From: Olivibacter jilunii
GTDB lineage: Bacteria; Bacteroidota; Bacteroidia; Sphingobacteriales; Sphingobacteriaceae
DNA: 64,000 nucleotides
Direction: 5' to 3'
Assembly (NCBI RefSeq): GCF_900607235.1
Contig: NZ_LR027848.1
Span: 1,043,241-1,107,240 of the forward strand
Shown here: positions 1 through 64,000 of the stretch, one piece after another
Numbering within the stretch: the first letter of the stretch is position 1
How the letters are laid out: every line of letters begins with the position of its first letter
Notes under the pieces: model-generated
Databases searched by the model: none
Seen by the model: the letters and a program-made list of their open reading frames with translations, nothing else
What the model was told of the DNA's origin: nothing
Position numbers and translations under genes: made by a program

Positions 1-1263
1 CACTGCTTGGTAATTAATAAAGTCTGCTAGCTTATTAGTTGCTTTCCAACGGGCAAATAACTCAGGTATAAAATAAATACCGGGTTCAACGGTCAATACA
101 TAGCCTGCTTCCAGTGCTTTGCCTAAACGTAACGATTTTAAACCAAAAGTAGAGGTATCTTTTTTTAATGTGTCGGTATAGCCAACGTATTGTTCTCCTA
201 AATCTTCCATATCATGCACATCAAGTCCCATCATATGACCCGTACCGCATTGGAAGAACAGTGTATGAGCGCCTGCTGACACCGCCTCGGCTGTATCACC
301 CTTAACCAACCCAATTTCTTTTAATCCATTAAATAGTACGGTGCAAGCCTCCAGATGCACGTCAAGGAAACGCACTTGAGGGGCCACCATCGCAGAAGCC
401 TGGTTAAAGGCTTTCAATACAATATTGTAAATTTCTTTCTGCTTCGTACTGAATTGCAGATCGACAGGGAAAGTTCGTGTTAAATCACCCGCATAGCCCA
501 TAGCAGTCTCCGCTCCGGAATCGTTCAAGACTAATTGCCCTTTTTTTAGGGTGTTATGCTGCTTATGGTTATGTAGTATTTCGCCATGAACAGATAGAAT
601 AGTTGGATAAGCTAATCTGCCGCCACCATTTTGAGCGATTTCCTGGATGGCATTGGCAATCTGCAACTCTTTCATTCCTTCTTTGGCCATCTTCATTGCA
701 TGAACGTGCATATCCACCGAAGTATTCACAGCTGATTCGATCTGGGTAATTTCTTCTTTACTTTTGATCGATCTTTGAGCGACTACCGCTTTGATGAAGG
801 GCACGGAAGCTTTTTTTTGCTGTTCAAGAGGGGGGATGCCTAATAAATGTAAGAGCTTAATTTTATTGGTAGGCTGATAGGGGGGGAGATAACGGATGTT
901 GCGGTTTTTTTTTAATGCATGCTGTAAATAATCTTGTAAATCCTTGGTGGGAAGGACAATACTTAAACCGCTTTTTTCACATTTTTCCCGCAAGGTTTCT
1001 TGTCGTCCCATCCATATAATTTCGTCGATCGTGAGCTCGTCTCCAAACAATATTTCTTTATTTTCATCTAAATCGATGACAGCTGCGAGCTTGGGCTCCT
1101 GAATACCATAGTAATACAAAAACGAACTATCTTGTCTGAAAGGAAAAGCGTTATCCGCGTAATTCATAGGCTGTTCATCATTTCCTAGGAATAGAAGCAG
1201 TCCTTCTGAAAATTGATTTTTAAGTTGATTTCTTCGCTGAATATAAATCGATTTTTCGAACAT
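1..1263 (-). CDS. Xaa-Pro aminopeptidase (M24 family), partial at left edge
   Basis: This reading frame starts at ATG 1263 and runs off the left edge, giving 421 codons. It begins MFEKSIYIQRRNQL and contains the pita-bread fold metal sites of peptidase M24: NDSGAE, AGDLTRTF, GTGHMMGLDVHD and TVEPGIYF. The last Glu ligand should lie beyond the edge. The family removes N-terminal residues preceding proline in the cytoplasm and uses two metal ions. The N-terminal half matches the creatinase/aminopeptidase P N-domain layout. It is divergent from the hydroxyproline operon to its right, and a Pro/Hyp-peptide link is inferred. Identity is confident; the C-terminus cannot be seen. Confidence 0.9.
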   Translation of the reverse strand, partial: MFEKSIYIQRRNQLKNQFSEGLLLFLGNDEQPMNYADNAFPFRQDSSFLYYYGIQEPKLAAVIDLDENKEILFGDELTIDEIIWMGRQETLREKCEKSGLSIVLPTKDLQDYLQHALKKNRNIRYLPPYQPTNKIKLLHLLGIPPLEQQKKASVPFIKAVVAQRSIKSKEEITQIESAVNTSVDMHVHAMKMAKEGMKELQIANAIQEIAQNGGGRLAYPTILSVHGEILHNHKQHNTLKKGQLVLNDSGAETAMGYAGDLTRTFPVDLQFSTKQKEIYNIVLKAFNQASAMVAPQVRFLDVHLEACTVLFNGLKEIGLVKGDTAEAVSAGAHTLFFQCGTGHMMGLDVHDMEDLGEQYVGYTDTLKKDTSTFGLKSLRLGKALEAGYVLTVEPGIYFIPELFARWKATNKLADFINYQAV

Positions 1264-1670
1264 ATCTGTATGTAATAGCTGATGGTTTTAACAAAGGTCT
1301 TATCTTTTTTGATAATAAAAAGTAATGATGCGCTTTTTTGACAAAGATCGCCCCATATAACGTCAAATTTAAAGCGTATTACCCATCAGCTGTTGATTAT
1401 ACGCCGGTAAAAATCGTAATTTATTTTGGGGATGGCTCTCCCTTTTTTCTCTTATATTATTCATATTTTAACTAGTTGTTTAGATTCCGGCTGTCAGTCA
1501 TGCCGTTAGCTAACAAGATCCGTTGTTGCTTCTAGGCAAATAATCCGGAGCTAGTTCGAATACGCGTCAATTAACGAATAATAACCGTATTTTAACCTAT
1601 TTTGTGATAACTCTTGGATTTATGGGTTAAAAATTGGTAAATTCACGTTACCTAATACACCAAACCAACG
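1264..1670. other. Divergent intergenic region, 407 bp
   Basis: AT-rich spacer between the aminopeptidase and the AraC gene. On the minus strand, TAAATTTG at 1364-1371 fits the Bacteroidota -7 consensus TAnnTTTG about 100 bp before the aminopeptidase start, but I see no clear -33 element. On the plus strand the nearest candidate, around 1599, is one base short of the consensus. No RNA gene or further ORF was recognised. Confidence 0.4.
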
Positions 1671-2549
1671 ATGAAGACACTACAATTCACCATTCCAGTA
1701 GCGCATGATCGGACTGTTATTGTTCAGGAAGATTGTATGCCGCACTTCTATCCTCATTTACATCGGCATCATGAAGCCCAACTCATGTGGATCCTAGAAG
1801 GAAAAGGTACGTTGATTGCTGACAATAGCATGCATCCCTTTCAAGAGAACGACATTTTCTTGCTCGGCGCCAATCAATCGCATGTTTTTAAAAGTAATGC
1901 GGAGTACTTTGACGAGGCTCATCCGAAGCAGGTCCGCTCGATTTCCGTGTTCTTCGATCCAAACGGAAAGTTGGCTTCCTTGTTTAACTTGCCGGAGCTT
2001 TATATGCTTCAAAGCTTTGTGAAGGATTACGAAAGAGGCTTTAAAGTGCCGAATGAGTATTTTAAAGAAGTGTCAAGGCGCGTATTGCGCTTAAAGGAAG
2101 CCAGTCAAATGGATCAGCTTATGCACTTCTTTTATTTGTTGCGTACGTTATGCCATGTATCAAAGCAAGTAAATGCGTTATCGGGCGGTAAAAACTCCTC
2201 GATTTCTGAAAATGAAGGTATCCGTATTGGTTCTATTTACAATTACATAGCCCAAAACTTCACGAAGCCAATCACCTTGGAGGAAGTTGCCGATCAGGCA
2301 AATTTAACTCCTCAAGCTTTTTGCCGATATTTTAAAAAGCACACAGGAAATACTTTTGTCGCATTTTTAAACGAAATGCGTGTACACGAGGCTTGTAAAA
2401 AATTAACACACCATAAATGTGAAAGTATATCCGGCGTTGCCTATAACTGTGGATTCAATAGTATTACGAACTTTAATAGGGTGTTTAAAAGTGTAATTGG
2501 TAATTCGCCAAAAGAATACATGGTGAATTTTCAGCGAAACGTACAGTAG
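1671..2549 (+). CDS. AraC family transcriptional regulator of the hydroxyproline operon
   Basis: A 292-residue protein with an N-terminal cupin-like sensor region (HRHHEAQLMWILEGKGT, then NDIFLLGANQSHVF) and a C-terminal pair of helix-turn-helix motifs from about residue 185. The first motif is ITLEEVADQANLTPQAFCRYFKKHTG; the second covers GVAYNCGFNSITNFNRVFK. AraC/XylS proteins with this layout bind a small ligand through the cupin. It lies just upstream of, and on the same strand as, the hydroxyproline genes, so it is probably their activator and hydroxyproline or an intermediate its ligand. Family assignment is firm; the regulon and ligand are inferred. Confidence 0.85.
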   Translation: MKTLQFTIPVAHDRTVIVQEDCMPHFYPHLHRHHEAQLMWILEGKGTLIADNSMHPFQENDIFLLGANQSHVFKSNAEYFDEAHPKQVRSISVFFDPNGKLASLFNLPELYMLQSFVKDYERGFKVPNEYFKEVSRRVLRLKEASQMDQLMHFFYLLRTLCHVSKQVNALSGGKNSSISENEGIRIGSIYNYIAQNFTKPITLEEVADQANLTPQAFCRYFKKHTGNTFVAFLNEMRVHEACKKLTHHKCESISGVAYNCGFNSITNFNRVFKSVIGNSPKEYMVNFQRNVQ

Positions 2550-2660
2550 AGATACATTCTTTGATTTGGCTATTTACGCGAGGCAAAGTGCCTTGCTAAA
2601 AAAGTTAAAATATGCGCATGATTGATTAATACATGGATGGATACCTTTAAATGTTCGTTT

Positions 2661-2668
2661 TACTTTTG
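2661..2668 (+). promoter_or_regulatory. Candidate -7 element for the hydroxyproline operon
   Basis: TACTTTTG matches the Bacteroidota -7 consensus TAnnTTTG. It would place the transcript start near 2675, about 13 nt before the ATG at 2688. No good -33 TTG was found at the usual distance, so this is a candidate only. The 138-bp gap between the AraC stop and this gene suggests a separate promoter. Confidence 0.45.
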
Positions 2669-2687
2669 AAAAAAAATAAGAACTATA

Positions 2688-3617
2688 ATGAGTAAAGAAC
2701 TTTGGAAAGGAATTTATCCTGCATTATTAACTCCATTTAAAGAAAGTGGAGAGATCGATTTTGATATGTTCGGTAAGAATCTGACTGCCCAACTTGAAGG
2801 GGGCGTACATGGTTTGATTTTAGCGGGCTCATTAGGTGAAGCCAGTACGTTAACTACACAGGAAAAATACGATTTATTGACATATACCGTTAACTTTGTA
2901 ACGGGTAAAGACGTTCCTGTTATTTTGGGTATTGCGGAACAAGCTACCGCTGAAGCGATCAAAATCGCCCGGAAAGCAGAGGAATTAGGTGCAGATGGAT
3001 TGATGGTATTGCCACCTATGCGCTATAAGGCAGATGATAGAGAAACAGTAATTTTTTTCACAACGATAGCGAACAGTACAAGTCTTCCTATCATGGTTTA
3101 CAACAACCCTGTTGACTATGGTAATCTGGTAACGTTGGATATGTTTGAACAACTGGCTACTGTACCCAATATCCAGGCCGTTAAGGAGTCTACGCGCGAT
3201 TTGACCAATATCACCCGTATGATCAATCGATTTGGCGGCCGTTTTAAGATTTTAGGTGGAGTTGATACCATTACTACTGAAGCTTTACTAATGGGAGCGG
3301 ATGGGATTGTGGCCGGCTTAGTGGACGCTTATCCAAAAGAAACGGTTGCGATCTATGATTATGTAAAAGCGGGTAAAATAGAAAAAGCATTAGCTATATT
3401 CCGTTGGTTTTTGCCTTTACTAGAGTTAGATATCCATGCCAAACTAGTTCAATACATCAAATTAGCGGCAACGAGTGAGGGTATTAGTAATGAAACCGTG
3501 CGTGCACCTCGCCTACCGTTAGTAGGTGAAGAACGCGAACGTATATTGAAAGTTATTGCCGATAGTAAGGTGAATAGGCCAAACTTGGAAACAAAGGGTT
3601 CCGGTAGCCTAGTTTAA
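2688..3617 (+). CDS. DHDPS-family protein, probable 1-pyrroline-4-hydroxy-2-carboxylate deaminase
   Basis: A 309-residue TIM-barrel protein of the dihydrodipicolinate synthase/N-acetylneuraminate lyase family. The Schiff-base lysine is K166 in AVKEST and the family tyrosine is Y138 in MVYNNP. The usual GTTGE substrate loop reads GSLGEAST at 47-54, so it is not a canonical DapA. In hydroxyproline catabolism a member of this family deaminates 1-pyrroline-4-hydroxy-2-carboxylate to 2-oxoglutarate semialdehyde. The three other enzymes of that route are the next three genes, which is why this role is preferred over a sugar-acid aldolase. The family is certain; the specific reaction rests on context. 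Confidence 0.85.
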   Translation: MSKELWKGIYPALLTPFKESGEIDFDMFGKNLTAQLEGGVHGLILAGSLGEASTLTTQEKYDLLTYTVNFVTGKDVPVILGIAEQATAEAIKIARKAEELGADGLMVLPPMRYKADDRETVIFFTTIANSTSLPIMVYNNPVDYGNLVTLDMFEQLATVPNIQAVKESTRDLTNITRMINRFGGRFKILGGVDTITTEALLMGADGIVAGLVDAYPKETVAIYDYVKAGKIEKALAIFRWFLPLLELDIHAKLVQYIKLAATSEGISNETVRAPRLPLVGEERERILKVIADSKVNRPNLETKGSGSLV

Positions 3618-3635
3618 TTATTGAAAGGAAATAGA

Positions 3636-5123
3636 ATGTACACAGAAACACCACAGGAACAAGTCAAGGAATTACTGCACAAGGCAGAAGAAGCATTTCA
3701 ATACCTAAAAGGAAGAAGCGCAATCGATAGAGCAGGTTTAATGTATGCGATTGCAGCCAAAATAGAGGGATTGGGGACTGAATTGATCGCAACAGCAATG
3801 GAAGAGAGCCACCTTCCCGAGGCTCGTCTGATCGGAGAGAAAGCCCGGACTGTCTTTCAATGGAGAAGCTATGCCGATCATATAAAAGATGGCCTATGTT
3901 TTGAAGCAAGAATTGATACAGCGATTCCAGACAGAACACCACCGAAGCCGGATTTGCGTAAAATCAAGGTTGGGGTTGGTCCGGTAGTTGTTTTTGGTGC
4001 AAGTAATTTCCCCTTTGCTTTTTCGACCGCCGGTGGAGACACGGCGAGCGCTATCGCAGCGGGTTGCCCGGTAATTCTTAAAGCACATCCGGGACATCCC
4101 AAGACTTCAGCATTAATGGCGGAGGCTATTTTCGGCGCGATAAAAGAAGAGGGATGGCATGATGGAATTTTTTCCCACATATACGGTAATTCAAACGAGT
4201 CGGGGGCTTATCTTGTTCAACATCCTATAGTCAAATCGGTTGCGTTTACGGGCTCTTATGGAGGAGGGAAAGCGTTATTTGATTTGGCTAATCAACGAAA
4301 GGAGCCCATACCGGTATTCGCTGAGATGGGTAGTGTAAACCCAGTCTTTGCGCTGCCGGAAAAAATGGCGACTGATCCGCGAGGTTTAGCGAACCAGTAT
4401 TTAAGTTCGCTAACGCTCGGTGTGGGTCAATTTTGTACCAATCCAGGTGTACTCATCGCTGTCAAGGGGAAAGATCTTGAGACATTTAAAGAAGTTCTCC
4501 GCCAAGAAGTTTTAAGTTGCCCTCCAGCGAACATGCTTCATGCAGGTATTGCTAAAGCTTACCATGCCAATAGCGAACGCATGTTAACGGAATCCACCAT
4601 TCGCGTAATAGGCAAAGCAGAACAAATCGCTGCAGAAGGCCAAGGAGCTGCGCTGCTTGTTGAAACCGACGCGAAAAGCGTTGTAGAAAATGACGCTTTA
4701 CTTGAAGAGGTGTTTGGTCCTTTCGGATTAATCGTGGCGTGCGAGAGCGAAGAGGAAATGCTGAATATTGCCGATCATATAAAAGGACAGCTAACAATTA
4801 CTGTGGCTGCCACCGAGGCGGATGCCGTCAGACATAGTAAATTAATAAGTCTTTTACAGGATAAGTGTGGGCGATTGTTGTTTAACGGTATGCCTACCGG
4901 CGTAGAGGTATGTATAGCTATGCAGCATGGAGGGCCTTTTCCGGCAACGACAGATGCACGGTTCACCTCCGTTGGATCAGATGCTGTGCAGCGTTTTCTA
5001 CGTCCCATCTCTTTTCAAAATTGGCCGAACGCACTATTGCCTGATGCCTTGAAAAATGAAAATCCCCTAGGTATTTATCGTACTGTAAATAGCGTATTGA
5101 CGAAGGACGCTTCTGCGTTGTAA
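3636..5123 (+). CDS. Aldehyde dehydrogenase, probable 2-oxoglutarate semialdehyde dehydrogenase
   Basis: An NAD(P)-dependent aldehyde dehydrogenase of 495 residues when started at ATG 3636, which follows a GAAAGGAAAT stretch. An in-frame TTG at 3621 would add only five residues. The catalytic cysteine is C267 in GQFCTNPG, the general-base glutamate is E230 in FAEMGS, and TGSYGGG forms the nucleotide-binding turn. The family includes 2,5-dioxovalerate (2-oxoglutarate semialdehyde) dehydrogenases, the last step of hydroxyproline and some sugar-acid routes. It lies 18 bp after the deaminase gene, consistent with one transcript. The substrate is inferred from that context. Confidence 0.87.
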   Translation: MYTETPQEQVKELLHKAEEAFQYLKGRSAIDRAGLMYAIAAKIEGLGTELIATAMEESHLPEARLIGEKARTVFQWRSYADHIKDGLCFEARIDTAIPDRTPPKPDLRKIKVGVGPVVVFGASNFPFAFSTAGGDTASAIAAGCPVILKAHPGHPKTSALMAEAIFGAIKEEGWHDGIFSHIYGNSNESGAYLVQHPIVKSVAFTGSYGGGKALFDLANQRKEPIPVFAEMGSVNPVFALPEKMATDPRGLANQYLSSLTLGVGQFCTNPGVLIAVKGKDLETFKEVLRQEVLSCPPANMLHAGIAKAYHANSERMLTESTIRVIGKAEQIAAEGQGAALLVETDAKSVVENDALLEEVFGPFGLIVACESEEEMLNIADHIKGQLTITVAATEADAVRHSKLISLLQDKCGRLLFNGMPTGVEVCIAMQHGGPFPATTDARFTSVGSDAVQRFLRPISFQNWPNALLPDALKNENPLGIYRTVNSVLTKDASAL

Positions 5124-5229
5124 GTTATAAATTTTAAGGAAGGTAGTGGGGCTTTTCAAGCGAATAAAATTAATAGCTAAAATATTTAATTTAACAGCAG
5201 CTAATAGCTAAAGGCTAATTGCTACAACA

Positions 5230-6228
5230 ATGAAAAAAACTTTTTTCTGTATAGACGCCCATACCTGTGGCTGCCCGGTACGGCTCGTTGCAGGCGGCGG
5301 CCCACTGTTGGAGGGGAATTCCATGATGGAGCGACGTTTGCACTTCATGAAAGAATACGATTGGATTCGGAAGGGGCTGATGTTTGAGCCACGGGGCCAT
5401 GATATGATGAGTGGAAGTATATTGTATCCACCTTGCGATCCGGCGAATGATATCGGCGTACTATATATAGAAACCAGTGGCTGTTTGCCCATGTGTGGAC
5501 ATGGCACAATCGGGACGGTTACTATTGCTATTGAAGAGGGCTTGGTTGAACCCAAGACACCGGGTAAATTACGTCTCGAAACACCGGCAGGTCTGGTCTT
5601 AATTGATTACAAACAAGAAGGTAAACGGGTTAAGTCCGTTAAATTGACGAATGTTAAATCGTTCTTATACGCGGAAGGACTTGAAGTAGTTTGCCCTGAT
5701 TTAGGGATGATACGTGTTGATGTTTCCTTTGGAGGTAATTTCTATGGTATCATTGATCCACAGGAAAATTTCGAGGACATCAACCGGTTTTCTGCCAGCC
5801 AACTCATTTACTACGGTAAAGTAATTCGAAAGCTATTAAATGAAAAGTATCAGTTTATTCATCCGGAGAACAGTAATATTTCGGGTCTAAGCCATATACA
5901 ATGGACAGGGAGTGTTTTGGATCCTTCGTCGACTGGGCGAAATGCAGTACTTGTAGGAGAGAATGCATTAGATAGGTCTCCATGTGGCACCGGCACTTCT
6001 GCACGAATGGCTCAATGGTACGCCAAGGGCAAGCTGAAAAAAGGAGATCGGTTTATTCACGAAAGTTATATCGGGTCAAAATTTCTTGGTACGATCGAGG
6101 AAGAGGCGACGATAAATGGAAAACCGGCTATTATACCCAGTGTAGAGGGCTGGGCTTTAATTACAGGATATAATCATATCATCATTGATGATGAGGACCC
6201 TTATGCTTTCGGTTTTCAGGTGATTTAA
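5230..6228 (+). CDS. 4-hydroxyproline 2-epimerase (proline racemase family)
   Basis: A 332-residue member of the proline racemase family. Both catalytic thiols are present: C89 in MCGHGTIG and C252 in SPCGTGTSA. In this family a Cys/Cys pair marks racemases and epimerases, whereas trans-3-hydroxyproline dehydratases carry Thr at the second position. The protein should therefore interconvert trans-4-hydroxy-L-proline and cis-4-hydroxy-D-proline. The 106-bp gap before it carries two AATAGCTAAA copies (about 5170-5210) and no ORF. The neighbours supply the remaining steps, so epimerase is favoured over plain proline racemase. Confidence 0.92.
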   Translation: MKKTFFCIDAHTCGCPVRLVAGGGPLLEGNSMMERRLHFMKEYDWIRKGLMFEPRGHDMMSGSILYPPCDPANDIGVLYIETSGCLPMCGHGTIGTVTIAIEEGLVEPKTPGKLRLETPAGLVLIDYKQEGKRVKSVKLTNVKSFLYAEGLEVVCPDLGMIRVDVSFGGNFYGIIDPQENFEDINRFSASQLIYYGKVIRKLLNEKYQFIHPENSNISGLSHIQWTGSVLDPSSTGRNAVLVGENALDRSPCGTGTSARMAQWYAKGKLKKGDRFIHESYIGSKFLGTIEEEATINGKPAIIPSVEGWALITGYNHIIIDDEDPYAFGFQVI

Positions 6229-6266
6229 ATTCAAAAGTAAAAAGTAAAAATTCAAAAGTAAAAAAG
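6229..6266 (+). repeat. Short direct repeat in operon gap
   Basis: The sequence ATTCAAAAGTAA occurs at 6229 and again at 6250, a 21-bp period, in the 122-bp gap between the epimerase and dehydrogenase genes. It looks like a local duplication in A-rich spacer. No role is evident. Confidence 0.5.
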
Positions 6267-6350
6267 TCTGTTATGCGTTTCAGTTTGGTTCTTGGTAAAT
6301 TCAAAAAGCCGAGAACGGACAAAGAAAGCTGACAACTAGTATGCTAACAC

Positions 6351-7613
6351 ATGGATAAAGAAAATAAGGGGAGTGTTCTGATTATTGGAGGAGGTATTGC
6401 TGGATTATGTTCAGCCTATTATCTGTTAAAAGATGGTTGGAAAGTTACGCTTCTAGACAGCGGTGATTTAAAAGACAACTGTTCTTATGGTAACGCCGGA
6501 ATGCTGGTTCCCAGTCACTTTACACCACTCGCGGCTCCAGGTATTGTGGCGCAGGGAATCAAGTGGATGTTTAACAGCAAGAGCCCATTTTATGTAAAAC
6601 CGAGTTTGAGTGCTAATCTTATCTCTTGGGGGTTAAAGTTCATTAAACACGCGAATGCTACCCATGTTAACCGTTCTGCACCAAGTATTCGCGACCTAAA
6701 TCTCCTGAGCAGTAACTTATACGACGAAATGGTGAAAACGGATGAATTCTCCTTTGAATTAGCACATAAAGGAATTCTCATGCTATATAAAACAGAGAAA
6801 ATGGCAGAGGAAGAAATCCATTTGGCTGAAACGGCGAAAGCACTGGGTTTGGACGTAGAGGCTTTGTCGAAAGAGCAAGTACAATTGTTGGAACCAAATA
6901 ATAAGCTTGATGTATTGGGCGCGGTACACTATCGTTGCGATGGTCATTTATATCCACAAGCGCTAATGGCGCAGCTTATTGCTTTTGTGAGACAAAAGGG
7001 TGCAGTGATACATGAGCACACTACGGTAACGGGTTTTGAATCCGGTATGGGAAAATTGCAGGCCGTTATTGCCGGAAACAAGAAGTTCAGTGCCGATAAA
7101 TTTGTGATGACCGGAGGCGCTTGGTTGCCGGCAATTGCAAAAAAGGCGGGACTTCGGATTCCGTTAATGCCGGGAAAGGGTTACTCGTTTATGTATAAAC
7201 CTCAGGAGCATACGTTATCGCATCCATCATTGTTACTCGAAGCGAGGGTGGCCGTAACTCCCATGCATGGTCATATTCGCTTCGGAGGAACCATGGAATT
7301 GGCCGCTTTGAACGAAGATATTAACATGAACCGCGTACAGGGCATCGTTGAAGCTATTCCCCGCTACTATCCCGAATTAAAAGTGGCTATGCCGGAGCGA
7401 AAAGACGTTTGGTTCGGTTTCCGACCTTGTTCGCCCGATGGCTTACCATACCTCGGGTACACTAAACAGTTAAAGAACTTGATTATAGCCGGAGGGGGTG
7501 GAATGATGGGACTTAGCTTAGGGCCTGCCTATGGAAAGGTCGTCTGCGAATTGGCAAATGAGCTGCCAAGTTCATCTGATATATCGCTATTTTCACCCGA
7601 ACGTTTTGCTTAA
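6351..7613 (+). CDS. FAD-dependent D-amino acid dehydrogenase, probable cis-4-hydroxy-D-proline dehydrogenase
   Basis: A 420-residue DAO/DadA-type flavoprotein. The FAD-binding motif GGGIAG is at 13-18, followed by the strand that ends in the ribose-binding acidic residue (LLDSGD). The C-terminal GLPYLGYT and AGGGGMMGLSLGPAYG segments are typical of DadA-like dehydrogenases. With the epimerase next door it should oxidise cis-4-hydroxy-D-proline to 1-pyrroline-4-hydroxy-2-carboxylate, passing electrons to FAD. It is the last gene of the operon and is followed by a terminator. The family is firm; the substrate comes from gene context. Confidence 0.88.
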   Translation: MDKENKGSVLIIGGGIAGLCSAYYLLKDGWKVTLLDSGDLKDNCSYGNAGMLVPSHFTPLAAPGIVAQGIKWMFNSKSPFYVKPSLSANLISWGLKFIKHANATHVNRSAPSIRDLNLLSSNLYDEMVKTDEFSFELAHKGILMLYKTEKMAEEEIHLAETAKALGLDVEALSKEQVQLLEPNNKLDVLGAVHYRCDGHLYPQALMAQLIAFVRQKGAVIHEHTTVTGFESGMGKLQAVIAGNKKFSADKFVMTGGAWLPAIAKKAGLRIPLMPGKGYSFMYKPQEHTLSHPSLLLEARVAVTPMHGHIRFGGTMELAALNEDINMNRVQGIVEAIPRYYPELKVAMPERKDVWFGFRPCSPDGLPYLGYTKQLKNLIIAGGGGMMGLSLGPAYGKVVCELANELPSSSDISLFSPERFA

Positions 7614-7681
7614 TTAGCCGTAAACTCACTGGCCCCGTCAGCAAATATCTGAATAGAACTTAATAATCAAATGATCAAAAG

Positions 7682-7712
7682 AAGCCTGCCTTACTAAGCA
7701 CAGGCTTTTTTT
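7682..7712. terminator. Bidirectional Rho-independent terminator
   Basis: A 7-bp stem AAGCCTG/CAGGCTT (7682-7688 with 7701-7707) and 12-nt loop, followed by seven T on the plus strand. On the minus strand it is followed by CTTTTGAT. It lies between the convergent hydroxyproline operon and the histone-like gene and can serve both. Confidence 0.8.
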
Positions 7713-7727
7713 GATCCTTGTAAGCAA

Positions 7728-7904
7728 TTATTTCGCATTTTTCTTTTCCGTTACTTCATTACGGATGTCTTGAGCTAACGCTTTAGTTTGTTGTAATGCG
7801 CCTCTTAATCTTGTGCCAGCGGCCTTATTTCCTTTTTCGTAGAATGCAAGAGCGTCTTTTTCAGCTTGAGCAATAAGTTCTTTCAGTTTAGAGAATTTTT
7901 CCAT
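7728..7904 (-). CDS. Histone H1-like small basic protein
   Basis: A 58-residue protein from ATG 7904 to TAA 7728. It begins MEKFSKLKELIAQAEKDA and continues FYEKGNKAAGTRLRGAL, a layout I recognise from the short histone-H1-like (Hc1-type) proteins widespread in Bacteroidota. It is all-helical in appearance, rich in Lys, Ala and Glu, and has no signal peptide. A nucleoid or DNA-binding role is the family suggestion and has not been shown. It is a single gene convergent with the hydroxyproline operon and shares its terminator. The next minus-strand gene upstream starts at 8671, with its stop 92 bp away. Confidence 0.78.
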   Translation of the reverse strand: MEKFSKLKELIAQAEKDALAFYEKGNKAAGTRLRGALQQTKALAQDIRNEVTEKKNAK

Positions 7905-7996
7905 AATACTTATAAATTTTTATGGGTTTATAAAATTAAGTTAATGATTTTGCTAAACTACGTTTTTTTATTAAAATGCAATAGGCTTTTTAAATT

Positions 7997-8671
7997 TTAT
8001 TTGCCCCCTAACGCATTTCTCAGTGCAGTTACTTCTGCACTCGTATGTTTTGCTCCCGAAAACAGTTTCTGCGTGTCCGAATTAGCCCCGTAATAATTAC
8101 TATTGGCTGTTTTATCAAAAGCTATATTAGAACCATTAATACTGATGCCGGCAAAAAGCCCCTTACTTCTCGAATAGGAATAAACTTCTGCGTCCAGTTT
8201 ATAATCTGTATTGGCGCTCGTACTTCGGCCTACAGGACCTGCCGCAGCCGAAAGATCGCCACCAATGGTAAAGTCTCCGTTCTTAGCATTTGTTAAAGCT
8301 TCTTTATGCTTAAATAAAAGCACTAAATCTACTGCTTGCACCCCTGCTTGAAATCCAATACTACCACCGGTAATCGTTACAAATACCGGATCACTCCATT
8401 CTCCGGAAGCAAGTTTTACCATTGCAACACCCTTTCCTCGTTTTCCACCTATACCAAATCCTGCGTTGATCATTTTTGGGATAATGACGATTCCCTTTGA
8501 GTCTTCCAGCATGGATGCGGGTATACTTTCTTTCATGTTTGTGAAGTCTTCAAAGACACTTGCTGCTTTTTGAATCCGTTCAGCTTCTTTATCTACGATA
8601 TATGACGAGCTCAGCACGCATATTAGGGCCAATAAAATTGGGGCCGCTATCCATTTTCTAATTATCTTCAT
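7997..8671 (-). CDS. SYLF (YSC84-like) domain protein, exported
   Basis: A 224-residue protein whose first 25 residues (IRKWIAAPILLALICVLSS) form an uncleaved or cleavable hydrophobic export signal. The rest matches the SYLF lipid-binding domain: DSKGIVIIPKMINAGFGIGGKRGKGV near 60-85, ITGGSIGFQAGVQ near 100-112, and a glycine-rich tail ending LFSGAKHTSAEVTALRNAL. SYLF proteins bind phospholipids in eukaryotes. In Gram-negative bacteria they are periplasmic or envelope-associated, with unclear function. It appears monocistronic. The family call is secure; the cellular role is open. Confidence 0.85.
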   Translation of the reverse strand: MKIIRKWIAAPILLALICVLSSSYIVDKEAERIQKAASVFEDFTNMKESIPASMLEDSKGIVIIPKMINAGFGIGGKRGKGVAMVKLASGEWSDPVFVTITGGSIGFQAGVQAVDLVLLFKHKEALTNAKNGDFTIGGDLSAAAGPVGRSTSANTDYKLDAEVYSYSRSKGLFAGISINGSNIAFDKTANSNYYGANSDTQKLFSGAKHTSAEVTALRNALGGK

Positions 8672-8730
8672 ACGCTTTATTAACGGTTTACCAATTAAAA
8701 TAGTGTGCGCTAACTGCTATGGGTTATAAA

Positions 8731-8759
8731 TTTTAAGTTCTATGGGTTTGAGCTTAAAA
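8731..8759 (-). terminator. Stem-loop downstream of AraC gene
   Basis: A 10-bp stem (8731-8740 with 8750-8759, one G-U pair) with a 9-nt loop, 8 bp past the stop of the minus-strand AraC gene. The downstream tract on that strand is T-rich but broken, so it is a plausible but weak terminator. Confidence 0.45.
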
Positions 8760-8767
8760 CCTACAAC

Positions 8768-9640
8768 TTATCTTGAAAGGTGGATGCGCTTATATTCCAG
8801 TGGAGTAACGCCTTTTTGTTTTTTGAAATGCCGATAGAAATTAGATACATTGTTAAATCCACATTCGAAGCAAATGACTTCCGTTGGTAAAATATTCTCG
8901 ATCAATAAACGGCAAGCGTGGCTAATCCGAATCTCAATTAGAAAATCGTAATAGCTTTTTCTGGTCATCATTTTGAAGTAGCGACAAAAAGAAGTTACGC
9001 TAAGGTTGCTGATCGCCGCGATTTCTTTCAATGTTATCTCCGATTTATAATTACTAAAGGTGTAGGTATAGACTTTATTCAACCGAATGGTGTCGGCTTC
9101 ATTGGGCGAAGTGAAGGCATGGTATTTATTCGTTATAAGCCTATACTCATCGCTTTCCGCTAATGTTTTTAAAATAGATAACAATAGAATAATACGTTCC
9201 AAATTTTCAGCAGTAGCACAATCATGCATTAGCTGTGCAACTTTTTTCTGCGTTTCTCCGTAAAATATCATTCCGCTCTTGGCTTTTTCGTACAATTTTG
9301 GAATAAGGTAGGCTTCCGGTATATTAATCCAATCCTTGCCCAGACAATCCGGCAAAAACTGCATAACGATGGCTTCAATATTAAAATTCGGATCTTGTTG
9401 AAAATACTCTTCTCGACAGCGCCAGGCATGAGGTAGGTTTTCGCCTAATAAAATAATTTCACCCGAAGAAAAATTGTCTATGTGATCACCAATAAACCGT
9501 ACACCCTCCCCTTTAATATTGTAGTGCAACTCCAATTCGGGATGGTAATGCCAAACATTACCAAAGTTCGGCATGATATCATGATTGATGCTAAAGGAAC
9601 TCTCTGATTTTACAGGAACTTTTTTTAAACGAGGTTTCAT
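8768..9640 (-). CDS. AraC family regulator, divergent from the sugar-acid operon
   Basis: Started at ATG 9640 (MKPRLKKVPVKSESSF, a usual N-terminus in this Bacteroidota subfamily) it has 290 residues. An in-frame GTG at 9691 would add 17. The N-terminal cupin contains WHYHPELELHYNIKGEG and a GEIILLGENLPHAW segment. The C-terminal half has two helix-turn-helix motifs (ITLKEIAAISNLSVTSFCRYFKMMT, then VICFECGFNNVSNFYRHFKK). It is transcribed away from the operon beginning at 9989 and shares a 348-bp region with it. That arrangement fits a local regulator responding to the sugar acid or its breakdown product. The effector is unknown. Confidence 0.85.
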   Translation of the reverse strand: MKPRLKKVPVKSESSFSINHDIMPNFGNVWHYHPELELHYNIKGEGVRFIGDHIDNFSSGEIILLGENLPHAWRCREEYFQQDPNFNIEAIVMQFLPDCLGKDWINIPEAYLIPKLYEKAKSGMIFYGETQKKVAQLMHDCATAENLERIILLLSILKTLAESDEYRLITNKYHAFTSPNEADTIRLNKVYTYTFSNYKSEITLKEIAAISNLSVTSFCRYFKMMTRKSYYDFLIEIRISHACRLLIENILPTEVICFECGFNNVSNFYRHFKKQKGVTPLEYKRIHLSR

Positions 9641-9743
9641 TGCGTACTTTTTTAACGAGTATCTTATAATATCCGACCAATCTATCACCACTTTATGTCA
9701 TATGATAACTCGATCCTTAAAGGTATGTAAACAAGTTTGGTTA

Positions 9744-9761
9744 GCTTGTTATGCTTGTTAT
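9744..9761. promoter_or_regulatory. Tandem repeat GCTTGTTAT, possible regulator site
   Basis: GCTTGTTAT is repeated head-to-tail (9744-9752, 9753-9761). An AACAAG at 9730-9735 forms an inverted partner to the first CTTGTT. It lies in the divergent region between the AraC gene and the Fe-ADH operon. Direct repeats of this size are usual AraC targets; the assignment is inferred. Confidence 0.35.
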
Positions 9762-9858
9762 AGCATGATTTCCTCAAATGTAAGATGTTTATAGTTTCTA
9801 TGCAAATATTGTATAGGATGAGGGGAAAATTGTACAACAAAGTGGTTTTACCGAGCCC

Positions 9859-9866
9859 TATATTTG
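9859..9866 (+). promoter_or_regulatory. Candidate -7 element for the sugar-acid operon
   Basis: TATATTTG fits TAnnTTTG. It would start transcription near 9872 and leave a leader of about 115 nt before the first gene. A TTG at 9830 lies 26 bp upstream, somewhat too far for a good -33 element, which fits a promoter that depends on an activator. Confidence 0.45.
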
Positions 9867-9988
9867 AATTTCATTTATAGCCGGTGTAAGTCTCTAATAA
9901 TAAGGAAAGATAGCGGCCATTATAAACTTTTGGGACTTCTGGGGAAGACCCATTGAAATTCATATAGAAGCTGACAATTGCGTTTTTG

Positions 9989-11146
9989 ATGATGACAGTT
10001 CTACGAGATATAAGTGTTAATTTTCCAAACAAGATACTTTTTGGAAGCGGATGTTTGAATCAAATAGCATCTGATATTGCGCCTTTAGGCCTAAAGAAGG
10101 TACTGATCGTCAGTATAGCACCTTTATTGCCCACTATACAAAGCTTGATCAAGCAATTAGATAACATCGGGATACAAGTTTTTCTTCATACAGGAATAGA
10201 ACAAGAACCTTCTTTCGATGATTTTAATCAGCTGATAAATAGCTATGTAGCGGAAGATATCGATGGCGTAATAGGTATTGGCGGTGGCAGCGTACTGGAT
10301 ATAGCAAAACTTGCAGCCGTGCAGTTAAAAAGTGATCAAAAGCTGGGAGCGATTGTCGGTAAAAATTTAATTCGAGAGAGACGGATTAAGCTAATCTGTG
10401 TACCAACCACTGCGGGTACGGGAAGTGAAGCTTCGCCTAATGCGATTTTTATCGATCCGGTCGACCATCAAAAAAAAGGAATAATCAGCCCTTTTTTGGT
10501 ACCCGATCTAGTTTGTGTGGATCCTTTATTGACGCATAGCGTACCTGCCGGGGTAACCGCCGCTACCGGGCTTGATGCGCTTACACACTGCTTGGAAGCA
10601 TATACGAATAAATTTGCTCATCCTTTTATCGATATATACGCTTTAGAAGGAATAAAGTTAATAGCAGCCAATTTAGTAAAGGCTGTTGAGGACGGTAGCC
10701 ATGAGTTTGCTCGCGCGCAAGTAGCGATGGGAAGCTTATTCGGTGGGATTTGCCTTGGACCGGTCAATACGGCGGCCGTGCACGCCCTGGCTTATCCTTT
10801 AGGGACGCGTTTCCAAATAGCGCATGGCTTATCCAATGCGTTACTTCTACCCCATGTGATGACTTTTAACATTCCCGCAGCACCCGATCGTTACGCAGCG
10901 GTTGCGCTCGCATTGGGATGTGAAAAGTTAGCCGATGACCGAGGGACTGCTATGGCGGGTGTTGAAAAAATAAAGCAAATTATTCGAGCATGTAATCTTC
11001 CGGCTAGATTAAGAGATTTAAATATTCCGGAAACTTCGATACCTCAGTTGGCCGAAGATGCCATGAAAATAACAAGATTATTAGTAAACAATCCAAGGGA
11101 AATTACCATAGATGATGCAATATCTATTTATCGCGAGGCTTATTAA
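9989..11146 (+). CDS. Iron-containing (group III) alcohol dehydrogenase
   Basis: A 385-residue dehydroquinate-synthase-like alcohol dehydrogenase started at ATG 9989; a TTG three bases earlier is ignored. The cofactor loop GIGGGSVLDIAK is near 96-107 and PTTAGTGSE near 139-147. The metal site is seen as GLDALTHCLEAY (Asp and His) plus the two His of AVHALAYPLG and IAHGLSNALLLPH. The family reduces or oxidises small aldehydes, alcohols and hydroxy acids with NAD(P)H. As first gene of an operon with a lyase, a PdxA homologue and a four-carbon acid kinase, it may handle the aldehyde released by the lyase or a tetronate. The substrate is not readable from the sequence. Confidence 0.87.
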   Translation: MMTVLRDISVNFPNKILFGSGCLNQIASDIAPLGLKKVLIVSIAPLLPTIQSLIKQLDNIGIQVFLHTGIEQEPSFDDFNQLINSYVAEDIDGVIGIGGGSVLDIAKLAAVQLKSDQKLGAIVGKNLIRERRIKLICVPTTAGTGSEASPNAIFIDPVDHQKKGIISPFLVPDLVCVDPLLTHSVPAGVTAATGLDALTHCLEAYTNKFAHPFIDIYALEGIKLIAANLVKAVEDGSHEFARAQVAMGSLFGGICLGPVNTAAVHALAYPLGTRFQIAHGLSNALLLPHVMTFNIPAAPDRYAAVALALGCEKLADDRGTAMAGVEKIKQIIRACNLPARLRDLNIPETSIPQLAEDAMKITRLLVNNPREITIDDAISIYREAY

Positions 11147-11203
11147 ACGACTGACGCCTGAATGCCAAAATAGATAGATGTAAACAAAACAAAAGACTGA
11201 CAG

Positions 11204-12142
11204 ATGAAGACAAAAAAGAAATACCATGGTACCATTGTTCCCTTAGTAACACCCATAAATACAAAATATCAACTTGATAAAGAAGCGGTCGCCCGAATTT
11301 TGGAGAATTTAAAACAGTTCAATGCGTCTCCCTTTATTTTGGGTACAACCGGCGAGTCCGCATTGCTGACTAACCAATTGAAACTAGAGTATCTTGAAAC
11401 AGTTGCCGGTATTCGATCAACTGAACATAAGCTATATGTTGGAATATCATCCAATTCAATGAAGGAAACCATTGATTTTTCGAAACGTTGTTTCGAGTTT
11501 GGCGCGGATGCGGTGGTTGCTACGCTTCCATTTTATTACAAGCTATCAGAACGTCAAATAAAGAAGTATTTTCTGCAATTAGCCGATCATGTGGACGGTC
11601 CAATGGTTATTTATAATATACCCGCTACCACCCATATGTCTATACCGCTAAATCTATTAGACGAGTTAAGTCTGCACGACAATATCGTAGCTACCAAAGA
11701 TTCCGAACGATCAGAAGAACGTCTTCAGGAATCATTGTCTCGTTGGGCCGATAGGCCTGATTTTAGTCATCTGCTCGGTTGGGCTGCGAAGTCCGCGTAT
11801 GCACTTCTACATGGTAGCGACGGTTTGGTACCTAGTACGGGGAATTTAGCGCCTTCCATTTACGACGAAATGTACAAGGCCATTGCTGAAGGCTCCGAAG
11901 AGAAAGCATACTATTATCAACGACAATCGGACCTATTGGGCGATCTTTATCAAAAAGGAAGAACCTTAGGCGAATCTCTATGGGCGCTAAAAATCCTGAT
12001 GCAATCAGTTGGTTTATGTGAACCCCATGTGATGCCGCCGCTTCAAGGGTCATCCACAGAAGAAATCAATCTTTTAAAGGAGTCGTTTCAGCAACTTATT
12101 AAGGAAGAAGGAATAAAACTGAATATTTATAATCATGTCTGA
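11204..12142 (+). CDS. DHDPS/NAL-family lyase or aldolase in sugar-acid operon
   Basis: A 312-residue DapA-family barrel with the usual catalytic set: GTTGES at 47-52, Y137 in MVIYNIP and Schiff-base K165 in ATKDSE. The family covers dihydrodipicolinate synthase, N-acetylneuraminate lyase, 2-keto-3-deoxy-sugar-acid aldolases and dehydratases. Here it shares an operon with PdxA and DUF1537-kinase genes and overlaps pdxA by 8 bp. A sugar-acid aldolase or dehydratase is therefore more likely than lysine synthesis. It is clearly different in the substrate loop from the 2688-3617 paralogue (GTTGES against GSLGEAS). The exact reaction is unresolved. Confidence 0.85.
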   Translation: MKTKKKYHGTIVPLVTPINTKYQLDKEAVARILENLKQFNASPFILGTTGESALLTNQLKLEYLETVAGIRSTEHKLYVGISSNSMKETIDFSKRCFEFGADAVVATLPFYYKLSERQIKKYFLQLADHVDGPMVIYNIPATTHMSIPLNLLDELSLHDNIVATKDSERSEERLQESLSRWADRPDFSHLLGWAAKSAYALLHGSDGLVPSTGNLAPSIYDEMYKAIAEGSEEKAYYYQRQSDLLGDLYQKGRTLGESLWALKILMQSVGLCEPHVMPPLQGSSTEEINLLKESFQQLIKEEGIKLNIYNHV

Positions 12143-13175
12143 GAAGCCAATTATTGGAATTACTATGGGCGATCCGGCTAGTATCGGGCCTGAAATTGCC
12201 GTTAAGGCGCTACTATCAAAAAAAGTCTATGATGCATGCCGACCGCTACTGATAGGAAATGCCAACGTATTTCAACATATCATAAATGCATTGGATATTC
12301 AGGTTTCAATCCATTCAATACAACATATAGAAGACGCAAAGTTTATTTATGGCCAACTGGATGTATATGATTTGGGACCTGTTGATTTAAATGCGATTCA
12401 TTTTGGACAAGTGTCGGCTGCGGCGGGAGATGCTGCCTTTCGATCGGTAAAAAAGGTGATTGAATTGGCGATGGACGGTCAGATTGATGCCACGGTGACA
12501 GGCCCCATTAATAAAAAATCGATTAGTGAAGCTGGGCATCAATATCCCGGACATACCGAAATCTATGCACATTATACCAATACCAAAAAATATGCGATGC
12601 TATTGGTAGAAGAGCAAATGCGCGTTATTCACGTATCAACACACGTTTCCCTCCGTCAAGCCTGTGATCTGGTAAAGAAGGATCGTATTTTAGAGGTGAT
12701 TGAATTGCTTCAAAACGGGCTGATCAGTTTAGGCTTAAGAAATTTAAAGATCGGTGTGGCCGGCCTTAATCCACATGCAGGCGATTCAGGACTGTTCGGA
12801 ACGGAAGACGACGAAGAGATTGCCCCTGCTGTAGCGGAGGCAGGGCAGCTTGGATATGATGTGGAGGGGCCTGTACCTGCAGATACCCTGTTTTCCAAGG
12901 CCGCTACCGGCTATTACGGAGGAATTGTAGCCATGTATCATGATCAAGGCCATATTCCCTTTAAATTAACCGGATTCAAATGGAATCCTGAAAAGAAGCA
13001 GATGGATAGCGTGAAGGGAGTTAATATCACCATGGGATTGCCCATTATTCGCACGTCCGTGGATCACGGTACGGCCTTTGAAATCGCAGGCAAGGGTATT
13101 GCCAGTGAGGACGCGATGCTCTTGGCGATCGAAGCAGCAACACAATTAGCATTAAACAAAGTGTCTAGCACATGA
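12135..13175 (+). CDS. pdxA: PdxA-family dehydrogenase, probable tetronate 4-phosphate dehydrogenase (PdxA2)
   Basis: A 346-residue homologue of 4-hydroxythreonine-4-phosphate dehydrogenase. The N-terminal MGDPASIGPE is the family hallmark, and the metal-binding histidines are H140 (PGHTEIYA), H170 (STHVSLRQ) and the first His of HDQGH near 268. PdxA2 proteins paired with DUF1537 kinases oxidatively decarboxylate D-threonate or D-erythronate 4-phosphate to dihydroxyacetone phosphate. The start lies inside the end of the lyase gene and the stop overlaps the kinase start as ATGA, so translation is coupled. A vitamin B6 biosynthetic role is less likely given these neighbours. Confidence 0.87.
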   Translation: MSEKPIIGITMGDPASIGPEIAVKALLSKKVYDACRPLLIGNANVFQHIINALDIQVSIHSIQHIEDAKFIYGQLDVYDLGPVDLNAIHFGQVSAAAGDAAFRSVKKVIELAMDGQIDATVTGPINKKSISEAGHQYPGHTEIYAHYTNTKKYAMLLVEEQMRVIHVSTHVSLRQACDLVKKDRILEVIELLQNGLISLGLRNLKIGVAGLNPHAGDSGLFGTEDDEEIAPAVAEAGQLGYDVEGPVPADTLFSKAATGYYGGIVAMYHDQGHIPFKLTGFKWNPEKKQMDSVKGVNITMGLPIIRTSVDHGTAFEIAGKGIASEDAMLLAIEAATQLALNKVSST

Positions 13176-14326
13176 TTATTGTAATCGCAGATGATTTAAC
13201 CGGAGCCACTGAATTAGGAGGGGTCGCCCTACGTTATAACCTTCAGGTAGAAATTACGAATCAAATAGACGTTTCTATAACTTCGGGAACCGATCTGTTG
13301 GTAATCAATACAGACACGCGGTCAATGGCTATAGAGCAGGCGATGGAGCGGTTGGACAACGTACTGAGATGGATAAAGACGCTTTCCTTTACACATATAT
13401 TTAAAAAGGTAGATTCTGTATTAAGAGGACATATAGTTGCTGAGCTTACAGCGCAAATGCTTGCTATTGGTGCCAAACGGGCATTATTGCTCCCTGCTAA
13501 TCCACGGTTAGGCCGGACAATCCGAAAGGGAAAATACTATGTGCAAGATAAACCAATTCATGAGACGGCTTTTTCGTGCGATCCCGAATTTCCTGTTAAA
13601 AATGCCAATGTCTTGGAAATGCTTGGAGCGCAAGGAGACGTGCAGATAAAATCATGGAGTGACACGTTACCTGCACATGGCCTTGTTGTAGGCGAAATAG
13701 CGACAGAACAGGACATTAGTAAATGGGTACAAATTGCACCGGAGGATACCCTGCTTGCAGGCGGGTCTTCCGCATTTATTGCTTTTCTTGAGCATAAAGC
13801 AAAGGCATTAAGGTGCGAACCATTGGAGGGAAATAAGTCATTTACAGGATTCAGGAGACCTTCATTATACATCTGTGGAAGCAATTATGAGAAAAGTATA
13901 CAAAGAATTAAGGCTTGGCGTATGGTGAATGAACCTGTTTGCTACCTTCCGATCAGTAAACCGGGGGAAAATATGGATGAAGAAGAGCTCTACCGTTGGA
14001 TGGAACGGGTGAAGGCTGCGCTAATGCATCATCAAAAAGCAATAATCGCCTTTGATAATGAGCTAGTATCCAGTATGCCATTAACTCCAAGCTTCTTAAG
14101 GATAAGCATGGCAAAAATGGTCGATCGCCTCTTGAATGAAGTCACCATCCAAGAACTGATAATAGAAGGGGGAGCCACGGCCGGAACGATATTAGCACAT
14201 CGGCAGATCGGACAATTAAAACCAGTGGAAGAATTAGCTCCAGGGGTAATTCGCTGTAGCATATATAAAGAGCCAAAAATATGGATAACTTTAAAACCGG
14301 GTAGTTACAACTGGTATACGCTATAG
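13172..14326 (+). CDS. Four-carbon acid sugar kinase (DUF1537 family)
   Basis: A 384-residue protein that opens with IADDLTGATELGG (DDLTGA at 7-12) and has the second signature KKVDSVLRG at 78-86. The C-terminal domain carries EGGATAGTIL and ends with LKPGSYNWYT. In the characterised family this last region reads KPGGFG, so the final motif is divergent. DUF1537 kinases phosphorylate D-threonate, D-erythronate, L-threonate or 3-oxo-tetronates on the 4-hydroxyl using ATP. It overlaps the pdxA homologue by 4 bp, the standard pairing for tetronate use. Which stereoisomer it takes cannot be told. Confidence 0.88.
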   Translation: MIIVIADDLTGATELGGVALRYNLQVEITNQIDVSITSGTDLLVINTDTRSMAIEQAMERLDNVLRWIKTLSFTHIFKKVDSVLRGHIVAELTAQMLAIGAKRALLLPANPRLGRTIRKGKYYVQDKPIHETAFSCDPEFPVKNANVLEMLGAQGDVQIKSWSDTLPAHGLVVGEIATEQDISKWVQIAPEDTLLAGGSSAFIAFLEHKAKALRCEPLEGNKSFTGFRRPSLYICGSNYEKSIQRIKAWRMVNEPVCYLPISKPGENMDEEELYRWMERVKAALMHHQKAIIAFDNELVSSMPLTPSFLRISMAKMVDRLLNEVTIQELIIEGGATAGTILAHRQIGQLKPVEELAPGVIRCSIYKEPKIWITLKPGSYNWYTL

Positions 14327-14357
14327 CACAAATACTAACACTAAAACAACCAACATT

Positions 14358-16010
14358 ATGACAAAAACTGCATTAGGGGCGGTGGATTATGGTATCATAG
14401 TTATCGTTATTATGATTACCCTGTATATGGGGATGCGCTATGCAAAAAATCAAACGTCTACGCACTCATTTTTTTCGGCAAGGGGTAGGGTTCCGTCGTG
14501 GGCTATCGGTATTTCGCTCTTGGCCACGCTGATAAGCAGTGTCACTTTTCTCGGCTACCCAAGCGAAGGATTCACATCCAACTGGATTTTATTGGTCCAA
14601 GGGTTAATGGTGCCAATTGTATTGCTGCTTAGTATATGGTTTATCGTACCTATGTACAGAAAGGTAATCGGATTAAGCACCTATGAATATTTTGAAAAGC
14701 GCTTCGGATCATTCGCCCGTTATTACAGTTCCATTGCCTTTGTTCTGCGCCAATTCTCCGGAATGGGGACCGTGTTATACCTATTGGCAGTTGCTTTAAG
14801 TAGTATGACAGGAGCCAATACTTTTTGGGTAATCGCCGGTACCGGGGCTATTATCATTACTATTAATTTGCTTGGTGGTTTGGAGGCCGTTATCTGGTTA
14901 GATGTTTTTCAGGGATTTATGCTGTTTTTAAGCGGAATCATCTGTCTGCTATTGATATTCTTTGCCGTTGATGGCGGTGCTAAACAAGTATGGCATATTG
15001 CCCAAATGAATCATCGAACCGGCTTCGGACCTTATGACTTCGATTTTAAAAATCTGACCTTCATCGTCGTTGCCATTAATGGCTTATTTTATGGAATACA
15101 AAAATACGGCACTGACCAAACGGTTGTTCAGCGATACTTAACTGCTAAGACAGACAAGGGAGCTATTGGAGCTTCGCTATTAGGTATCTTACTTACCGTA
15201 CCCGTTTGGGCGCTGTTCATGTTCATTGGAACTGCCTTATTTGCATACTATACTCAGCAACCGCTACCAGCAAATGTAAATGCCAATAGTGTGTTCCCCT
15301 ATTTTATTATGACCGAACTGCCAACAGGTGTTGTGGGGTTTGTGTTAGCGGCCATGATCTCTGCTGCAATTTGTAGTTTAAGTGCCGATCTTAACTCCTT
15401 GGCAGCAGTAGGGGTAGAAGATTACTATAAAAAGATAAAACCGGGAAAAGCAGATCGTATCTATTTAGCTAGTAGTAGATGGATTGTAGTATTATCGGGC
15501 ATCATTACCATCATAATTGGCTTCGTATATGCTTATTTGGGAAGTGAAGGGATTTTAGGGGTTATTTTTACATTATATGCTATATTTTCAGGTGGCATTG
15601 TCGGAATCTTTCTGTTAGGGCTGTTTTCAAGTAGGGCCAATGAAAAAGGCGTTAATATTGCTATTGTAACATGTATATTTTTCACAGCTTATGCACTTTT
15701 AACGTCAACGGAAGTCGGTATAGGAGATAATAAGTACAAACTGCTGGATTTAGGCACCTTTAATTTTACCCATCACAAGCTTATGCTTGGTGTATATAGC
15801 CATATTCTGGTGGTCGTAGTAGGCTATATTAGCAGCCTATTCTTTCCAAAACCGTCAATCAATGAAAATTTGCTTTACAGTGGCTGGTTGAAGCTAAGAA
15901 GGGAGAGAAAGCAACAACAACAAGCTCATACCGTAATAAGCGAAAAGTTTAAAGAAGGGGGTGAAACCTCTGCAAGAGAAAACGGGAAGCGAAAGCTCTT
16001 TGTTGGCTAA
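14358..16010 (+). CDS. Sodium:solute symporter (SSS family)
   Basis: A 550-residue inner-membrane protein with about 13 hydrophobic segments. The first is AVDYGIIVIVIMITLYMGMRY, and the family pattern STHSFFSARGRVPSWAIGISLLAT follows it near 35-58. It ends in a charged cytoplasmic tail from about residue 510. SSS proteins import sugars, sialic acid, carboxylates or amino acids with sodium. It is 31 bp after the kinase gene and closes the operon, so it most likely imports the sugar acid the operon degrades. The family is certain; the substrate is inferred. Confidence 0.88.
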   Translation: MTKTALGAVDYGIIVIVIMITLYMGMRYAKNQTSTHSFFSARGRVPSWAIGISLLATLISSVTFLGYPSEGFTSNWILLVQGLMVPIVLLLSIWFIVPMYRKVIGLSTYEYFEKRFGSFARYYSSIAFVLRQFSGMGTVLYLLAVALSSMTGANTFWVIAGTGAIIITINLLGGLEAVIWLDVFQGFMLFLSGIICLLLIFFAVDGGAKQVWHIAQMNHRTGFGPYDFDFKNLTFIVVAINGLFYGIQKYGTDQTVVQRYLTAKTDKGAIGASLLGILLTVPVWALFMFIGTALFAYYTQQPLPANVNANSVFPYFIMTELPTGVVGFVLAAMISAAICSLSADLNSLAAVGVEDYYKKIKPGKADRIYLASSRWIVVLSGIITIIIGFVYAYLGSEGILGVIFTLYAIFSGGIVGIFLLGLFSSRANEKGVNIAIVTCIFFTAYALLTSTEVGIGDNKYKLLDLGTFNFTHHKLMLGVYSHILVVVVGYISSLFFPKPSINENLLYSGWLKLRRERKQQQQAHTVISEKFKEGGETSARENGKRKLFVG

Positions 16011-16089
16011 CCTGATCACCGGATAAAGCTATTTGATTTTAGCGAGTTAATTCCTATGTTTGGGTAAAACTAATATCAAGCCTAAAGAT

Positions 16090-19000
16090 ATGTTTTATTT
16101 TTACCCTTCAAGCGGAAAGAAACCGGTCATTTTAATTTTATTGATAATTGTTTCTTTGACAGTTAATGCGCAGTTTAAGCGTATCGGTTTAAAGGAGGGT
16201 TTATCCAATAATTCCGTTACCACGATTTTCCAAGATCGATATGGATTTATGTGGGTGGGTACTTTTGATGGTTTAAACCAATATGATGGCTATCAGTTTA
16301 GGACTTTCAAAAACAGCCTTGATGATTCTTTATCCTTACCAAACAATAGAGTATCAGCCATCGAAGAAGATGGCGCCGCTAATCTTTGGGTAGGAACCAA
16401 AATGGGCGTTTATCGTCTCGATAAATCTAAATGGAGTTTCTTCCCTCTTTTTTATAGGGAGGAAAACAAACCAATCAACCCCGATAGAAAGGTTACCACT
16501 CCTATAAATGCCTTACTAAAAATGGAAAACGGCAACCTGCTGATTTGTACGGCTGGACAGGGTTTGCTGCTTCATGACCCAAATACAAATAGAGCAAAGC
16601 AAATTCCGTTAAAATGTGATAAACAGTTAACCTATCAATTTCACGCACAGGCTGCTGTAATGAGTAGTAAACAAACGGTTTGGGTCTTCGTGCAGAATGT
16701 AGGGCTCATGTATTATGATGCTACGAAGGGATTCCTGGAATTGGTCGACCACAAGGTTTGGCAGGCTAACTGCTTGGTGTCAGATAAGCAGGGAAGTATA
16801 TGGATAGGTAATAATAAGGGCCTTCATCGACTTCGAAAATCGCAGAATAATAGATTCATCTATCAGCATTATGCAGCCATAGGTAGTCAACCTGTCATGA
16901 GCCTAAGTCTCGATAAACAAGGGCAAATATGGGTTGGATCAGATGGAGGAGGTGTTTTTCAGATTAATCCTCAAACGGAAGAACACCAAGGCTTTTTTGC
17001 AGGCGACGCGGCCGATAATCTATCAAGCGCTGCCGTATACGCAATATATATAGATAATGCCGATCGGAAATGGATCGGCACCTTAAGAGGCGGTTTAAAT
17101 ATACTGGATAAAACGGCTAATCGGTTTAAATTGGTGCAACGTAATGGTAATCATCCGAATGCCTTAAGCAGTAACTTTATTATTTCTTTTTGTGAACAAG
17201 ATCGTGATCATGTTTGGATAGGTACCGACGGTTCGGGAATAAGCTTGTGGAACCGATCTACCAATACATTTAAAAACTTTAAGCACGATCCCCACAATAG
17301 CAATAGCATCAGTAATAATTATGTGGTGAATATTATAAAAGACGATGAAGAAAATCTGTGGATTGCAACTTATGGCGGCGGAATTAACAAGTTTAACCTT
17401 CGAACCCGTCAATTTAAGCGATATCGTTGCGTTAATACCGTGTACCGATATGAAGAAGCGAACGTATGGGCACTTTATAAAGATAGCAAAGGAGGTATAT
17501 GGGCAGGAACCTTGTCGGACGGAGGGCTTTATCGGCTTAATAAGAAAGGAGACTACTTTGAGCTTGCGGACCATTCGATTACCAACCTGCTTACTATTAC
17601 GGAAGATGAAGACGGACAGTTATGGGGAGGAACGTTCAACAGTTTGATAAAAATAGATCTCCAAGCCAAACAGCATGTCCGGTTTCCTTTGGGTAGTGCG
17701 ATACGTGCCATTAAGCCGAGTGGAAAGGGAAAATTCTGGTTAGCCACCGAAGGTAAGGGCTTAATGCTTTTTGATAAGGTGAAAAGATCATTTAAAACCT
17801 ATTCAGAATCCGATGGGTTGCCCGAAAATGCCGTATTGAATATCTTAGAAGACAACAGCAACCATTTGTGGTTGAGTACCTTCAACGGTTTATCAGAATT
17901 TTCTCCTCGCGACAATACCTTTCGTAATTTCTTTGCTGCCGACGGGTTACAGAGCAATCAGTTTAACTATAATGCAGCGTTGAAACTATCTACCGGCGAA
18001 TTGTTGTTCGGCGGTATAAATGGATTCAATATCTTTCTTCCAGAGACGATAACATCGTTAGAAAGTAAAGCACCGTTGCGCATTACGGGCATCCGAATAA
18101 ATAATAAGCCGATAGAAAATTCGGATTTAAATACCGGCGAGAGCGGACTTAGTGAGATTAATACACTTAAACTTCCTTATGATCGTGCGGTACTTTCGGT
18201 AGATTTTGCAGCTTTAAATTATAGTTTTCAAGATAAAATCAATTATGCATTCTACTTAGCGGGCTGGGAAGACAATTGGAATTATGTCGGCCATACTCGG
18301 AGTGCAAATTATGGGAAATTGCCTCCGGGAAAATACGTTTTACATATTAAAGCCTCCGATGCCGATGGGCAGTGGATGCCAAATGAACGCTTACTTTACA
18401 TACAGGTATCACCGCCCTGGTGGGCTACTTGGTGGGCTTATGGTTTGTATGGTATTCTCTTTCTATTTACTGTGACAGGTTATAATCGCTATAGAAAAAG
18501 CAGTTTGCAACTGAAATATGAAGTGGAAACGGCAAAAATGGAGAAAGAAAAGGAACACGAATTGAATGAAAAGAAAATCGCGTTTTTCACACACGTTTCG
18601 CATGAACTCCGTACACCCTTAACGCTCATTATTAATCCAATTAGAGCCTTGCTGACGAAAGAAAAGGCACAGAATCTAGAGATTTTGCAAAGCGTATACC
18701 GGAATAGTAAACGGCTTTTAAGTATGGTAGATCAATTGCTTTTATTTAAAAAGGCAGAAAGTGATTTGGATAACCTAAAGATCGTTCAGCTTAATACCGA
18801 CGAGCTGTGTCAGGAAATTTATCAATGTTATGAGCAGCAGGCTAAGTTAGCATCGATTGACTTTTTTTTGGAATTGCCCGAAACAACCGAGCCTATCTAT
18901 GCTGACCGGGAAAAAATAGAAGTTATTTTGTTTAATCTGCTCACCAATGCCTTTAAGTTTACTGCAACAAGAGGCACGGTGACATTGAAACTACGTTTTC

Positions 19001-20160
19001 ACGAGGATAAAGTTCAGTTCCTGGTAGAAGACAATGGTTGTGGAATACCGCGTGAATATCAGAACGAACTGTTTGAGAAATTTGCGCGACATGCACATGG
19101 ACAACAAAGTGGCTTCGGAATAGGCTTATACCTCTCCAAAAAATTTGCCGAACAACATGTGGGAACGCTGGATTATTTCAATCGGCCTGATGGGGGTAGT
19201 ACCTTTATCCTTTCTTTACCGCGTGGGCGACAGCATTTGCAAGATCGCTTAATTTACGAAGACATCGGTCAGAAATCGATGTTCTTGGAAGAACTTTTGG
19301 AAGAGCCGATCAGTAGACCGCAAATAATAGATTCGTACGCTAAAGGCAAGACAATGGTGCCTACAACTTTAATCACTAAAAAGCCGTTGATGATGATAAT
19401 CGACGATAACCAAGAAATCGTTGATTATCTATATAGGTGCTTTGAACCAAGCTTTTCTTTGATGGTTTTTCATAACGCTAAGGATGCATTGGCAGCTTTG
19501 CCGAGTAAAATAGCTGACATTGTTCTTTGTGATGTGATGATGCCGGATATGGATGGACTTCAGTTTGTAGAGGAGCTGAAAAAAAACAAACTTTGGCATA
19601 AAATTCCTGTGATTTTATTGACTGCAAGTACTTCAGAAGAAAATAAACTTAAAGGTATAGAGTTAGGGGCTGACGATTATGTTAGCAAACCCTTTAATGA
19701 AGTTCATTTGCAGGCAAGAATACAGGCCCTGTTAAAACAAAAAAAGGTAATTGAAGAAACATTTTATGAACAGGTAACTTTGTCAACCCGCATCGGCATT
19801 TCTGAAGAAGAGGTAGCTTTTTTACAACGCTGCGAGGACATTGTTCTCAAACACTTACATCATGAATTTACTATTAAGAGCCTTGCGGCCGAAATAGGGA
19901 TGAGTCATTCGGCACTTTATAAAAAGATTAAGAGTCTGTCAGGACGTACCGCCAATGAGTTTATGCGTCTGATTAAACTAAGAAAAGCAGCGCAAACACT
20001 GTTAAAAGAGGACGTAAATATCAATGAAGTGTCAATAATCGCGGGGTTCAATGATGTAAAGTACTTTCGCGAGCAGTTTCAAAAGGAATTTAGCATGACA
20101 CCTTCTGAATATGTAAGAAAGTATAAAGGATTATTTCAAAAGAAGTATCAAATTAGTTGA
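16090..20160 (+). CDS. Hybrid two-component system regulator (HTCS)
   Basis: A one-protein sensor and regulator of 1356 residues when started at ATG 16090, which gives a clear signal peptide (1-27, ending SLTVNA). An upstream TTG at 16060 is not needed. Order: periplasmic two-bladed propeller repeats (30 to about 650), Y_Y_Y domain (about 690-755), membrane span (about 776-800), HisKA with H838 in SHELRTP, HATPase (NLLTNAFKF, DNGCGIP, GFGIGLYLSKK), receiver with D1148 in CDVMMPD, and an AraC-type HTH near 1265-1350. HTCS proteins bind oligosaccharides in the periplasm and switch on nearby polysaccharide loci. The GH16 locus 3 kb away or the preceding operon could be the target. Confidence 0.93.
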   Translation: MFYFYPSSGKKPVILILLIIVSLTVNAQFKRIGLKEGLSNNSVTTIFQDRYGFMWVGTFDGLNQYDGYQFRTFKNSLDDSLSLPNNRVSAIEEDGAANLWVGTKMGVYRLDKSKWSFFPLFYREENKPINPDRKVTTPINALLKMENGNLLICTAGQGLLLHDPNTNRAKQIPLKCDKQLTYQFHAQAAVMSSKQTVWVFVQNVGLMYYDATKGFLELVDHKVWQANCLVSDKQGSIWIGNNKGLHRLRKSQNNRFIYQHYAAIGSQPVMSLSLDKQGQIWVGSDGGGVFQINPQTEEHQGFFAGDAADNLSSAAVYAIYIDNADRKWIGTLRGGLNILDKTANRFKLVQRNGNHPNALSSNFIISFCEQDRDHVWIGTDGSGISLWNRSTNTFKNFKHDPHNSNSISNNYVVNIIKDDEENLWIATYGGGINKFNLRTRQFKRYRCVNTVYRYEEANVWALYKDSKGGIWAGTLSDGGLYRLNKKGDYFELADHSITNLLTITEDEDGQLWGGTFNSLIKIDLQAKQHVRFPLGSAIRAIKPSGKGKFWLATEGKGLMLFDKVKRSFKTYSESDGLPENAVLNILEDNSNHLWLSTFNGLSEFSPRDNTFRNFFAADGLQSNQFNYNAALKLSTGELLFGGINGFNIFLPETITSLESKAPLRITGIRINNKPIENSDLNTGESGLSEINTLKLPYDRAVLSVDFAALNYSFQDKINYAFYLAGWEDNWNYVGHTRSANYGKLPPGKYVLHIKASDADGQWMPNERLLYIQVSPPWWATWWAYGLYGILFLFTVTGYNRYRKSSLQLKYEVETAKMEKEKEHELNEKKIAFFTHVSHELRTPLTLIINPIRALLTKEKAQNLEILQSVYRNSKRLLSMVDQLLLFKKAESDLDNLKIVQLNTDELCQEIYQCYEQQAKLASIDFFLELPETTEPIYADREKIEVILFNLLTNAFKFTATRGTVTLKLRFHEDKVQFLVEDNGCGIPREYQNELFEKFARHAHGQQSGFGIGLYLSKKFAEQHVGTLDYFNRPDGGSTFILSLPRGRQHLQDRLIYEDIGQKSMFLEELLEEPISRPQIIDSYAKGKTMVPTTLITKKPLMMIIDDNQEIVDYLYRCFEPSFSLMVFHNAKDALAALPSKIADIVLCDVMMPDMDGLQFVEELKKNKLWHKIPVILLTASTSEENKLKGIELGADDYVSKPFNEVHLQARIQALLKQKKVIEETFYEQVTLSTRIGISEEEVAFLQRCEDIVLKHLHHEFTIKSLAAEIGMSHSALYKKIKSLSGRTANEFMRLIKLRKAAQTLLKEDVNINEVSIIAGFNDVKYFREQFQKEFSMTPSEYVRKYKGLFQKKYQIS

Positions 20161-20315
20161 TCGCTATTAAAATCAAATCGACTTCTCCAGTCCGGAGAAG
20201 AACCGGTTCCTCTTGTGTTTACCCTCAGCGGATATTTTGGTTATATACTAACAGTACCCGCTATATAGAAAATGAAAGAAAAGCGAAGAGATAGTAAAGG
20301 AGTAGTGAAGGATAC
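20161..20315. other. HTCS downstream region with stem-loop
   Basis: The 7-bp stem CTTCTCC/GGAGAAG (20182-20188 with 20194-20200, 5-nt loop) is followed at once by the palindrome GAACCGGTTC. No T-run follows, so it is a weak termination candidate for the HTCS transcript. No ORF of note was seen. Confidence 0.4.
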
Positions 20316-20370
20316 GTGGACCTGACGTGGACTAAAGGTGGACTTGACGTGGAGTTCATGTGGATTATTG
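20316..20370. repeat. Five GTGGA copies at exact 11-bp spacing
   Basis: GTGGA begins at 20316, 20327, 20338, 20349 and 20360. Copies one and three also share the following CYTGAC, so a 22-bp unit is visible within the 11-bp rhythm. The array lies between the convergent HTCS and small-protein genes. Spacing of one helical turn puts every copy on the same DNA face. A 76-codon ORF that starts on the first GTG looks spurious. Confidence 0.75.
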
Positions 20371-20473
20371 GATTGTTTTTTTTAAGAGAAAGAAATGATC
20401 ACGGGTTGTATAGAGGTAATGCAAAAATACGAATTGATTTAATATTTCGGAATTTTACTACCGGAAGTCAAGC

Positions 20474-20504
20474 AAAAAAGCTAACGGCATTTACACCGTT
20501 GGCT
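20474..20504 (-). terminator. Rho-independent terminator of the small Lys-rich gene
   Basis: A 9-bp stem (20479-20487 with 20496-20504, one G-U pair) with an 8-nt loop. On the minus strand it is followed by six T. It lies 35 bp past the stop of the small secreted-protein gene. Confidence 0.8.
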
Positions 20505-20538
20505 CTTATGAACAAGCATTATCTGTTTATTTACCAAA

Positions 20539-20751
20539 TTATTTGACCTCTTTTTTTGCGGTAGCTGTTTGCACGACGGCTGAGGTTTTACTTTCTCCTT
20601 TTAACGCATGGCTTTTACGATGCTTTTTTACACCTTCACCTTTTTTTTGAACTTCAGTTTTAGCTGATACTGTTTCTTTTTTAACATTTTGTTGTGCGAA
20701 TGCGCCGAAAGTTGATGCAACTAATGCAAGCGCTAAAATTGTTTTTTTCAT
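20539..20751 (-). CDS. Small Lys-rich secreted protein, function unknown
   Basis: A 70-residue protein with a textbook signal peptide (MKKTILALALVASTFGAFAQ, cleavage after about residue 19). The roughly 50-residue mature part is very rich in Lys, Thr, Ser and Val (KKETVSAKTEVQKKGEGVKKHRKSH) with no cysteine. It looks disordered and strongly basic. Its 5' leader can form a long-range stem (CGGAAGC 20774-20780 with GCTTCCG 20810-20816), and it has its own terminator. It lies directly downstream of a two-component system on the same strand. I do not recognise a named family; short basic periplasmic proteins of this type are common in sphingobacteria. Confidence 0.75.
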   Translation of the reverse strand: MKKTILALALVASTFGAFAQQNVKKETVSAKTEVQKKGEGVKKHRKSHALKGESKTSAVVQTATAKKEVK

Positions 20752-20872
20752 GGTATTTATCTTTTTAATACATCGGAAGCTTTTGACGGCTCTTTCAATT
20801 TATGTCTTTGCTTCCGTTGTTTTGTTATACCAAAGTTGAGAAGTTAACATGAAGATTTGATGAAGATGAAAT

Positions 20873-22195
20873 TCAATGACGTGTAATAGGTATATGCAAT
20901 GCAATAGTGGTCCCTTCGTGAAGAATACTGGAAGCCTGGATATCCATCGTGTGGAAAGCAGCGATACTTTTGGCAATCGCCAGCCCTAAGCCATGCCCTT
21001 CTTCCTGTGAAGTACTGAAACGTTCATAGCGATTAAATATGTGTTGTAATGTTTCCGCTGTCATGCCAATTCCAGAATCCTCAAAGAAAAGAACGAGATG
21101 GTCGTTTTTTATCTCGTTGTAGACACGAATTGTGCCATGCTGTTGGTTATATTTTATGGCATTTTTGATGAGGTTGGCAAAAAGAATGTGAATCAGTGTT
21201 GAATTTCCGATGATATTGAGCTTCGGCGATAATTGGTTGTGTAATTGGACCTCTTTATTAGCCAGTAAATCGTCCATCTCAACTCGAATCTCTTCAATCA
21301 AGTTTGTGAGATCGATTTTCTCGAATTTTTCGTATTGTCCATTGTCAATCTTCGCAATCAAAAGTAGATCTTTTATGGTTCTTTTTAAAAATGCGAGCGT
21401 CATTAACGAATCACTTATTTTCTGAACGGCTGAAGTGGATAGACTTTCATCGTTAAGCATATTTTCAAATCGGCTACTTAAGGTACTGATCGGAGTAAGT
21501 AGTTCATGTGAAACATTTGAAGTGAATTGCTTTTCGACATCCAACTGTCGACTTACTTTTTCCATTAGTTGCATCAGGCTTCTATCTAACAGTAGGAAAT
21601 CTTCTGTACTTGTTTTCTCGGGAATATAGCTAAACTGTAAGGGATCGTTAATTTTATTCAGCTTCTTTTCGACAATATTATAAAATGGTTGTAGCAATTT
21701 ATTAGTAAAAGATATATCAATGATTAAGGTTATGATGATGGAGATAAGAAGTGCTAAGCAGGTAAATAACCAGATATTTTTCTCCAATTTACTTAACACA
21801 ACCGTAGTTTCGCCTATTTCCAGGCGATAATTGTTTTGATGAAATCTAAAATAGTAAGTATAAATGAGGTAAGGTTGTGTTTCCCCCTCTATTTCGCGCG
21901 TTTGTTTGATGAAATTACCATGGTTGTTTTTAACGAGTTGCTTAATGGGAGTTAGAATAATAAACTCTTCCTTTAAAATGTTATAGTCGGTAAAGTTGGC
22001 TTGGCTTTGAATAAGGTGGTCGATCTGTTCCTGCGTAAGTCCATGCATGAATTTCTTGCGCTTGTCTACGAGGCGCTGCTGCAAATGATGATTCGAAATG
22101 CTATCCGTAAAAAGGTAAATAACAAAACTGAACACCAAGATGATGATTACCTTGGTAAGTGAATTATATAGCGCTATTTTATTGGAAAGTTTCAT
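20873..22195 (-). CDS. Sensor histidine kinase of a classical two-component system
   Basis: A 440-residue inner-membrane kinase from ATG 22195; a TTG 12 bp upstream is also in frame. Two membrane spans (about 13-33 and 141-162) flank a periplasmic region of about 105 residues. Then comes HisKA with H230 in NVSHELLTPISTL, and an HATPase with LIKNAIKYN, EDSGIGM and GHGLGLAIAKS. The periplasmic part has no recognised fold. The gene follows its response regulator by 17 bp, an RR-HK operon order usual for OmpR-type pairs. The signal is unknown; the small secreted protein downstream is a candidate target. Confidence 0.9.
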   Translation of the reverse strand: MKLSNKIALYNSLTKVIIILVFSFVIYLFTDSISNHHLQQRLVDKRKKFMHGLTQEQIDHLIQSQANFTDYNILKEEFIILTPIKQLVKNNHGNFIKQTREIEGETQPYLIYTYYFRFHQNNYRLEIGETTVVLSKLEKNIWLFTCLALLISIIITLIIDISFTNKLLQPFYNIVEKKLNKINDPLQFSYIPEKTSTEDFLLLDRSLMQLMEKVSRQLDVEKQFTSNVSHELLTPISTLSSRFENMLNDESLSTSAVQKISDSLMTLAFLKRTIKDLLLIAKIDNGQYEKFEKIDLTNLIEEIRVEMDDLLANKEVQLHNQLSPKLNIIGNSTLIHILFANLIKNAIKYNQQHGTIRVYNEIKNDHLVLFFEDSGIGMTAETLQHIFNRYERFSTSQEEGHGLGLAIAKSIAAFHTMDIQASSILHEGTTIALHIPITRH

Positions 22196-22212
22196 AAGCG
22201 ACGCCAAATAGG

Positions 22213-22893
22213 TTACAATTTAACTCGGTAGCCAACCCCGCGAACGGTTTCGAGCCAATCGACCTCGGCATGTTGTTGTAGTTTTTTACGTAAGTTCTTT
22301 ATATGAACATCTACAAAATTGGAGTCAACATAAGCATCGTAGAGATCACCCCATATATGTTCTGTGAGACTCATCCTCGCCACTACTTTGTTTTTGTTCA
22401 ACACTAAATAAGCAAGTATATCATATTCTTTTTTGGTGAGATTTAATACCACATTCCCGTAACAGAAGGTCCTTTGCTGTATATTTAACGAAAAGTCACG
22501 TACGGGAATGTTATTATCGTTCACCTGATGTTTCCTGCGTATAATTGCATGAATCCTAGCGCGCAATTCCGGCAACGAGAATGGTTTAGGCAAATAGTCA
22601 TCTGCTCCCAGCTCTAAGCCTGCTATGCGATCGTCAATAGCCCCTCTGGCCGAAAGAACAATCACTGCATCCCTTCTGTCTTTGAATTTTTTTAGCTCGT
22701 TTATTATGTCCAAACCGTTGCCATCCGGTAGTGTAATATCCAATAAAATGAAATCATAGGTGCTTTCTGTTATTTTTTCCAATGCAGAGCTTTTTTTCCA
22801 TGCATGGTCGATTACGCATCCCTCTTCTGTAAACAGAAATTCAGCCACTTCGAGCGCAAGGTCTTTCTGATCTTCAACAATAAGGATTTTCAT
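22213..22893 (-). CDS. OmpR/PhoB-family response regulator
   Basis: A 226-residue DNA-binding response regulator. The receiver domain covers about 1-118, with phospho-acceptor D52 in LLDITLPDG, the acidic pocket in VEDQKD, and K103 in LPKPF. The C-terminal winged helix covers about 128-225, with LTKKEYDILAYLV and the WLETVRGVGYRVKL end typical of OmpR/PhoB. It is the first gene of the TCS operon and is divergent from susC at 23114, with 220 bp between. It could therefore act on that promoter as well as its own. Confidence 0.92.
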   Translation of the reverse strand: MKILIVEDQKDLALEVAEFLFTEEGCVIDHAWKKSSALEKITESTYDFILLDITLPDGNGLDIINELKKFKDRRDAVIVLSARGAIDDRIAGLELGADDYLPKPFSLPELRARIHAIIRRKHQVNDNNIPVRDFSLNIQQRTFCYGNVVLNLTKKEYDILAYLVLNKNKVVARMSLTEHIWGDLYDAYVDSNFVDVHIKNLRKKLQQHAEVDWLETVRGVGYRVKL

Positions 22894-22948
22894 GTTTATC
22901 CAATAAACACATTTATGAACGCTTTGTCTTTATATTAAAATATTAAAG

Positions 22949-22956
22949 CAAAGTTA
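22949..22956 (-). promoter_or_regulatory. Candidate -7 element for the two-component operon
   Basis: Read on the minus strand this is TAACTTTG, a match to TAnnTTTG. It would give a leader of about 49 nt before the regulator ATG at 22893. A TTTAG lies roughly 17 bp further upstream. No equally good element was found for the divergent susC. Confidence 0.5.
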
Positions 22957-23113
22957 ATACTATTTTACCCCCTAAACTATCATATTTTGCCACCCCTGCC
23001 ATCCGTAAAAATCTTTCATAATTGCATACGATAGATGATGTCAACGACTAAACCATATGGCCATCAGCTATTGAAATCAACCAACAACATTATGGAACGT
23101 ATTTTTTTAAATT

Positions 23114-26100
23114 ATGAGCAAATCTAGGACCTATTGTTTCCAATATGGAAGTTTATTATTCATTTTTCTTCTGCTGGCGAATGTACAGCTGGTAGCAGCT
23201 CAAAATGTTCAAGTTACAGGCCTTGTAAAAGATAGCCGGGGGCCTGTTGCTGGGGTATCTATAAGAGAGCAGCGTAACGGAAAGGCTTTGGGGCAAACAG
23301 GAGATCAGGGAACCTTTAAAATTGAGGCCACGGAGGGCGCGGTTTTGATTTTTTCATGTATCGGCTATAAATCGAAAGAAATAGGCCTTAGTACATTGGC
23401 ACCAACCCGCCAGGGGAACTACAATGTAAACGTGGAGTTATTGCCCGACGATGCTAATGATTTGGATGAAGTGGTTGTAGTTGGTTTCGGAACGCAGAAG
23501 AAAGTGAACCTCACAGGCGCCGTGGGAATTGTCAGCGCTAAAGATTTGGAAGCGCGGCCTGTACAGAATGTTACACAGGCACTTCAAGGAGTTCTACCTG
23601 GGTTAAATATCTCTACACAAGGATTAGGTGGAACCTTGAATGCAGGTAGAAGCGTTAATGTAAGAGGGACGGGTACAATTAGCGGTTTTTCGTCTGGAAG
23701 CCCCCTAGTGCTGATTGATGGGTCGGAAGGGGCTTTAGATGCCTTGAATCCGCAAGATATAGAGAGTATATCGGTATTAAAAGATGCCGCCTCTTCTGCA
23801 GTATACGGCTCAAGGGCACCCTTTGGAGTTATTTTGGTAACGACAAAAAAAGGAGCTTCCGGAAAAGCTAGGGTAAACTATAACAATAGTTTCCGCTGGA
23901 GCACCCCTGTATTGCTGTTAAAAATGATGAATTCGTATGAGTTTGCTACTTATAGGAATGACGCTGATTATAATGGTGGAGGAAGTGGCCAGAAATTTAG
24001 CCCAACGGTGGTTCAAAAGATGAAGGACTATATAGATGGGCTTTTGGATCCAAGCGACGTAGCTGTAGCCAGACCCGACGGTAAATGGGATTATGATAAT
24101 ACTTACGGAAATGTAGACTGGATGAGGGAATATTATCGCGACTGGGCGCCTGCGAATGAACATAATCTGAGTATCAGCGGAGGCTCTGATAAATGGACTT
24201 ATTATTTGTCGGGTAATTACCTTAACCAAGGAGGTTTTATGCGCTATGGAACAGATAAGTTTAATCGCTATGGAGTTACTGCGAAGATAAGTGGACAATT
24301 ACGCGATAATCTTAATGTCGAGTACATGAGTCGATTAATTCGAACGAATTATGGGCGGCCCACCAGCATGACCGATGGGTTCTATGATAACGTTATGCGC
24401 AGAGCTAGACCTAATCGGGCGCTTTATGATCCAAATGGATTTTATATGTCGGATATCAATTATGTAGATGCCTTACAAAATGGTGGTAGGCGTACGGATG
24501 AGCAAGATTATATAACACAACAGCTGAAAATGACCTATACGCCTATAAAAGATTTAAATATTATAGGCGAACTGAATTATAGGACAGAAACGCAATTTGT
24601 TCATGAAGACGCATTTAAAGTGTATTCACGTAATGCTGACGGAGTAGGTCAATATGTTTCTTTACTTAGTCCCGCGAATGATTATGTTTATGAATATGCC
24701 CGAAAACTGTATTTCTTCAATCCCAATCTATATGCAAATTATACAAAAAGTATAAATGACCATAACGTTAAATTGATGATGGGTTTTCAATCTGAATGGA
24801 CAAGAACAAAGAATTTTAACGCCCAAAGAATGGACTTGATCACTACAGAATTGCCGGTATTGGGATTAACCGGTAATCCTGTTCCTACTGTGGGAGGTGG
24901 CTTGGATAAATGGTCAACGGCGGGCTTTTTTGGGCGTATTAACTACGATTATAAAGGCAGATACTTACTAGAAGGTAATCTGCGATACGATGGATCTTCA
25001 CGTTTCAGAAGAGATGCACGATGGAATTGGTTTCCTTCTGTTTCAGCAGGATGGAATATCGCGCAGGAAGATTTCTTTCGTTCCGTTACTAATACCGTGC
25101 AAATGCTGAAGCTTCGTGCTTCTTATGGTAAGTTGGGTAATCAAAATACATTGGATAATTGGAATCCAGCATATTATCCTACTTATCAAACTATTCCAAC
25201 AGGTACAGCAAATGGTAATTGGTTAGTAGACGGTGCTAGGCCAAATACGTCGGGTGCGCCGGGCTTAATCAGTACCTCCTTAACATGGGAGAAGATTCGG
25301 AATTGGAACTTTGGTTTGGATTGGCAGCTCTTGAACGGTCGATTAAGTGGCTCGTTCGATTATTATATGCGTTATACAGATGATGGTCTCGGTCGGGGTC
25401 AAACCTTACCAGCTACGCTGGGAACAAGTGTTCCACTAGTTAACAATATCGATATCGTTACAAAAGGTTTTGAATTTACGTTGGCGTGGGATGATAAGAT
25501 TGGAGAGGTTTCCTATGGAGCAAGATTAAATCTTTCCGATTCAAGAACGAAGGTTCTCAACTTCTATAATCTAACCAATGACATTGGATCATATATTGCC
25601 GGACAATACATTAATAATATATGGGGATATCATACCATTGGTATTGCCAGAACCAAAGAAGAAATGGATGCCCATTTAGCTTCCCTTCCAAATGGAGGTC
25701 AAAATGCCATTTCGGGCGGGGCTTGGGAAGCTGGAGATATTATGTATGCCGATCTTAATGGCGATGGAAAAGTGGATGGAGGCGCTAACTCTTTGGCAAA
25801 TCCGGGTGATAGAACCATTATCGGAAATTCTACTCCCCGCTATGCAATCGGAGTGAATTTCAATGCTAGTTGGAAGGGGTTTGATGCAAGTATGTTCTGG
25901 CAAGGTATTCTAAAAAGAGATTGGGCGCCATCGGGCATGGTATTTTGGGGTACCACCGGTGCCGGCGATTTTTGGTCAACGGCCTTGAAGGACCATTTAG
26001 ATTATTTCCGTGCCGACCCAAATCACCCACTTGGCCAAAATCTCGACTCCTATTATCCGAGACCATTATTTAGCGGGAAAAACCAACAGGTACAAACCGG

Positions 26101-26344
26101 GTATCTACTAGATGCTTCCTACATTAGGCTCAAAAACTTCCAGCTTGGCTACACCTTGCCTAATACTTTAACCAGAAACATAAAAATGTCTAATGTTCGC
26201 TTATTTGTTTCAGGCGAAAACCTATTGACATTTACTAAGCTCAATGATACACTTGATCCGGAATCAATAGGGATAGGACGTCAAGGAGGAACAGTATATC
26301 CTTTACAAAAGGTGTTCGCCTTTGGGATTAACGCAAATTTTTAA
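23114..26344 (+). CDS. SusC/RagA-family TonB-linked outer-membrane protein
   Basis: A 1076-residue TonB-dependent transporter with a signal peptide (about 1-29, ending QLVAAQ). It has an N-terminal carboxypeptidase-D-like domain (VQVTGLVKDSRGPVAGVSI), a plug starting at DEVVVVGFGTQKKVNLTGAVG, and a C-terminal barrel ending AFGINANF. No STN domain precedes the CarboxypepD domain, so signalling through FecR is not expected. It pairs with the SusD lipoprotein 11 bp downstream and a GH16 enzyme. The complex should import beta-glucan oligosaccharides made by that enzyme. Family assignment is certain; the glycan is inferred. Confidence 0.95.
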   Translation: MSKSRTYCFQYGSLLFIFLLLANVQLVAAQNVQVTGLVKDSRGPVAGVSIREQRNGKALGQTGDQGTFKIEATEGAVLIFSCIGYKSKEIGLSTLAPTRQGNYNVNVELLPDDANDLDEVVVVGFGTQKKVNLTGAVGIVSAKDLEARPVQNVTQALQGVLPGLNISTQGLGGTLNAGRSVNVRGTGTISGFSSGSPLVLIDGSEGALDALNPQDIESISVLKDAASSAVYGSRAPFGVILVTTKKGASGKARVNYNNSFRWSTPVLLLKMMNSYEFATYRNDADYNGGGSGQKFSPTVVQKMKDYIDGLLDPSDVAVARPDGKWDYDNTYGNVDWMREYYRDWAPANEHNLSISGGSDKWTYYLSGNYLNQGGFMRYGTDKFNRYGVTAKISGQLRDNLNVEYMSRLIRTNYGRPTSMTDGFYDNVMRRARPNRALYDPNGFYMSDINYVDALQNGGRRTDEQDYITQQLKMTYTPIKDLNIIGELNYRTETQFVHEDAFKVYSRNADGVGQYVSLLSPANDYVYEYARKLYFFNPNLYANYTKSINDHNVKLMMGFQSEWTRTKNFNAQRMDLITTELPVLGLTGNPVPTVGGGLDKWSTAGFFGRINYDYKGRYLLEGNLRYDGSSRFRRDARWNWFPSVSAGWNIAQEDFFRSVTNTVQMLKLRASYGKLGNQNTLDNWNPAYYPTYQTIPTGTANGNWLVDGARPNTSGAPGLISTSLTWEKIRNWNFGLDWQLLNGRLSGSFDYYMRYTDDGLGRGQTLPATLGTSVPLVNNIDIVTKGFEFTLAWDDKIGEVSYGARLNLSDSRTKVLNFYNLTNDIGSYIAGQYINNIWGYHTIGIARTKEEMDAHLASLPNGGQNAISGGAWEAGDIMYADLNGDGKVDGGANSLANPGDRTIIGNSTPRYAIGVNFNASWKGFDASMFWQGILKRDWAPSGMVFWGTTGAGDFWSTALKDHLDYFRADPNHPLGQNLDSYYPRPLFSGKNQQVQTGYLLDASYIRLKNFQLGYTLPNTLTRNIKMSNVRLFVSGENLLTFTKLNDTLDPESIGIGRQGGTVYPLQKVFAFGINANF

Positions 26345-26355
26345 GTTAAACAAGC

Positions 26356-28350
26356 ATGAAAACAAATAAATTTGATATAAAAATAACACTTCTCTGTTTT
26401 TTGACTATCCTAATCGTAGGATGTAATAAGCATTTGGATATTGCGCCGCAGGCAGCAGTATCGCCGGAGAACTATTTTAATGAAGAAAGCCATCTTAGTG
26501 CTTATACAATAGCGCGTTATCAAGATGTTTTCAGAACTACTGATGGATCAGGTGGTGCCGGGCTCTATTTAGATGATGCGACTACCGACAATATGACGAA
26601 TCGAGGCAGCAATAACCGGTTTTTGCCAGGGCAATGGCGCGTAGGTGCTACAGGTGGTGGCTGGTCTTTTGGGACAATTTTTCAATTGAATTATTTTTTA
26701 CAGACCGCCTTGGCAAAAGTAGAGGCAGGAGCGGTTATGGGCAATGTTAATAACATCAATCATTATATAGGCGAAGCATATTTAATGCGAGCATTTGTCT
26801 ATTTCGGAAGGTTAATGGAAATGGGAGATTTTCCCATTATTACGGAGGTGCTACCCGATCAACAAGCTGCGTTGGTAGAAGCAAGCAAACGAAGGCCACG
26901 TAATGAGGTCGCGCGTTTTATTCTCAGTGATCTTGATAAGGCTGCCGAACTATTGTTAACCGTTCCTCCAGTTGGTGGGCGAACCCGGATATCAAAAGAT
27001 CTGGCTTACTTAGTCAAGTCTAGAGTGGCATTATTTGAAGCAACATGGTTAAAATATCATCAGGGAACTGTTTTAGTACCTAACGGTCCGAATTGGCCTG
27101 GAGCGACTAAGGACTATAATAGAGGCTATCAATTTCCTACAGGAAGTATAACCAATGAGATTGATTTTTTCTTGGGAGAAGCAATGGCGGCAGCAAAGAT
27201 TGTAGCAGATGCTCATGCCTTGACGGTTAATTCGATGCATATTAAACAAGGTGTTTCCGATCCTAGTAATCCTTATTTTGAGATGTTTAACTCTGAAAAT
27301 CTCGCTGCGTATGATGAAGTGCTGCTGTGGAGAGATTTTGATTTGACATTAGGTGTTGTACAATATTGGAATCACTATATATACTATGGTAATGGCTACG
27401 GATATACCCGTCAGTTTGTTGATAATTTTTTGATGGGAAATGGTTTGCCTATATATGCTGCCGCTTCCGGGTATGAGGGTGACGATTTTGTGGGTAATGT
27501 AAAAGTAAATAGAGACTGGAGGCTTAAGTTATTTATGCGTGCTCCGGGGGAAACCAAAGCGTTTATAAACCTACCCACGGGATCCTCACCGGAAGTGGAG
27601 CCAACGGTTCCTAATATAGACCTTGCTAGCAGGTTTTTGGAGGGTACAGGTTATTCTATCAAAAAAGGTTTGTCTTATGACAATAATATGCAATCTATCG
27701 TTGGGCGTGATGTGACTGCCATCGTATGTTTTAGAGCTGCGGAGGCTTATCTTAATTACATTGAAGCTTGCTTTGAGAAGAATGGTGGGCTTGATGGTAG
27801 CGCTGTTAGTTATTGGCAAGCTATAAGAAATCGAGCTGGAGTAAATCCCGATTTCAATGTAACTGTCGCGGCAACGGATATGAGTAAAGAAGGATTGAAC
27901 GACTGGGGTGCATATTCGCATGGTAACTTAATAAACCCTACACTTTATAATATACGCCGTGAAAGAAGAGCTGAACTCATGGTAGAGGGGCTACGTTATA
28001 TGGATTTGATACGTTGGCGGGCAATGGATCAGCTAAACGGGTTTAAGATAGAGGGAATCAAGGTTTGGGGACCAATGAAGGATATATATGGCAGTAGATT
28101 AAAATATGGAGGAACGACTACCAATACGGTCTCTGATCCGTCGCTGAGCCGTTATCTCAGGGTACATCAAATATCGCCTAACAATCAGTTCTATAATGGG
28201 TATTTTTTCACAGAAGCACATTATTTAAGTCCTATCGCTACCGAGCATTTTCTGATTTCTTCGTCCGATGGTCAGTCAACGGAGACCTCACCTATTTATC
28301 AAAATCCGGGATGGCCCGTTACAGCTGGCGCGGGGCCTATTGGCTATTAA
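26356..28350 (+). CDS. SusD/RagB-family outer-membrane lipoprotein
   Basis: A 664-residue surface glycan-binding lipoprotein. The lipobox LIVGC is near 19-23 and the mature part begins CNKHLDIAPQ. The N-terminal helical region includes NHYIGEAYLMRAFVYFGRLMEMGDFPII, the SusD TPR-like signature. The C-terminal half has NIRRERRAELMVEGLRYMDLIRW, also diagnostic. It is longer than classical SusD (about 550 residues), which suggests extra loops for substrate contact. It acts as the lid of the SusC channel encoded just upstream. Confidence 0.94.
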   Translation: MKTNKFDIKITLLCFLTILIVGCNKHLDIAPQAAVSPENYFNEESHLSAYTIARYQDVFRTTDGSGGAGLYLDDATTDNMTNRGSNNRFLPGQWRVGATGGGWSFGTIFQLNYFLQTALAKVEAGAVMGNVNNINHYIGEAYLMRAFVYFGRLMEMGDFPIITEVLPDQQAALVEASKRRPRNEVARFILSDLDKAAELLLTVPPVGGRTRISKDLAYLVKSRVALFEATWLKYHQGTVLVPNGPNWPGATKDYNRGYQFPTGSITNEIDFFLGEAMAAAKIVADAHALTVNSMHIKQGVSDPSNPYFEMFNSENLAAYDEVLLWRDFDLTLGVVQYWNHYIYYGNGYGYTRQFVDNFLMGNGLPIYAAASGYEGDDFVGNVKVNRDWRLKLFMRAPGETKAFINLPTGSSPEVEPTVPNIDLASRFLEGTGYSIKKGLSYDNNMQSIVGRDVTAIVCFRAAEAYLNYIEACFEKNGGLDGSAVSYWQAIRNRAGVNPDFNVTVAATDMSKEGLNDWGAYSHGNLINPTLYNIRRERRAELMVEGLRYMDLIRWRAMDQLNGFKIEGIKVWGPMKDIYGSRLKYGGTTTNTVSDPSLSRYLRVHQISPNNQFYNGYFFTEAHYLSPIATEHFLISSSDGQSTETSPIYQNPGWPVTAGAGPIGY

Positions 28351-28435
28351 AATAAGAACTCCGCCAAATAGATTTTTAAATTTAGTACTAATAATAAACT
28401 GGTAACGATAAACCAAGATACAAAACTGACATAGA

Positions 28436-29299
28436 ATGAATAATTATATAGAACTTTTAGCCATCATATTTACAATTAGTTTTTCCTCTGTTTTTGCGCA
28501 ACGTGTCGTAAATGATCATGTAGGAAAATATGAAAAGGAGGGATACCATCTAGTTTGGTCGGACGAGTTTGACCAGACCGGAGTACCCGATACGGCTAAC
28601 TGGAAATTCGAGGAAGGCTTTGTCAGGAACAAAGAGAAACAGTGGTATCAAAAAGACAACGCTTGGTGCGATGGCGGGTTATTGATTATTGAAGCACGTA
28701 AAGAAGACAAAGCCAATCCGAATTATAATGCGGATAGCAAGCAATGGAGCGAAAGCAGATCAAAAATAACGCATACTTCTTCCTCAATCAATACCCGCGG
28801 TTTGCATAGCTGGCAATATGGCCGTTTTGAAATGAGAGGACGAATTAATATCAGTGCCGGACTTTGGCCTGCTTTTTGGACTTTAGGCATTTCAAAGCAA
28901 TGGCCATCTAATGGTGAGATTGATATCATGGAATACTACAAAGGTAATATCCTTGCCAATATTGCTTGCGGCACCGATCAGCCCTACCAGGCGAAATGGT
29001 ATAGTAAAACAAAAGCGGTAAAAGAATTAGGGGGCAAAAAGTGGGCATCAGAATTCCACGTGTGGCGAATGGATTGGGATGAAGAAGCAATTGCTTTATA
29101 CGTAGACGATATCCTATTGAATAAGGTTCCATTGGACGAATTGGTGAATCGAGATGGCTCGGGCTTTAACCCATTTAAGCAGCCTCATTATATCCTGCTG
29201 AATCTGGCGATGGGCGGGATCAATGGAGGAGATTTAGGAAATACCCAATTCCCTAATCGTTTTGTAGTCGATTATGTACGAGTTTATCAAAAAAAGTGA
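28436..29299 (+). CDS. Glycoside hydrolase family 16 beta-glucanase
   Basis: A 287-residue secreted enzyme with a signal peptide (about 1-21, ending SVFAQ). The GH16 active-site pattern ExDxxE is E161-I-D163-I-M-E166 within NGEIDIMEYY. Other family segments are WSDEFDQTG (43-51), YGRFEMRGRI and AGLWPAFWTLG (141-151). GH16 members hydrolyse beta-1,3- or mixed-linkage beta-1,3/1,4-glucans such as laminarin and lichenan, or in other branches agar and carrageenan. A laminarinase/lichenase role is preferred because the sequence resembles the beta-glucanase group. It is the only glycosidase of this locus, so further breakdown must be encoded elsewhere. A short stem follows the stop without a T-run. 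Confidence 0.9.
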   Translation: MNNYIELLAIIFTISFSSVFAQRVVNDHVGKYEKEGYHLVWSDEFDQTGVPDTANWKFEEGFVRNKEKQWYQKDNAWCDGGLLIIEARKEDKANPNYNADSKQWSESRSKITHTSSSINTRGLHSWQYGRFEMRGRINISAGLWPAFWTLGISKQWPSNGEIDIMEYYKGNILANIACGTDQPYQAKWYSKTKAVKELGGKKWASEFHVWRMDWDEEAIALYVDDILLNKVPLDELVNRDGSGFNPFKQPHYILLNLAMGGINGGDLGNTQFPNRFVVDYVRVYQKK

Positions 29300-29490
29300 A
29301 TTTATCGCTTCACGATAAAAGATAAAGCAACATCATGGCGGTGCCCGACTTGAAATGTTGAAGCGATATCTTAGCTTTATTGGCTTCGGTATTGATACAG
29401 GCGGATTCGTGCTAAATAGATTTAATAAATGAACGAATAATTTATTCGGTTAGGCTTAAAAGATAAAACCAGCCACCTGTGGACCGCCGC

Positions 29491-31074
29491 CTATAAATAA
29501 ATCGTTCGCTCAATGCCGATCTGCTCCAAAAAGTAGGTATCGTGTGATACTACAATCAGCGTGCCCCTATACTCCTTGATCGCTATGGTTAATATCTCAA
29601 TATTTTGGATGTCCAGGTTATTGGTTGGCTCATCAAGTATAATTACATCCGGAGAATTGTTGCCTAGATTAAGGCAACACAGTATCAATCGCATCCTTTC
29701 GCCACCACTTAAGGTGCTACAAGGCTTGTTCCAATCATCTTTTGTAAATAAAAAGCGATTGAGACGAACCTTAACTTCGTGCTCCTCGAGGGCAGCTTCG
29801 TTATATCTTTGTGCTTGTTCATATACCGTGAGCTCATTCCGGATTAGTGAGTAATCTTGATCTATGTAAATTGCCTTGTTGATCGCTCGCCAAGTGTTAC
29901 CCAAAGAAGGACTTAATTGTCCCAAAATAATATTGATTAAAGTCGTTTTTCCTGAACCATTCGAACCCGCTAGGTTAATGCGCTCCCCGCTGGCGATCTG
30001 AAAGCTTAAATTTTTTCTCCAAAGTTGATGCTCCTTGTAAGCGAAGTTGATATCGACGGCCGTAAATAGTAATTTACCTTTATGCAGCACAGAATCTTCG
30101 AAACCAAGCTTTATTTTATCTAGGTCGGCTACAGCCGAACGTAAGGTGTGTAACTCTTGCGAAATACCGTCGATTTTCTCTGTGTGTACGCTTTTAATTT
30201 TGGAACTGCTCTTCTCCGCATTGTTTCTTAATGTATTCATCATAATGCGCGCAATACCTGCTTTTTCCTGTTTCTTCTTTCCACGCGCATCCAATTTCTG
30301 TTGTCTTTCTATAGTTTCCCGTTCGCGCTCTTTAGCTTTACGTAGCGCTTTCTCCTTACTTTTGATATCCTGATTTAACGCTATCGTTTCTGTATTCTTC
30401 TGATCGATATAAAAATCGTAATTCCCTCCGTATACAGCGATACCTTGTTTATTCAATTCGCAAACCGTATTCAACAAGTTCAATAGTGTTCTGTCATGGC
30501 TTACTATAAGCAGCGTGCTCGAAGTGGATTCGATAAACTCATAAAGTAATTTTCGACTTACAGCATCTAAATGATTGCTGGGTTCGTCGAGCAGTATGAA
30601 ATCTGGTTGGTGAATGGAGATTCCTGCTAGGAAAACTTTTGTTCGCTGTCCGCCACTTAAAGTATCCATCCCTTGTTCCAAGTTTAAGTCTTTGAGCTGC
30701 CAGCGATCCAAAGCCTCTCTACAACGTTCATCGATGGTCCAGTCGTCAGCTAACAAATCCATCAGTTCTTCCGTAGCTCGCCCTTCTAGTATCTCTCTTA
30801 AGGCATGTAGTTTTTCTTCGACACGCAAAGCCTGGGCAATAGTCAGGTGATTGAATTGTCCAAAGATCTGAGGAACGTAATAAGGTCTTGTGACCGTCAT
30901 CACCTCTCCGGTAGCTTTCAGTTCGCCGCTGATAATTTTAAGTAACGTAGATTTTCCGGAACCGTTATTACCGATCAAGGCGATTTTATCGTGATTGTTT
31001 ACCGTCAGATTAATGTTATCAAACAGCAATTCTTTGTCCGGATGTATATAGGAAACATTTCGTAGGATAAGCAT
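29491..31074 (-). CDS. ABC-F family ATPase (translation factor or ribosome-protection type)
   Basis: Started at ATG 31074 (MLILRNVSYIHPDKELLF) the protein has 527 residues; an upstream TTG at 31098 is ignored. It has two ABC domains and no membrane segment. Walker A motifs are GNNGSGKST and AGSNGSGKTT, signatures LSGGQRTKVFLA and LSGGERMRLIL, and Walker B motifs LLDEPSNHLD and LDEPTNNLD. A charged helical linker of about 80 residues (KSKEKALRKAKERERETIERQQ) joins them. ABC-F proteins act at the ribosomal E-site and some give resistance to macrolides, lincosamides or pleuromutilins. It is monocistronic, with a roughly 110-nt leader that holds a small ORF. Confidence 0.9.
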   Translation of the reverse strand: MLILRNVSYIHPDKELLFDNINLTVNNHDKIALIGNNGSGKSTLLKIISGELKATGEVMTVTRPYYVPQIFGQFNHLTIAQALRVEEKLHALREILEGRATEELMDLLADDWTIDERCREALDRWQLKDLNLEQGMDTLSGGQRTKVFLAGISIHQPDFILLDEPSNHLDAVSRKLLYEFIESTSSTLLIVSHDRTLLNLLNTVCELNKQGIAVYGGNYDFYIDQKNTETIALNQDIKSKEKALRKAKERERETIERQQKLDARGKKKQEKAGIARIMMNTLRNNAEKSSSKIKSVHTEKIDGISQELHTLRSAVADLDKIKLGFEDSVLHKGKLLFTAVDINFAYKEHQLWRKNLSFQIASGERINLAGSNGSGKTTLINIILGQLSPSLGNTWRAINKAIYIDQDYSLIRNELTVYEQAQRYNEAALEEHEVKVRLNRFLFTKDDWNKPCSTLSGGERMRLILCCLNLGNNSPDVIILDEPTNNLDIQNIEILTIAIKEYRGTLIVVSHDTYFLEQIGIERTIYL

Positions 31075-31109
31075 GAATTTCTTTCTTAAAGGGTACAAGC
31101 ATAGACCTG

Positions 31110-31137
31110 GTTGCTATTATTGGCAACGCATGTTCAT
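31110..31137 (-). promoter_or_regulatory. Possible leader peptide and hairpin before the ABC-F gene
   Basis: In the leader of the ABC-F gene a 6-codon ORF (MNMRCQ, ATG 31137 to stop 31117) overlaps a 5-bp hairpin GTTGC/GCAAC (31127-31123 with 31114-31110). Short leader peptides with hairpins control several ABC-F resistance genes by ribosome stalling. The stem is weak, so this is tentative. Confidence 0.35.
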
Positions 31138-31191
31138 TTGTTATTGAAAGAAATTAAATCCTACATTTAATGCCTTGTATGGTTTATGATG

Positions 31192-31199
31192 CAAATATA
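31192..31199 (-). promoter_or_regulatory. -7 element of the ABC-F gene
   Basis: Read on the minus strand this is TATATTTG, a full match to TAnnTTTG. It predicts a start near 31185 and a 5' leader of about 110 nt. Confidence 0.55.
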
Positions 31200-31315
31200 T
31201 AATTTTTGTAATGACTATAAAAGTACATTCTTTCTAAGCCAAAGTGTCATGCCGGAAAAATAACCCTGATCTAGCCTGATTGAGCAAAAAGATCGCGTGA
31301 AGGCTTGGACGTGTC

Positions 31316-31984
31316 TTAGTATTCTCCAACCGAGATAGCTTGCTCTTCGAAAATTTGAATTAGTCGTTCACTCCAGATTTCAAGTTCACGCTCACGATCC
31401 GCTGGCGATAACCTTGCAGGGCCGTAGACGACGTGAGGAGACAGTACCTCGAAACCGGTAAATTCAAAAATCCCCCGATGAAGCGGACGCAGGATTCCTG
31501 CAAGATCCCCGTTAAAACCACCTTTTAGATAATCGCTCTTACCGCCGCCTGTAGTAAGCGATAGTAAAGCCTTTTTATTACTAAAGACGCCCTTTTCATA
31601 AATGCGACCGTTCCCATAGAAGCGTCCCATAGCAAATACACGGTCCACCCATCCCTTTAAAATAGCAGGTACACTAAACCACCAAAGCGGAAATTGCCAG
31701 ATCATCAAGTCACACCATTCAACCTTTTGTTGTTCTGCCTCAATGTCGTCAGCAAAGCCGTTTGTTTTCGTGGCATGGACTTCCTCTAATTGCTGTTTAT
31801 AAAATTCCGGATTGTGAACGCTGACAAAATTGCTTCGATCTGAGATAGCGTTAAAACACATTTCGTATAAATCAGATACCTTTACTTCATGCCCAGCTTT
31901 GGTAAGGGTATCGATGGCCATTTTAAACAAGGCTCCGTTCATGCTTTGAGGTTCCGGATGTGCATATACAATGAGAATTTTCAT
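31316..31984 (-). CDS. NAD(P)H dehydrogenase (quinone), flavodoxin-like fold
   Basis: A 222-residue flavoprotein of the NQO1/MdaB-type family. It opens with KILIVYAHPEPQSMNGALF (FMN/FAD phosphate loop) and has DLMIWQFPLWWFSVPAILKGWVDRV near 92-116, the diagnostic segment. The later part contains ALLSLTTGGG. These cytoplasmic enzymes reduce quinones by two electrons and protect against redox-cycling compounds. It is divergent from an HxlR regulator with 117 bp between, a common pairing in which the regulator senses quinones or reactive aldehydes. Confidence 0.88.
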   Translation of the reverse strand: MKILIVYAHPEPQSMNGALFKMAIDTLTKAGHEVKVSDLYEMCFNAISDRSNFVSVHNPEFYKQQLEEVHATKTNGFADDIEAEQQKVEWCDLMIWQFPLWWFSVPAILKGWVDRVFAMGRFYGNGRIYEKGVFSNKKALLSLTTGGGKSDYLKGGFNGDLAGILRPLHRGIFEFTGFEVLSPHVVYGPARLSPADRERELEIWSERLIQIFEEQAISVGEY

Positions 31985-32037
31985 ACAAATAATATTTATG
32001 TTTTAATAAAGCGTCGACAAAATTATTGGCTGATCCT

Positions 32038-32045
32038 TATATTTG
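32038..32045 (+). promoter_or_regulatory. -7 element of the HxlR gene
   Basis: TATATTTG fits TAnnTTTG, about 57 bp before the HxlR start. An inverted repeat TTTGT-N9-ACAAA follows at about 32063-32081 and could be an autoregulatory operator. Confidence 0.45.
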
Positions 32046-32101
32046 CCAGTATGCAGCCCTTTGTATGAGGCACACAAAATTGTAAGTAATGAGTTTGCAT
32101 A

Positions 32102-32473
32102 ATGAGTAAGAGAAAGCCTACATCCACCAATAGCATTAACCGAGAAAAGTTGATAGACTTTTGCGGGATGATGTATGCGGTTGATATGTTGGGAGGACGA
32201 TGGAAGCTGATCATTCTATATAAACTTGAAAAAAAGACACTACGTTTTAGTGAGCTAAAAAAAATTATTCCCGGCATTACCGATCGTATGTTGACTTTGC
32301 ATTTACAGGAACTGGAAAGAGATGGATTGGTCGAACGTACAGTTTACGCAGAGGTCCCGCCTCGGGTCGACTATCGACTCACAGCAAGCGCGCAAGCGCT
32401 TATCCCCATTTGGCAACAACTCGAACAATGGGGAGTGGCGCACAAACAATGCAGAGAAGAACGAGATTCTTAG
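32102..32473 (+). CDS. HxlR-family transcriptional regulator
   Basis: A 123-residue winged-helix protein. The HxlR core is seen as MLGGRWKLIILYKLEKKTLRFSELKKIIPGIT (about 29-60), followed by MLTLHLQELERDGLVERTVY and PPRVDYRLT, the wing. A cysteine at residue 21 (DFCGMMYA) sits at the position where redox- or quinone-sensing HxlR members carry their reactive Cys. It is divergent from the quinone reductase gene, so it probably represses or activates it. Family certain, target inferred. Confidence 0.9.
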   Translation: MSKRKPTSTNSINREKLIDFCGMMYAVDMLGGRWKLIILYKLEKKTLRFSELKKIIPGITDRMLTLHLQELERDGLVERTVYAEVPPRVDYRLTASAQALIPIWQQLEQWGVAHKQCREERDS

Positions 32474-32507
32474 CTTAAGATTTAACGTTACCATAATATA
32501 GACCCCT

Positions 32508-32515
32508 TATCTTTG
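32508..32515 (+). promoter_or_regulatory. -7 element of the sigma-factor operon
   Basis: TATCTTTG fits TAnnTTTG and lies 18 bp before the sigma-factor ATG. A very short leader of about 11 nt is predicted. Confidence 0.5.
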
Positions 32516-32532
32516 CTATAAGAGTTAATTGA

Positions 32533-33132
32533 ATGCAACCTGTCCTGGAAACATGCGAAAAGGCCTTAATCGAAAGCATGCGGAACGATGACGCCGCTGC
32601 TTTTGAGCAGCTCTTCGAACGATATTGGGAGCATCTTTATCAGCGAGCTTATTATAGGCTCCGAAGACGGGAACTGGCCGAAGACCTTGTACAAGATGTT
32701 TTTGCTGATTTTTGGATTCAACGGCACAATTTACAGATTCAAAGCGATCTCGGAGGCTATCTCGGCGCTATGCTTAAATATAAAATTATTCGTTGGGCAA
32801 GCCAACAAGAACGCGAGGAGGAATTGCATGCGCACTTATTTCAGCGAATGGAAGAGATCGAAGACGGCGTTATTAGTCTTCTAGAAGTTGCATCCCTACA
32901 ACAAACCATAAATGAGGCAGTGCGAGCCTTTCCGGAGAACATGCGGAGCGTTTTTCTGCTGCGTATGCAAGACTATACGATAGGTGAGATAGCCGAAGCA
33001 TTGCAACTAGCCGACCAAACCATTCGAAACAACCACACGGAAGCACTGCGACGGTTGAAAACCAAACTCATTGAGTCGCATCCCCATTTGCCTATTTATT
33101 CTTTACTGACAATCCTGTTTACAAAAACTTAA
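32533..33132 (+). CDS. ECF-type RNA polymerase sigma-70 factor (FecI-like)
   Basis: A 199-residue extracytoplasmic-function sigma factor. Region 2 is LFERYWEHLYQRAYYRLRRRELAEDLVQDVFADFW (about 28-62). Region 4 is PENMRSVFLLRMQDYTIGEIAEALQLADQTIRNNHTEALRRLK (about 136-178). It is followed by a FecR anti-sigma gene and an STN-containing SusC. In Bacteroidota this trio forms a trans-envelope loop in which substrate binding at the outer membrane frees the sigma factor. It should direct transcription of the locus that ends at 41130. Confidence 0.92.
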   Translation: MQPVLETCEKALIESMRNDDAAAFEQLFERYWEHLYQRAYYRLRRRELAEDLVQDVFADFWIQRHNLQIQSDLGGYLGAMLKYKIIRWASQQEREEELHAHLFQRMEEIEDGVISLLEVASLQQTINEAVRAFPENMRSVFLLRMQDYTIGEIAEALQLADQTIRNNHTEALRRLKTKLIESHPHLPIYSLLTILFTKT

Positions 33133-33200
33133 CAATTTAACCATCTTTTCTTGAAGTATAGATCGTGCACTTTATACACTATAGTATAAAATCAGCAGGT

Positions 33201-34184
33201 GTGAAATTTAGTGTATATAAAGATTTATTGAAAAGATATCATGCAGGTGAGAGCACCAAAGTGGAGCGGCAGCTTGTAGACATATGGTACGATTCATTTG
33301 AAGAGGAGAGAGCGGTGGCGGAAGTTCGCCCCGGCGAAGAAGAAAAGTTACGTGTAAAAGAACGTTTGAGAAAACATATTGACGCGAATAAGCAGGAAGA
33401 GCCAAAGCTTAAACGTAATAAGCAAAAACGTCTTGCACCGTGGTTGAGAGTCGCGGCGGCAGTTATCATGCTGATCCTCGGAATCACTTGGTTCAAGCCT
33501 ACTGATTTTGGTCTACCGTCCCGTAAATACCGTACCAAAGAGCCGATTGTAATGCACTTTTCTACCAACTCGGGAGAATATAAAACAGTAAAACTTTCGG
33601 ACGGCTCTGTCGTGACGTTAAATGCTAATTCGTCATTGGTGTTGAAAGATGGTTATGGAGAAAAACAACGTTTTGTTCAGTTGCGAGGGGAGGCATTTTT
33701 TGAAATCCGGCCACTTGCTGATCGCCCTTTCTGGGTACAAACGGATGAGTTGTTTATACAGGTTTTAGGTACATCTTTTAACGTAAAAGCGTATGATTAC
33801 AGGCCTAAAGCAGAAATAACAGTTAGCACCGGTCGTGTACAGGTAAGCAGTGAAAATAAGGGGCAATCATTGCTATTGCATAGAGGTGACGGATATATAT
33901 ATGATCGGGCAAATAAGCAATTCAGAAAGAAAGCTGTTCCCGCTACGCTGGCTTGGCGCGGCGGGTCAATATCCTTAGCGCAGGTGTCTTTTTCAGAGCT
34001 GGCGCTGTGTTTTCGCGATGTCTATGGGATATCCTTGATCAGTACCGACGCAACTGTGCTAAATCATCGGTACACGCTCAAACTGAAGTATGAACGGAGT
34101 GCTTCACAAACATTGGAGATTATCTGCCATATGTTGAACAAACAATACAGAAAGGAGGCGAATGGATCCTTGAATATCTTCTAA
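33201..34184 (+). CDS. FecR-family anti-sigma factor
   Basis: A single-pass inner-membrane protein. GTG 33201 (KFSVYKDLLKRYHAGESTKVE) gives 327 residues; another GTG at 33165 would add 12. The N-terminal DUF4880-like cytoplasmic part binds the sigma factor. A span APWLRVAAAVIMLILGITWF lies near 88-107. The periplasmic FecR domain has VKLSDGSVVTLNANSSL and FWVQTDELFIQVLGTSFNVKAY. The C-terminal STN-like part ends in ICHMLNKQYRKEANGSLNIF. It lies between the sigma factor and the STN-SusC gene, and relays the transporter signal. Confidence 0.9.
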   Translation: MKFSVYKDLLKRYHAGESTKVERQLVDIWYDSFEEERAVAEVRPGEEEKLRVKERLRKHIDANKQEEPKLKRNKQKRLAPWLRVAAAVIMLILGITWFKPTDFGLPSRKYRTKEPIVMHFSTNSGEYKTVKLSDGSVVTLNANSSLVLKDGYGEKQRFVQLRGEAFFEIRPLADRPFWVQTDELFIQVLGTSFNVKAYDYRPKAEITVSTGRVQVSSENKGQSLLLHRGDGYIYDRANKQFRKKAVPATLAWRGGSISLAQVSFSELALCFRDVYGISLISTDATVLNHRYTLKLKYERSASQTLEIICHMLNKQYRKEANGSLNIF

Positions 34185-34253
34185 TACATTAAGGATAGCT
34201 TCCGTAAAGGAAGTAATATCAATCAATCTTTAAAAATTCAACCCTTAACTCAA

Positions 34254-37200
34254 ATGAAATTAATACGCTGGCGCTTTAAATTGCCAATACTACAATCGCT
34301 CGCATTGCTAGTTAATATGTGCGCGGTAATTACAATGGCTTCGGCAAATAAACCCGAACAAGGACTTGAGAAGCGAATCCATCTCTCTTTTAATAAAGTA
34401 AATGCTTATACACTGCTGAAGGAAATCGAACGAAAGGCATCTGTCGATTTTGCATTTACAGAAGACGTCCAACTGGAAAAGTTGGTTTTCAGTCACATAC
34501 ATTATCAAAATAGTAAACTATCCGAAATACTGTCTGATCTATTTAAAGCAGAAAAAATTGTTTTTGAAGAACAAGCCGGCACTATCTCACTTCGCCGTGT
34601 TCAACAGGGATTAGCCGTTAACGGGCAAGTGCGTGATGCTACTAGCGGTAGTCCTGTCATCGGCGCAAATATACAGGTGAAGGGCACATCTCAGCGAGCG
34701 ACTACCGATCATAATGGTCATTATCAATTGCAAGTTCCAACTTCACAAAGCGTACTTGTTTTTAGTTATATTGGTTATCGGTCACATGAAGTAACTGTCA
34801 ATGGGCAGGCCCGAATCGACGTGACTTTGCAAGAAGATAACAACCCTTTGAACGAGGTGGTTGTTACTGCCTTAGGAATATCGAGGGAAGCAAAATCGAT
34901 TGGTTTTTCTCAGCAGAAAGTAGAAGGCCAAACTATTCAAGAATCTCACGAAACAAATTTGCTTAATACCTTGAATGGAAGAGTGGCAGGTGTGCGCATC
35001 ACCAATTCGAGTGGCGGAATTGGCTCCTCCGCCAACATACAAATTCGTGGACAAAATTTTGTGAGTGGTTACAATTATAATAACTCGCCCTTATTTGTTG
35101 TAGACGGCGTTCCGATCAGTAACAATAATGAGCAGTCGACCAGGGCTTATACTGGAAGGCAAGATTTTAATAATCCGAATTTCACTGCCGGAGAAGGAGA
35201 AGTAGATTATGGAAATGCGGCGGGAGAACTTGACCCCAATGATATTGAGAGCATAACCGTTTTAAAAGGACCAAATGCTGCGGCGCTTTATGGTTCGCGT
35301 GCAGCAAACGGAGTTGTATTAATTACTACCAAGTCGGGCAAGGGAACAAAGGGTGTTGGCGTTAGTTTCAATTCGCAAGCGAGCGCAGAGGCTCCACTTA
35401 AATTACCGGACTATCAGTACGAATATGGCCAGGGCCGCGATGGCGAATATAGCTATGTAGACGGCATGGGAGGCGGCTTAAACGATAATGTGATGGAAAA
35501 CTGGGGGCCACGCCTGAATGGCCAGCTAATTCCGCAATTTGACTCACCAATCGATCCAGCTACAGGGCAGCGTATACCTACCCCCTTTATTGCCTATCCA
35601 AATCAATTGAAAGACTTTTTTCAAACAGGACAAACTTTCACTAATAATTTAGCTATAGCGGGAAGTAATGAAAAGTTAAATTTCCGATTTTCTTATACAA
35701 ATACCTCTCAGCGCGGAATTGTACCGAATACCGATTTAAGTCGTAATGCTGTTGGGTTAAATGCAGGTTATGCTATTACTCCTAAGTTAAAAATAGATGT
35801 GAATATGAACTATGTTAATTCAGGAAGTGATAACCGCGCAAGTTATGGTGCCAAGAATGAGGATGCCATCATGAAAATCTTCCTATATATGCCTCGAAAT
35901 GTAAACATAAATAGCTTGCGTAATTATTGGGCAGATGGTTCATTGCGAACGAGGCAACTTTCGCCCATTTGGGGTTTAAACAGCAGTCGATTAAACAATC
36001 CTTATTTTGTTGCTTACGAAAATCTAAACGGTAACAACCGTGATCGGGTTTACGGTAATGTAAAGTTTACCTATAACTTCTTGCCGAACTTAAGTCTCAT
36101 GCTGCGTACCGGTCGTGATTTCTATAATGATAAGCGTACGATGCGTCATGCTGTGTCATCGGCACAATATGTTAATGGATATTATCAGGAAGATGATGTT
36201 TATTTTCTTGAAACGAATCATGATGCCTTACTTTCTTATCATACCAAGATCAACGACGATTTTAGCGTAAATGCATCCTTGGGAGGGAATTTGATGAATC
36301 AGGAATCAAAACGGCTCGGTGCTATTGTAGATCGTCTATCAATTCCCAATGTGTACAACCTGACGAATAACGCTTCTCCCATTGTGGCAGGTAATATTCG
36401 TCAACAAAAAAAAATAAATTCAGTTTATGGAACTGCTCAGGTTGGCTATAAAGACGCTCTTTTTTTAGATCTCACCGGGAGAAACGACTGGTCAAGTGCA
36501 TTACCAAAACAAAATAGATCTTATTTCTATCCATCGGCATCCCTCAGTTTGGTGGCAACTGAACTTTTCGGTTGGCGTAGCGACGCCTTAAGCTATTTAA
36601 AACTTCGCAGTAGCCTTTCTTCGGTAAGGCGAGATCTCGAGCCCTACCAGACGATGCCAAATTTCCAGGTTACACAGGGATGGAATGGTGAGACGGTTGC
36701 TGTACACAATAATAATTATCCCAATCCGGACATTCGGCCCGAGAAAGTTAGCTCATATGAATTTGGTTTTGATTCGAGATTTTTCAATAACCGCTTGGGG
36801 ATCGACTTTACTTATTATAGAAGCACTACCACCGATCTGATTATTCCCGTTACGCTAAACCCTTCGGCAGGATACGATACGAAGTTAATGAATGTAGGTA
36901 AAATGAAGAATAATGGTGTTGAACTAATGATAGATGTAACCCCCATAAGAACGAATCAATTTAGTTGGAACGTAAATGTGAACTTTGGGCTAAATAGAAA
37001 CCGAGTGCTCTACTTGGCGGAAGATTTAGGCATTTCGCGTATCCGTCAGCTTGAGCGTTGGGCATCTTTGGAAATGCGTACCGAAAATACAAAAGGTGAT
37101 GGTTCTTTTGGCTCTCTGTACGGTGATTACCTGATTTATCAGAACGGTACACTGACGCATCGTAACGGTTTACCCCAAGAAGAAAATGGCGACTGGGGAT

Positions 37201-37742
37201 ACTTGGGTAATGTAAATCCTGATTATACCGGAGGGATTACTAACCAATTTTCCTATCGCAATTTTGACCTCAGCTTCCTCTTCGGATTTCAGAAAGGAGG
37301 TGTTGTACATTCACGTACTTATATTGAGGGAATCAATAGTGGCTCTTTGAAGGAATCCTTAGTAAATCGGGATGCAAATGGTGGTGGTACAATGATTGGT
37401 GAAGGGGTTGATATTGATACGGGCGAACCGAACGATACAGAAGTTACGGTGCGTAACTATTGGCGAGCTTACTATAACAATGACCGTATTGCCACTTTTG
37501 ATGCTTCTTATATAAAACTGAGGGAGGTGAAAATTACATACCGACTGCCCGAAAAATTATTGAAGCGTACACCGATAAGACAGGCAAGCTTTTCGCTAGT
37601 GGGACGTAACCTTGTCCTATGGTCGGACGTGCCCAACATTGATCCTGAAGTATCCGGTTACGATGGCCAATTTCAGGGTTTAGAAGCCTTTTCACTTCCT
37701 TCACTACGTAGCTTTGGCGCTGCGTTAAATATTAACTTTTAG
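34254..37742 (+). CDS. STN-containing SusC/RagA-family outer-membrane protein
   Basis: A 1162-residue TonB-dependent transporter with a signal peptide (about 1-31). An STN signalling domain (about 40-115, KRIHLSFNKVNAYTLLKEI) is followed by a CarboxypepD-like domain (VNGQVRDATSGSPVIGANIQVKG), a plug (NEVVVTALGISREAKSIGFS) and a barrel ending LRSFGAALNINF. The STN domain is what touches FecR in the periplasm, so this transporter also acts as the sensor of the sigma/anti-sigma pair upstream. Its SusD partner starts 10 bp after. The substrate is inferred from the phosphatase downstream to be a phosphorylated compound. Confidence 0.94.
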   Translation: MKLIRWRFKLPILQSLALLVNMCAVITMASANKPEQGLEKRIHLSFNKVNAYTLLKEIERKASVDFAFTEDVQLEKLVFSHIHYQNSKLSEILSDLFKAEKIVFEEQAGTISLRRVQQGLAVNGQVRDATSGSPVIGANIQVKGTSQRATTDHNGHYQLQVPTSQSVLVFSYIGYRSHEVTVNGQARIDVTLQEDNNPLNEVVVTALGISREAKSIGFSQQKVEGQTIQESHETNLLNTLNGRVAGVRITNSSGGIGSSANIQIRGQNFVSGYNYNNSPLFVVDGVPISNNNEQSTRAYTGRQDFNNPNFTAGEGEVDYGNAAGELDPNDIESITVLKGPNAAALYGSRAANGVVLITTKSGKGTKGVGVSFNSQASAEAPLKLPDYQYEYGQGRDGEYSYVDGMGGGLNDNVMENWGPRLNGQLIPQFDSPIDPATGQRIPTPFIAYPNQLKDFFQTGQTFTNNLAIAGSNEKLNFRFSYTNTSQRGIVPNTDLSRNAVGLNAGYAITPKLKIDVNMNYVNSGSDNRASYGAKNEDAIMKIFLYMPRNVNINSLRNYWADGSLRTRQLSPIWGLNSSRLNNPYFVAYENLNGNNRDRVYGNVKFTYNFLPNLSLMLRTGRDFYNDKRTMRHAVSSAQYVNGYYQEDDVYFLETNHDALLSYHTKINDDFSVNASLGGNLMNQESKRLGAIVDRLSIPNVYNLTNNASPIVAGNIRQQKKINSVYGTAQVGYKDALFLDLTGRNDWSSALPKQNRSYFYPSASLSLVATELFGWRSDALSYLKLRSSLSSVRRDLEPYQTMPNFQVTQGWNGETVAVHNNNYPNPDIRPEKVSSYEFGFDSRFFNNRLGIDFTYYRSTTTDLIIPVTLNPSAGYDTKLMNVGKMKNNGVELMIDVTPIRTNQFSWNVNVNFGLNRNRVLYLAEDLGISRIRQLERWASLEMRTENTKGDGSFGSLYGDYLIYQNGTLTHRNGLPQEENGDWGYLGNVNPDYTGGITNQFSYRNFDLSFLFGFQKGGVVHSRTYIEGINSGSLKESLVNRDANGGGTMIGEGVDIDTGEPNDTEVTVRNYWRAYYNNDRIATFDASYIKLREVKITYRLPEKLLKRTPIRQASFSLVGRNLVLWSDVPNIDPEVSGYDGQFQGLEAFSLPSLRSFGAALNINF

Positions 37743-37752
37743 AGAAAGCACC

Positions 37753-39291
37753 ATGAAGAAGTTGATCTATTTTTCACTGTCGATCCTTTTACTCATTTTT
37801 GGATCGTGTAAAGACTTTGAAGCAATTAACATTAATCCTAATAATCCGGATATTGTACCTCCTGAAATGCTATTACCCCCCATACTCAGTGGTGCTGTTA
37901 GCACCATGACTGCCAGTGGAGGCAGTAGGGCCGGACAATTTGTTCAGCATATTGCCTATTTGGGCGGAACAAGTGAGGAGGATGGCCGGTACAATCTGAC
38001 GGGAGCCTCTTTTCGTGAGGAATGGAACGGCGCGATGCGTCTGATTAAAGATGTGAATCAGCTACGTTTACTTGCACAGGAGAATCAATTGCCGCATTAT
38101 GAAGCGGTTGCCTTGATTTGCAAGGTTTATATTTTATCGATCATGAGCGACGCCTATGGGGATATACCTTATGACGAAGCTGGAAAAGGGGATGTGGCAG
38201 GATTGGAATTTCCACATTATCAATCGCAGCAGGAGGTATATGGACTAATGCTTAACGATCTGGAGCAAGCCAATCAATTACTAAAAGGCATAGATCCCTC
38301 ATTGACTATCAATCGCGATATCCTATATTATGGAAACACCGGTGCTTGGCGTAAATTCGCCAACTCTTTAAAAATCCGTATATTGATGCGCCAATCGCAA
38401 AAAGCAGATGTCGCAGCTGCGGTAAGCGCCATTTTTAATAATCCTTCGGAATATCCAATATTCGAAAAAGTGGAAGATCAAGCTACATTAGTTTATAATA
38501 ATAATGCCGATTTATACCGGTGGTTTATTCTTAATCCGCCGGCAGATGGTAGTGGTGTAAACTTCGATGGGAACGATCGTGTAAGCGAAACGATGGTAGA
38601 TATGTTGCAGAAAGTGGCCGACCCTCGGATGAAAATTTATGTAGCCCCGACAAAAAATTCCTATAACGCCCATCGTAGTAACTCTACTGTTCCTTATGTT
38701 TATCGTGGACAGCGGGTTGGGTTGAGTTCATTGGAGCAGAACGCTTTGTACCAGCAAACAGGCCTCAATAAAGATGATTATTCCGTATTGGGTAAACGAA
38801 TAAGAAAAGAAAATAGGGCCTTCCTCTTCACTTATAGTGAACTTCTGTTTTTAAAAGCAGAGGCAATCGTGAGAAATATGGGGGTGCAGGGAGATGCGGC
38901 GGCTGTTTATTTAGAGGGGATAGCCGCTTCATTGGCTAAATGGCCACAAGTAGGTCAGGCATCCAACGAGGAAACGCCTTATATCAGCCAAGCGGAGACA
39001 ACGGGTTTCTTAAGGCGTACCGATATAGCACTTCGGGAAGAAACAGCTTTGCAACAGATCGCCGAGCAGCAATGGATAGATGCTTTTTTAAATGGCTATG
39101 AGGCTTGGGCTTCTTGGAGACGTACCGGTTATCCACAGTTAAAGCCCGGACCATCGGTATTGGCACCTATTCCTGTTCGATATGTGTATTCGGATAATGA
39201 ACAAAATAACCCCAATCTGATTCAATGGGTAAATGACACAATGGGAGGTAACATGCCTACTCATAATACAAAAGTTTGGTTTCAACCATAA
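37753..39291 (+). CDS. SusD/RagB-family lipoprotein (SusD-like_2 type)
   Basis: A 512-residue outer-membrane lipoprotein with lipobox LIFGSC (cysteine near 19) and mature start CKDFEAININPNNPD. The NPNNPD and GSRAGQFVQHIAYLGG segments and the C-terminal EQQWIDAFLNGYEAWASWRRTGYP are typical of the SusD_RagB/SusD-like group whose members are linked to peptides or small molecules more often than polysaccharides. It pairs with the STN-SusC gene 10 bp upstream. It is 9 bp before the phosphatase gene, in one operon. Confidence 0.92.
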   Translation: MKKLIYFSLSILLLIFGSCKDFEAININPNNPDIVPPEMLLPPILSGAVSTMTASGGSRAGQFVQHIAYLGGTSEEDGRYNLTGASFREEWNGAMRLIKDVNQLRLLAQENQLPHYEAVALICKVYILSIMSDAYGDIPYDEAGKGDVAGLEFPHYQSQQEVYGLMLNDLEQANQLLKGIDPSLTINRDILYYGNTGAWRKFANSLKIRILMRQSQKADVAAAVSAIFNNPSEYPIFEKVEDQATLVYNNNADLYRWFILNPPADGSGVNFDGNDRVSETMVDMLQKVADPRMKIYVAPTKNSYNAHRSNSTVPYVYRGQRVGLSSLEQNALYQQTGLNKDDYSVLGKRIRKENRAFLFTYSELLFLKAEAIVRNMGVQGDAAAVYLEGIAASLAKWPQVGQASNEETPYISQAETTGFLRRTDIALREETALQQIAEQQWIDAFLNGYEAWASWRRTGYPQLKPGPSVLAPIPVRYVYSDNEQNNPNLIQWVNDTMGGNMPTHNTKVWFQP

Positions 39292-39300
39292 AAGTATTAG

Positions 39301-41130
39301 ATGAATATAAGAAAATGGATATGTGCGTGCAGCTTGGCAAGTAGCGGGCTGTTTGCGCACGCACAGCAGTACACGGTTAACAAAAACGCGCATTCGCACA
39401 ACGATTATTTACAAGCACAGCCTTTTTATACAGCTTATGCGAATCGTTTTGCTTCCATCGAAATAGACGTGTTTCTGAAAAATGATTCACTTTATGTAGC
39501 ACACGAAGAGGAGGAGATTAAACCCGGACACACCATTCAGAATCTCTATCTAAAGCCCTTATTGCAACAGATATCTTTGCATAATGGTAAGGTATACCCT
39601 GAAGGTGGGCAACTACAATTTTTGATCGACTTAAAAACAGATGGAGAGCCTACCTTGAAAGCATTGGAGCGCCAACTTGCGCCCATTCGGGCTTATTTTG
39701 ATGTAAACCGAAATCCGGATGCCGTGCGTTTAGTAATTAGTGGTGATATGCCTAAGCCGGAGCGTTTCGGGGCCTTTGATCCAATATTTTACTTTGATGG
39801 CCGTACACAGCTTCGCTATAGCGATGAACAGCTTAAACGAGTCGCATTCTATAGTGCACCTTTTCAGTCTTTCAGTGTTTGGAACGGTTTGGGAAGAATA
39901 ACTGAGCCGGAGCGGAACAAAGTAAAGCATTTTATCGATTCGGTGCATGCAGTTGGTAAACCCGTACGCTTCTGGGGCTGTCCCGACACCAAAACGGCCT
40001 GGCAGGCCTTTATAAAATTGGGAGTAGATTACCTAAATACCGATTCACCGAATATTCTGGCTAGCTTTTTAAATAGATACGAGGTGAATAGTTATACCCG
40101 TAAAAATAAGCATGAAATATATCGGCCAAGCTATAAGCAGGATGGTACGAAAGGAAAGGTGAAGCGGGTCATTTTGCTTATCAGCGACGGAGCAGGTTTC
40201 AACCAGCAATGGGCAGCAGCGACCATCAATGGTGGCCAATTGAATATGACACAGTTTAAGCATATTGGTTTTCAGAACACTGCACCGGCGGATGATTACA
40301 ACACTGATTCCGCAGCAGGTGCGACAGCTTTTGCTACGGGTGAAAAAACAAAAAATCGCTACATCGGTAACGATAGTACCGGCAAAGCTTTGCCCAATTT
40401 ACCGGAGAAGTTGAATAACATACATATACCAAGTGCTATTCTCACAAACGATCGACTTCCCGGCGCAACACCCGCCTCTTTCTTTGCACATCAAAGCGAG
40501 CGCGACTATTCGACAGCCATCGCTTATGATATCCTTAAAAGCCCTGTAAAGCTATTTGTAGGTGGCAGCCACCCAAGCTTAGTCGCAGACAGCGCTAAAC
40601 TGAAACAGCAATTAATGACAAAAGGTACCGTTATTTGTACCGACCTACGTGAGCTAAATACCGTTTCCGGCGAGCAGCTTATTTGTCTGGCCCAAGATGA
40701 TCCTTCCAGGGGTTATCATATGTTGGAAGATGCATTTGACGATGCCTTGGCTCTAATGGAAAAGCGGCATGATCGTTTTTTTATGATGGTTGAAGGCGCT
40801 AAAATTGACGGGGGTGGACACAGCAATAAGATTGCACAATGTATTGAGGAATATCTAAGCTTTGATAGGATATTGGGAAAGGCCTTGCAATATGCCGATA
40901 AAAATGAGGGAACACTGGTAGTGGTGACCTCTGATCATGAAACAGGCGGATTGGTATTGGTAGATGGTAACTATGAGAAGGGCTTTGTACTCGGTGAGTT
41001 CGTTACCAATGACCATACCGGTGCCCCTATTCCTGTATACAGTTATGGCCCCGGAGCCGCTAGGTTTACTGGTTTTATGCAAAACAGCGATATCGGGAAG
41101 CGCATTTTTGAACTACTCTCCGCTAAATAA
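39301..41130 (+). CDS. Secreted phosphodiesterase-alkaline phosphatase fusion
   Basis: A 609-residue secreted protein (signal peptide about 1-21). The N-terminal domain (about 29-258) is PLC/glycerophosphodiesterase-like: HSHNDY at 31-36, E54 and D56 in SIEIDVF, and H68 in YVAHEE. The C-terminal domain is a PhoA-type alkaline phosphatase: ISDGAG with D296, nucleophile S337 in NTDSAAGATAF, VEGAKIDGGGHSN, TSDHETGG and TNDHTG for the metals. Together they could cleave a phosphodiester and then release phosphate. It closes the FecI/FecR/SusCD operon. Domain calls are firm; the joint activity is inferred. Confidence 0.9.
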   Translation: MNIRKWICACSLASSGLFAHAQQYTVNKNAHSHNDYLQAQPFYTAYANRFASIEIDVFLKNDSLYVAHEEEEIKPGHTIQNLYLKPLLQQISLHNGKVYPEGGQLQFLIDLKTDGEPTLKALERQLAPIRAYFDVNRNPDAVRLVISGDMPKPERFGAFDPIFYFDGRTQLRYSDEQLKRVAFYSAPFQSFSVWNGLGRITEPERNKVKHFIDSVHAVGKPVRFWGCPDTKTAWQAFIKLGVDYLNTDSPNILASFLNRYEVNSYTRKNKHEIYRPSYKQDGTKGKVKRVILLISDGAGFNQQWAAATINGGQLNMTQFKHIGFQNTAPADDYNTDSAAGATAFATGEKTKNRYIGNDSTGKALPNLPEKLNNIHIPSAILTNDRLPGATPASFFAHQSERDYSTAIAYDILKSPVKLFVGGSHPSLVADSAKLKQQLMTKGTVICTDLRELNTVSGEQLICLAQDDPSRGYHMLEDAFDDALALMEKRHDRFFMMVEGAKIDGGGHSNKIAQCIEEYLSFDRILGKALQYADKNEGTLVVVTSDHETGGLVLVDGNYEKGFVLGEFVTNDHTGAPIPVYSYGPGAARFTGFMQNSDIGKRIFELLSAK

Positions 41131-41139
41131 TCCATTCTT

Positions 41140-41168
41140 TACCCCACTCTATGAGCAGGAGTGGGGTA
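41140..41168 (+). terminator. Stem-loop ending the phosphatase operon
   Basis: A perfect 10-bp stem TACCCCACTC/GAGTGGGGTA (41140-41149 with 41159-41168) with a 9-nt loop, 9 bp after the stop. It is followed by TTGATATTT, a poor T-run. It separates two convergent operons. Confidence 0.65.
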
Positions 41169-41192
41169 TTGATATTTAAACTAATAGGAGTG

Positions 41193-41921
41193 CTAGTTGC
41201 GTCGCTTAGAAATCAATAAACTTTGGTTGACTTTTTCAGATAATATTTTTCGATAGCCGGGACTTGCTAAAATTGTCAATTCATTGCCAAGTAAAATCTT
41301 ATTGCCTTCAATCGACTTAATATTTTTTGGATTGACGATAATAGACTTATGCACCCTGACAAAATCATATGGCTTTAAGTATTCCTCTGCTTCAGTTAAG
41401 GTTATATAAGTCATATAGCTTTCAGTAGGTGTATAAATGGTGATATAATTGGCCGTCGACTCGATGTACAGAATTTTGTCTATTAAAACACGGATCAACT
41501 TACCCTTTATATCGCTTTTAATAAAGAAGTAATTTTCTTTTTTGCTTGGCTGTTGGGTACTCTGCTTAAGTTTTTGATAACGCGATACCGCTTTTAAAAA
41601 TCGTTCGTATCCAAAAGGTTTAGCAATGTAGTCGATGACGTCACGATCAAATGCTTCTAAACCGTATTGCGTGTGAGCTGTAGTAAAGACAATATGCGTA
41701 TAGTCTTTAATTAAATTGGCTAATTCCAAACCTGATATTTCAGGCATGTTAATGTCAAGAAAGGTGATGTCGGCCCTGATTTCATTTTGTTGAAATTTTT
41801 GTAAAGCTTCCAAGGGATTTAATGAGGATCCCAATAATTCAAGGGTGGGCGTTTTGTTTATGAATTTGCTTAGCAGGCTTACAGAAGCTGCTTCATCATC
41901 AACTACATAACAACGTATCAT
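41193..41921 (-). CDS. LytTR-family response regulator
   Basis: A 242-residue regulator from ATG 41921 (MIRCYVVDDEAAS, the usual family start); ATG 41927 and TTG 41945 are also in frame. The receiver domain carries D56 in ITFLDINMPEISG and KPFGYERFLKAVSRY at its end. The LytTR DNA-binding domain covers about 135-240 (LIRVLIDKILYIESTANYITIYT, YDFVRVHKSIIVN). LytTR proteins bind pairs of direct repeats. It overlaps the end of its kinase gene by 23 bp. The FtsX-type permease upstream in the same direction may be part of the regulon. Confidence 0.92.
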   Translation of the reverse strand: MIRCYVVDDEAASVSLLSKFINKTPTLELLGSSLNPLEALQKFQQNEIRADITFLDINMPEISGLELANLIKDYTHIVFTTAHTQYGLEAFDRDVIDYIAKPFGYERFLKAVSRYQKLKQSTQQPSKKENYFFIKSDIKGKLIRVLIDKILYIESTANYITIYTPTESYMTYITLTEAEEYLKPYDFVRVHKSIIVNPKNIKSIEGNKILLGNELTILASPGYRKILSEKVNQSLLISKRRN

Positions 41922-42978
41922 GCGCATATCTAGTTTTGAGCTCAATCAAGAAGTCATGAACTCTGTTTTCAATGGATAGGCTAAAACGGTCATTGTAAAA
42001 GCTTTGCAGTCTTTCGCGCGCATTTGAAATGCCGACGAAAGTCCCCTGAACAGGCATATGTGTACGTTTTTTATTCCAGGTTTTAAATACAAGTTCACCA
42101 TGTTCGGCAATTACGTAAACAATACCGGGAGCCTGGTGGTCCGTTAAATCGCCATGTTTATACATGTTCTCCACAAAGGTAGTAAACAAAAGAGGAAGAA
42201 TTTTTAATTCATTCAGGTCATAGTCTACCAAATTGATTTCTAGGGTGATATTTAACTTGCCATTGGTTCTTATGTGGTTTATTCTAATGAGATTTCGGAT
42301 GTTCTCCAGTTCCATCTGAAGCGGTACCTCATGGTCATCATCTGTTTTCTGCAAGGTATAGCGCATGATCTCCGACAAGAGCAAAACTGCCTCGCCTGCT
42401 TTTTCTGATACGCCTTCTACTGCATCATAGATGAAGTTCATGGTGTTGAAAATGAAATGCGGTTCAATTTGCGTACGCAGTTTAGCATTTTGTGATTTTA
42501 TTAATTTCATTTTCAGTTCTGCCTGTTTTTGCTCATTTTCAGCACGTTCTTGTTCTAATTTCGCTACTTGTCGGTGCTTCTGCAGCGCATTAATAAAAAT
42601 CCAATATACTGTGCTCAGCATTATAAAGAAAAGGGCGCGATAACTATGTTTAATCAATAGGGTTTCGAAATTATAACGGCCGCTGTTTTCAGTATCGACT
42701 CCTAAATAAAGGAAAAGTGTCTGAATTGTATAATAGGCGATGATTTCGATCGGTATAAGGAAAAACAGCCAGTATTTGTTTTTTCTGGTTAATACCCAAT
42801 GGGCATGGAAATAAAATAATGCGATAGCGAGACTATACGAACACAAAGCTCTGCCAAGCGTTAACCCCACCTTCAACGCCACTATAAAACTTACCTCATA
42901 AGCGATCAGGATAAACCAGCCTACGATATGCCAAAGCACCACTTTTCTCTTGCGCAAAAAATCTGTTGCAAAAATCAT
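41899..42978 (-). CDS. LytS-type sensor histidine kinase (His_kinase family)
   Basis: A 359-residue kinase from ATG 42978 (MIFATDFLRKRKVVLWH); a TTG at 43008 is in frame but not needed. Four hydrophobic segments lie in the first 140 residues (VVLWHIVGWFILIAYEVSFIVAL and following). A coiled linker rich in Glu/Gln/Lys follows, then the family signature IEPHFIFNTMNFIYDAVE, where the His is the phosphorylation site, and a HATPase-like end. There is no separate sensor domain, so the membrane part probably senses. It pairs with the LytTR regulator that overlaps its 3' end. Confidence 0.9.
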   Translation of the reverse strand: MIFATDFLRKRKVVLWHIVGWFILIAYEVSFIVALKVGLTLGRALCSYSLAIALFYFHAHWVLTRKNKYWLFFLIPIEIIAYYTIQTLFLYLGVDTENSGRYNFETLLIKHSYRALFFIMLSTVYWIFINALQKHRQVAKLEQERAENEQKQAELKMKLIKSQNAKLRTQIEPHFIFNTMNFIYDAVEGVSEKAGEAVLLLSEIMRYTLQKTDDDHEVPLQMELENIRNLIRINHIRTNGKLNITLEINLVDYDLNELKILPLLFTTFVENMYKHGDLTDHQAPGIVYVIAEHGELVFKTWNKKRTHMPVQGTFVGISNARERLQSFYNDRFSLSIENRVHDFLIELKTRYAHDTLLCS

Positions 42979-43155
42979 TTTAGGTGTCCGATGTTTATTG
43001 AAATGCAAATTTCCATTGGCATCGATGCCAATTTACATAAAATTGCTAAAACAAGCTGACAATATCCACTGACAGCTCAAAGATAGGCCCCGTCGGGTAA
43101 GGAGAGGTGTTACCCGAGGTGATTACATAGATTTAGGCGAGGCAATTAAATATAG

Positions 43156-45606
43156 TCATTCATTCCTTAAACTATCTACCGGATTGACAAGGGCTGCACG
43201 GATGGCCTGCCAACTAACCGTCAGCAAAGCGATGGTGATTGCCGAAGCGGCTGCTACCACAAACATCCACCATTCAATATTAATTTTATAGACAAAGTTT
43301 TCTAACCATTTATTCATCGCCCACCAGGCAACGGGCGACGCCACAATTAGGGCAATTACTACAAGCTTTATAAAATCCTTCGATAACATGGTTACTATGC
43401 CCATGGCCGTTGCACCTAACACTTTTCGTATGCCAATTTCCTTTGTGCGCTGGAAAGCAGTCAACGTAACCAAGCCAAATAAGCCAAGACAACTGATGAA
43501 GAGTGTTATCGCCATCGCTAGGTTAATAAGTTTAGCAATTTGCCTTTCTTGTTTGTACATGGCCTCGATTGTTTCATCATAAAAGGTGTATCGAAAACCT
43601 TCAGGTGGATAGAAGTTACGCCACTGATGTTCAATTGCTTTAAGCGTTGCTTGCCATTGATCCGTATTCTCTGTATCTAATTTAATATTCAATGTAGACA
43701 GGCTTGACTTGTCTGACATCATGACCAAAGGCTCTATTGAAGTATAAAAATCTTGTGTATGAAAGTCTTTCACGACACCTACAATAGCATGTTTGGTGTT
43801 GCCTAACTGATTGATCATTTTACCGAGAGCCTCTTTGGGAGAAGGAAAGCCAAAAGCCTTAACAGCGGCCTCGTTAATCACAAATTCGCTGATCGTATCA
43901 GAAGGAAGTATATTTCTTCCTGCAACGAGTTGCATTTGATAAAGTCGGAGGTACGCTGTATCTATGTTCTTTTTAAACATTTTTATCATGTTTAAGTCTT
44001 TGCCATCCACTGCAGTCTGGAAAGGACTGGACGAATACCCGGAGGAAAGGGGCGGGATACCTAAGGCTACAGATTTGATGCCTGGTTGTTTGCGTAGTTC
44101 AGAGAACAACGTAAATTGCTTATTGCTATAACGAGCATCACCAAGATATTTCCAGGGTATATCAATCAGCACGATGGCTTCTTTATTAAATCCCATGTCT
44201 GCTTTCAACGTATGGCGCAATTGTGCGCCGACAATAATGGTACAGATAATAAACACCATGGCAATGGCAAACTGAAATATAATTAATGCCTGTTGTAAGC
44301 TGAATCGCGAGCCCGAGCGGATCACAGTGAAGGAATTTTTAAACACTTCCACTGTTTTTACCCTCGTGATAAGCCAGCTTGGATAAAGGCCCGCTAAACA
44401 TGTTATTAGTATTATAATGATGCATACGAATAGCGGGAATACATGAGGTTCGCCGCTAAAGGTAACTCCTGTAGGAATAAGCTCCTTTAATATTGAAAAT
44501 CCGATTTTGCCGAAAGCAAACGCCAATATCGACGCTATAAATGTAGTCAACAGCGTTTCCACTAAAAATTGGTTCATCAAATGCCATTTACTGCTTCCCA
44601 AGGTCTTTCGCACTCCTATTTCCTTTCCCCGTTGCGGCATTTGGGCAACGCTTGTATTGATATAGTTGATGCAGGCAAGTATCAATAAAAAAACACCGAT
44701 GCCTACTAGTCCAAACATGACCGGTTTACTGGTTTTACTAATACCATAATCGCTTACATCAGTTGCAAAATGCACCTCTTGTATAGGTAATAATTCATAC
44801 GATTTGGTTTTCTTTAATTCACTTCCCCGTTCATCTGCAAAAGCTTTCCAATGTCTTTTATCAAGCTCGTTAATCTGCTTGAGCTTGGCGATTACATTTG
44901 CATCTTTTTTGAATTGTAGATAAAGACGATCACCTCCATTTGTGTTTGTCCACATGTAGCTTTCATAAACTTTTCCAGGCAGGGCAATCATTTCCTCCGC
45001 GATAAATTCGGAAGGTTTATTAAAATCGGATACGATGCCGGTTACCGTTCGTTGTACAGTATCCCGCCCATAATAAGTAATCGTTTGATGTAACATATCT
45101 TCCGGTTTTGCATTTGGAAAATATTCCTTTGCACGACGCTCGGTAAGGACAACACTTTTTGGATCTGTTAAGGCCGTTACTTTGTCGCCTGCTAACCAAT
45201 TATAGGGCAACATTTGAAAGTATTGGTTATTCGTTGCTGCGACATGCTGTGGGTCCTCTAATGTAAACTTTTCTCCATTCCGCTGCGTTTCCGCGCGATT
45301 AATTCCCTGAAAGAATACGGGAACTACGTGCTCCAATCCGGTAATTTCTTCCTGGATTCCTTGGTATAAGGGTGCCGCCACGCCCCCCATTTTTGAAGTT
45401 TTATCTTCAGAAACGAAAGAGGAAATAACTTTGTAGATATGTTCCTTGTTAGGGAGTTGTGCATCATAGCTGAATTCGTAACCAATAATACGATATATAA
45501 TCCAGCAAGCGGAGATGCTGATACACAGGCCGAAAACATTTAAAGTAGTAAAAAGGCGATTGCGCCATAAATGGCGCAGGGCAATTTTCAGGGTATTATT
45601 GATCAT
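43156..45606 (-). CDS. ABC transporter permease, FtsX/MacB type
   Basis: An 816-residue inner-membrane protein with duplicated MacB_PCD periplasmic and FtsX core domains. The first span follows ALRHLWRNRLFTTLNVFGLCISISACW. FtsX motifs KTLGSSKWHLMNQFLVE and RKVLGATAMGIVTMLSKDF mark each half, and it ends AIRAALVNPVDSLRNE, the family's usual C-terminus. Such proteins are mechanotransmission permeases for lipoproteins, toxins or antibiotics and need a separate ATPase. None is encoded nearby. It lies 177 bp upstream of the LytS/LytTR pair, on the same strand. Confidence 0.9.
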   Translation of the reverse strand: MINNTLKIALRHLWRNRLFTTLNVFGLCISISACWIIYRIIGYEFSYDAQLPNKEHIYKVISSFVSEDKTSKMGGVAAPLYQGIQEEITGLEHVVPVFFQGINRAETQRNGEKFTLEDPQHVAATNNQYFQMLPYNWLAGDKVTALTDPKSVVLTERRAKEYFPNAKPEDMLHQTITYYGRDTVQRTVTGIVSDFNKPSEFIAEEMIALPGKVYESYMWTNTNGGDRLYLQFKKDANVIAKLKQINELDKRHWKAFADERGSELKKTKSYELLPIQEVHFATDVSDYGISKTSKPVMFGLVGIGVFLLILACINYINTSVAQMPQRGKEIGVRKTLGSSKWHLMNQFLVETLLTTFIASILAFAFGKIGFSILKELIPTGVTFSGEPHVFPLFVCIIIILITCLAGLYPSWLITRVKTVEVFKNSFTVIRSGSRFSLQQALIIFQFAIAMVFIICTIIVGAQLRHTLKADMGFNKEAIVLIDIPWKYLGDARYSNKQFTLFSELRKQPGIKSVALGIPPLSSGYSSSPFQTAVDGKDLNMIKMFKKNIDTAYLRLYQMQLVAGRNILPSDTISEFVINEAAVKAFGFPSPKEALGKMINQLGNTKHAIVGVVKDFHTQDFYTSIEPLVMMSDKSSLSTLNIKLDTENTDQWQATLKAIEHQWRNFYPPEGFRYTFYDETIEAMYKQERQIAKLINLAMAITLFISCLGLFGLVTLTAFQRTKEIGIRKVLGATAMGIVTMLSKDFIKLVVIALIVASPVAWWAMNKWLENFVYKINIEWWMFVVAAASAITIALLTVSWQAIRAALVNPVDSLRNE

Positions 45607-45800
45607 TTTACAAATAAATCTGCCTACTGGTTCAACACCATCGCATTAAAAGTAGGGGTGTAACCGATACCTACCAAGAAGCTTGCCACCTTTAAAAGCG
45701 CATTTTTTTTGTGTTTGCTAACGATTTTAATTCTCTATCACTGTTCGATTATGAACACTGGCGTTCGAAAATGATCATAATTTAAATTTGGAGTAGTTAA

Positions 45801-46445
45801 TCACAGTCTTCTATATTCCGTACGTAAAGCACCGATAGACCATTCGATATTTCCGTTTTTCAATCGACGTATCGTATTGGGATTACCCATGTAAAACCAT
45901 TCAAAAAAACGCTTATTATAGCGTATTTCAGTGCTATCGAGTTTTGTTTTAAGAAAGTACTGGTCGTCTTGCTTCGAAATTTCAATGGAATCCGGATTGG
46001 TTGTTTTTATGTCAATCCATTTACCTACGAAGAAGCTTGGATCATAAAATTCGTTTATCTTTTTTTTGCGCTCAGTTGCCACCGCTTCAGATATTTTGGA
46101 AAGTTCGTTTGACATACCGGCGATATCTATTTGCAGGCGCTTGCTTTCACTTAGATAACGTGCTTTCACATCGACCAAATTACCGGTAGGCATCGGTAGT
46201 TTGGCAAGGATAGATTTTCCCTCCCGATCAAACATAGCCGGTAATTCAGTCTGTTCACCATTAACATTCATCACGATATAAAGCCTCCCATTTTTTTGCT
46301 TAATTTCTGTCGGTATCGCCAACTCATCGCCCGGGTCTAGCCAAAAGCCTATATATTTTTCCGGATCCTTGCCGTTCGAACAGGCGGCGTGAAAAAAAAT
46401 GATCAACGATAAAAGATGGAAGATAAACAATTTGTGTGATGCCAT
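45801..46445 (-). CDS. Hypothetical lipoprotein
   Basis: A 214-residue protein with a lipoprotein signal: hydrophobic SHKLFIFHLLSLIIFFHAAC with the cysteine near residue 22. The mature part looks like two repeats of one small beta-domain: YIGFWLDPGDELAIPTEIKQKNGRLYIV near 31-58 and FFVGKWIDIKTTNPDSIEISKQDDQYFLK near 138-166. Each opens with G-[FK]-W and ends in a strand pair, so a lipocalin-like fold is possible. I do not recognise a named family. It appears monocistronic, with 194 bp to the permease gene that hold no other feature seen. Confidence 0.7.
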   Translation of the reverse strand: MASHKLFIFHLLSLIIFFHAACSNGKDPEKYIGFWLDPGDELAIPTEIKQKNGRLYIVMNVNGEQTELPAMFDREGKSILAKLPMPTGNLVDVKARYLSESKRLQIDIAGMSNELSKISEAVATERKKKINEFYDPSFFVGKWIDIKTTNPDSIEISKQDDQYFLKTKLDSTEIRYNKRFFEWFYMGNPNTIRRLKNGNIEWSIGALRTEYRRL

Positions 46446-46550
46446 TAGTGCTCGGTTTATATGTTCTACTGAAGTAACGCGCTACTTAGCAAACGGTTTT
46501 AAAAATTGCCATAAATGCCTTCCAATAATAAAATGATACATGCGATAACG
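46446..46550. other. Intergenic, nothing recognised
   Basis: The stretch upstream of the lipoprotein gene is AT-rich and shows no ORF or repeat. It continues into the decayed reading frame that fills the rest of the 473-bp gap up to vsr. Confidence 0.3.
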
Positions 46551-46880
46551 TTATTGGAGTTCTACAAATGTTCTCTTTTTGAAAAGCTCGAAAACGGAGG
46601 GAGCGCTCATAAAGAACCAGATAGCGAGCACTGGATCGCATACGGCACACCCTGCTGATGAGCTTGGTGACATAGGGACAATGGGATTTCCGTAAAAATG
46701 ATGGAGCAAGTCGTAAATAGTATGAACTAGCCGTCTAATAGCAATGTAATTGTAATTCTTAAGTCCTTTATATGACAGAAAAATCATGACGATACCTAAT
46801 GGAAATTCAAGAAGGCCCAAGCCCCCGCTCCAGTAAGTGGCACCAGCGATTCTTACGCATGTACATTGTAATAGACAGCC
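46551..46880 (-). pseudogene. Probable remnant of a small membrane protein gene
   Basis: An open frame on the minus strand with no ATG near its 5' end reads RIAGATYWSGGLG and then GLLEFPLGIVMIFLSYKGLK, a plausible membrane segment with a conserved look. It goes on to HHFYGNPIVPMSPSSSAG and a second hydrophobic stretch LAIWFFM. The N-terminal part would lie where vsr now sits. I read it as a truncated gene. It could also be chance. Confidence 0.3.
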
Positions 46881-46906
46881 TTAAAACAAGCCTCATTAAA
46901 GAGTGT

Positions 46907-46914
46907 TATCTTTG
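46907..46914 (+). promoter_or_regulatory. -7 element of vsr
   Basis: TATCTTTG fits TAnnTTTG and ends four bases before ATG 46919. If used, the transcript would be leaderless or nearly so, which also argues against the longer ORF start at 46799. Confidence 0.5.
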
Positions 46915-46918
46915 TGTT

Positions 46919-47407
46919 ATGGTATTTCATCCCGCAGGCGAAGATCCCATTAAGGTGCCACGTTTTGAAGAGGCGGCCGGCTTTTATACTACGAAGCAGC
47001 GTAGTTACAACATGTCGCGTGTGAAAGGCAAAAACTCTAAACCGGAGTTGACGCTGCGTCGTGCGCTTTGGGCCAAAAATCTGCGTTTTAGATTACATGA
47101 TAAGGCCTTACCCGGCAAACCCGATATCGTTATAAAAAAATACAAATTGGCAATTTTTGTTGACGGTGAATTTTGGCATGGTTATAATTGGGAAAAGAAC
47201 AAACATCAAATTAAAAGCAACAAGGCATTCTGGATACCCAAAATTGAACGTAACATGCAGAAAGACCGTATCAATCATGAAAAGCTTAGAGAAATGGGCT
47301 ATACTGTTTTTCGTTTTTGGTCAGACGAAGTGAAAAGAAATCTACCACGGGTTGTCAATCAGATTATGCTTTATGTAGAAACGGCCAGAGAGATTAAAAT
47401 ACCTTGA
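46919..47407 (+). CDS. vsr: Very short patch repair (Vsr) endonuclease
   Basis: A 162-residue protein when started at ATG 46919 (MVFHPAGEDPIKVPRFEE). The core is typical: MSRVKGKNSKPELTLRRALWAKNLRFRLHDKALPGKPDIVIKKYKLAIFVDGEFWHGYNW, then WIPKIERNMQKDRINHEKLREMGYTVFRFW. Vsr nicks DNA 5' of T:G mismatches left by 5-methylcytosine deamination. The cysteine after the FWH motif of the E. coli enzyme is Asn or Trp here, a variation seen in the Bacteroidota branch. No cytosine methyltransferase or restriction gene lies in this window, so it is an orphan copy. Confidence 0.88.
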   Translation: MVFHPAGEDPIKVPRFEEAAGFYTTKQRSYNMSRVKGKNSKPELTLRRALWAKNLRFRLHDKALPGKPDIVIKKYKLAIFVDGEFWHGYNWEKNKHQIKSNKAFWIPKIERNMQKDRINHEKLREMGYTVFRFWSDEVKRNLPRVVNQIMLYVETAREIKIP

Positions 47408-47542
47408 TCCGAGTAATTCAATTTATGAGTTTACGGTTACAAGACGCAGATGGTATTCCTCGCGGATTTTAATCTTAGTGATACCAATTTAAAAAGATAA
47501 ACGTTAAAATAATATATTAAATATTTATATGTACTTGTTTCG

Positions 47543-47564
47543 AACCCCGGCTAGTGCCGGGGTT
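47543..47564 (+). terminator. Terminator downstream of vsr
   Basis: An 8-bp stem AACCCCGG/CCGGGGTT with a 6-nt loop, followed by TATTTTGTTTAGTTTTG on the plus strand. It sits 135 bp after the vsr stop; the spacer between holds no ORF of note. Confidence 0.75.
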
Positions 47565-47612
47565 TATTTTGTTTAGTTTTGTTTAGGTCTAATATTTGCC
47601 CTCTAAATCAAA

Positions 47613-48179
47613 TTAGATCCTAAGCGAACCACGAAAACCCCTAGCAGCATAATAAGAGTCGGCACCATTGTGATATACAAAGACATGGTCATACCGACGA
47701 TCGCAAAAAAGAGCACCGCCAAGTTTTCGAATATTTTCGGGTGTTATTATCCAGCTGGATGTCTTCATGTCGAACTTTCCAAGCTCCTGTAAGGAGCGAT
47801 ACTGTTCTTCCGTTAACATTTCAATACCCATTTCAGCAGCCATATCCATCGCGCTATTTTTCGGTTTATGTTCTTTTCTTGAATCCAGTGCGACGCGGTC
47901 ATAGCAAATGCTTCGACGCCCCTTTGGGCTTTCCGCTGAACAATCAAAAAAGATGTATTCATCTGTAGTTTGATCTAAGCCGACAACGTCCGGTTCACCT
48001 TCGGTCACTTCCATTTCATGTAGAGACCAGAGCTTTTCAGGATTTCCCTCCAATCGTGCCTGTATTTTTGTCCAGTCAAGATTCTTATGACGTTGCATAT
48101 TTTTTTCAAAGCGCATTTTCAATGTCTTGAATAGCTCTTCAGATTGCTCTTTAGACAACCTCTTTGTATTATTTGCCAT
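47613..48179 (-). CDS. DUF4256 domain protein
   Basis: A 188-residue cytoplasmic protein. It matches the DUF4256 layout: ELFKTLKMRFEKNMQRHKNLDW at the start, TGEPDVVGLDQ-like TEGEPDVVGLDQTTDEYIFFDCSAESPKGRRSICYDR in the middle, and LGGALFCDRRYDHVFVYHNGADSYYAARGFRG at the end. The molecular function of the family is not known. It lies last of a minus-strand run headed by an ArsR regulator (49787-50113); 74 bp separate it from the previous gene. Confidence 0.88.
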   Translation of the reverse strand: MANNTKRLSKEQSEELFKTLKMRFEKNMQRHKNLDWTKIQARLEGNPEKLWSLHEMEVTEGEPDVVGLDQTTDEYIFFDCSAESPKGRRSICYDRVALDSRKEHKPKNSAMDMAAEMGIEMLTEEQYRSLQELGKFDMKTSSWIITPENIRKLGGALFCDRRYDHVFVYHNGADSYYAARGFRGSLRI

Positions 48180-48253
48180 ATTATTTTTGCTTTGTTATTC
48201 AGTTCAATTAAGATGATTTAGTTTACGACTTCAGAAAGCATCAAACCAACATA

Positions 48254-48853
48254 TTAATCGTTTAATCCTTTTCCCTCCAGTATTAGTGGTATACACTTTT
48301 CAATCCTCGCTTCTCTTGTCTTCGCCTGTTTAGGCTGAGAAAAATGAAAGATATAGGCTCTTTGCCGGCCTGGCGTCAATGCTTCAAATGCAGCTTTCAA
48401 AACCGGTGTTTTATTTAGCTTATGCAGAAATTCGTCCGGGATTGTAAAATCCGCAGTCTTTTTGAAATTTACTTTCAATCCTGCTTTTTCTACTTCAATC
48501 GCTTCATAGATGTAAGCCTTTATGAGGGCTTCCATCTCGATTATCTGTTGCACATGCGTGAATCGGATTTGGCGCGCTGCCTGCACATTTTCTGTTTGCT
48601 GAATTAAGATGCCGTTGATGTCCTGCAAGAGAGCTCCTTTGAAAAACAGAAGGGCGCAATATTCTTTAAATCCGTGGATTAAAACGATGTTTCTTTCTTG
48701 GTTATCAGGAGAAGTGTTTCGGAACGTGTAACAAGGATTACCCCACTTCAGTTCTTCGCTTAGCTGACAGTCAAGTATAATCGTTCTTAGTCTTTTAAAT
48801 GCGTTTTGCCACTTTTGTTCCTCATTGAAGAAGAAATCAACTTTAGGATTCAT
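48254..48853 (-). CDS. YdeI/DUF1801-type protein
   Basis: A 199-residue cytoplasmic protein. The N-terminal half is a DUF1801-like fold (LSEELKWGNPCYTF, IVLIHGFKEYCALLFFKGALL). The C-terminal half is the YdeI/OmpD-associated helical part (FTIPDEFLHKLNKTPVLKAAFEALTPGRQRAYIFHFSQPKQAKTREARIEKCIPLIL). The biochemical role is unknown. It is common next to SRPBCC and DoxX genes in Bacteroidota, as here. Confidence 0.87.
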   Translation of the reverse strand: MNPKVDFFFNEEQKWQNAFKRLRTIILDCQLSEELKWGNPCYTFRNTSPDNQERNIVLIHGFKEYCALLFFKGALLQDINGILIQQTENVQAARQIRFTHVQQIIEMEALIKAYIYEAIEVEKAGLKVNFKKTADFTIPDEFLHKLNKTPVLKAAFEALTPGRQRAYIFHFSQPKQAKTREARIEKCIPLILEGKGLND

Positions 48854-48903
48854 GTTTTTTTTAGTTTTTTAATAGTCTGCGGTAGCATACTAGGTCTATT
48901 CGA

Positions 48904-49308
48904 TTATCGGTTAGCTGTGACAAGCGTTCTCTCCGCCGGTCTGAAATACCAAGATATTACCGTTAAAACTAAAAGAAGTAGCGGCGGAAATATTTCTTTC
49001 ACCGGATCGCCGGATGCTATGTGAGAAAATATCGCTCCCGACATAGCAAAGAAAAAACCTGCATAAGCCCATTCCTTTAATAAAGCAAATCTAGGAATAA
49101 GCACCGTTACAACACCTAAAATTTTCCAAATACCTATTATTGTTAATAAATAGATCGGATAGCCTAAATGTAATGTCACATCGACCTCCTCTTTTATTTT
49201 CATTAATTGGACAATTCCGGTCGAAAGCATTCCCAATGAAAGCCAAAGTGTAGCAATCCAATAAGTAATTTTTCGTGCTTTGCCAGCGGAGCGATTTAGC
49301 ATATTCAT
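48904..49308 (-). CDS. DoxX family membrane protein
   Basis: A 134-residue inner-membrane protein with four hydrophobic helices. They are ITYWIATLWLSLGMLSTGIV, YLLTIIGIWKILGVVTVLI, EWAYAGFFFAMSGAIFSHIA and the C-terminal FPPLLLLVLTVISWYF. The pattern LHLGYPIYLLTIIGIWKILG identifies the DoxX_2 branch. Its start overlaps the SRPBCC stop as ATGA, so the two are translationally coupled. Function in this branch is uncertain. Confidence 0.88.
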   Translation of the reverse strand: MNMLNRSAGKARKITYWIATLWLSLGMLSTGIVQLMKIKEEVDVTLHLGYPIYLLTIIGIWKILGVVTVLIPRFALLKEWAYAGFFFAMSGAIFSHIASGDPVKEIFPPLLLLVLTVISWYFRPAERTLVTANR

Positions 49309-49781
49309 CTTTCTTGTTTTAATTTGTTTACCATGTTTTGTAGACGGTTATGTGCCATGTTAATGTCTTGGGCAAAAGGTAACTTTAGCATTTCGTCGCG
49401 AAGAGCTACCGATCTAAATATTGTGTGTATCGTGAGTTTGCTTGTGTCGACCGTAAGTTGTTCAAATTCCAGAAACTCAAGTTGAACGTCAAAAGGTGCA
49501 TTTTCCATTTCGAATGTCCGTATGATTTTTTGGTTTGGAATAAACGCGTGGATTGTTCCGTTGGCCCGAAAAAGAACGTTTCCCTGCTCATCTCTTGTTT
49601 CGAATTGCCAACTACCATGCTTTTTACCTTCAAGTTTTAGTACATTCGTTCCCATCCACTGTTTAACAATTTCAGGCTCTACATGAGCCTTAAAAAGAAG
49701 TTCTAGAGGTAAATCAAATTCTCTCGTAATCATTAATTCCTGCTTACCATCTACGGCATGCACCTGCGTCTTATATTTCAT
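49305..49781 (-). CDS. SRPBCC / AHSA1 domain protein
   Basis: A 158-residue protein when started at ATG 49781 (MKYKTQVHAVDGKQELMITREFDLPLE); the open frame extends 22 codons further without support and would overlap the ArsR gene. The AHSA1-type fold is seen in PLELLFKAHVEPEIVKQWMG, GSWQFETRDEQGNVLFRANG and MLKLPFAQDINMAHNRLQNMV. Members form a hydrophobic ligand cavity. It is 5 bp after the ArsR gene, the standard ArsR-SRPBCC pair. Confidence 0.9.
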   Translation of the reverse strand: MKYKTQVHAVDGKQELMITREFDLPLELLFKAHVEPEIVKQWMGTNVLKLEGKKHGSWQFETRDEQGNVLFRANGTIHAFIPNQKIIRTFEMENAPFDVQLEFLEFEQLTVDTSKLTIHTIFRSVALRDEMLKLPFAQDINMAHNRLQNMVNKLKQER

Positions 49782-49786
49782 AATTC

Positions 49787-50113
49787 TTATTGATCTATTT
49801 TGTAGTTTTTCATAATATGCTCGAGCTTGTCGAATCGATCCTCCCATAATTGCCTGAATTGTTCAATAAAATCCGCAATTTCTTTCATCTTTCGAGGGTT
49901 TAAGTGATAGTAAATCTCTCTTCCATTTTGCTCTTGAGCAAGCAATTCGCACGCTGTAAGTATTTGAAGATGTTTGGAAACGGTCGGCCTGGCGGTATCA
50001 AAGTTGGAAGCGATGGTGCCTGCAGTCATCGATTGCGAAGCAAGCAATAAAAGTATAGCCCTTCTGGTTGGATCAGCTATGGCTTGGAATACGTCTCTTC
50101 TTAAGTTCATCAT
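49787..50113 (-). CDS. ArsR-family transcriptional regulator
   Basis: A 108-residue winged-helix protein beginning [29 protein letters not shown]. The recognition region is [25 protein letters not shown] and the wing [23 protein letters not shown]. It has no obvious metal-binding cysteine pair, and belongs to the ArsR group that is paired with SRPBCC genes rather than to arsenic sensors. It heads the operon that includes SRPBCC and DoxX, with a palindromic operator immediately upstream. Either of two adjacent ATG codons could start it. Confidence 0.9.
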
Positions 50114-50155
50114 GTAGCTATTTGACTACAAATATATGTGTAGTTATTTAGCTAC
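50114..50155 (-). promoter_or_regulatory. ArsR operator overlapping its own promoter
   Basis: An inverted repeat with outer arms GTAGCTA/TAGCTAC (50114-50120 with 50149-50155) and inner arms CTACA/TGTAG (50126-50130 with 50139-50143), both centred on 50134.5. On the minus strand the centre holds TATATTTG (50136-50129), a full -7 match. The ATG follows the inner edge, so a bound repressor would cover the polymerase site. Confidence 0.75.
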
Positions 50156-50245
50156 GCAATTTTTTTAAAAGAAATTCTCAATTATCTTTTAGCCGGTACT
50201 GCACACTTAGGTTGCCCTAATGCAGGGAATATCCTTTAGTATTGA

Positions 50246-50683
50246 TCAGTTGCCACGAGTGAAGTGGTTGGATAAACCGGAGGTAGGGAAATAAGGGACA
50301 GAATTCATTCTTATATCTTCAATTTCGCCGACCATAACACCATGCGTTTTTCCCGTTTCCTGTTTAATGTTTTTCCATTCTTCATCTGCCATGAATTTAC
50401 TCCAAGAGCTTTCCATCGTTTGCGTATCAGGCCATTCTAATAAATAGATAAATTTAGTTTTATCATCAGTTTTAGCTTCCCACATACCTAAAATATGAAA
50501 GTTATAAGACTTCATGATACGCAGCGCATGATCGTTAAATCTTTTATGAAATGCGTCTTTATTATGATCAAAAATCTCATAGATTCTTAATTGATGAATC
50601 TTTTTTGATGTTGTTTGCTCGGGTTGCTGGGCGTAGCCCGTTGCCGTAAAAAGAATCAGCGTAAAAAAAATTAAGAAGTTCAT
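50246..50683 (-). CDS. NIPSNAP-family secreted protein
   Basis: A 145-residue protein with a signal peptide (about 1-19, ending TATGYAQ). The mature part is a ferredoxin-like dimeric alpha-beta barrel of NIPSNAP type: HQLRIYEIFDHNKDAFHKRFNDHALRIMKSYNFHILGMWEA and FIYLLEWPDTQTMESSWSKFMADEEWKNIKQ. The function of bacterial NIPSNAP proteins is poorly known. It is 49 bp downstream of the sulfatase gene on the same strand and may be cotranscribed with it. Confidence 0.87.
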   Translation of the reverse strand: MNFLIFFTLILFTATGYAQQPEQTTSKKIHQLRIYEIFDHNKDAFHKRFNDHALRIMKSYNFHILGMWEAKTDDKTKFIYLLEWPDTQTMESSWSKFMADEEWKNIKQETGKTHGVMVGEIEDIRMNSVPYFPTSGLSNHFTRGN

Positions 50684-50732
50684 AAAGTCACTTTTTGATA
50701 CATGAAAGATACAAATTGTAGGCGAGTATAAA

Positions 50733-52361
50733 TTATTTTATTGTTTCGCTTTTCGCTTTTTCATAATCATAGAACCACTTCACTCCTTTATCCCATGCTT
50801 CGGCGCCTACACGCTTAAACCACGATTCATATTGTTGTTTTAAGCGCCCGGCCACTTCCGGTTCTTCCAATATCAAGTTGTGCAATTCGGTGCGGTCGGC
50901 TTGTAGATCATAGAGTTGCCATGTTTCAGGCCACTCGGCAACAAGCTTCCATCTGCCATTTAGTACAGCCTTATTCCCTTCGTGTTCCCAAAAGATGGGC
51001 TGCGATCTTTTAAGTCTTTGACCAGCTAAGACAGGTTTTAAACTAATCCCTTCAGGCGGTAAAATTGCCTTTCCTTTCCAGCTGTTCGGGTAGTCGGCCC
51101 TGCCGATCTCAGCGAGCGTTGCTAGTATGTCTACAATATGCGCAGATTGCCGCTCAAACGCTCCATTTCGCGAGGTAGGAATGCCATTTGGCCAGGAAAT
51201 AATGGCAGGAGAAGAAATCCCTCCCTCATGGGTATGATGCTTATATGACCAAAATGGTGTACAGGCAGCTTCCGCCCACCCTTGTCCTAAAAACACGGTC
51301 GACTGTGAGGATCCAGGATCAGGGCCTTCGTACTTAGCTTCATAGCCCGGTTCTGCGTTTCCTCCATTATCGGATATAAAAAGAATCAGTGTGTTGTCCA
51401 ATACACCCCTTTTTTCCAGTCCCGATACCAAATCACCAATACTTTTATCAAGATGCGTTATTACAGCGGCGTAAATAGCCATGATGTGATCATACTTTTC
51501 TTTTTCTTTCTTACTGAGGGTTTCCCATTTAGGTACATTAGGGTTGAATGGTGGCAATTTCCAAGACGGATCAATCAACCCAAGTTTCTTTTGTTTTTCA
51601 TAGCGTTCCCGTCGTAATGCGTCCCAACCTTTCATATATTTACCTTTAAATTTTTCAATTTCAGCAGCCGGAGCCTGTAATGGAAAGTGGGGAGCATTGT
51701 GCGCCAGATATAATAAGAAGGGCTTTTTTTCTGAAATAGCTTCATCAATGAAGCGCAATCCATAGTCTGTCCATAAGTCGGTTGAGTACCAGTTCTTGGG
51801 TAATTCTTTAGCGTTATTGTCTAATGCACGGCCATTTAAAAAAAGTTTTGCGTTCTTTCCGTTACCGTAGTAAAAACCACCTGCCGGTGCATTCAGTGAA
51901 CGATCGAAGCCTCTCTTCCAGGGAACTACGCCATGAGGCTGGCCGACATGCCATTTGCCGGTCATAGCGGTAAAATAGCCTGCGTTTTTCAATAATTCGG
52001 CGATGGTGATTGTGTGATCATTCAGCTGTCCGCGATATCCCGGATGTTCAGGCCCTTTGTCGTCCATCATGTGCCCAATACCGGCTTGGTGAGCGTAAAC
52101 GCCTGTAAGCAAAGTCGCACGAGAAGGGCAACAGCGAGCAGTATTATAGAAATTGGTAAAGCGGATACCTCGTTTAGCTAAATTATCCAGGTTTGGTGTT
52201 GGAATTTCACTTCCATAACACCCTAAGTCGGCATATCCTAAATCGTCTGCCAAGATCACAATAATATTCGGACGATCTTGCGCAAGCGTTCTAAAATAAG
52301 ATAGCAAAAAAGTCAAGACAAGAAGTGGTATTATATGATTTATTTTCGGTTTTCTTTTCAT
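50733..52361 (-). CDS. Secreted arylsulfatase (S1 family)
   Basis: A 542-residue sulfatase with a signal peptide (about 1-28). Metal ligands D39-D40 are in ILADDLGYADLGCYG. The formylglycine site is C77 in ARCCPSRATLLTG (C-x-P-S-R). Later family segments are MTGKWHVGQ, HNAPHFPLQAPA, FISDNGGN and the C-terminal LYDLQADRTELHNL. It must be matured by a formylglycine-generating enzyme or anaerobic radical-SAM enzyme, not found in this window. It looks like an arylsulfatase A-type enzyme acting on sulfated glycans or aryl sulfates. No other sulfatase or SusCD lies next to it. Confidence 0.93.
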   Translation of the reverse strand: MKRKPKINHIIPLLVLTFLLSYFRTLAQDRPNIIVILADDLGYADLGCYGSEIPTPNLDNLAKRGIRFTNFYNTARCCPSRATLLTGVYAHQAGIGHMMDDKGPEHPGYRGQLNDHTITIAELLKNAGYFTAMTGKWHVGQPHGVVPWKRGFDRSLNAPAGGFYYGNGKNAKLFLNGRALDNNAKELPKNWYSTDLWTDYGLRFIDEAISEKKPFLLYLAHNAPHFPLQAPAAEIEKFKGKYMKGWDALRRERYEKQKKLGLIDPSWKLPPFNPNVPKWETLSKKEKEKYDHIMAIYAAVITHLDKSIGDLVSGLEKRGVLDNTLILFISDNGGNAEPGYEAKYEGPDPGSSQSTVFLGQGWAEAACTPFWSYKHHTHEGGISSPAIISWPNGIPTSRNGAFERQSAHIVDILATLAEIGRADYPNSWKGKAILPPEGISLKPVLAGQRLKRSQPIFWEHEGNKAVLNGRWKLVAEWPETWQLYDLQADRTELHNLILEEPEVAGRLKQQYESWFKRVGAEAWDKGVKWFYDYEKAKSETIK

Positions 52362-52648
52362 GTTATTTGTGGCTTTTGAGGCATTCGTGATACTTACTAC
52401 TATAGCCGATGAAACTTATTTGCAGGTAAAAATAATAAATACACCTACATGAAATTACGAAAGAAAGATACTTATTATGTGAATAAATTGTACCGATTTC
52501 TTTGAAAGGCCATTGATGTCAACAGTTAATGGAGATCATGCGTCTTTGTTAAAGATCAACGTTCTCTTATTAAAGCGTTAAATCCGGCCTTATGGGTATC
52601 TTTTTTATTTTTTTTGATCCCGTATTTTAGCAAAGCAAAGTTTAGAAT
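52362..52648. other. Divergent intergenic region, 287 bp
   Basis: AT-rich spacer between the sulfatase and the AraC gene. I saw no perfect TAnnTTTG on either strand and no ORF. A T-rich run followed by TATTTTAG lies about 20-35 bp before the AraC start. Confidence 0.3.
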
Positions 52649-53443
52649 ATGAATTATCGGACAATAGCGCCGCCGCCATCGTTAGCACGATATATTAGTT
52701 GCCTATGGTCTTTGGAAGCACCCGTCGATGATATGTCACAAAGGGTATTTACGGTTATGTCCAGTGGCTTTCCCGGACTCATTTTTCAGCGAGATCCCGC
52801 CGTATTTACTGGTTTTGGAGGGGATCGATTACCACAGTTGTTTATTTTTGGCCAAGCAACGCACTATGGAAATTTACAAGCGAAAGGGCGTATTCAGCTA
52901 AGCGGTATAAATTTTCGACCGACGGCCCTTAAAAATTTATTCAATCTGAATGCCAACGAGCTAAGGGACGAGCATATAAATATTCATGATCTGATTAAAA
53001 CCTCTTTGACCGAACAGTTGCTCCATGCTGATTCGCTGGAAGAACAAGCAAATTGTCTTTTTACCTGTTTTAACAGGCTTGCGGGTCGTCGTCAAGATTC
53101 GGGTACAATGCTGACCTATGCCATAGAGATATTGCAGAGAGGGGGTAACATTCCTCATCTTTTGAACAAGCTTAACCTATCTGAACGTTCATTGGAACGC
53201 CTTTTTCAAAGCTATATTGGCATTAGTCCAAAGTTATACATCCGTATAATGCGTTTCCAACGATCGATTACATTGTTGAAAGAGCGCAGCGGTGCTTCAT
53301 TAACAGATATTGCGTATTCGCTTGACTATTTCGACCAATCCCATTTTATTCACGATTTTAAACGGTTTTCGGGAGTAAGCCCCAAGATATATAAAAGAGA
53401 TGCTGCGGAACGTATGCCGGGCTTTCCCGAATGGAGACCCTAA
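52649..53443 (+). CDS. AraC family regulator (DUF6597-type N-terminus)
   Basis: A 264-residue regulator. The N-terminal region (PPPSLARYISCLWSLEAPVD, FPGLIFQRDPAVFTG, INFRPTALKNLFNLNANEL) is the DUF6597-type sensor. The C-terminal HTH pair comprises SERSLERLFQSYIGISPKLYIRIMRFQRSI and LTDIAYSLDYFDQSHFIHDFKRFSGVSPKIY. It lies 139 bp upstream of the methyltransferase gene on the same strand, and may control it. Confidence 0.88.
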   Translation: MNYRTIAPPPSLARYISCLWSLEAPVDDMSQRVFTVMSSGFPGLIFQRDPAVFTGFGGDRLPQLFIFGQATHYGNLQAKGRIQLSGINFRPTALKNLFNLNANELRDEHINIHDLIKTSLTEQLLHADSLEEQANCLFTCFNRLAGRRQDSGTMLTYAIEILQRGGNIPHLLNKLNLSERSLERLFQSYIGISPKLYIRIMRFQRSITLLKERSGASLTDIAYSLDYFDQSHFIHDFKRFSGVSPKIYKRDAAERMPGFPEWRP

Positions 53444-53488
53444 ACAAGTCGTGTCGGTTTTTTACAATTTTCAAAAGTTCAGAGGCGT

Positions 53489-53496
53489 TATTTTTG
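53489..53496 (+). promoter_or_regulatory. -7 element of the methyltransferase gene
   Basis: TATTTTTG fits TAnnTTTG and predicts a start near 53502, leaving a leader of about 80 nt that holds a short ORF. Confidence 0.45.
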
Positions 53497-53523
53497 CACG
53501 CTGTGAATTGAAAATTTAAAAGC

Positions 53524-53598
53524 ATGAAAAATACCATTAACTGGTTGGACTTAGCTCCCATGCAGAAAGGAAAAAAACACATATGGAACAAAAGATAA
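53524..53598 (+). CDS. Short upstream ORF, possible coupling peptide
   Basis: A 24-codon frame (MKNTINWLDLAPMQKGKK at its start) runs from ATG 53524 to a TAA that overlaps an in-frame methyltransferase ATG as TAATG at 53596-53600. Such overlap usually couples translation. The peptide has no recognised features and could be chance. Confidence 0.3.
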   Translation: MKNTINWLDLAPMQKGKKHIWNKR

Positions 53599-54434
53599 TG
53601 GAACCGGATAATACGGCGGTAAGAACCGCTTTATGGAGAGCTTTACATTTAGAAGTGGACGGAAAACCGCCTATAATAGAAGATGACCTAGGATTGAGGC
53701 TCGTTGCACCCGATGCCGGTTGGCGGGAACGACCCGACATGCATCCGGAATTTACGAAGCGTCTTCGCGCTTCAATTGTTGCCCGCGCCCGTTTCATTGA
53801 GGACTTAATCATTGACCAAAGTGCGCACGGTATTCAGCAGTATGTAATTCTTGGTGCCGGGCTCGATACCTTCGTACAACGCAGGCCGGATATTGCGTCC
53901 AAGCTTCAAGTGTTTGAGATAGACCAACCAAGTACGCTAGCATGGAAACAAAAGCGGCTTATTGATTTAGGGTATAATATACCCGATTATTTACACTTTG
54001 TACCGGTCGATTTTGAAGCCACCTCGTGGTTGGAAGAACTGCTAAAATCAAAATTTAACGCGAATAAAGCTGCCGTAGTGGTTTGTACAGGTGTAACCCT
54101 ATATCTTACTAGGGAAGCTATTGTATCCACCCTGAAGCAGATCGCTTCACTCGCCACGGGCTCGCAACTTGCTATGACTTTCTATTTACCGCTAGCATTA
54201 ATGGATGAGGAAGACAAACCTTTACAACAAATAGCGGAAAAGGGCGCCCGTGAAGCAGGAACACCATTTGTGAGTTTTTTTGCACCACATGAGGTGTTGG
54301 CCTTAGCTAAGGAAGCAGGTTTTAAGGAGGCGCGGGTATTTTCTACTAAAGAGATGGAGCAAACCTATTTCAAAGACAGAGCTGATCAGCTTTTGCCTGC
54401 GAGTGGAGAAGTGTTTTTATTGGCAGCAACTTAA
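53583..54434 (+). CDS. Class I SAM-dependent methyltransferase (TIGR00027/LCMT-like)
   Basis: A 283-residue methyltransferase; ATG 53598, five codons in, is an equally good start. Family segments are DNTAVRTALWRALHLEVDGKPPIIED, ARARFIEDLI, YVILGAGLDTFVQRRPD (SAM-binding loop, about 89-105), FEIDQPSTLAWKQKRL, and AVVVCTGVTLYLTREAI. The family resembles leucine carboxyl methyltransferases and is often near secondary-metabolite or resistance genes. The substrate is not known. It is convergent with the efflux pump 5 bp away. Confidence 0.87.
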   Translation: MEQKIMEPDNTAVRTALWRALHLEVDGKPPIIEDDLGLRLVAPDAGWRERPDMHPEFTKRLRASIVARARFIEDLIIDQSAHGIQQYVILGAGLDTFVQRRPDIASKLQVFEIDQPSTLAWKQKRLIDLGYNIPDYLHFVPVDFEATSWLEELLKSKFNANKAAVVVCTGVTLYLTREAIVSTLKQIASLATGSQLAMTFYLPLALMDEEDKPLQQIAEKGAREAGTPFVSFFAPHEVLALAKEAGFKEARVFSTKEMEQTYFKDRADQLLPASGEVFLLAAT

Positions 54435-54439
54435 CACGA

Positions 54440-55633
54440 TTAAGACCGGGCCGTGCTTGGCCGTTTATCTCCGAATACTAAAGCAAGGGTAACAATTCCA
54501 ATTAAAAAAAAGGAGGCAATCAATGGGAATACCGTGTTGGCCAGCAGATTGCTTATAAACGAGCCCAAGGCCGCCCCAATGAAAAAGAATGAAGTTCCAT
54601 ATATAGCCGATGCCATTCCTGCCCTGTCGCCCATTGGTTCCATTGCCAATGCACTACTGTTTGGTTCAACTGCTAAATTAAGGCCAACCAATAAAGCAAT
54701 GGCAATAAAAAATAAAGTCATCTGTGGCGGATCTCCCCAAGCAAAGGTGCAGGCAAGCAATAATGCTCCTACGAGGCTGTAAACAATCAACAGCCCTCGT
54801 ATGGTTCGTCTTGCGCCAAACTTAGATGAAAGCCGTGAATTAGTAAGTGCTGATAAGGCAGCAATAAAACCAACGCTTGCAAAGATCCATGCAAATAGTT
54901 CAGGTCTTCCGTATATTTCTCCCAAAATATGTTCAGAGCTAGAAACCCAAGAACTTAAACCTGAGAAAAGAAACGTGGTAACTGCTGTATATCTTAGAAA
55001 TACGCTATTGCTAAGAATGGATCGTATGGATTGACTGATAGTGTTCCAGTTCAGTTTACTGCGTTTCTCAAGCGGCAGCGACTCTTCCATCCGCAATGAC
55101 CAAACAAATACTACAACCGCAAATAAGGGTGGTGTTAAGAATACGGCACGCCAAGTCGAAAAAGATAGAATCGCCAGACCTAAGAAGGGAGCAAAAACAG
55201 GTGTGAACAAAAATATGGTGAAGATCAGCGATAAGATGCTAGCCATTTTATCGCCAACAAACCGGTCCCTCACACCGGCGATCGCGGTCATAAAAACAGC
55301 TGATGCTCCCATTCCGGCTATAAAGCGGGCGACTAACATAATGCTTAGGCTGGGTGCATAAGTTGCAGCAATGCCGCCGATAATATATAGAGGAAATCCA
55401 ATTCGCAAAATAATTAATCTGCCAAAACGATCAGAAAGTGCACCGAAAACGAGTTGTGCAATCTGCCCCATAAAAAAGAATACTATTATTTGCGCCGTGG
55501 CGTTTGATTCCGCAGCGAGGCCAAAATGTTTCCGAATTTCACTAAATGCGGGCAGCATAATATCAATTCCCAAGGCGGTAAGCATCATCGTGCAAGCGGA
55601 GAGTGTAATAAATTCAGCCGATTTCATTTTCAT
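54440..55633 (-). CDS. MFS drug-efflux transporter (Bcr/CflA type)
   Basis: A 397-residue inner-membrane protein with about 12 spans. Family landmarks are LGIDIMLPAFSEIRKHFG in the first span, GQIAQLVFGALSDRFGRLIIL (loop 2-3), ARFIAGMGASAVFMTAIAGVRDRF, and TPVFAPFLG after the fifth span. Bcr/CflA proteins export antibiotics or sulfonamides by proton exchange. A run of half-sites and a -7 element in its 5' region suggest repressor control. The paired regulator is not in this window. Confidence 0.9.
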   Translation of the reverse strand: MKMKSAEFITLSACTMMLTALGIDIMLPAFSEIRKHFGLAAESNATAQIIVFFFMGQIAQLVFGALSDRFGRLIILRIGFPLYIIGGIAATYAPSLSIMLVARFIAGMGASAVFMTAIAGVRDRFVGDKMASILSLIFTIFLFTPVFAPFLGLAILSFSTWRAVFLTPPLFAVVVFVWSLRMEESLPLEKRSKLNWNTISQSIRSILSNSVFLRYTAVTTFLFSGLSSWVSSSEHILGEIYGRPELFAWIFASVGFIAALSALTNSRLSSKFGARRTIRGLLIVYSLVGALLLACTFAWGDPPQMTLFFIAIALLVGLNLAVEPNSSALAMEPMGDRAGMASAIYGTSFFFIGAALGSFISNLLANTVFPLIASFFLIGIVTLALVFGDKRPSTARS

Positions 55634-55655
55634 AGACTAAAGGGACTAAGTCGTT

Positions 55656-55710
55656 CATTTGTTTTTTTACAAATGTTCTTTTAAAATTCGTTTGTCAATG
55701 TACAAAACTA
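55656..55710 (-). promoter_or_regulatory. Promoter and repeated half-sites upstream of the MFS gene
   Basis: An inverted repeat CATTTGT-N6-ACAAATG at 55656-55675 and a third half-site CGTTTGT at 55689-55695 make three copies of ACAAAYG. On the minus strand TAGTTTTG at 55710-55703 is a -7 match. The sites lie in the leader and near the start point, a layout usual for TetR-type repression of efflux pumps. Confidence 0.5.
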
Positions 55711-55863
55711 CTAGCCTACGGTCGATTATAACGGGTGTGAATTAGACATTGTTGGAGGTTGATTTGGACAGGTCCCAGCGTACCAACCGCATGAATATCC
55801 GTTGCCTTTCGGTAAAGGGAAGATCCTATGGGCTCCGAGATAGAACTTTTTTTTGTGTTATTA
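55711..55863. other. Spacer, nothing recognised
   Basis: Between the MFS promoter region and the small minus-strand ORF. A 62-codon plus-strand frame across it has unconvincing composition and no ATG near its start. No repeat or structured RNA was recognised. Confidence 0.3.
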
Positions 55864-56007
55864 TCATTTGGGAGCTACTTTATTTTCAAGTAAACTCATC
55901 AGATCCTCTAAAACTGCTTGATAAATATTTCTTTTGAGTTCGTTGGGTTCCAACTCAATCAGGCGTTGGTATTTTTTTATGAGCATGGATACTTTAAGTT
56001 CTTTCAT
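55864..56007 (-). CDS. Small hypothetical protein, 47 residues
   Basis: ATG 56007 to TGA 55864. The sequence (MKELKVSMLIKKYQRLIELEPN at its start, ending LLENKVAPK) is strongly helical and has the charged, amphipathic character of a real small protein. It has no signal peptide or cysteine. I recognise no family. Its neighbours give no hint of function. A small cytoplasmic adaptor or regulator is possible. Confidence 0.4.
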   Translation of the reverse strand: MKELKVSMLIKKYQRLIELEPNELKRNIYQAVLEDLMSLLENKVAPK

Positions 56008-56536
56008 GAGGTAACCGATAAGTGACTTACAAAGTTATGGAAATATATTAATCCTTATAATCATTTTTGGTGCGATGGATCGTTTCTCCATTTGTAATTA
56101 CTAGGTTAACGGCCATGAAAATAGTTACCTTTGATGTAGTACTAGAGATCAAAATAAATACGATTACCGGCCGCATGGATCGATGTAGGGTTAATAACGC
56201 AAAAGCCCCTCTTTCGAGGAGCTTTATAACTAGTAAAAACAAAATTTATTGTTAATAATTAACCGTCAAGTTGATGTATTGTTTTTAGTTCTACAAAAAA
56301 TCTTAAAACTATAAAGGAAATAGCGAATCTGTTTCTTTATTGGGTTTTTTGTTTTAATCTGCTCACAAATTTTATGTACCTGCTTTGCGGATTTGTGATA
56401 TTGAGGCGAAATCAAATGAAAGTTTCAGCATTTTTTCTCAAAAACAGGAAATTTCCTGTGTTAATTTAGGTATTAATCCTTCTGTTACTTTTTACTTTAT
56501 TTCTCACCTTTGTGCTACTGAAATAAAAGCATACCT
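56008..56536. other. AT-rich intergenic region, 529 bp
   Basis: No convincing gene. Frames of about 62 codons open on both strands across 56048-56255 but neither resembles a protein I know. The region holds TACCTTTG (56126-56133) and a hairpin near 56202-56225, described below as a candidate small RNA. The part from 56230 to 56536 is AT-rich and includes a near-match -7 box CACCTTTG about 25 bp before the next gene. Confidence 0.4.
56126..56225 (+). ncRNA. Candidate small RNA (promoter plus hairpin)
   Basis: TACCTTTG (56126-56133, fits TAnnTTTG) is followed about 70 bp later by a stem AAAGCCCCTC/GAGGAGCTTT (56202-56211 with 56216-56225, loop TTTC, one mismatch). A transcript of about 85 nt would result. 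The hairpin has a weak T-tract on this strand and a better one on the minus strand, so the direction is uncertain. Confidence 0.25.
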
Positions 56537-56914
56537 ATGGACAAACATTATGGCGAAATTATCGAAATGGTAATTAGGCGCAACGGTTACAGTATTAGTG
56601 AGTTAAGTCGTTTGATGAAAGTGAATAGAAGATCAATTTATAACTGGTTCGGGCAACCACGAGTTAAATCAGAGATTATTTTCAAGATCGGTGTAACACT
56701 ACGCCACGATTTTTCGCGGGAATTCCCCGAGCTTTTCAACTCCGAAGATTTTCAAATGGAGTTCGAACGCAAAAAAGAAGTGTTCCACGATTCTATCCAA
56801 CATGTGGAGGAGGTATCGTATTGGAAAGATAAATATATTTCGTTACTTGAGGAGTATAATACTGCATTAGCTCGTCAATCACAGCGATACGGTATATCTG
56901 CTGCGATGGCATAG
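56537..56914 (+). CDS. Small helix-turn-helix protein with C-terminal coiled coil
   Basis: A 125-residue cytoplasmic protein. An HTH region GYSISELSRLMKVNRRSIYNWFGQPRVKSEIIFKIGVTL lies at about 17-55. A helical C-terminus (about 75-115, MEFERKKEVFHDSIQHVEEVSYWKDKYISLLEEYNTAL) looks like a coiled coil for oligomerisation. The HTH resembles XRE/Cro-like small regulators in sphingobacteria. It is monocistronic with a strong terminator. DNA target and role are unknown. Confidence 0.78.
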   Translation: MDKHYGEIIEMVIRRNGYSISELSRLMKVNRRSIYNWFGQPRVKSEIIFKIGVTLRHDFSREFPELFNSEDFQMEFERKKEVFHDSIQHVEEVSYWKDKYISLLEEYNTALARQSQRYGISAAMA

Positions 56915-56933
56915 CATCAAACCTAATAGATAG

Positions 56934-56966
56934 GAAAGGCGGCTTAGGTCGCCTTTCTTTTTTTTG
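56934..56966 (+). terminator. Rho-independent terminator of the HTH gene
   Basis: An 8-bp stem GAAAGGCG/CGCCTTTC (56934-56941 with 56950-56957) with an 8-nt loop, then a run of nine T. Confidence 0.85.
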
Positions 56967-57075
56967 AGAGGATTCATTCTTGTAACACACCTAAATAAAA
57001 TAAAAGAGATTTACGCAATTCCAACTTCTTTCCAGTTTCCCTTTCTAAGCTTGCCATTAAACAAAGGAACATTGG

Positions 57076-57879
57076 ATGATAAAATGGATACTATTGATGT
57101 TGCTGCTTGCGACTACCAAAAACAGCTGTGCCCAAGTGGAGTCAGGTACATTACCGCTAAAGCTAAAGCATGCCGAACCACTTTATATGGATTTAATACG
57201 TGATCTCGGCGCTCACAAAGGAGAAAAAGAGATTAACATCGGTTTGAGTTACGGAATGAACGGGAGATACAAGGAAATGGGAGGGTTTGCGGAGTTCGAA
57301 TTCGCTGTCGCAAATCGATGGGGAATGGAGGTGGAAACTGATTTTTCGTTTTATAAAGGAAATCATTCGGATCCGTTGGCAAATGTTCCGAGTAATCGGA
57401 TAGAAGGGCTTAAGTGGGCGAACCAGTATACCTTTTTAGTGTCTGAAGATTGGCAAACTTCCATGGCATTTGCTTTTATACATGAATTTCGTTTTCACTC
57501 TTTTTATTCTATTCGCCATCGACACCAATTAATGAAAGGAGTCTCAGAGAATCCAATACTAATCATAGCAAGACGATGGGGAAAACATGTCCACTCCTTA
57601 TTGTACACCGGACCCGAGTGGATGTTTTCTTCCAGTAAAGGGGACAATTACATAGGATATCAATTACATACAAGTATCCATTATGTATGGGATGGAGGAT
57701 ATTTTTTGGGAATAGAATGTAACCAGGAAAAGAATGTGGCCGGATGGCATAGTGTACTGCATCCACAGCTAAAGCTGGCATTAAACGATGCAGTATCTGT
57801 CGGCCTCGTAATAGGAGTGCCATTAAGGAATACAACTGAAAGGGCTGGTTTCATGACACGATTGATTTTGGAACTCTAG
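57076..57879 (+). CDS. Predicted outer-membrane beta-barrel protein
   Basis: A 267-residue protein with a signal peptide (about 1-20, ending TTKNSCAQ). The mature part opens with LKHAEPLYMDLIRDLGAHKGEKEINIG, a motif I recall from a conserved Bacteroidota group of barrel proteins. Alternating aromatic and polar strands such as GFAEFEFAVANRWGMEVETDFSFYKG follow. It ends AGFMTRLILEL, with a C-terminal hydrophobic strand. A transport, binding or structural role is possible. I give no function. Confidence 0.65.
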   Translation: MIKWILLMLLLATTKNSCAQVESGTLPLKLKHAEPLYMDLIRDLGAHKGEKEINIGLSYGMNGRYKEMGGFAEFEFAVANRWGMEVETDFSFYKGNHSDPLANVPSNRIEGLKWANQYTFLVSEDWQTSMAFAFIHEFRFHSFYSIRHRHQLMKGVSENPILIIARRWGKHVHSLLYTGPEWMFSSSKGDNYIGYQLHTSIHYVWDGGYFLGIECNQEKNVAGWHSVLHPQLKLALNDAVSVGLVIGVPLRNTTERAGFMTRLILEL

Positions 57880-58069
57880 TGAAGTAAAGTTCGTCTTGAA
57901 TCTCGTTACGTCAACGCAGAATGACAATTTTGGCTTATCCATTCAAAGGATATAGAATTGATAACACCTAAAAGTAAAAACCTAACAAATTATTCCATTG
58001 CAGGATACTTTTAAATATATTAGAGGCATAAGTATAATTCCGGGCAAGGCATAATAAAAACGAATAGAA

Positions 58070-59140
58070 ATGTGGAATCAAACAAAAATCACCGAATTGT
58101 TTGGTATTAAATACCCGATTTTACTCGGTCCAATGGGAGGAGGGTTTTCAACACCCGAATTATTGGCAGCTGTTTCTAATGCGGGCGGTTTAGGTAGCTT
58201 TGGTGCTTACACGTTAACGCCTCAAGAGATAAGGGAAGCGGATAAAGCTATTCGCCGGTTAACTGATAAACCTTATAACTTTAATTTATGGGTATCAGAT
58301 GTTGATGAACGGCTGACGGACTATTCCGTGAAAAAGGTGGAACAGGTGAAGCAACAATTCAAGCCCTATTTCGATGAACTAAGCATTCCCATGCCAGACT
58401 TATCCACAGATATCCCATCCAAATTCGAAAGTCAGGTTGAGGTTATATTCGAAATTAAGCCGACAGTATTCAGCTTTATATTCGGTGCGCCATCATCTGA
58501 AATCCTTCGAGAATGTAAACGACTGAATATTCGAACAGTGGGTGCTGCCACAACGCTTGATGAAGCACTTCTGTTAGAAGAAGCAGGAGTTGATGCCCTC
58601 GTGGCTGCCGGCTTTGAAGCAGGTGGGCATCGACCTTCTTTTCTTCGCTCGCCTCAGGAGTCGTTTACCGGATTGTTCGCCCTTCTACAGCAACTGAAGT
58701 CCAAGGTTAAAATTCCAATCATTGCAGCGGGGGGGATATCCAATGGGAAGGGGATTGCAGCGGCATTCAATTTGGGAGCTGATGCCGTACAGTTGGGCAC
58801 AGCCTTCGTTGCTTGCGAAGAGTGTAACGCAACCGCGACGCATCGTGCTAAGCTTTTTTCAGACGAGAGTAGATATACCGTTGTCTCGAAATCGCTTACC
58901 GGAAGAATGGGTAGGATGATCAAAAATCGTATCGCTGACGAAATCCCCTTTGAGCAAGAGGTACTGCCATTTCCCCTACATACAAAATTGTTGGCACCGT
59001 TAAAAAAAGCTGCGTTAGAGCAGGGAAAAACAGATTTAGTAAACTTTTGGGCAGGCCAGCACGCACAAAGCTTTATTCATCGTAATGCAGCCGGATTAAT
59101 GGAATCCTTAGTTCAAGAAGCATCCATTTTATTAGCTTGA
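58070..59140 (+). CDS. Nitronate monooxygenase (NMO/2-nitropropane dioxygenase family)
   Basis: A 356-residue FMN-dependent TIM-barrel enzyme. The FMN and substrate loops are seen as FGIKYPILLGPMGGGFSTPELLAAVSNAGGLGSFGAYTLTP, VAAGFEAGGHRPSF, IIAAGGISNGKGIAAAFNLGADAVQLGTAFVACEE. The family detoxifies propionate-3-nitronate and other nitroalkanes, though many members act on other substrates. It appears to be a single-gene unit with 190 bp to the previous gene. Confidence 0.9.
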   Translation: MWNQTKITELFGIKYPILLGPMGGGFSTPELLAAVSNAGGLGSFGAYTLTPQEIREADKAIRRLTDKPYNFNLWVSDVDERLTDYSVKKVEQVKQQFKPYFDELSIPMPDLSTDIPSKFESQVEVIFEIKPTVFSFIFGAPSSEILRECKRLNIRTVGAATTLDEALLLEEAGVDALVAAGFEAGGHRPSFLRSPQESFTGLFALLQQLKSKVKIPIIAAGGISNGKGIAAAFNLGADAVQLGTAFVACEECNATATHRAKLFSDESRYTVVSKSLTGRMGRMIKNRIADEIPFEQEVLPFPLHTKLLAPLKKAALEQGKTDLVNFWAGQHAQSFIHRNAAGLMESLVQEASILLA

Positions 59141-59163
59141 TACCTTATGTTGTTGCATCTGCT

Positions 59164-59190
59164 TGACAGGGCTTTATTAGCGCCCTGTCA
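59164..59190 (+). terminator. Stem-loop shared by NMO and DinB 3' ends
   Basis: A 9-bp stem TGACAGGGC/GCCCTGTCA (59164-59172 with 59182-59190) with a 9-nt loop, followed by TTTCTTCG. It follows the NMO stop by 23 bp and overlaps the last codons of the convergent DinB gene. Confidence 0.5.
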
Positions 59191-59680
59191 TTTCTTCGTA
59201 GGTTGGTCCGTAAAGGCCTGGCACCTTATTGCCGGTGGCACGAAGATAAACAATCAATTCGCCACGGTGATGATAAATATGATTAAAAAGAAAATTTCGC
59301 GCTACAATACCTCGCGGCATCGGTCCAAGTACCGTACGTTCGCCCACTTTCATGGTCCACGGGTCTTGCAAGTTTTCTTCCTTTATCGACTTCAATGCCG
59401 CCCGTGCCCTTTCCACATTTTCTTCAAAAAGTTCAATAGTTGCTTTGATATCAACCGCCTCTCCGCGTTCAAGGTGATCTGCCGCTAAGTCGTACACATC
59501 TTGTGTAAGTGTACCCACATACCAGTAATATATGGTAGCGATATGTTGCGCGAGCTCGCCCATTGTCCATGAAATGGTAGAAGGTTTGTAATTAATATCT
59601 CTTTCCGGTACAGCTTGTAATAGTTTTCTAGTACTGTTTACTTCGTATTCAAATTCAGCAATTAGGGATTCTAGTATCAT
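59177..59680 (-). CDS. DinB-family protein
   Basis: A 167-residue four-helix-bundle protein. The three metal-ligand histidines of the DinB/YfiT fold are visible as ELAQHIATIYYWY (about residue 46) and FNHIYHHRGELIVYLR (about 132-146, two His). SWTMGELAQH and KVPGLYGPTYEEM are family landmarks. Members include thiol transferases and stress proteins. Most are uncharacterised. It is divergent from the acetyltransferase gene. Confidence 0.9.
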   Translation of the reverse strand: MILESLIAEFEYEVNSTRKLLQAVPERDINYKPSTISWTMGELAQHIATIYYWYVGTLTQDVYDLAADHLERGEAVDIKATIELFEENVERARAALKSIKEENLQDPWTMKVGERTVLGPMPRGIVARNFLFNHIYHHRGELIVYLRATGNKVPGLYGPTYEEMTGR

Positions 59681-59695
59681 AATCGGTTGTTTTCA

Positions 59696-59703
59696 CAAAC
59701 TTA
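59696..59703 (-). promoter_or_regulatory. -7 element of the DinB gene
   Basis: Read on the minus strand this is TAAGTTTG, a match to TAnnTTTG 16 bp before the DinB ATG. The divergent acetyltransferase gene has no clear element in the 58-bp gap. Confidence 0.5.
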
Positions 59704-59738
59704 ACTAAATTGCATTTTTTTTACAAGTCTTATTCTGG

Positions 59739-60281
59739 ATGACAAGGCACTTTAAAGTTAGAGAGGCGCGTGAAGGAGACGTCGCTCAATTGGCAGAGGG
59801 TTTTTACGCATTTGAGGTTCGGTCCGTTTTTATTGAACCCTTTGACGGATCTGATCTCATAGAAAGTACGCTTGCTGTTCCGTACGAAAAAATATATGAT
59901 TTTGATGCAACCTCTTTAAAAGAGCATATCGGTAATGCCGAGGCTGCCTTATTTGTTGTTGATGATCTCGATTTTAGACCAAGAGGCTACATTGCTGTTT
60001 CCCACTTTTGGAATGGCTATGCTTCCATCGATGATCTCGCGGTTGATCTAAGTCTGCGTCGTTTAGGCGCGGCAAAATTGTTGATGAATGCCGCGGCTAA
60101 TTGGGCACAACAAGAAGGGTTGGCAGGACTACGCTTGGAGACGCAAAACAATAATGTTGCCGCTTGTAAATTCTACAAGCAGTACGGGTTTATCCTCGGA
60201 GGCTATGATCAGTACCTGTATAGCGGTATCCAAACAGAAAAAGCAGAAACTGCACTCTTTTGGTATCTCCGTTTTCTATGA
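59739..60281 (+). CDS. GNAT acetyltransferase, streptothricin-acetyltransferase-like
   Basis: A 180-residue GNAT enzyme. The second half follows the streptothricin acetyltransferase pattern: YASIDDLAVDLSLRRLGAAKLL (acetyl-CoA loop R-R-L-G-A-A), GLRLETQNNNVAACKFYKQYGF and LYSGIQ, ending ALFWYLRF. The ETQNNN-ACKFY and FWYLRF segments are the ones I recall from Sat-type enzymes. The protein probably acetylates streptothricin-class antibiotics or a related amine. Activity is unproven; a housekeeping GNAT with similar fold is possible. Confidence 0.85.
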   Translation: MTRHFKVREAREGDVAQLAEGFYAFEVRSVFIEPFDGSDLIESTLAVPYEKIYDFDATSLKEHIGNAEAALFVVDDLDFRPRGYIAVSHFWNGYASIDDLAVDLSLRRLGAAKLLMNAAANWAQQEGLAGLRLETQNNNVAACKFYKQYGFILGGYDQYLYSGIQTEKAETALFWYLRFL

Positions 60282-60479
60282 GGGCTAAGCCATTAACGCC
60301 ATAAAAGACAGAATCCTAATTCGGTTCACGACAAGAAAGACTGTTTACCCCCTTAAACTGGTTGAACACCGTATCAGCTCGATACTTGAGCCGTCCAGAC
60401 AAGTAAATTGAGCCGTAAGAGAAAGCAATCTCGGCGCAAAAAAACGGACCTTTATACCGTTAATCATAAAATAGCAGCA

Positions 60480-61451
60480 ATGGCAACAATAACAAAGATA
60501 ACCTTAGGTAAAAATGGACCACTTGTGTCCAAGCTCGGACTAGGATGTATGCGCATGTCGCCTGTTTGGGGAGGACAGGTGAACGATGAAAAGGAAAGCA
60601 TCGCTACCATTCAAATGGCCTTAGACAATGGTATTAATTTTTTGAACACAGGCGACTTTTACGGTAGTGGTCACAACGAATTATTAGTAGGTAAAGCCAT
60701 TAAGAATAGACGCGATGAGGCTTTCATAAGCGTCAAGTTTGGTGCGATCTTTTATGGAGGCCAATGGATTGGGCTCGACTTACGCCCCATAGCCATCAAA
60801 AATTTCATAAATTATTCTTTAGTTAGGTTGGGAATAGATACCATCGATCTTTATCAACCCTGTAGAATGGATAACAGTGTTCCGGTAGAAGATATTATAG
60901 GAACTATTGCAGACCTGATTAAAGAAGGAAAGGTACGTCACCTCGGTGTCTCAGAAATAACGGCCGAACAACTACGAAAAGCGAATAGTGTTTACCCGGT
61001 GTCGGCATTGGAAATAGGTTATTCATTGGCTGACCGTCAAATCGAGCATGATCTGCTTCCCACTGCTAAAGAGCTAGGTATAGGTGTAGTAGCCTTTGCC
61101 AATACGGCCGAAGGTTTACTCACCGGTGAAATGAAAGCGCCGCTTCCGGCCGATAGCTACCAAAATCACTTCGCGCGTTTTCAAGGAGAGAATCTGATTA
61201 GGAATCTGGAAAAAGTCGAATTTTTAAAGCAAATGGCGAAAGAAAAAGAATGCACGCCAACGCAGCTAGCCATTGCTTGGGTAAATAAGCAAGGTGATCA
61301 TGTAATGCCATTGGTAAGCATGAGCAGGAGATCCCGGCTACCGGAGAATATGCAAGCGATGGAAATAAACTTCACGGCAGAGGAGATGAACGCCCTCAAT
61401 ACACATTTTTCACCCAATGCAATACTCGGTGGTACTTATTTACAGCGCTAA
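60480..61451 (+). CDS. Aldo/keto reductase with altered catalytic tetrad
   Basis: A 323-residue NADPH-dependent TIM barrel from ATG 60480 (MATITKITLGKNGPLVSKLGLGCMRM); a TTG start at 60408 would add 24 residues. Tetrad Y61 (DFYGSGHNE) and K86 (ISVKFG) are present. The usual Asp of FDTA reads N56 (FLNTG), and the His of the YQHRVD motif reads C128 (LYQPCRMD). The C-terminal CTPTQLAIAWVNKQGDHVMPLVSMSRRSRLPENMQAM region is the cofactor end. It is 42 bp before an AraC gene that may control it. Confidence 0.85.
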   Translation: MATITKITLGKNGPLVSKLGLGCMRMSPVWGGQVNDEKESIATIQMALDNGINFLNTGDFYGSGHNELLVGKAIKNRRDEAFISVKFGAIFYGGQWIGLDLRPIAIKNFINYSLVRLGIDTIDLYQPCRMDNSVPVEDIIGTIADLIKEGKVRHLGVSEITAEQLRKANSVYPVSALEIGYSLADRQIEHDLLPTAKELGIGVVAFANTAEGLLTGEMKAPLPADSYQNHFARFQGENLIRNLEKVEFLKQMAKEKECTPTQLAIAWVNKQGDHVMPLVSMSRRSRLPENMQAMEINFTAEEMNALNTHFSPNAILGGTYLQR

Positions 61452-61493
61452 TCGGACTACGCATAAATTCTGTCTGTTTTATATCTTTACATC

Positions 61494-62306
61494 ATGACGA
61501 GTCCAACCGAAATAGTCCCTGGAGTAATTTTTTTTTCCTATCTTTCAAGTAAGAGGAAGGAAAAAGGAGCATTCTTGGGGCACAACATCTTGGTGTTGCT
61601 AGTTTCAGGCTATTTCACGTTGGAAACTGCGGATCAAAAAATTTCAATGAGTCGCGGTCAGATGTTATTAATGCGAAAAAATCAGCTGGGAGAGATTACT
61701 AAAACGCCCTTGGAGAATGAGGACTATCAGACGATTGTTATAAGCCTGCAAGAAGATTTGTTACGGCAGATTGCGCTTGAAGAGCAAATTGAGATAGGAC
61801 AAAAATATGCCGGACCTTCCAATATTCTCATCCCTGAAAACGATTTTTTAGCGGCCTTTTTTCAATCCATTATTCCCTATATTCGTCATCCTGAGGAAAA
61901 AATAATCAATACGTTAGGCTTGTTAAAAGTAAAAGAGGTCGTATATCTGTTGCTTAATACCATGCCTCAGCTCAAAGAATTTTTGTTCGATTTTTCTGAG
62001 CCCTATAAGATCGATTTGGAAAAATTTATGTTGAATAATTTTCATTATAACATTCCTATTGAAAAATTTGCCGGGCTTACAGGAAGAAGCCTGGCTAGTT
62101 TCAAGCGTGATTTCCATAAGATATTCGGCATGGCACCTCGCCATTGGCTGCAAGAAAGAAGACTGGCCGAAGCCCGACATCTTATAGAAAGAAAGAACAA
62201 GAAGCCCTCTGCCATCTACCTTGATCTCGGATTTGAAAGTCTTTCACATTTTTCACACGCTTTTAAGAAGAAATTCGGCAAAGCACCCACTGAGTGGGTG
62301 CTCTAA
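61494..62306 (+). CDS. AraC family regulator
   Basis: A 270-residue regulator. The N-terminal cupin-like part contains GHNILVLLVSGYFTLETADQKISMSRGQMLLMRKNQLGEI. The C-terminal HTH pair comprises IPIEKFAGLTGRSLASFKRDFHKIFGMAPRHWLQERRL and AIYLDLGFESLSHFSHAFKKKFGKAPTEW. It lies 42 bp after the aldo/keto reductase gene, a common AraC-AKR pair in Bacteroidota. A near -7 box TATCTTTA lies about 10 bp before the start. Confidence 0.88.
   Translation: MTSPTEIVPGVIFFSYLSSKRKEKGAFLGHNILVLLVSGYFTLETADQKISMSRGQMLLMRKNQLGEITKTPLENEDYQTIVISLQEDLLRQIALEEQIEIGQKYAGPSNILIPENDFLAAFFQSIIPYIRHPEEKIINTLGLLKVKEVVYLLLNTMPQLKEFLFDFSEPYKIDLEKFMLNNFHYNIPIEKFAGLTGRSLASFKRDFHKIFGMAPRHWLQERRLAEARHLIERKNKKPSAIYLDLGFESLSHFSHAFKKKFGKAPTEWVL
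62282..62302. terminator. Stem-loop at AraC 3' end
   Basis: A 10-bp palindrome AGCACCCACT/AGTGGGTGCT around one G, overlapping the last AraC codons and followed by CTAAAAGTTTTCG. Sterics leave about an 8-bp stem with a 5-nt loop. The T-tract is short, so termination is likely weak. Confidence 0.45.
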
Positions 62307-62334
62307 AAGTTTTCGAGCTTAGTAGAGAGTTCGA

Positions 62335-63453
62335 CTATTTTGTGCCTTTTTCCAGTAGCGCAGCTGCACACCAAAGGTAAGGTGCTTGCCCATGAAGATC
62401 TCCTGCATTTCGCGGACGGTCGTGATAATACTGTTTGTCATTCTTTTTGCCGGTACCGATGCAAACCTCGGTTACATTATTACGCTGGTCAATGTAAGGA
62501 ACCATCGCCAGCCACGCTTTGCGTGCAGCTGGAGCGTAGGATGCCGCATCCAACCACCCTTCCTTCACACCAACAATAAAAGCGTAAGCGAACATCCCTG
62601 TTCCTGAGGTTTCCGGCCAGAAATCAGGTTCATCAATAAGCTGGTTCCACATACCACTTTCCCCCTGATAATTTTTCAAACTCTTCATCATTGTCAAATA
62701 ACCTTCCATAATACGTGATCGATCTGGATGGTCTAAAGGTAATAACCTTAACAGATTTGGCATTCCTACTGCCATCCATCCGGCGCCTCTCGCCCAATAA
62801 TAGGGGACGTCAGGAGCGTGGTAGAAAAGGCCATTGGGACGCTGTAACTCATTTAAATAAAGTACCATTTCCTTTGCCGCTCGATCCAGGTATTTACGAT
62901 CACCCGTCACTTTATATGCTTCACTTTGTACAACCGTAATCATATACATATCGTCAATCCAAAGACGTGTCTGCCAGGAGTACCCCTTATCTGCCCAGGC
63001 TTTTTCCTCTGCTTTAGCATTTGTTGGCACATTCCATTGCGAATCAGCATAGGCCAGTCCTAAAGTTTTATAGCGCTCTTCTTTTGTTATCTGATAAAGC
63101 TTGAGTGCGAGACTTCCAAACATATTATAATCCACATGGTTCATGGGAGGCAATAATACCCTTTCTGTTGTAAAAAAAGGTTCAAATTTTTCCTGCAGGA
63201 GTTTAATAAGCTTTTGGTCATTAGTTTTTACAGCATAGTCCAAAGCGCCATTCCAGGTGCATACCTCTGCATAATGGATAAACCGCCCGGCATATAGCTC
63301 ATGCCTCCCATCTATAAAATGATAAGCCAATCGTTTACCAACTTCCGTCGGCATTGATCCTTTCGGAAAGTTGGTCAACACATTTTGCGCCAATAAGATT
63401 TGAAACGAACATACTGTTAGTAATAACAAAAATGGTTTTTTTAAATACTTCAT
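62335..63453 (-). CDS. Secreted glycoside hydrolase family 88/105 (unsaturated uronyl hydrolase)
   Basis: A 372-residue protein with a signal peptide (about 1-22, ending FQILLAQ) and an alpha/alpha-barrel. Family landmarks are WIDDMYMITVVQSEAYKVTGDRKYLDRA, NGLFYHAPDVPYYWARGAGWMAVGM, FWPETSGTGMFAYAFIVG, CIGTGKKNDKQYYHDRP and GDLHGQAPYLWCAAALL. GH105 and GH88 enzymes remove the unsaturated uronic residue left by polysaccharide lyases, from rhamnogalacturonan, ulvan or glycosaminoglycans. It is read in the same direction as the sulfatase upstream, and both belong to a sulfated-polyuronide locus that continues beyond the window. Confidence 0.88.
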   Translation of the reverse strand: MKYLKKPFLLLLTVCSFQILLAQNVLTNFPKGSMPTEVGKRLAYHFIDGRHELYAGRFIHYAEVCTWNGALDYAVKTNDQKLIKLLQEKFEPFFTTERVLLPPMNHVDYNMFGSLALKLYQITKEERYKTLGLAYADSQWNVPTNAKAEEKAWADKGYSWQTRLWIDDMYMITVVQSEAYKVTGDRKYLDRAAKEMVLYLNELQRPNGLFYHAPDVPYYWARGAGWMAVGMPNLLRLLPLDHPDRSRIMEGYLTMMKSLKNYQGESGMWNQLIDEPDFWPETSGTGMFAYAFIVGVKEGWLDAASYAPAARKAWLAMVPYIDQRNNVTEVCIGTGKKNDKQYYHDRPRNAGDLHGQAPYLWCAAALLEKGTK

Positions 63454-63520
63454 TGAATGGTTTTTTAATTATGAGAAAATTTAAGTTTTTTTGAAAGCAT
63501 GATTAAAAATAATCGTTTTG

Positions 63521-64000
63521 CTATCTGAGATCCTTTTCAAGTATAGGACCGGATCGGTTTATGGTATCGGCTTCGTTCCGTTCACCTGGCTTCTCTCTTT
63601 TCTTCCACGCTCCCGGAAGTCGTTTTCCTTCCACATCGTCCCGATCCGGTGTAGGGTTTTGAGGCTTCGAATCACCGGTCTCTACGATCCATTCATCAAG
63701 AACCTTTCGCAGATAAGCTAGTATCTTCTGATTACTGCCCACCTCTGCCACATTGGTAAACTGAAAGGTATCTCCGGATAGGTTATAGAGTTCTTCTGGC
63801 TTTCGCGGCTTCAGGAAAACATCTTCCTGTGCTGCATTGGTCAAGCCTCTCTCATAAGCTTCCCAAAGTTCTTTGCCTGCCGGGAACATCTTCGTTGATT
63901 CACCGGCAAGGTTCTGCCTTTCAGGGAAGCCATTTCGGATATATACCCAATCCTTATAGCGAACCATGCGTTCGTAACCTTGAAACACGTGCCAGTTATG
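63521..64000 (-). CDS. Sulfatase C-terminal part, truncated by the right edge
   Basis: The frame is open to the right edge, so only the last 159 codons are seen. The visible part, VRYKDWVYIRNGFPERQNLAGES and PEELYNLSGDTFQFTNVAEV, is the C-terminal subdomain of S1-family sulfatases (N-sulfoglucosamine sulfohydrolase-like). The tail is rich in charged residues (DRDDVEGKRLPGAWKKREKPGE). The catalytic CxPSR part lies outside the window. A GH105 gene lies 67 bp downstream on the same strand, so both are probably cotranscribed. Confidence 0.8.
   Translation of the reverse strand, partial: HNWHVFQGYERMVRYKDWVYIRNGFPERQNLAGESTKMFPAGKELWEAYERGLTNAAQEDVFLKPRKPEELYNLSGDTFQFTNVAEVGSNQKILAYLRKVLDEWIVETGDSKPQNPTPDRDDVEGKRLPGAWKKREKPGERNEADTINRSGPILEKDLR

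Follow-up and report, generated by a model that had tools for sequence, protein, structure and literature searches.

A conserved operon of Bacteroidota as a probable pathway for the rhamnogalacturonan-II sugar acid Dha

Known systems and the genes of the operon

Few plant glycans are known to be as complex as rhamnogalacturonan-II (RG-II), which gut and soil Bacteroidota degrade. Side chain D of this pectin carries 3-deoxy-D-lyxo-hept-2-ulosarate (Dha), a rare C7 keto-aldaric acid. D-threonate is a known substrate of the DUF1537 kinase/PdxA pair, which alone completes its breakdown, and this pathway (DtnK/PdxA2) was reportedly described by Zhang et al. in 2016. In the galactarate/glucarate route, a 2-keto-3-deoxy-aldarate is split to pyruvate and tartronate semialdehyde, the latter is converted to glycerate, and a kinase follows. 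The GH143 site that hydrolyzes Dha from the polymer is a five-fold propeller (PMC6811678). In the open literature, a coverage that most subscription papers fall outside, we found no description of the cytoplasmic fate or use of released Dha and, in agreement with the earlier note on this DNA, no pathway with the exact gene set reported here.

The window that we analyzed, a stretch of 64,000 nucleotides from Olivibacter jilunii, contains an Fe-dependent alcohol dehydrogenase (Fe-ADH), a DHDPS-family lyase, a PdxA homologue, a DUF1537 kinase, and an SSS symporter encoded co-directionally at 9989-16010 in the list of open reading frames (table 1). The lyase and PdxA genes overlap by 8 bp and the PdxA and kinase genes by 4 bp, so that coordinates and domain families confirm the set and the overlaps on which the earlier note was built; gaps of 57 bp and 31 bp follow the dehydrogenase and kinase genes, respectively. 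An orthologue of the AraC-family regulator (66-94%) is likewise divergent and upstream of the Fe-ADH gene in Olivibacter and several Mucilaginibacter loci. Promoter and terminator scans gave signals no better than shuffles.

Table 1. Genes of the operon and its divergent regulator in the window
Feature	Position	Strand	Domain matches	Proposed role
AraC-family regulator, divergent	8768-9691	-	PF12833	Probable operon activator
Fe-dependent (group III) alcohol dehydrogenase, ATG start	9989-11146	+	PF00465/PF25137	Proposed tetruronate (4-oxo-D-threonate) reductase, forming D-threonate
DHDPS-family class I lyase	11204-12142	+	PF00701, 153 bits	Proposed Dha (3-deoxy-D-lyxo-heptulosarate) aldolase releasing pyruvate
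PdxA2-like NAD-dependent dehydrogenase/decarboxylase	12135-13175	+	PF04166	Proposed conversion of 4-phospho-D-threonate to DHAP and CO2
DUF1537 four-carbon acid sugar kinase	13172-14326	+	SBD_N PF07005, 132 bits; NBD_C PF17042	Proposed D-threonate 4-kinase
SSS Na+/solute symporter	14358-16010	+	SSF PF00474; TIGR00813, 209 bits, above cut-off	Proposed Dha importer

The Fe-ADH has intact metal ligands (D197, H201, H266, and H280), which are conserved in 76 sequences, and among the NCBIfam models closest to it are those for lactaldehyde, 4-hydroxybutyrate (succinate-semialdehyde), and sulfoacetaldehyde reductases, with scores that lie far below every cut-off (246 bits against a cut-off of 523 for the lactaldehyde reductase FucO). 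The lyase keeps the Schiff-base lysine K165 and the YNxP..TT and GTTGE motifs, and carries GW(A/G)A(K/R) in place of the acidic GYDD of YagE-type enzymes. Like the kinase, it scores under all curated equivalog cut-offs (DapA, 136 bits of the required 206; NanA, 115 of 281; Arch_KDGaldase, 103 of 390). The metal-site histidines of the PdxA homologue are intact, and the protein matches PDB 6e85, a "D-threonate 4-phosphate dehydrogenase," with 278 bits as against 172 for PdxA 1ps7; its equivalog score (326 bits) is below the cut-off of 583, and a second PdxA is encoded elsewhere in the same genome. The best NCBIfam match of the DUF1537 kinase is D-threonate kinase (122 bits, below the cut-off of 450), and its junction with a PdxA-family gene is the arrangement of the DUF1537/PdxA D-threonate pathway.

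The window encodes a DHDPS paralogue of its own (2688-3617), of the 4-hydroxyproline type, in a neighboring hydroxyproline operon. We rejected this operon as a functional partner, given that the paralogue is only 25% identical to the lyase, with different motifs, and that the hydroxyproline operon adjoins the cluster in only one other genome, Olivibacter sp. XZL3. A hybrid two-component gene downstream is also retained in that genome alone.

Conservation and linkage to RG-II degradation

Among the informative related loci (non-truncated, from named genomes), 71 of 74 retain the four enzyme genes in colinear order, and from this we conclude that the grouping is not a chance neighborhood. The lyase and Fe-ADH are thus co-conserved with the kinase and PdxA, the opposite of the outcome that the earlier note had named as evidence against its reading. 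The SSS symporter gene lies directly 3' of the kinase gene in 66 of the 71 complete operons. Loci with the operon span several Bacteroidota families and include Melioribacteraceae/Chlorobiota metagenome-assembled genomes (MAGs).

Genomes with the operon tend to carry GH143. Taking as marker the GH143-type propeller (PF24067), which is the N-terminal domain of BT1020, we found GH143 in 35 of 36 kinase genomes and in 23 of 165 others within a sample of 201 genomes of one family (Fisher p=1.6e-22, its significance being overstated by the non-independence of related genomes). Kinase and GH143 genes are at most 50 kb apart in 25 of the 35, often within one pectin PUL, and an operon-linked gene matches BT1020 residues 24-611 with E=3e-240. 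In G010, G015, and other genomes, an RG-II-type PUL with PL1-like, GH140 apiosidase, GH143, GH78, and GH2 genes includes the operon, which is flanked there by a sialidase-like BNR_2 gene on one side and an esterase-like gene on the other. In the window's own genome that PUL is present with the BNR_2 and esterase-like genes adjacent, the slot between them being empty, and the operon is elsewhere; GH143 is encoded there too (G000:C3:626707), in a PUL with PL1-like, GH140, and GH78 genes.

Conversely, 23 of the 58 GH143 genomes of the family do not have the operon, and their closest lyase reaches only ~27% identity; outside the family, nearly all GH143-bearing genomes of a phylum sample are without it. 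Release of Dha therefore does not require the operon, and the operon is not the sole fate of Dha. One genome with the full operon, a MAG (G948, locus L159), yielded no GH143. The co-occurrence is with the whole RG-II PUL, and on genomics alone other RG-II sugars (Kdo, aceric acid, and apiose) are also compatible.

A proposed Dha pathway and its alternatives

We consider it highly probable that the operon encodes a complete cytoplasmic pathway for Dha. Dha freed from RG-II by GH143 outside the cytoplasm would be imported through the SSS symporter. The lyase is predicted to split Dha by a Schiff-base retro-aldol reaction; besides pyruvate, this would yield a C4 aldehyde acid, tetruronate (4-oxo-D-threonate), which the Fe-ADH would reduce with NADH to D-threonate. 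The DUF1537 kinase would then form 4-phospho-D-threonate, and the PdxA homologue would oxidize and decarboxylate it to DHAP and CO2, regaining the NADH. The net reaction, Dha + ATP to pyruvate + DHAP + CO2 + ADP, would be NADH-neutral. We infer the individual enzyme activities, the transporter substrate, and the regulation; what the analysis shows is the gene set, its order and conservation, its association with GH143 in both linkage and co-occurrence, and the stereochemical and mass balance. The proposed route is balanced in carbon (7=3+3+1) and in redox, and in Fischer projection the D-lyxo C5 and C6 centers of Dha give exactly D-threo, that is, D-threonate. The chemistry from Dha to central metabolites closes without a gap.

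The earlier note had suggested that the lyase splits a 2-keto-3-deoxy acid into pyruvate and an aldehyde that the Fe-ADH "reduces or oxidises" toward a tetronate or a diol. At the level of sequence, the co-conservation of the genes supports the cleavage and a conversion toward the tetronate; reduction fits, oxidation does not, and a diol finds no support. The chemical guess was essentially right, and the identity of the substrate is the new part: the acid is now named as Dha because the operon is linked to GH143 and occurs together with it.

That the operon serves simply to break down D-threonate (or D-erythronate), with the lyase and Fe-ADH merely co-transcribed and acting on another sugar acid, strikes us as very unlikely. 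The DUF1537/PdxA pair suffices for D-threonate breakdown, the Fe-ADH resembles lactaldehyde reductase, and GH78 rhamnosidases are nearby; an example of such an acid is 2-keto-3-deoxy-rhamnonate, giving pyruvate and lactaldehyde and then propanediol. However, DUF1537-PdxA pairs confined to tetronate do exist (L120, L145, and L163), and these are without both the lyase/ADH and GH143, which is absent with all three and present in 32 of 33 sampled full-set genomes (p=6e-4, its significance overstated since kinship is ignored); the substrate is marked by the additional enzymes, the lyase and Fe-ADH. Moreover, none of the 80 named loci contains a homologue of an enolase-superfamily gene of the G015 and G817 PULs, a possible dehydratase; this gene is present in G817, where the operon is absent, and we rejected it as a dehydratase supplier.

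The RG-II setting would also accommodate a lyase that is a Kdo aldolase for side chain C, splitting Kdo into pyruvate and D-arabinose for reduction by the Fe-ADH, with the kinase and PdxA acting on a separate tetronate. The same PULs target RG-II, which bears Kdo besides Dha (PMC12282258), the sialidase-like BNR_2 gene often found 5' of the operon could encode a Kdo hydrolase, and the GH78 rhamnosidases suit a Rha-Kdo chain. We nevertheless regard this as very unlikely, given that the product would be a C5 aldose, which neither the Fe-ADH nor DUF1537/PdxA can take to DHAP, and that two unrelated pathways would not predict four genes kept together in so many loci (71 of 74). By far the least probable substrate, and an extremely unlikely one, is a different sugar of RG-II, for example apiose/apionate or aceric acid. 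A DUF1537 kinase, OiaK (3-oxo-isoapionate kinase, NF042436), serves apionate catabolism and the GH140 apiosidase belongs to the same PUL, but the kinase scores only 18 bits against the OiaK model (cut-off 700), the operon is without an oxidoisomerase, RuBisCO-like, or transcarboxylase partner, the tertiary C3 of apionate makes PdxA chemistry inapplicable, and the DHDPS-family lyase would have no role. The OiaK score and the tertiary C3 led us to reject the apionate reading.

As a pathway for Dha, the operon is probably a previously undescribed one with three newly assigned functions (Dha aldolase, tetruronate reductase, and Dha symporter), widespread among Bacteroidota of soil, plant, and aquatic habitats and absent from many other Dha-releasing Bacteroidota. 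It would offer a gap-free Dha route with an exact stereochemical fit, suggest what four broadly annotated gene families probably do, and supply a source for bacterial D-threonate, and its presence would separate Dha users from GH143 carriers without it.

Comparison with known systems

The operon shares the kinase family, and probably the PdxA2-type dehydrogenase family, with the DtnK/PdxA2 pathway, and the proposed last two steps are identical, ending in DHAP and CO2. It differs in that a lyase and an Fe-ADH precede them in the operon, where they are proposed to make D-threonate from a C7 keto-aldarate, and in having an SSS symporter rather than a TRAP transporter. The lyase resembles NanA and the KDG/YagE aldolases in its Schiff-base lysine and in the proposed pyruvate-releasing retro-aldol reaction on 2-keto-3-deoxy sugar acids, but it falls under their curated cut-offs, has GW(A/G)A(K/R) where YagE has GYDD, and is proposed to act on a dicarboxylate. 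The logic of aldolase, aldehyde-acid reductase, and kinase is also that of galactarate/glucarate breakdown, although that route is C6 and not C7, uses other enzyme families, and has no PdxA decarboxylation. In the GH143/BT1020 system of Bacteroides thetaiotaomicron, Dha is likewise released from RG-II, and a homologous propeller protein is encoded in the same PUL or genome as the operon; that system is the extracytoplasmic release step, for which we propose the operon as the cytoplasmic stage.

Organization and conservation of the operon

The five-gene operon at 9989–16010 of the window (table below) is as tightly coupled as the earlier note had described, with co-directional genes that overlap by 8 and 4 bp or are separated, by their ORF coordinates, by 57 and 31 bp. 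The Pfam-level family assignments are secure. In an NCBIfam search, the lyase, the kinase, and the Fe-ADH fall below all functional equivalog cut-offs and the PdxA homolog exceeds that of the generic pdxA model only, so the substrate cannot be named by homology alone. The catalytic residues are present: the iron ligands D197/H201/H266/H280 of the Fe-ADH, the Schiff-base K165, GTTGE, and YNxP of the lyase, and the metal-site histidines of the PdxA homolog. The latter scores 278 bits against a solved D-threonate 4-phosphate dehydrogenase versus 172 bits against 1ps7 PdxA; a second PdxA encoded elsewhere in the genome (6.7 Mb, 21 contigs) presumably serves vitamin B6.

Coordinates of features in the window and in compared loci (window positions where no handle is given)
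Feature	Position	Strand	Description
Trans-4-hydroxyproline operon	1671–7613		Complete; AraC regulator, DHDPS-type member, aldehyde dehydrogenase, 4-hydroxyproline epimerase (PRK13971, 571 bits), DadA-like oxidase
Fe-ADH (Fe-alcohol dehydrogenase)	9989–11146	co-directional with rest of operon	ORF intact; Pfam family
DHDPS-family lyase	11204–12142	co-directional with rest of operon	ORF intact; Pfam family
PdxA homolog	12135–13175	co-directional with rest of operon	ORF intact; Pfam family
DUF1537 kinase	13172–14326	co-directional with rest of operon	ORF intact; Pfam family
SSS symporter	14358–16010	co-directional with rest of operon	ORF intact; Pfam family
Probable separate glucan utilization locus	16060–29296		Downstream of operon; hybrid two-component regulator, then SusC/SusD pair and GH16 gene
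BNR_2 gene	L019:13759–14901, L020:13665–14804, L170:7772–9010		Sialidase-like
DUF6298 gene	L027:6952–10101, L169:13630–16764, L171:3974–7132, L172:13308–16559, L174:2826–5951		PF19815
Genes adjoining G127 operon	L021:13630–19899, L030:3–3033		GlpK-like FGGY kinase, ribose-type ABC transporter, split transketolase, L-fucose-isomerase-like gene
Stand-alone PdxA-DUF1537 pairs	L120:8956–11134, L145:8874–11146		Close kin of the operon's pair; other transporters

The kinase is present in few genomes among the relatives and phylum searched. The first loci with a close kinase share the same four-enzyme order (9/9). When GTDB was scanned with one genome for each species, 394 relatives of the kinase were recovered, of which 80 were kept. 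Six of these are cut by contig ends; the order Fe-ADH-lyase-PdxA-kinase is found in 71 of the remaining 74, with the symporter also present in 66 of the 71. This co-conservation of the lyase and Fe-ADH with the tetronate pair bears out the test proposed in the earlier note. The hosts include Mucilaginibacter, Pedobacter, Sphingobacterium, Niastella, Chitinophaga, Spirosoma, Larkinella, Pontibacter, Flectobacillus, and Melioribacteraceae/Chlorobiota MAGs, and kinase identity falls to ~35%: the operon is a coherent unit over long evolutionary distances.

Association with rhamnogalacturonan-II loci

In Desertivirga xinjiangensis (G010, L092) and Paradesertivirga mongoliensis (G015, L137), the operon is embedded in a large pectin locus encoding two PL1-like pectate lyases (named by sequence motif, a strong Pfam match being absent), a GH140 apiosidase, GH78 α-L-rhamnosidases, and GH2, with a BNR_2 sialidase-like gene directly before the Fe-ADH. 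A 620-residue protein of this locus belongs to PF24067 (BT_1020-like, N-terminal beta propeller) and matches PDB 5mqr over residues 24–611 (E=3e-240); we take 5mqr to be BT1020, in agreement with the Pfam name. In plants, 3-deoxy-D-lyxo-hept-2-ulosarate (Dha) and Kdo are confined to rhamnogalacturonan-II (RG-II) (PMC12168206). Given this confinement and the BT1020/PF24067 match, the linked gene very probably encodes a Dha hydrolase (GH143).

Of the 201 family genomes, 36 have the kinase, and 35 of these encode full-length PF24067; of the 165 lacking the kinase, 23 do (Fisher p=1.6e-22, which, as the genomes are related and not independent, indicates a strong association and not a literal probability). 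The kinase and PF24067 genes are at most 50 kb apart in 25 of the 35 genomes, and at most 15 kb apart in 19 of those 25. The sole kinase genome without PF24067, G750 (locus L120 by contig coordinates), has a kinase-PdxA pair without lyase or ADH; GH143 is also absent from L145 (Flavobacterium sp. SUN052) and L163 (Acidobacteria), whose pairs likewise lack both. A GH143 match, full or partial, was obtained in 32 of the 33 sampled genomes that have the complete set (fragments in two MAGs); MAG L159 has the four enzymes but shows no GH143. Since pairs without lyase and ADH lack GH143 and nearly all complete sets sampled have it, the Dha hydrolase is tracked by the lyase and Fe-ADH, not by the tetronate pair. 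The stand-alone pairs of L120 and L145 are probably plain tetronate users.

The window's own genome encodes GH143 on another contig (G000:C3:626707), in a PUL ordered PL1-like, DUF6298, GH140, GH43-like, GH143, GH2, GH78, DUF3826, BNR_2, followed by an esterase-like gene, a xylose-isomerase-like gene, and GH78. This is essentially the G010 order except that the operon is missing: the BNR_2 and esterase-like genes, which flank the five-gene operon in G010, are adjacent (gap ~5 bp). In Olivibacter the operon stands instead at the window locus, beside a divergent AraC regulator that is also conserved in Mucilaginibacter.

Other genes recur in these surroundings. In 29 of the 71 complete loci the operon is preceded by the BNR_2 gene, which PULs without the operon also retain; the gene product is a candidate Kdo hydrolase or second Dha hydrolase. 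Whether or not the operon is present, DUF6298 (PF19815, function unassigned, 847 bits) lies near GH143 in the PULs inspected, which makes it a candidate for a new RG-II enzyme; DUF3826 (PF12875) shows a similar pattern. The genes adjoining the operon in genome G127 make up a second sugar pathway, whose substrate may be a further RG-II sugar, for instance apiose.

A predicted route for Dha catabolism

Dha has the structure HOOC-CO-CH2-CHOH-CHOH-CHOH-COOH, the DHDPS superfamily performs pyruvate-releasing cleavage on sialic acid and KDG, and D-threonate is a known substrate of DUF1537/PdxA pairs. In the route we propose, the lyase would cut Dha at C3-C4 to pyruvate and a C4 aldehyde acid, which the Fe-ADH would reduce to a tetronate. 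The leftover D-lyxo stereocenters, renumbered from the carboxylate, would be D-threo, giving D-threonate, which the kinase and PdxA homolog would convert to DHAP and CO2. NADH spent by the ADH would be regained at PdxA, and one ATP would be spent. Carbon (7=3+3+1) and atoms balance, and the scheme uses every operon enzyme with none missing. In sequence alignment the lyase has GW(A/G)A(K/R) where YagE has the acidic GYDD, and R169 is invariant in 10 aligned operon orthologs; both would fit an acidic distal group on the substrate, though this is only suggestive.

Kdo or another RG-II sugar would also be compatible with the genomics, because the association is with the whole RG-II locus; it is the chemical fit that points to Dha in particular. 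Many genomes encode GH143 but not the operon: 23 in the family, where the best lyase homolog is only ~27% identical, and the majority of those with GH143 in the phylum sample. Such genomes may release Dha unused or use a second route. In the genomes of loci L171, L172, L173/L174, L175, and L176, a GH143 PUL is present and the operon and any close lyase homolog are absent. In Melioribacteraceae and Chlorobiota the operon has a sulfatase gene as its neighbor and the GH143-like genes have diverged further, so the polymer there may differ, possibly being a sulfated Dha-bearing one; loci L164, L168, L023, and L024 in part also carry laminin-G-domain genes. On the genomic context and chemistry together, we consider Dha catabolism the likely function of the operon, which supports and sharpens the earlier suggestion of a longer route in which the lyase releases pyruvate and an aldehyde that the dehydrogenase converts toward a tetronate.

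In the open literature searched, we found no description of the two opening reactions, the substrate, or the way the pathway is assembled. The enzymes are from known families: the predicted Fe-ADH step resembles those of homologous Fe-ADHs that reduce succinate semialdehyde or sulfoacetaldehyde (NCBIfam models), and the last two steps are those of a known pathway.
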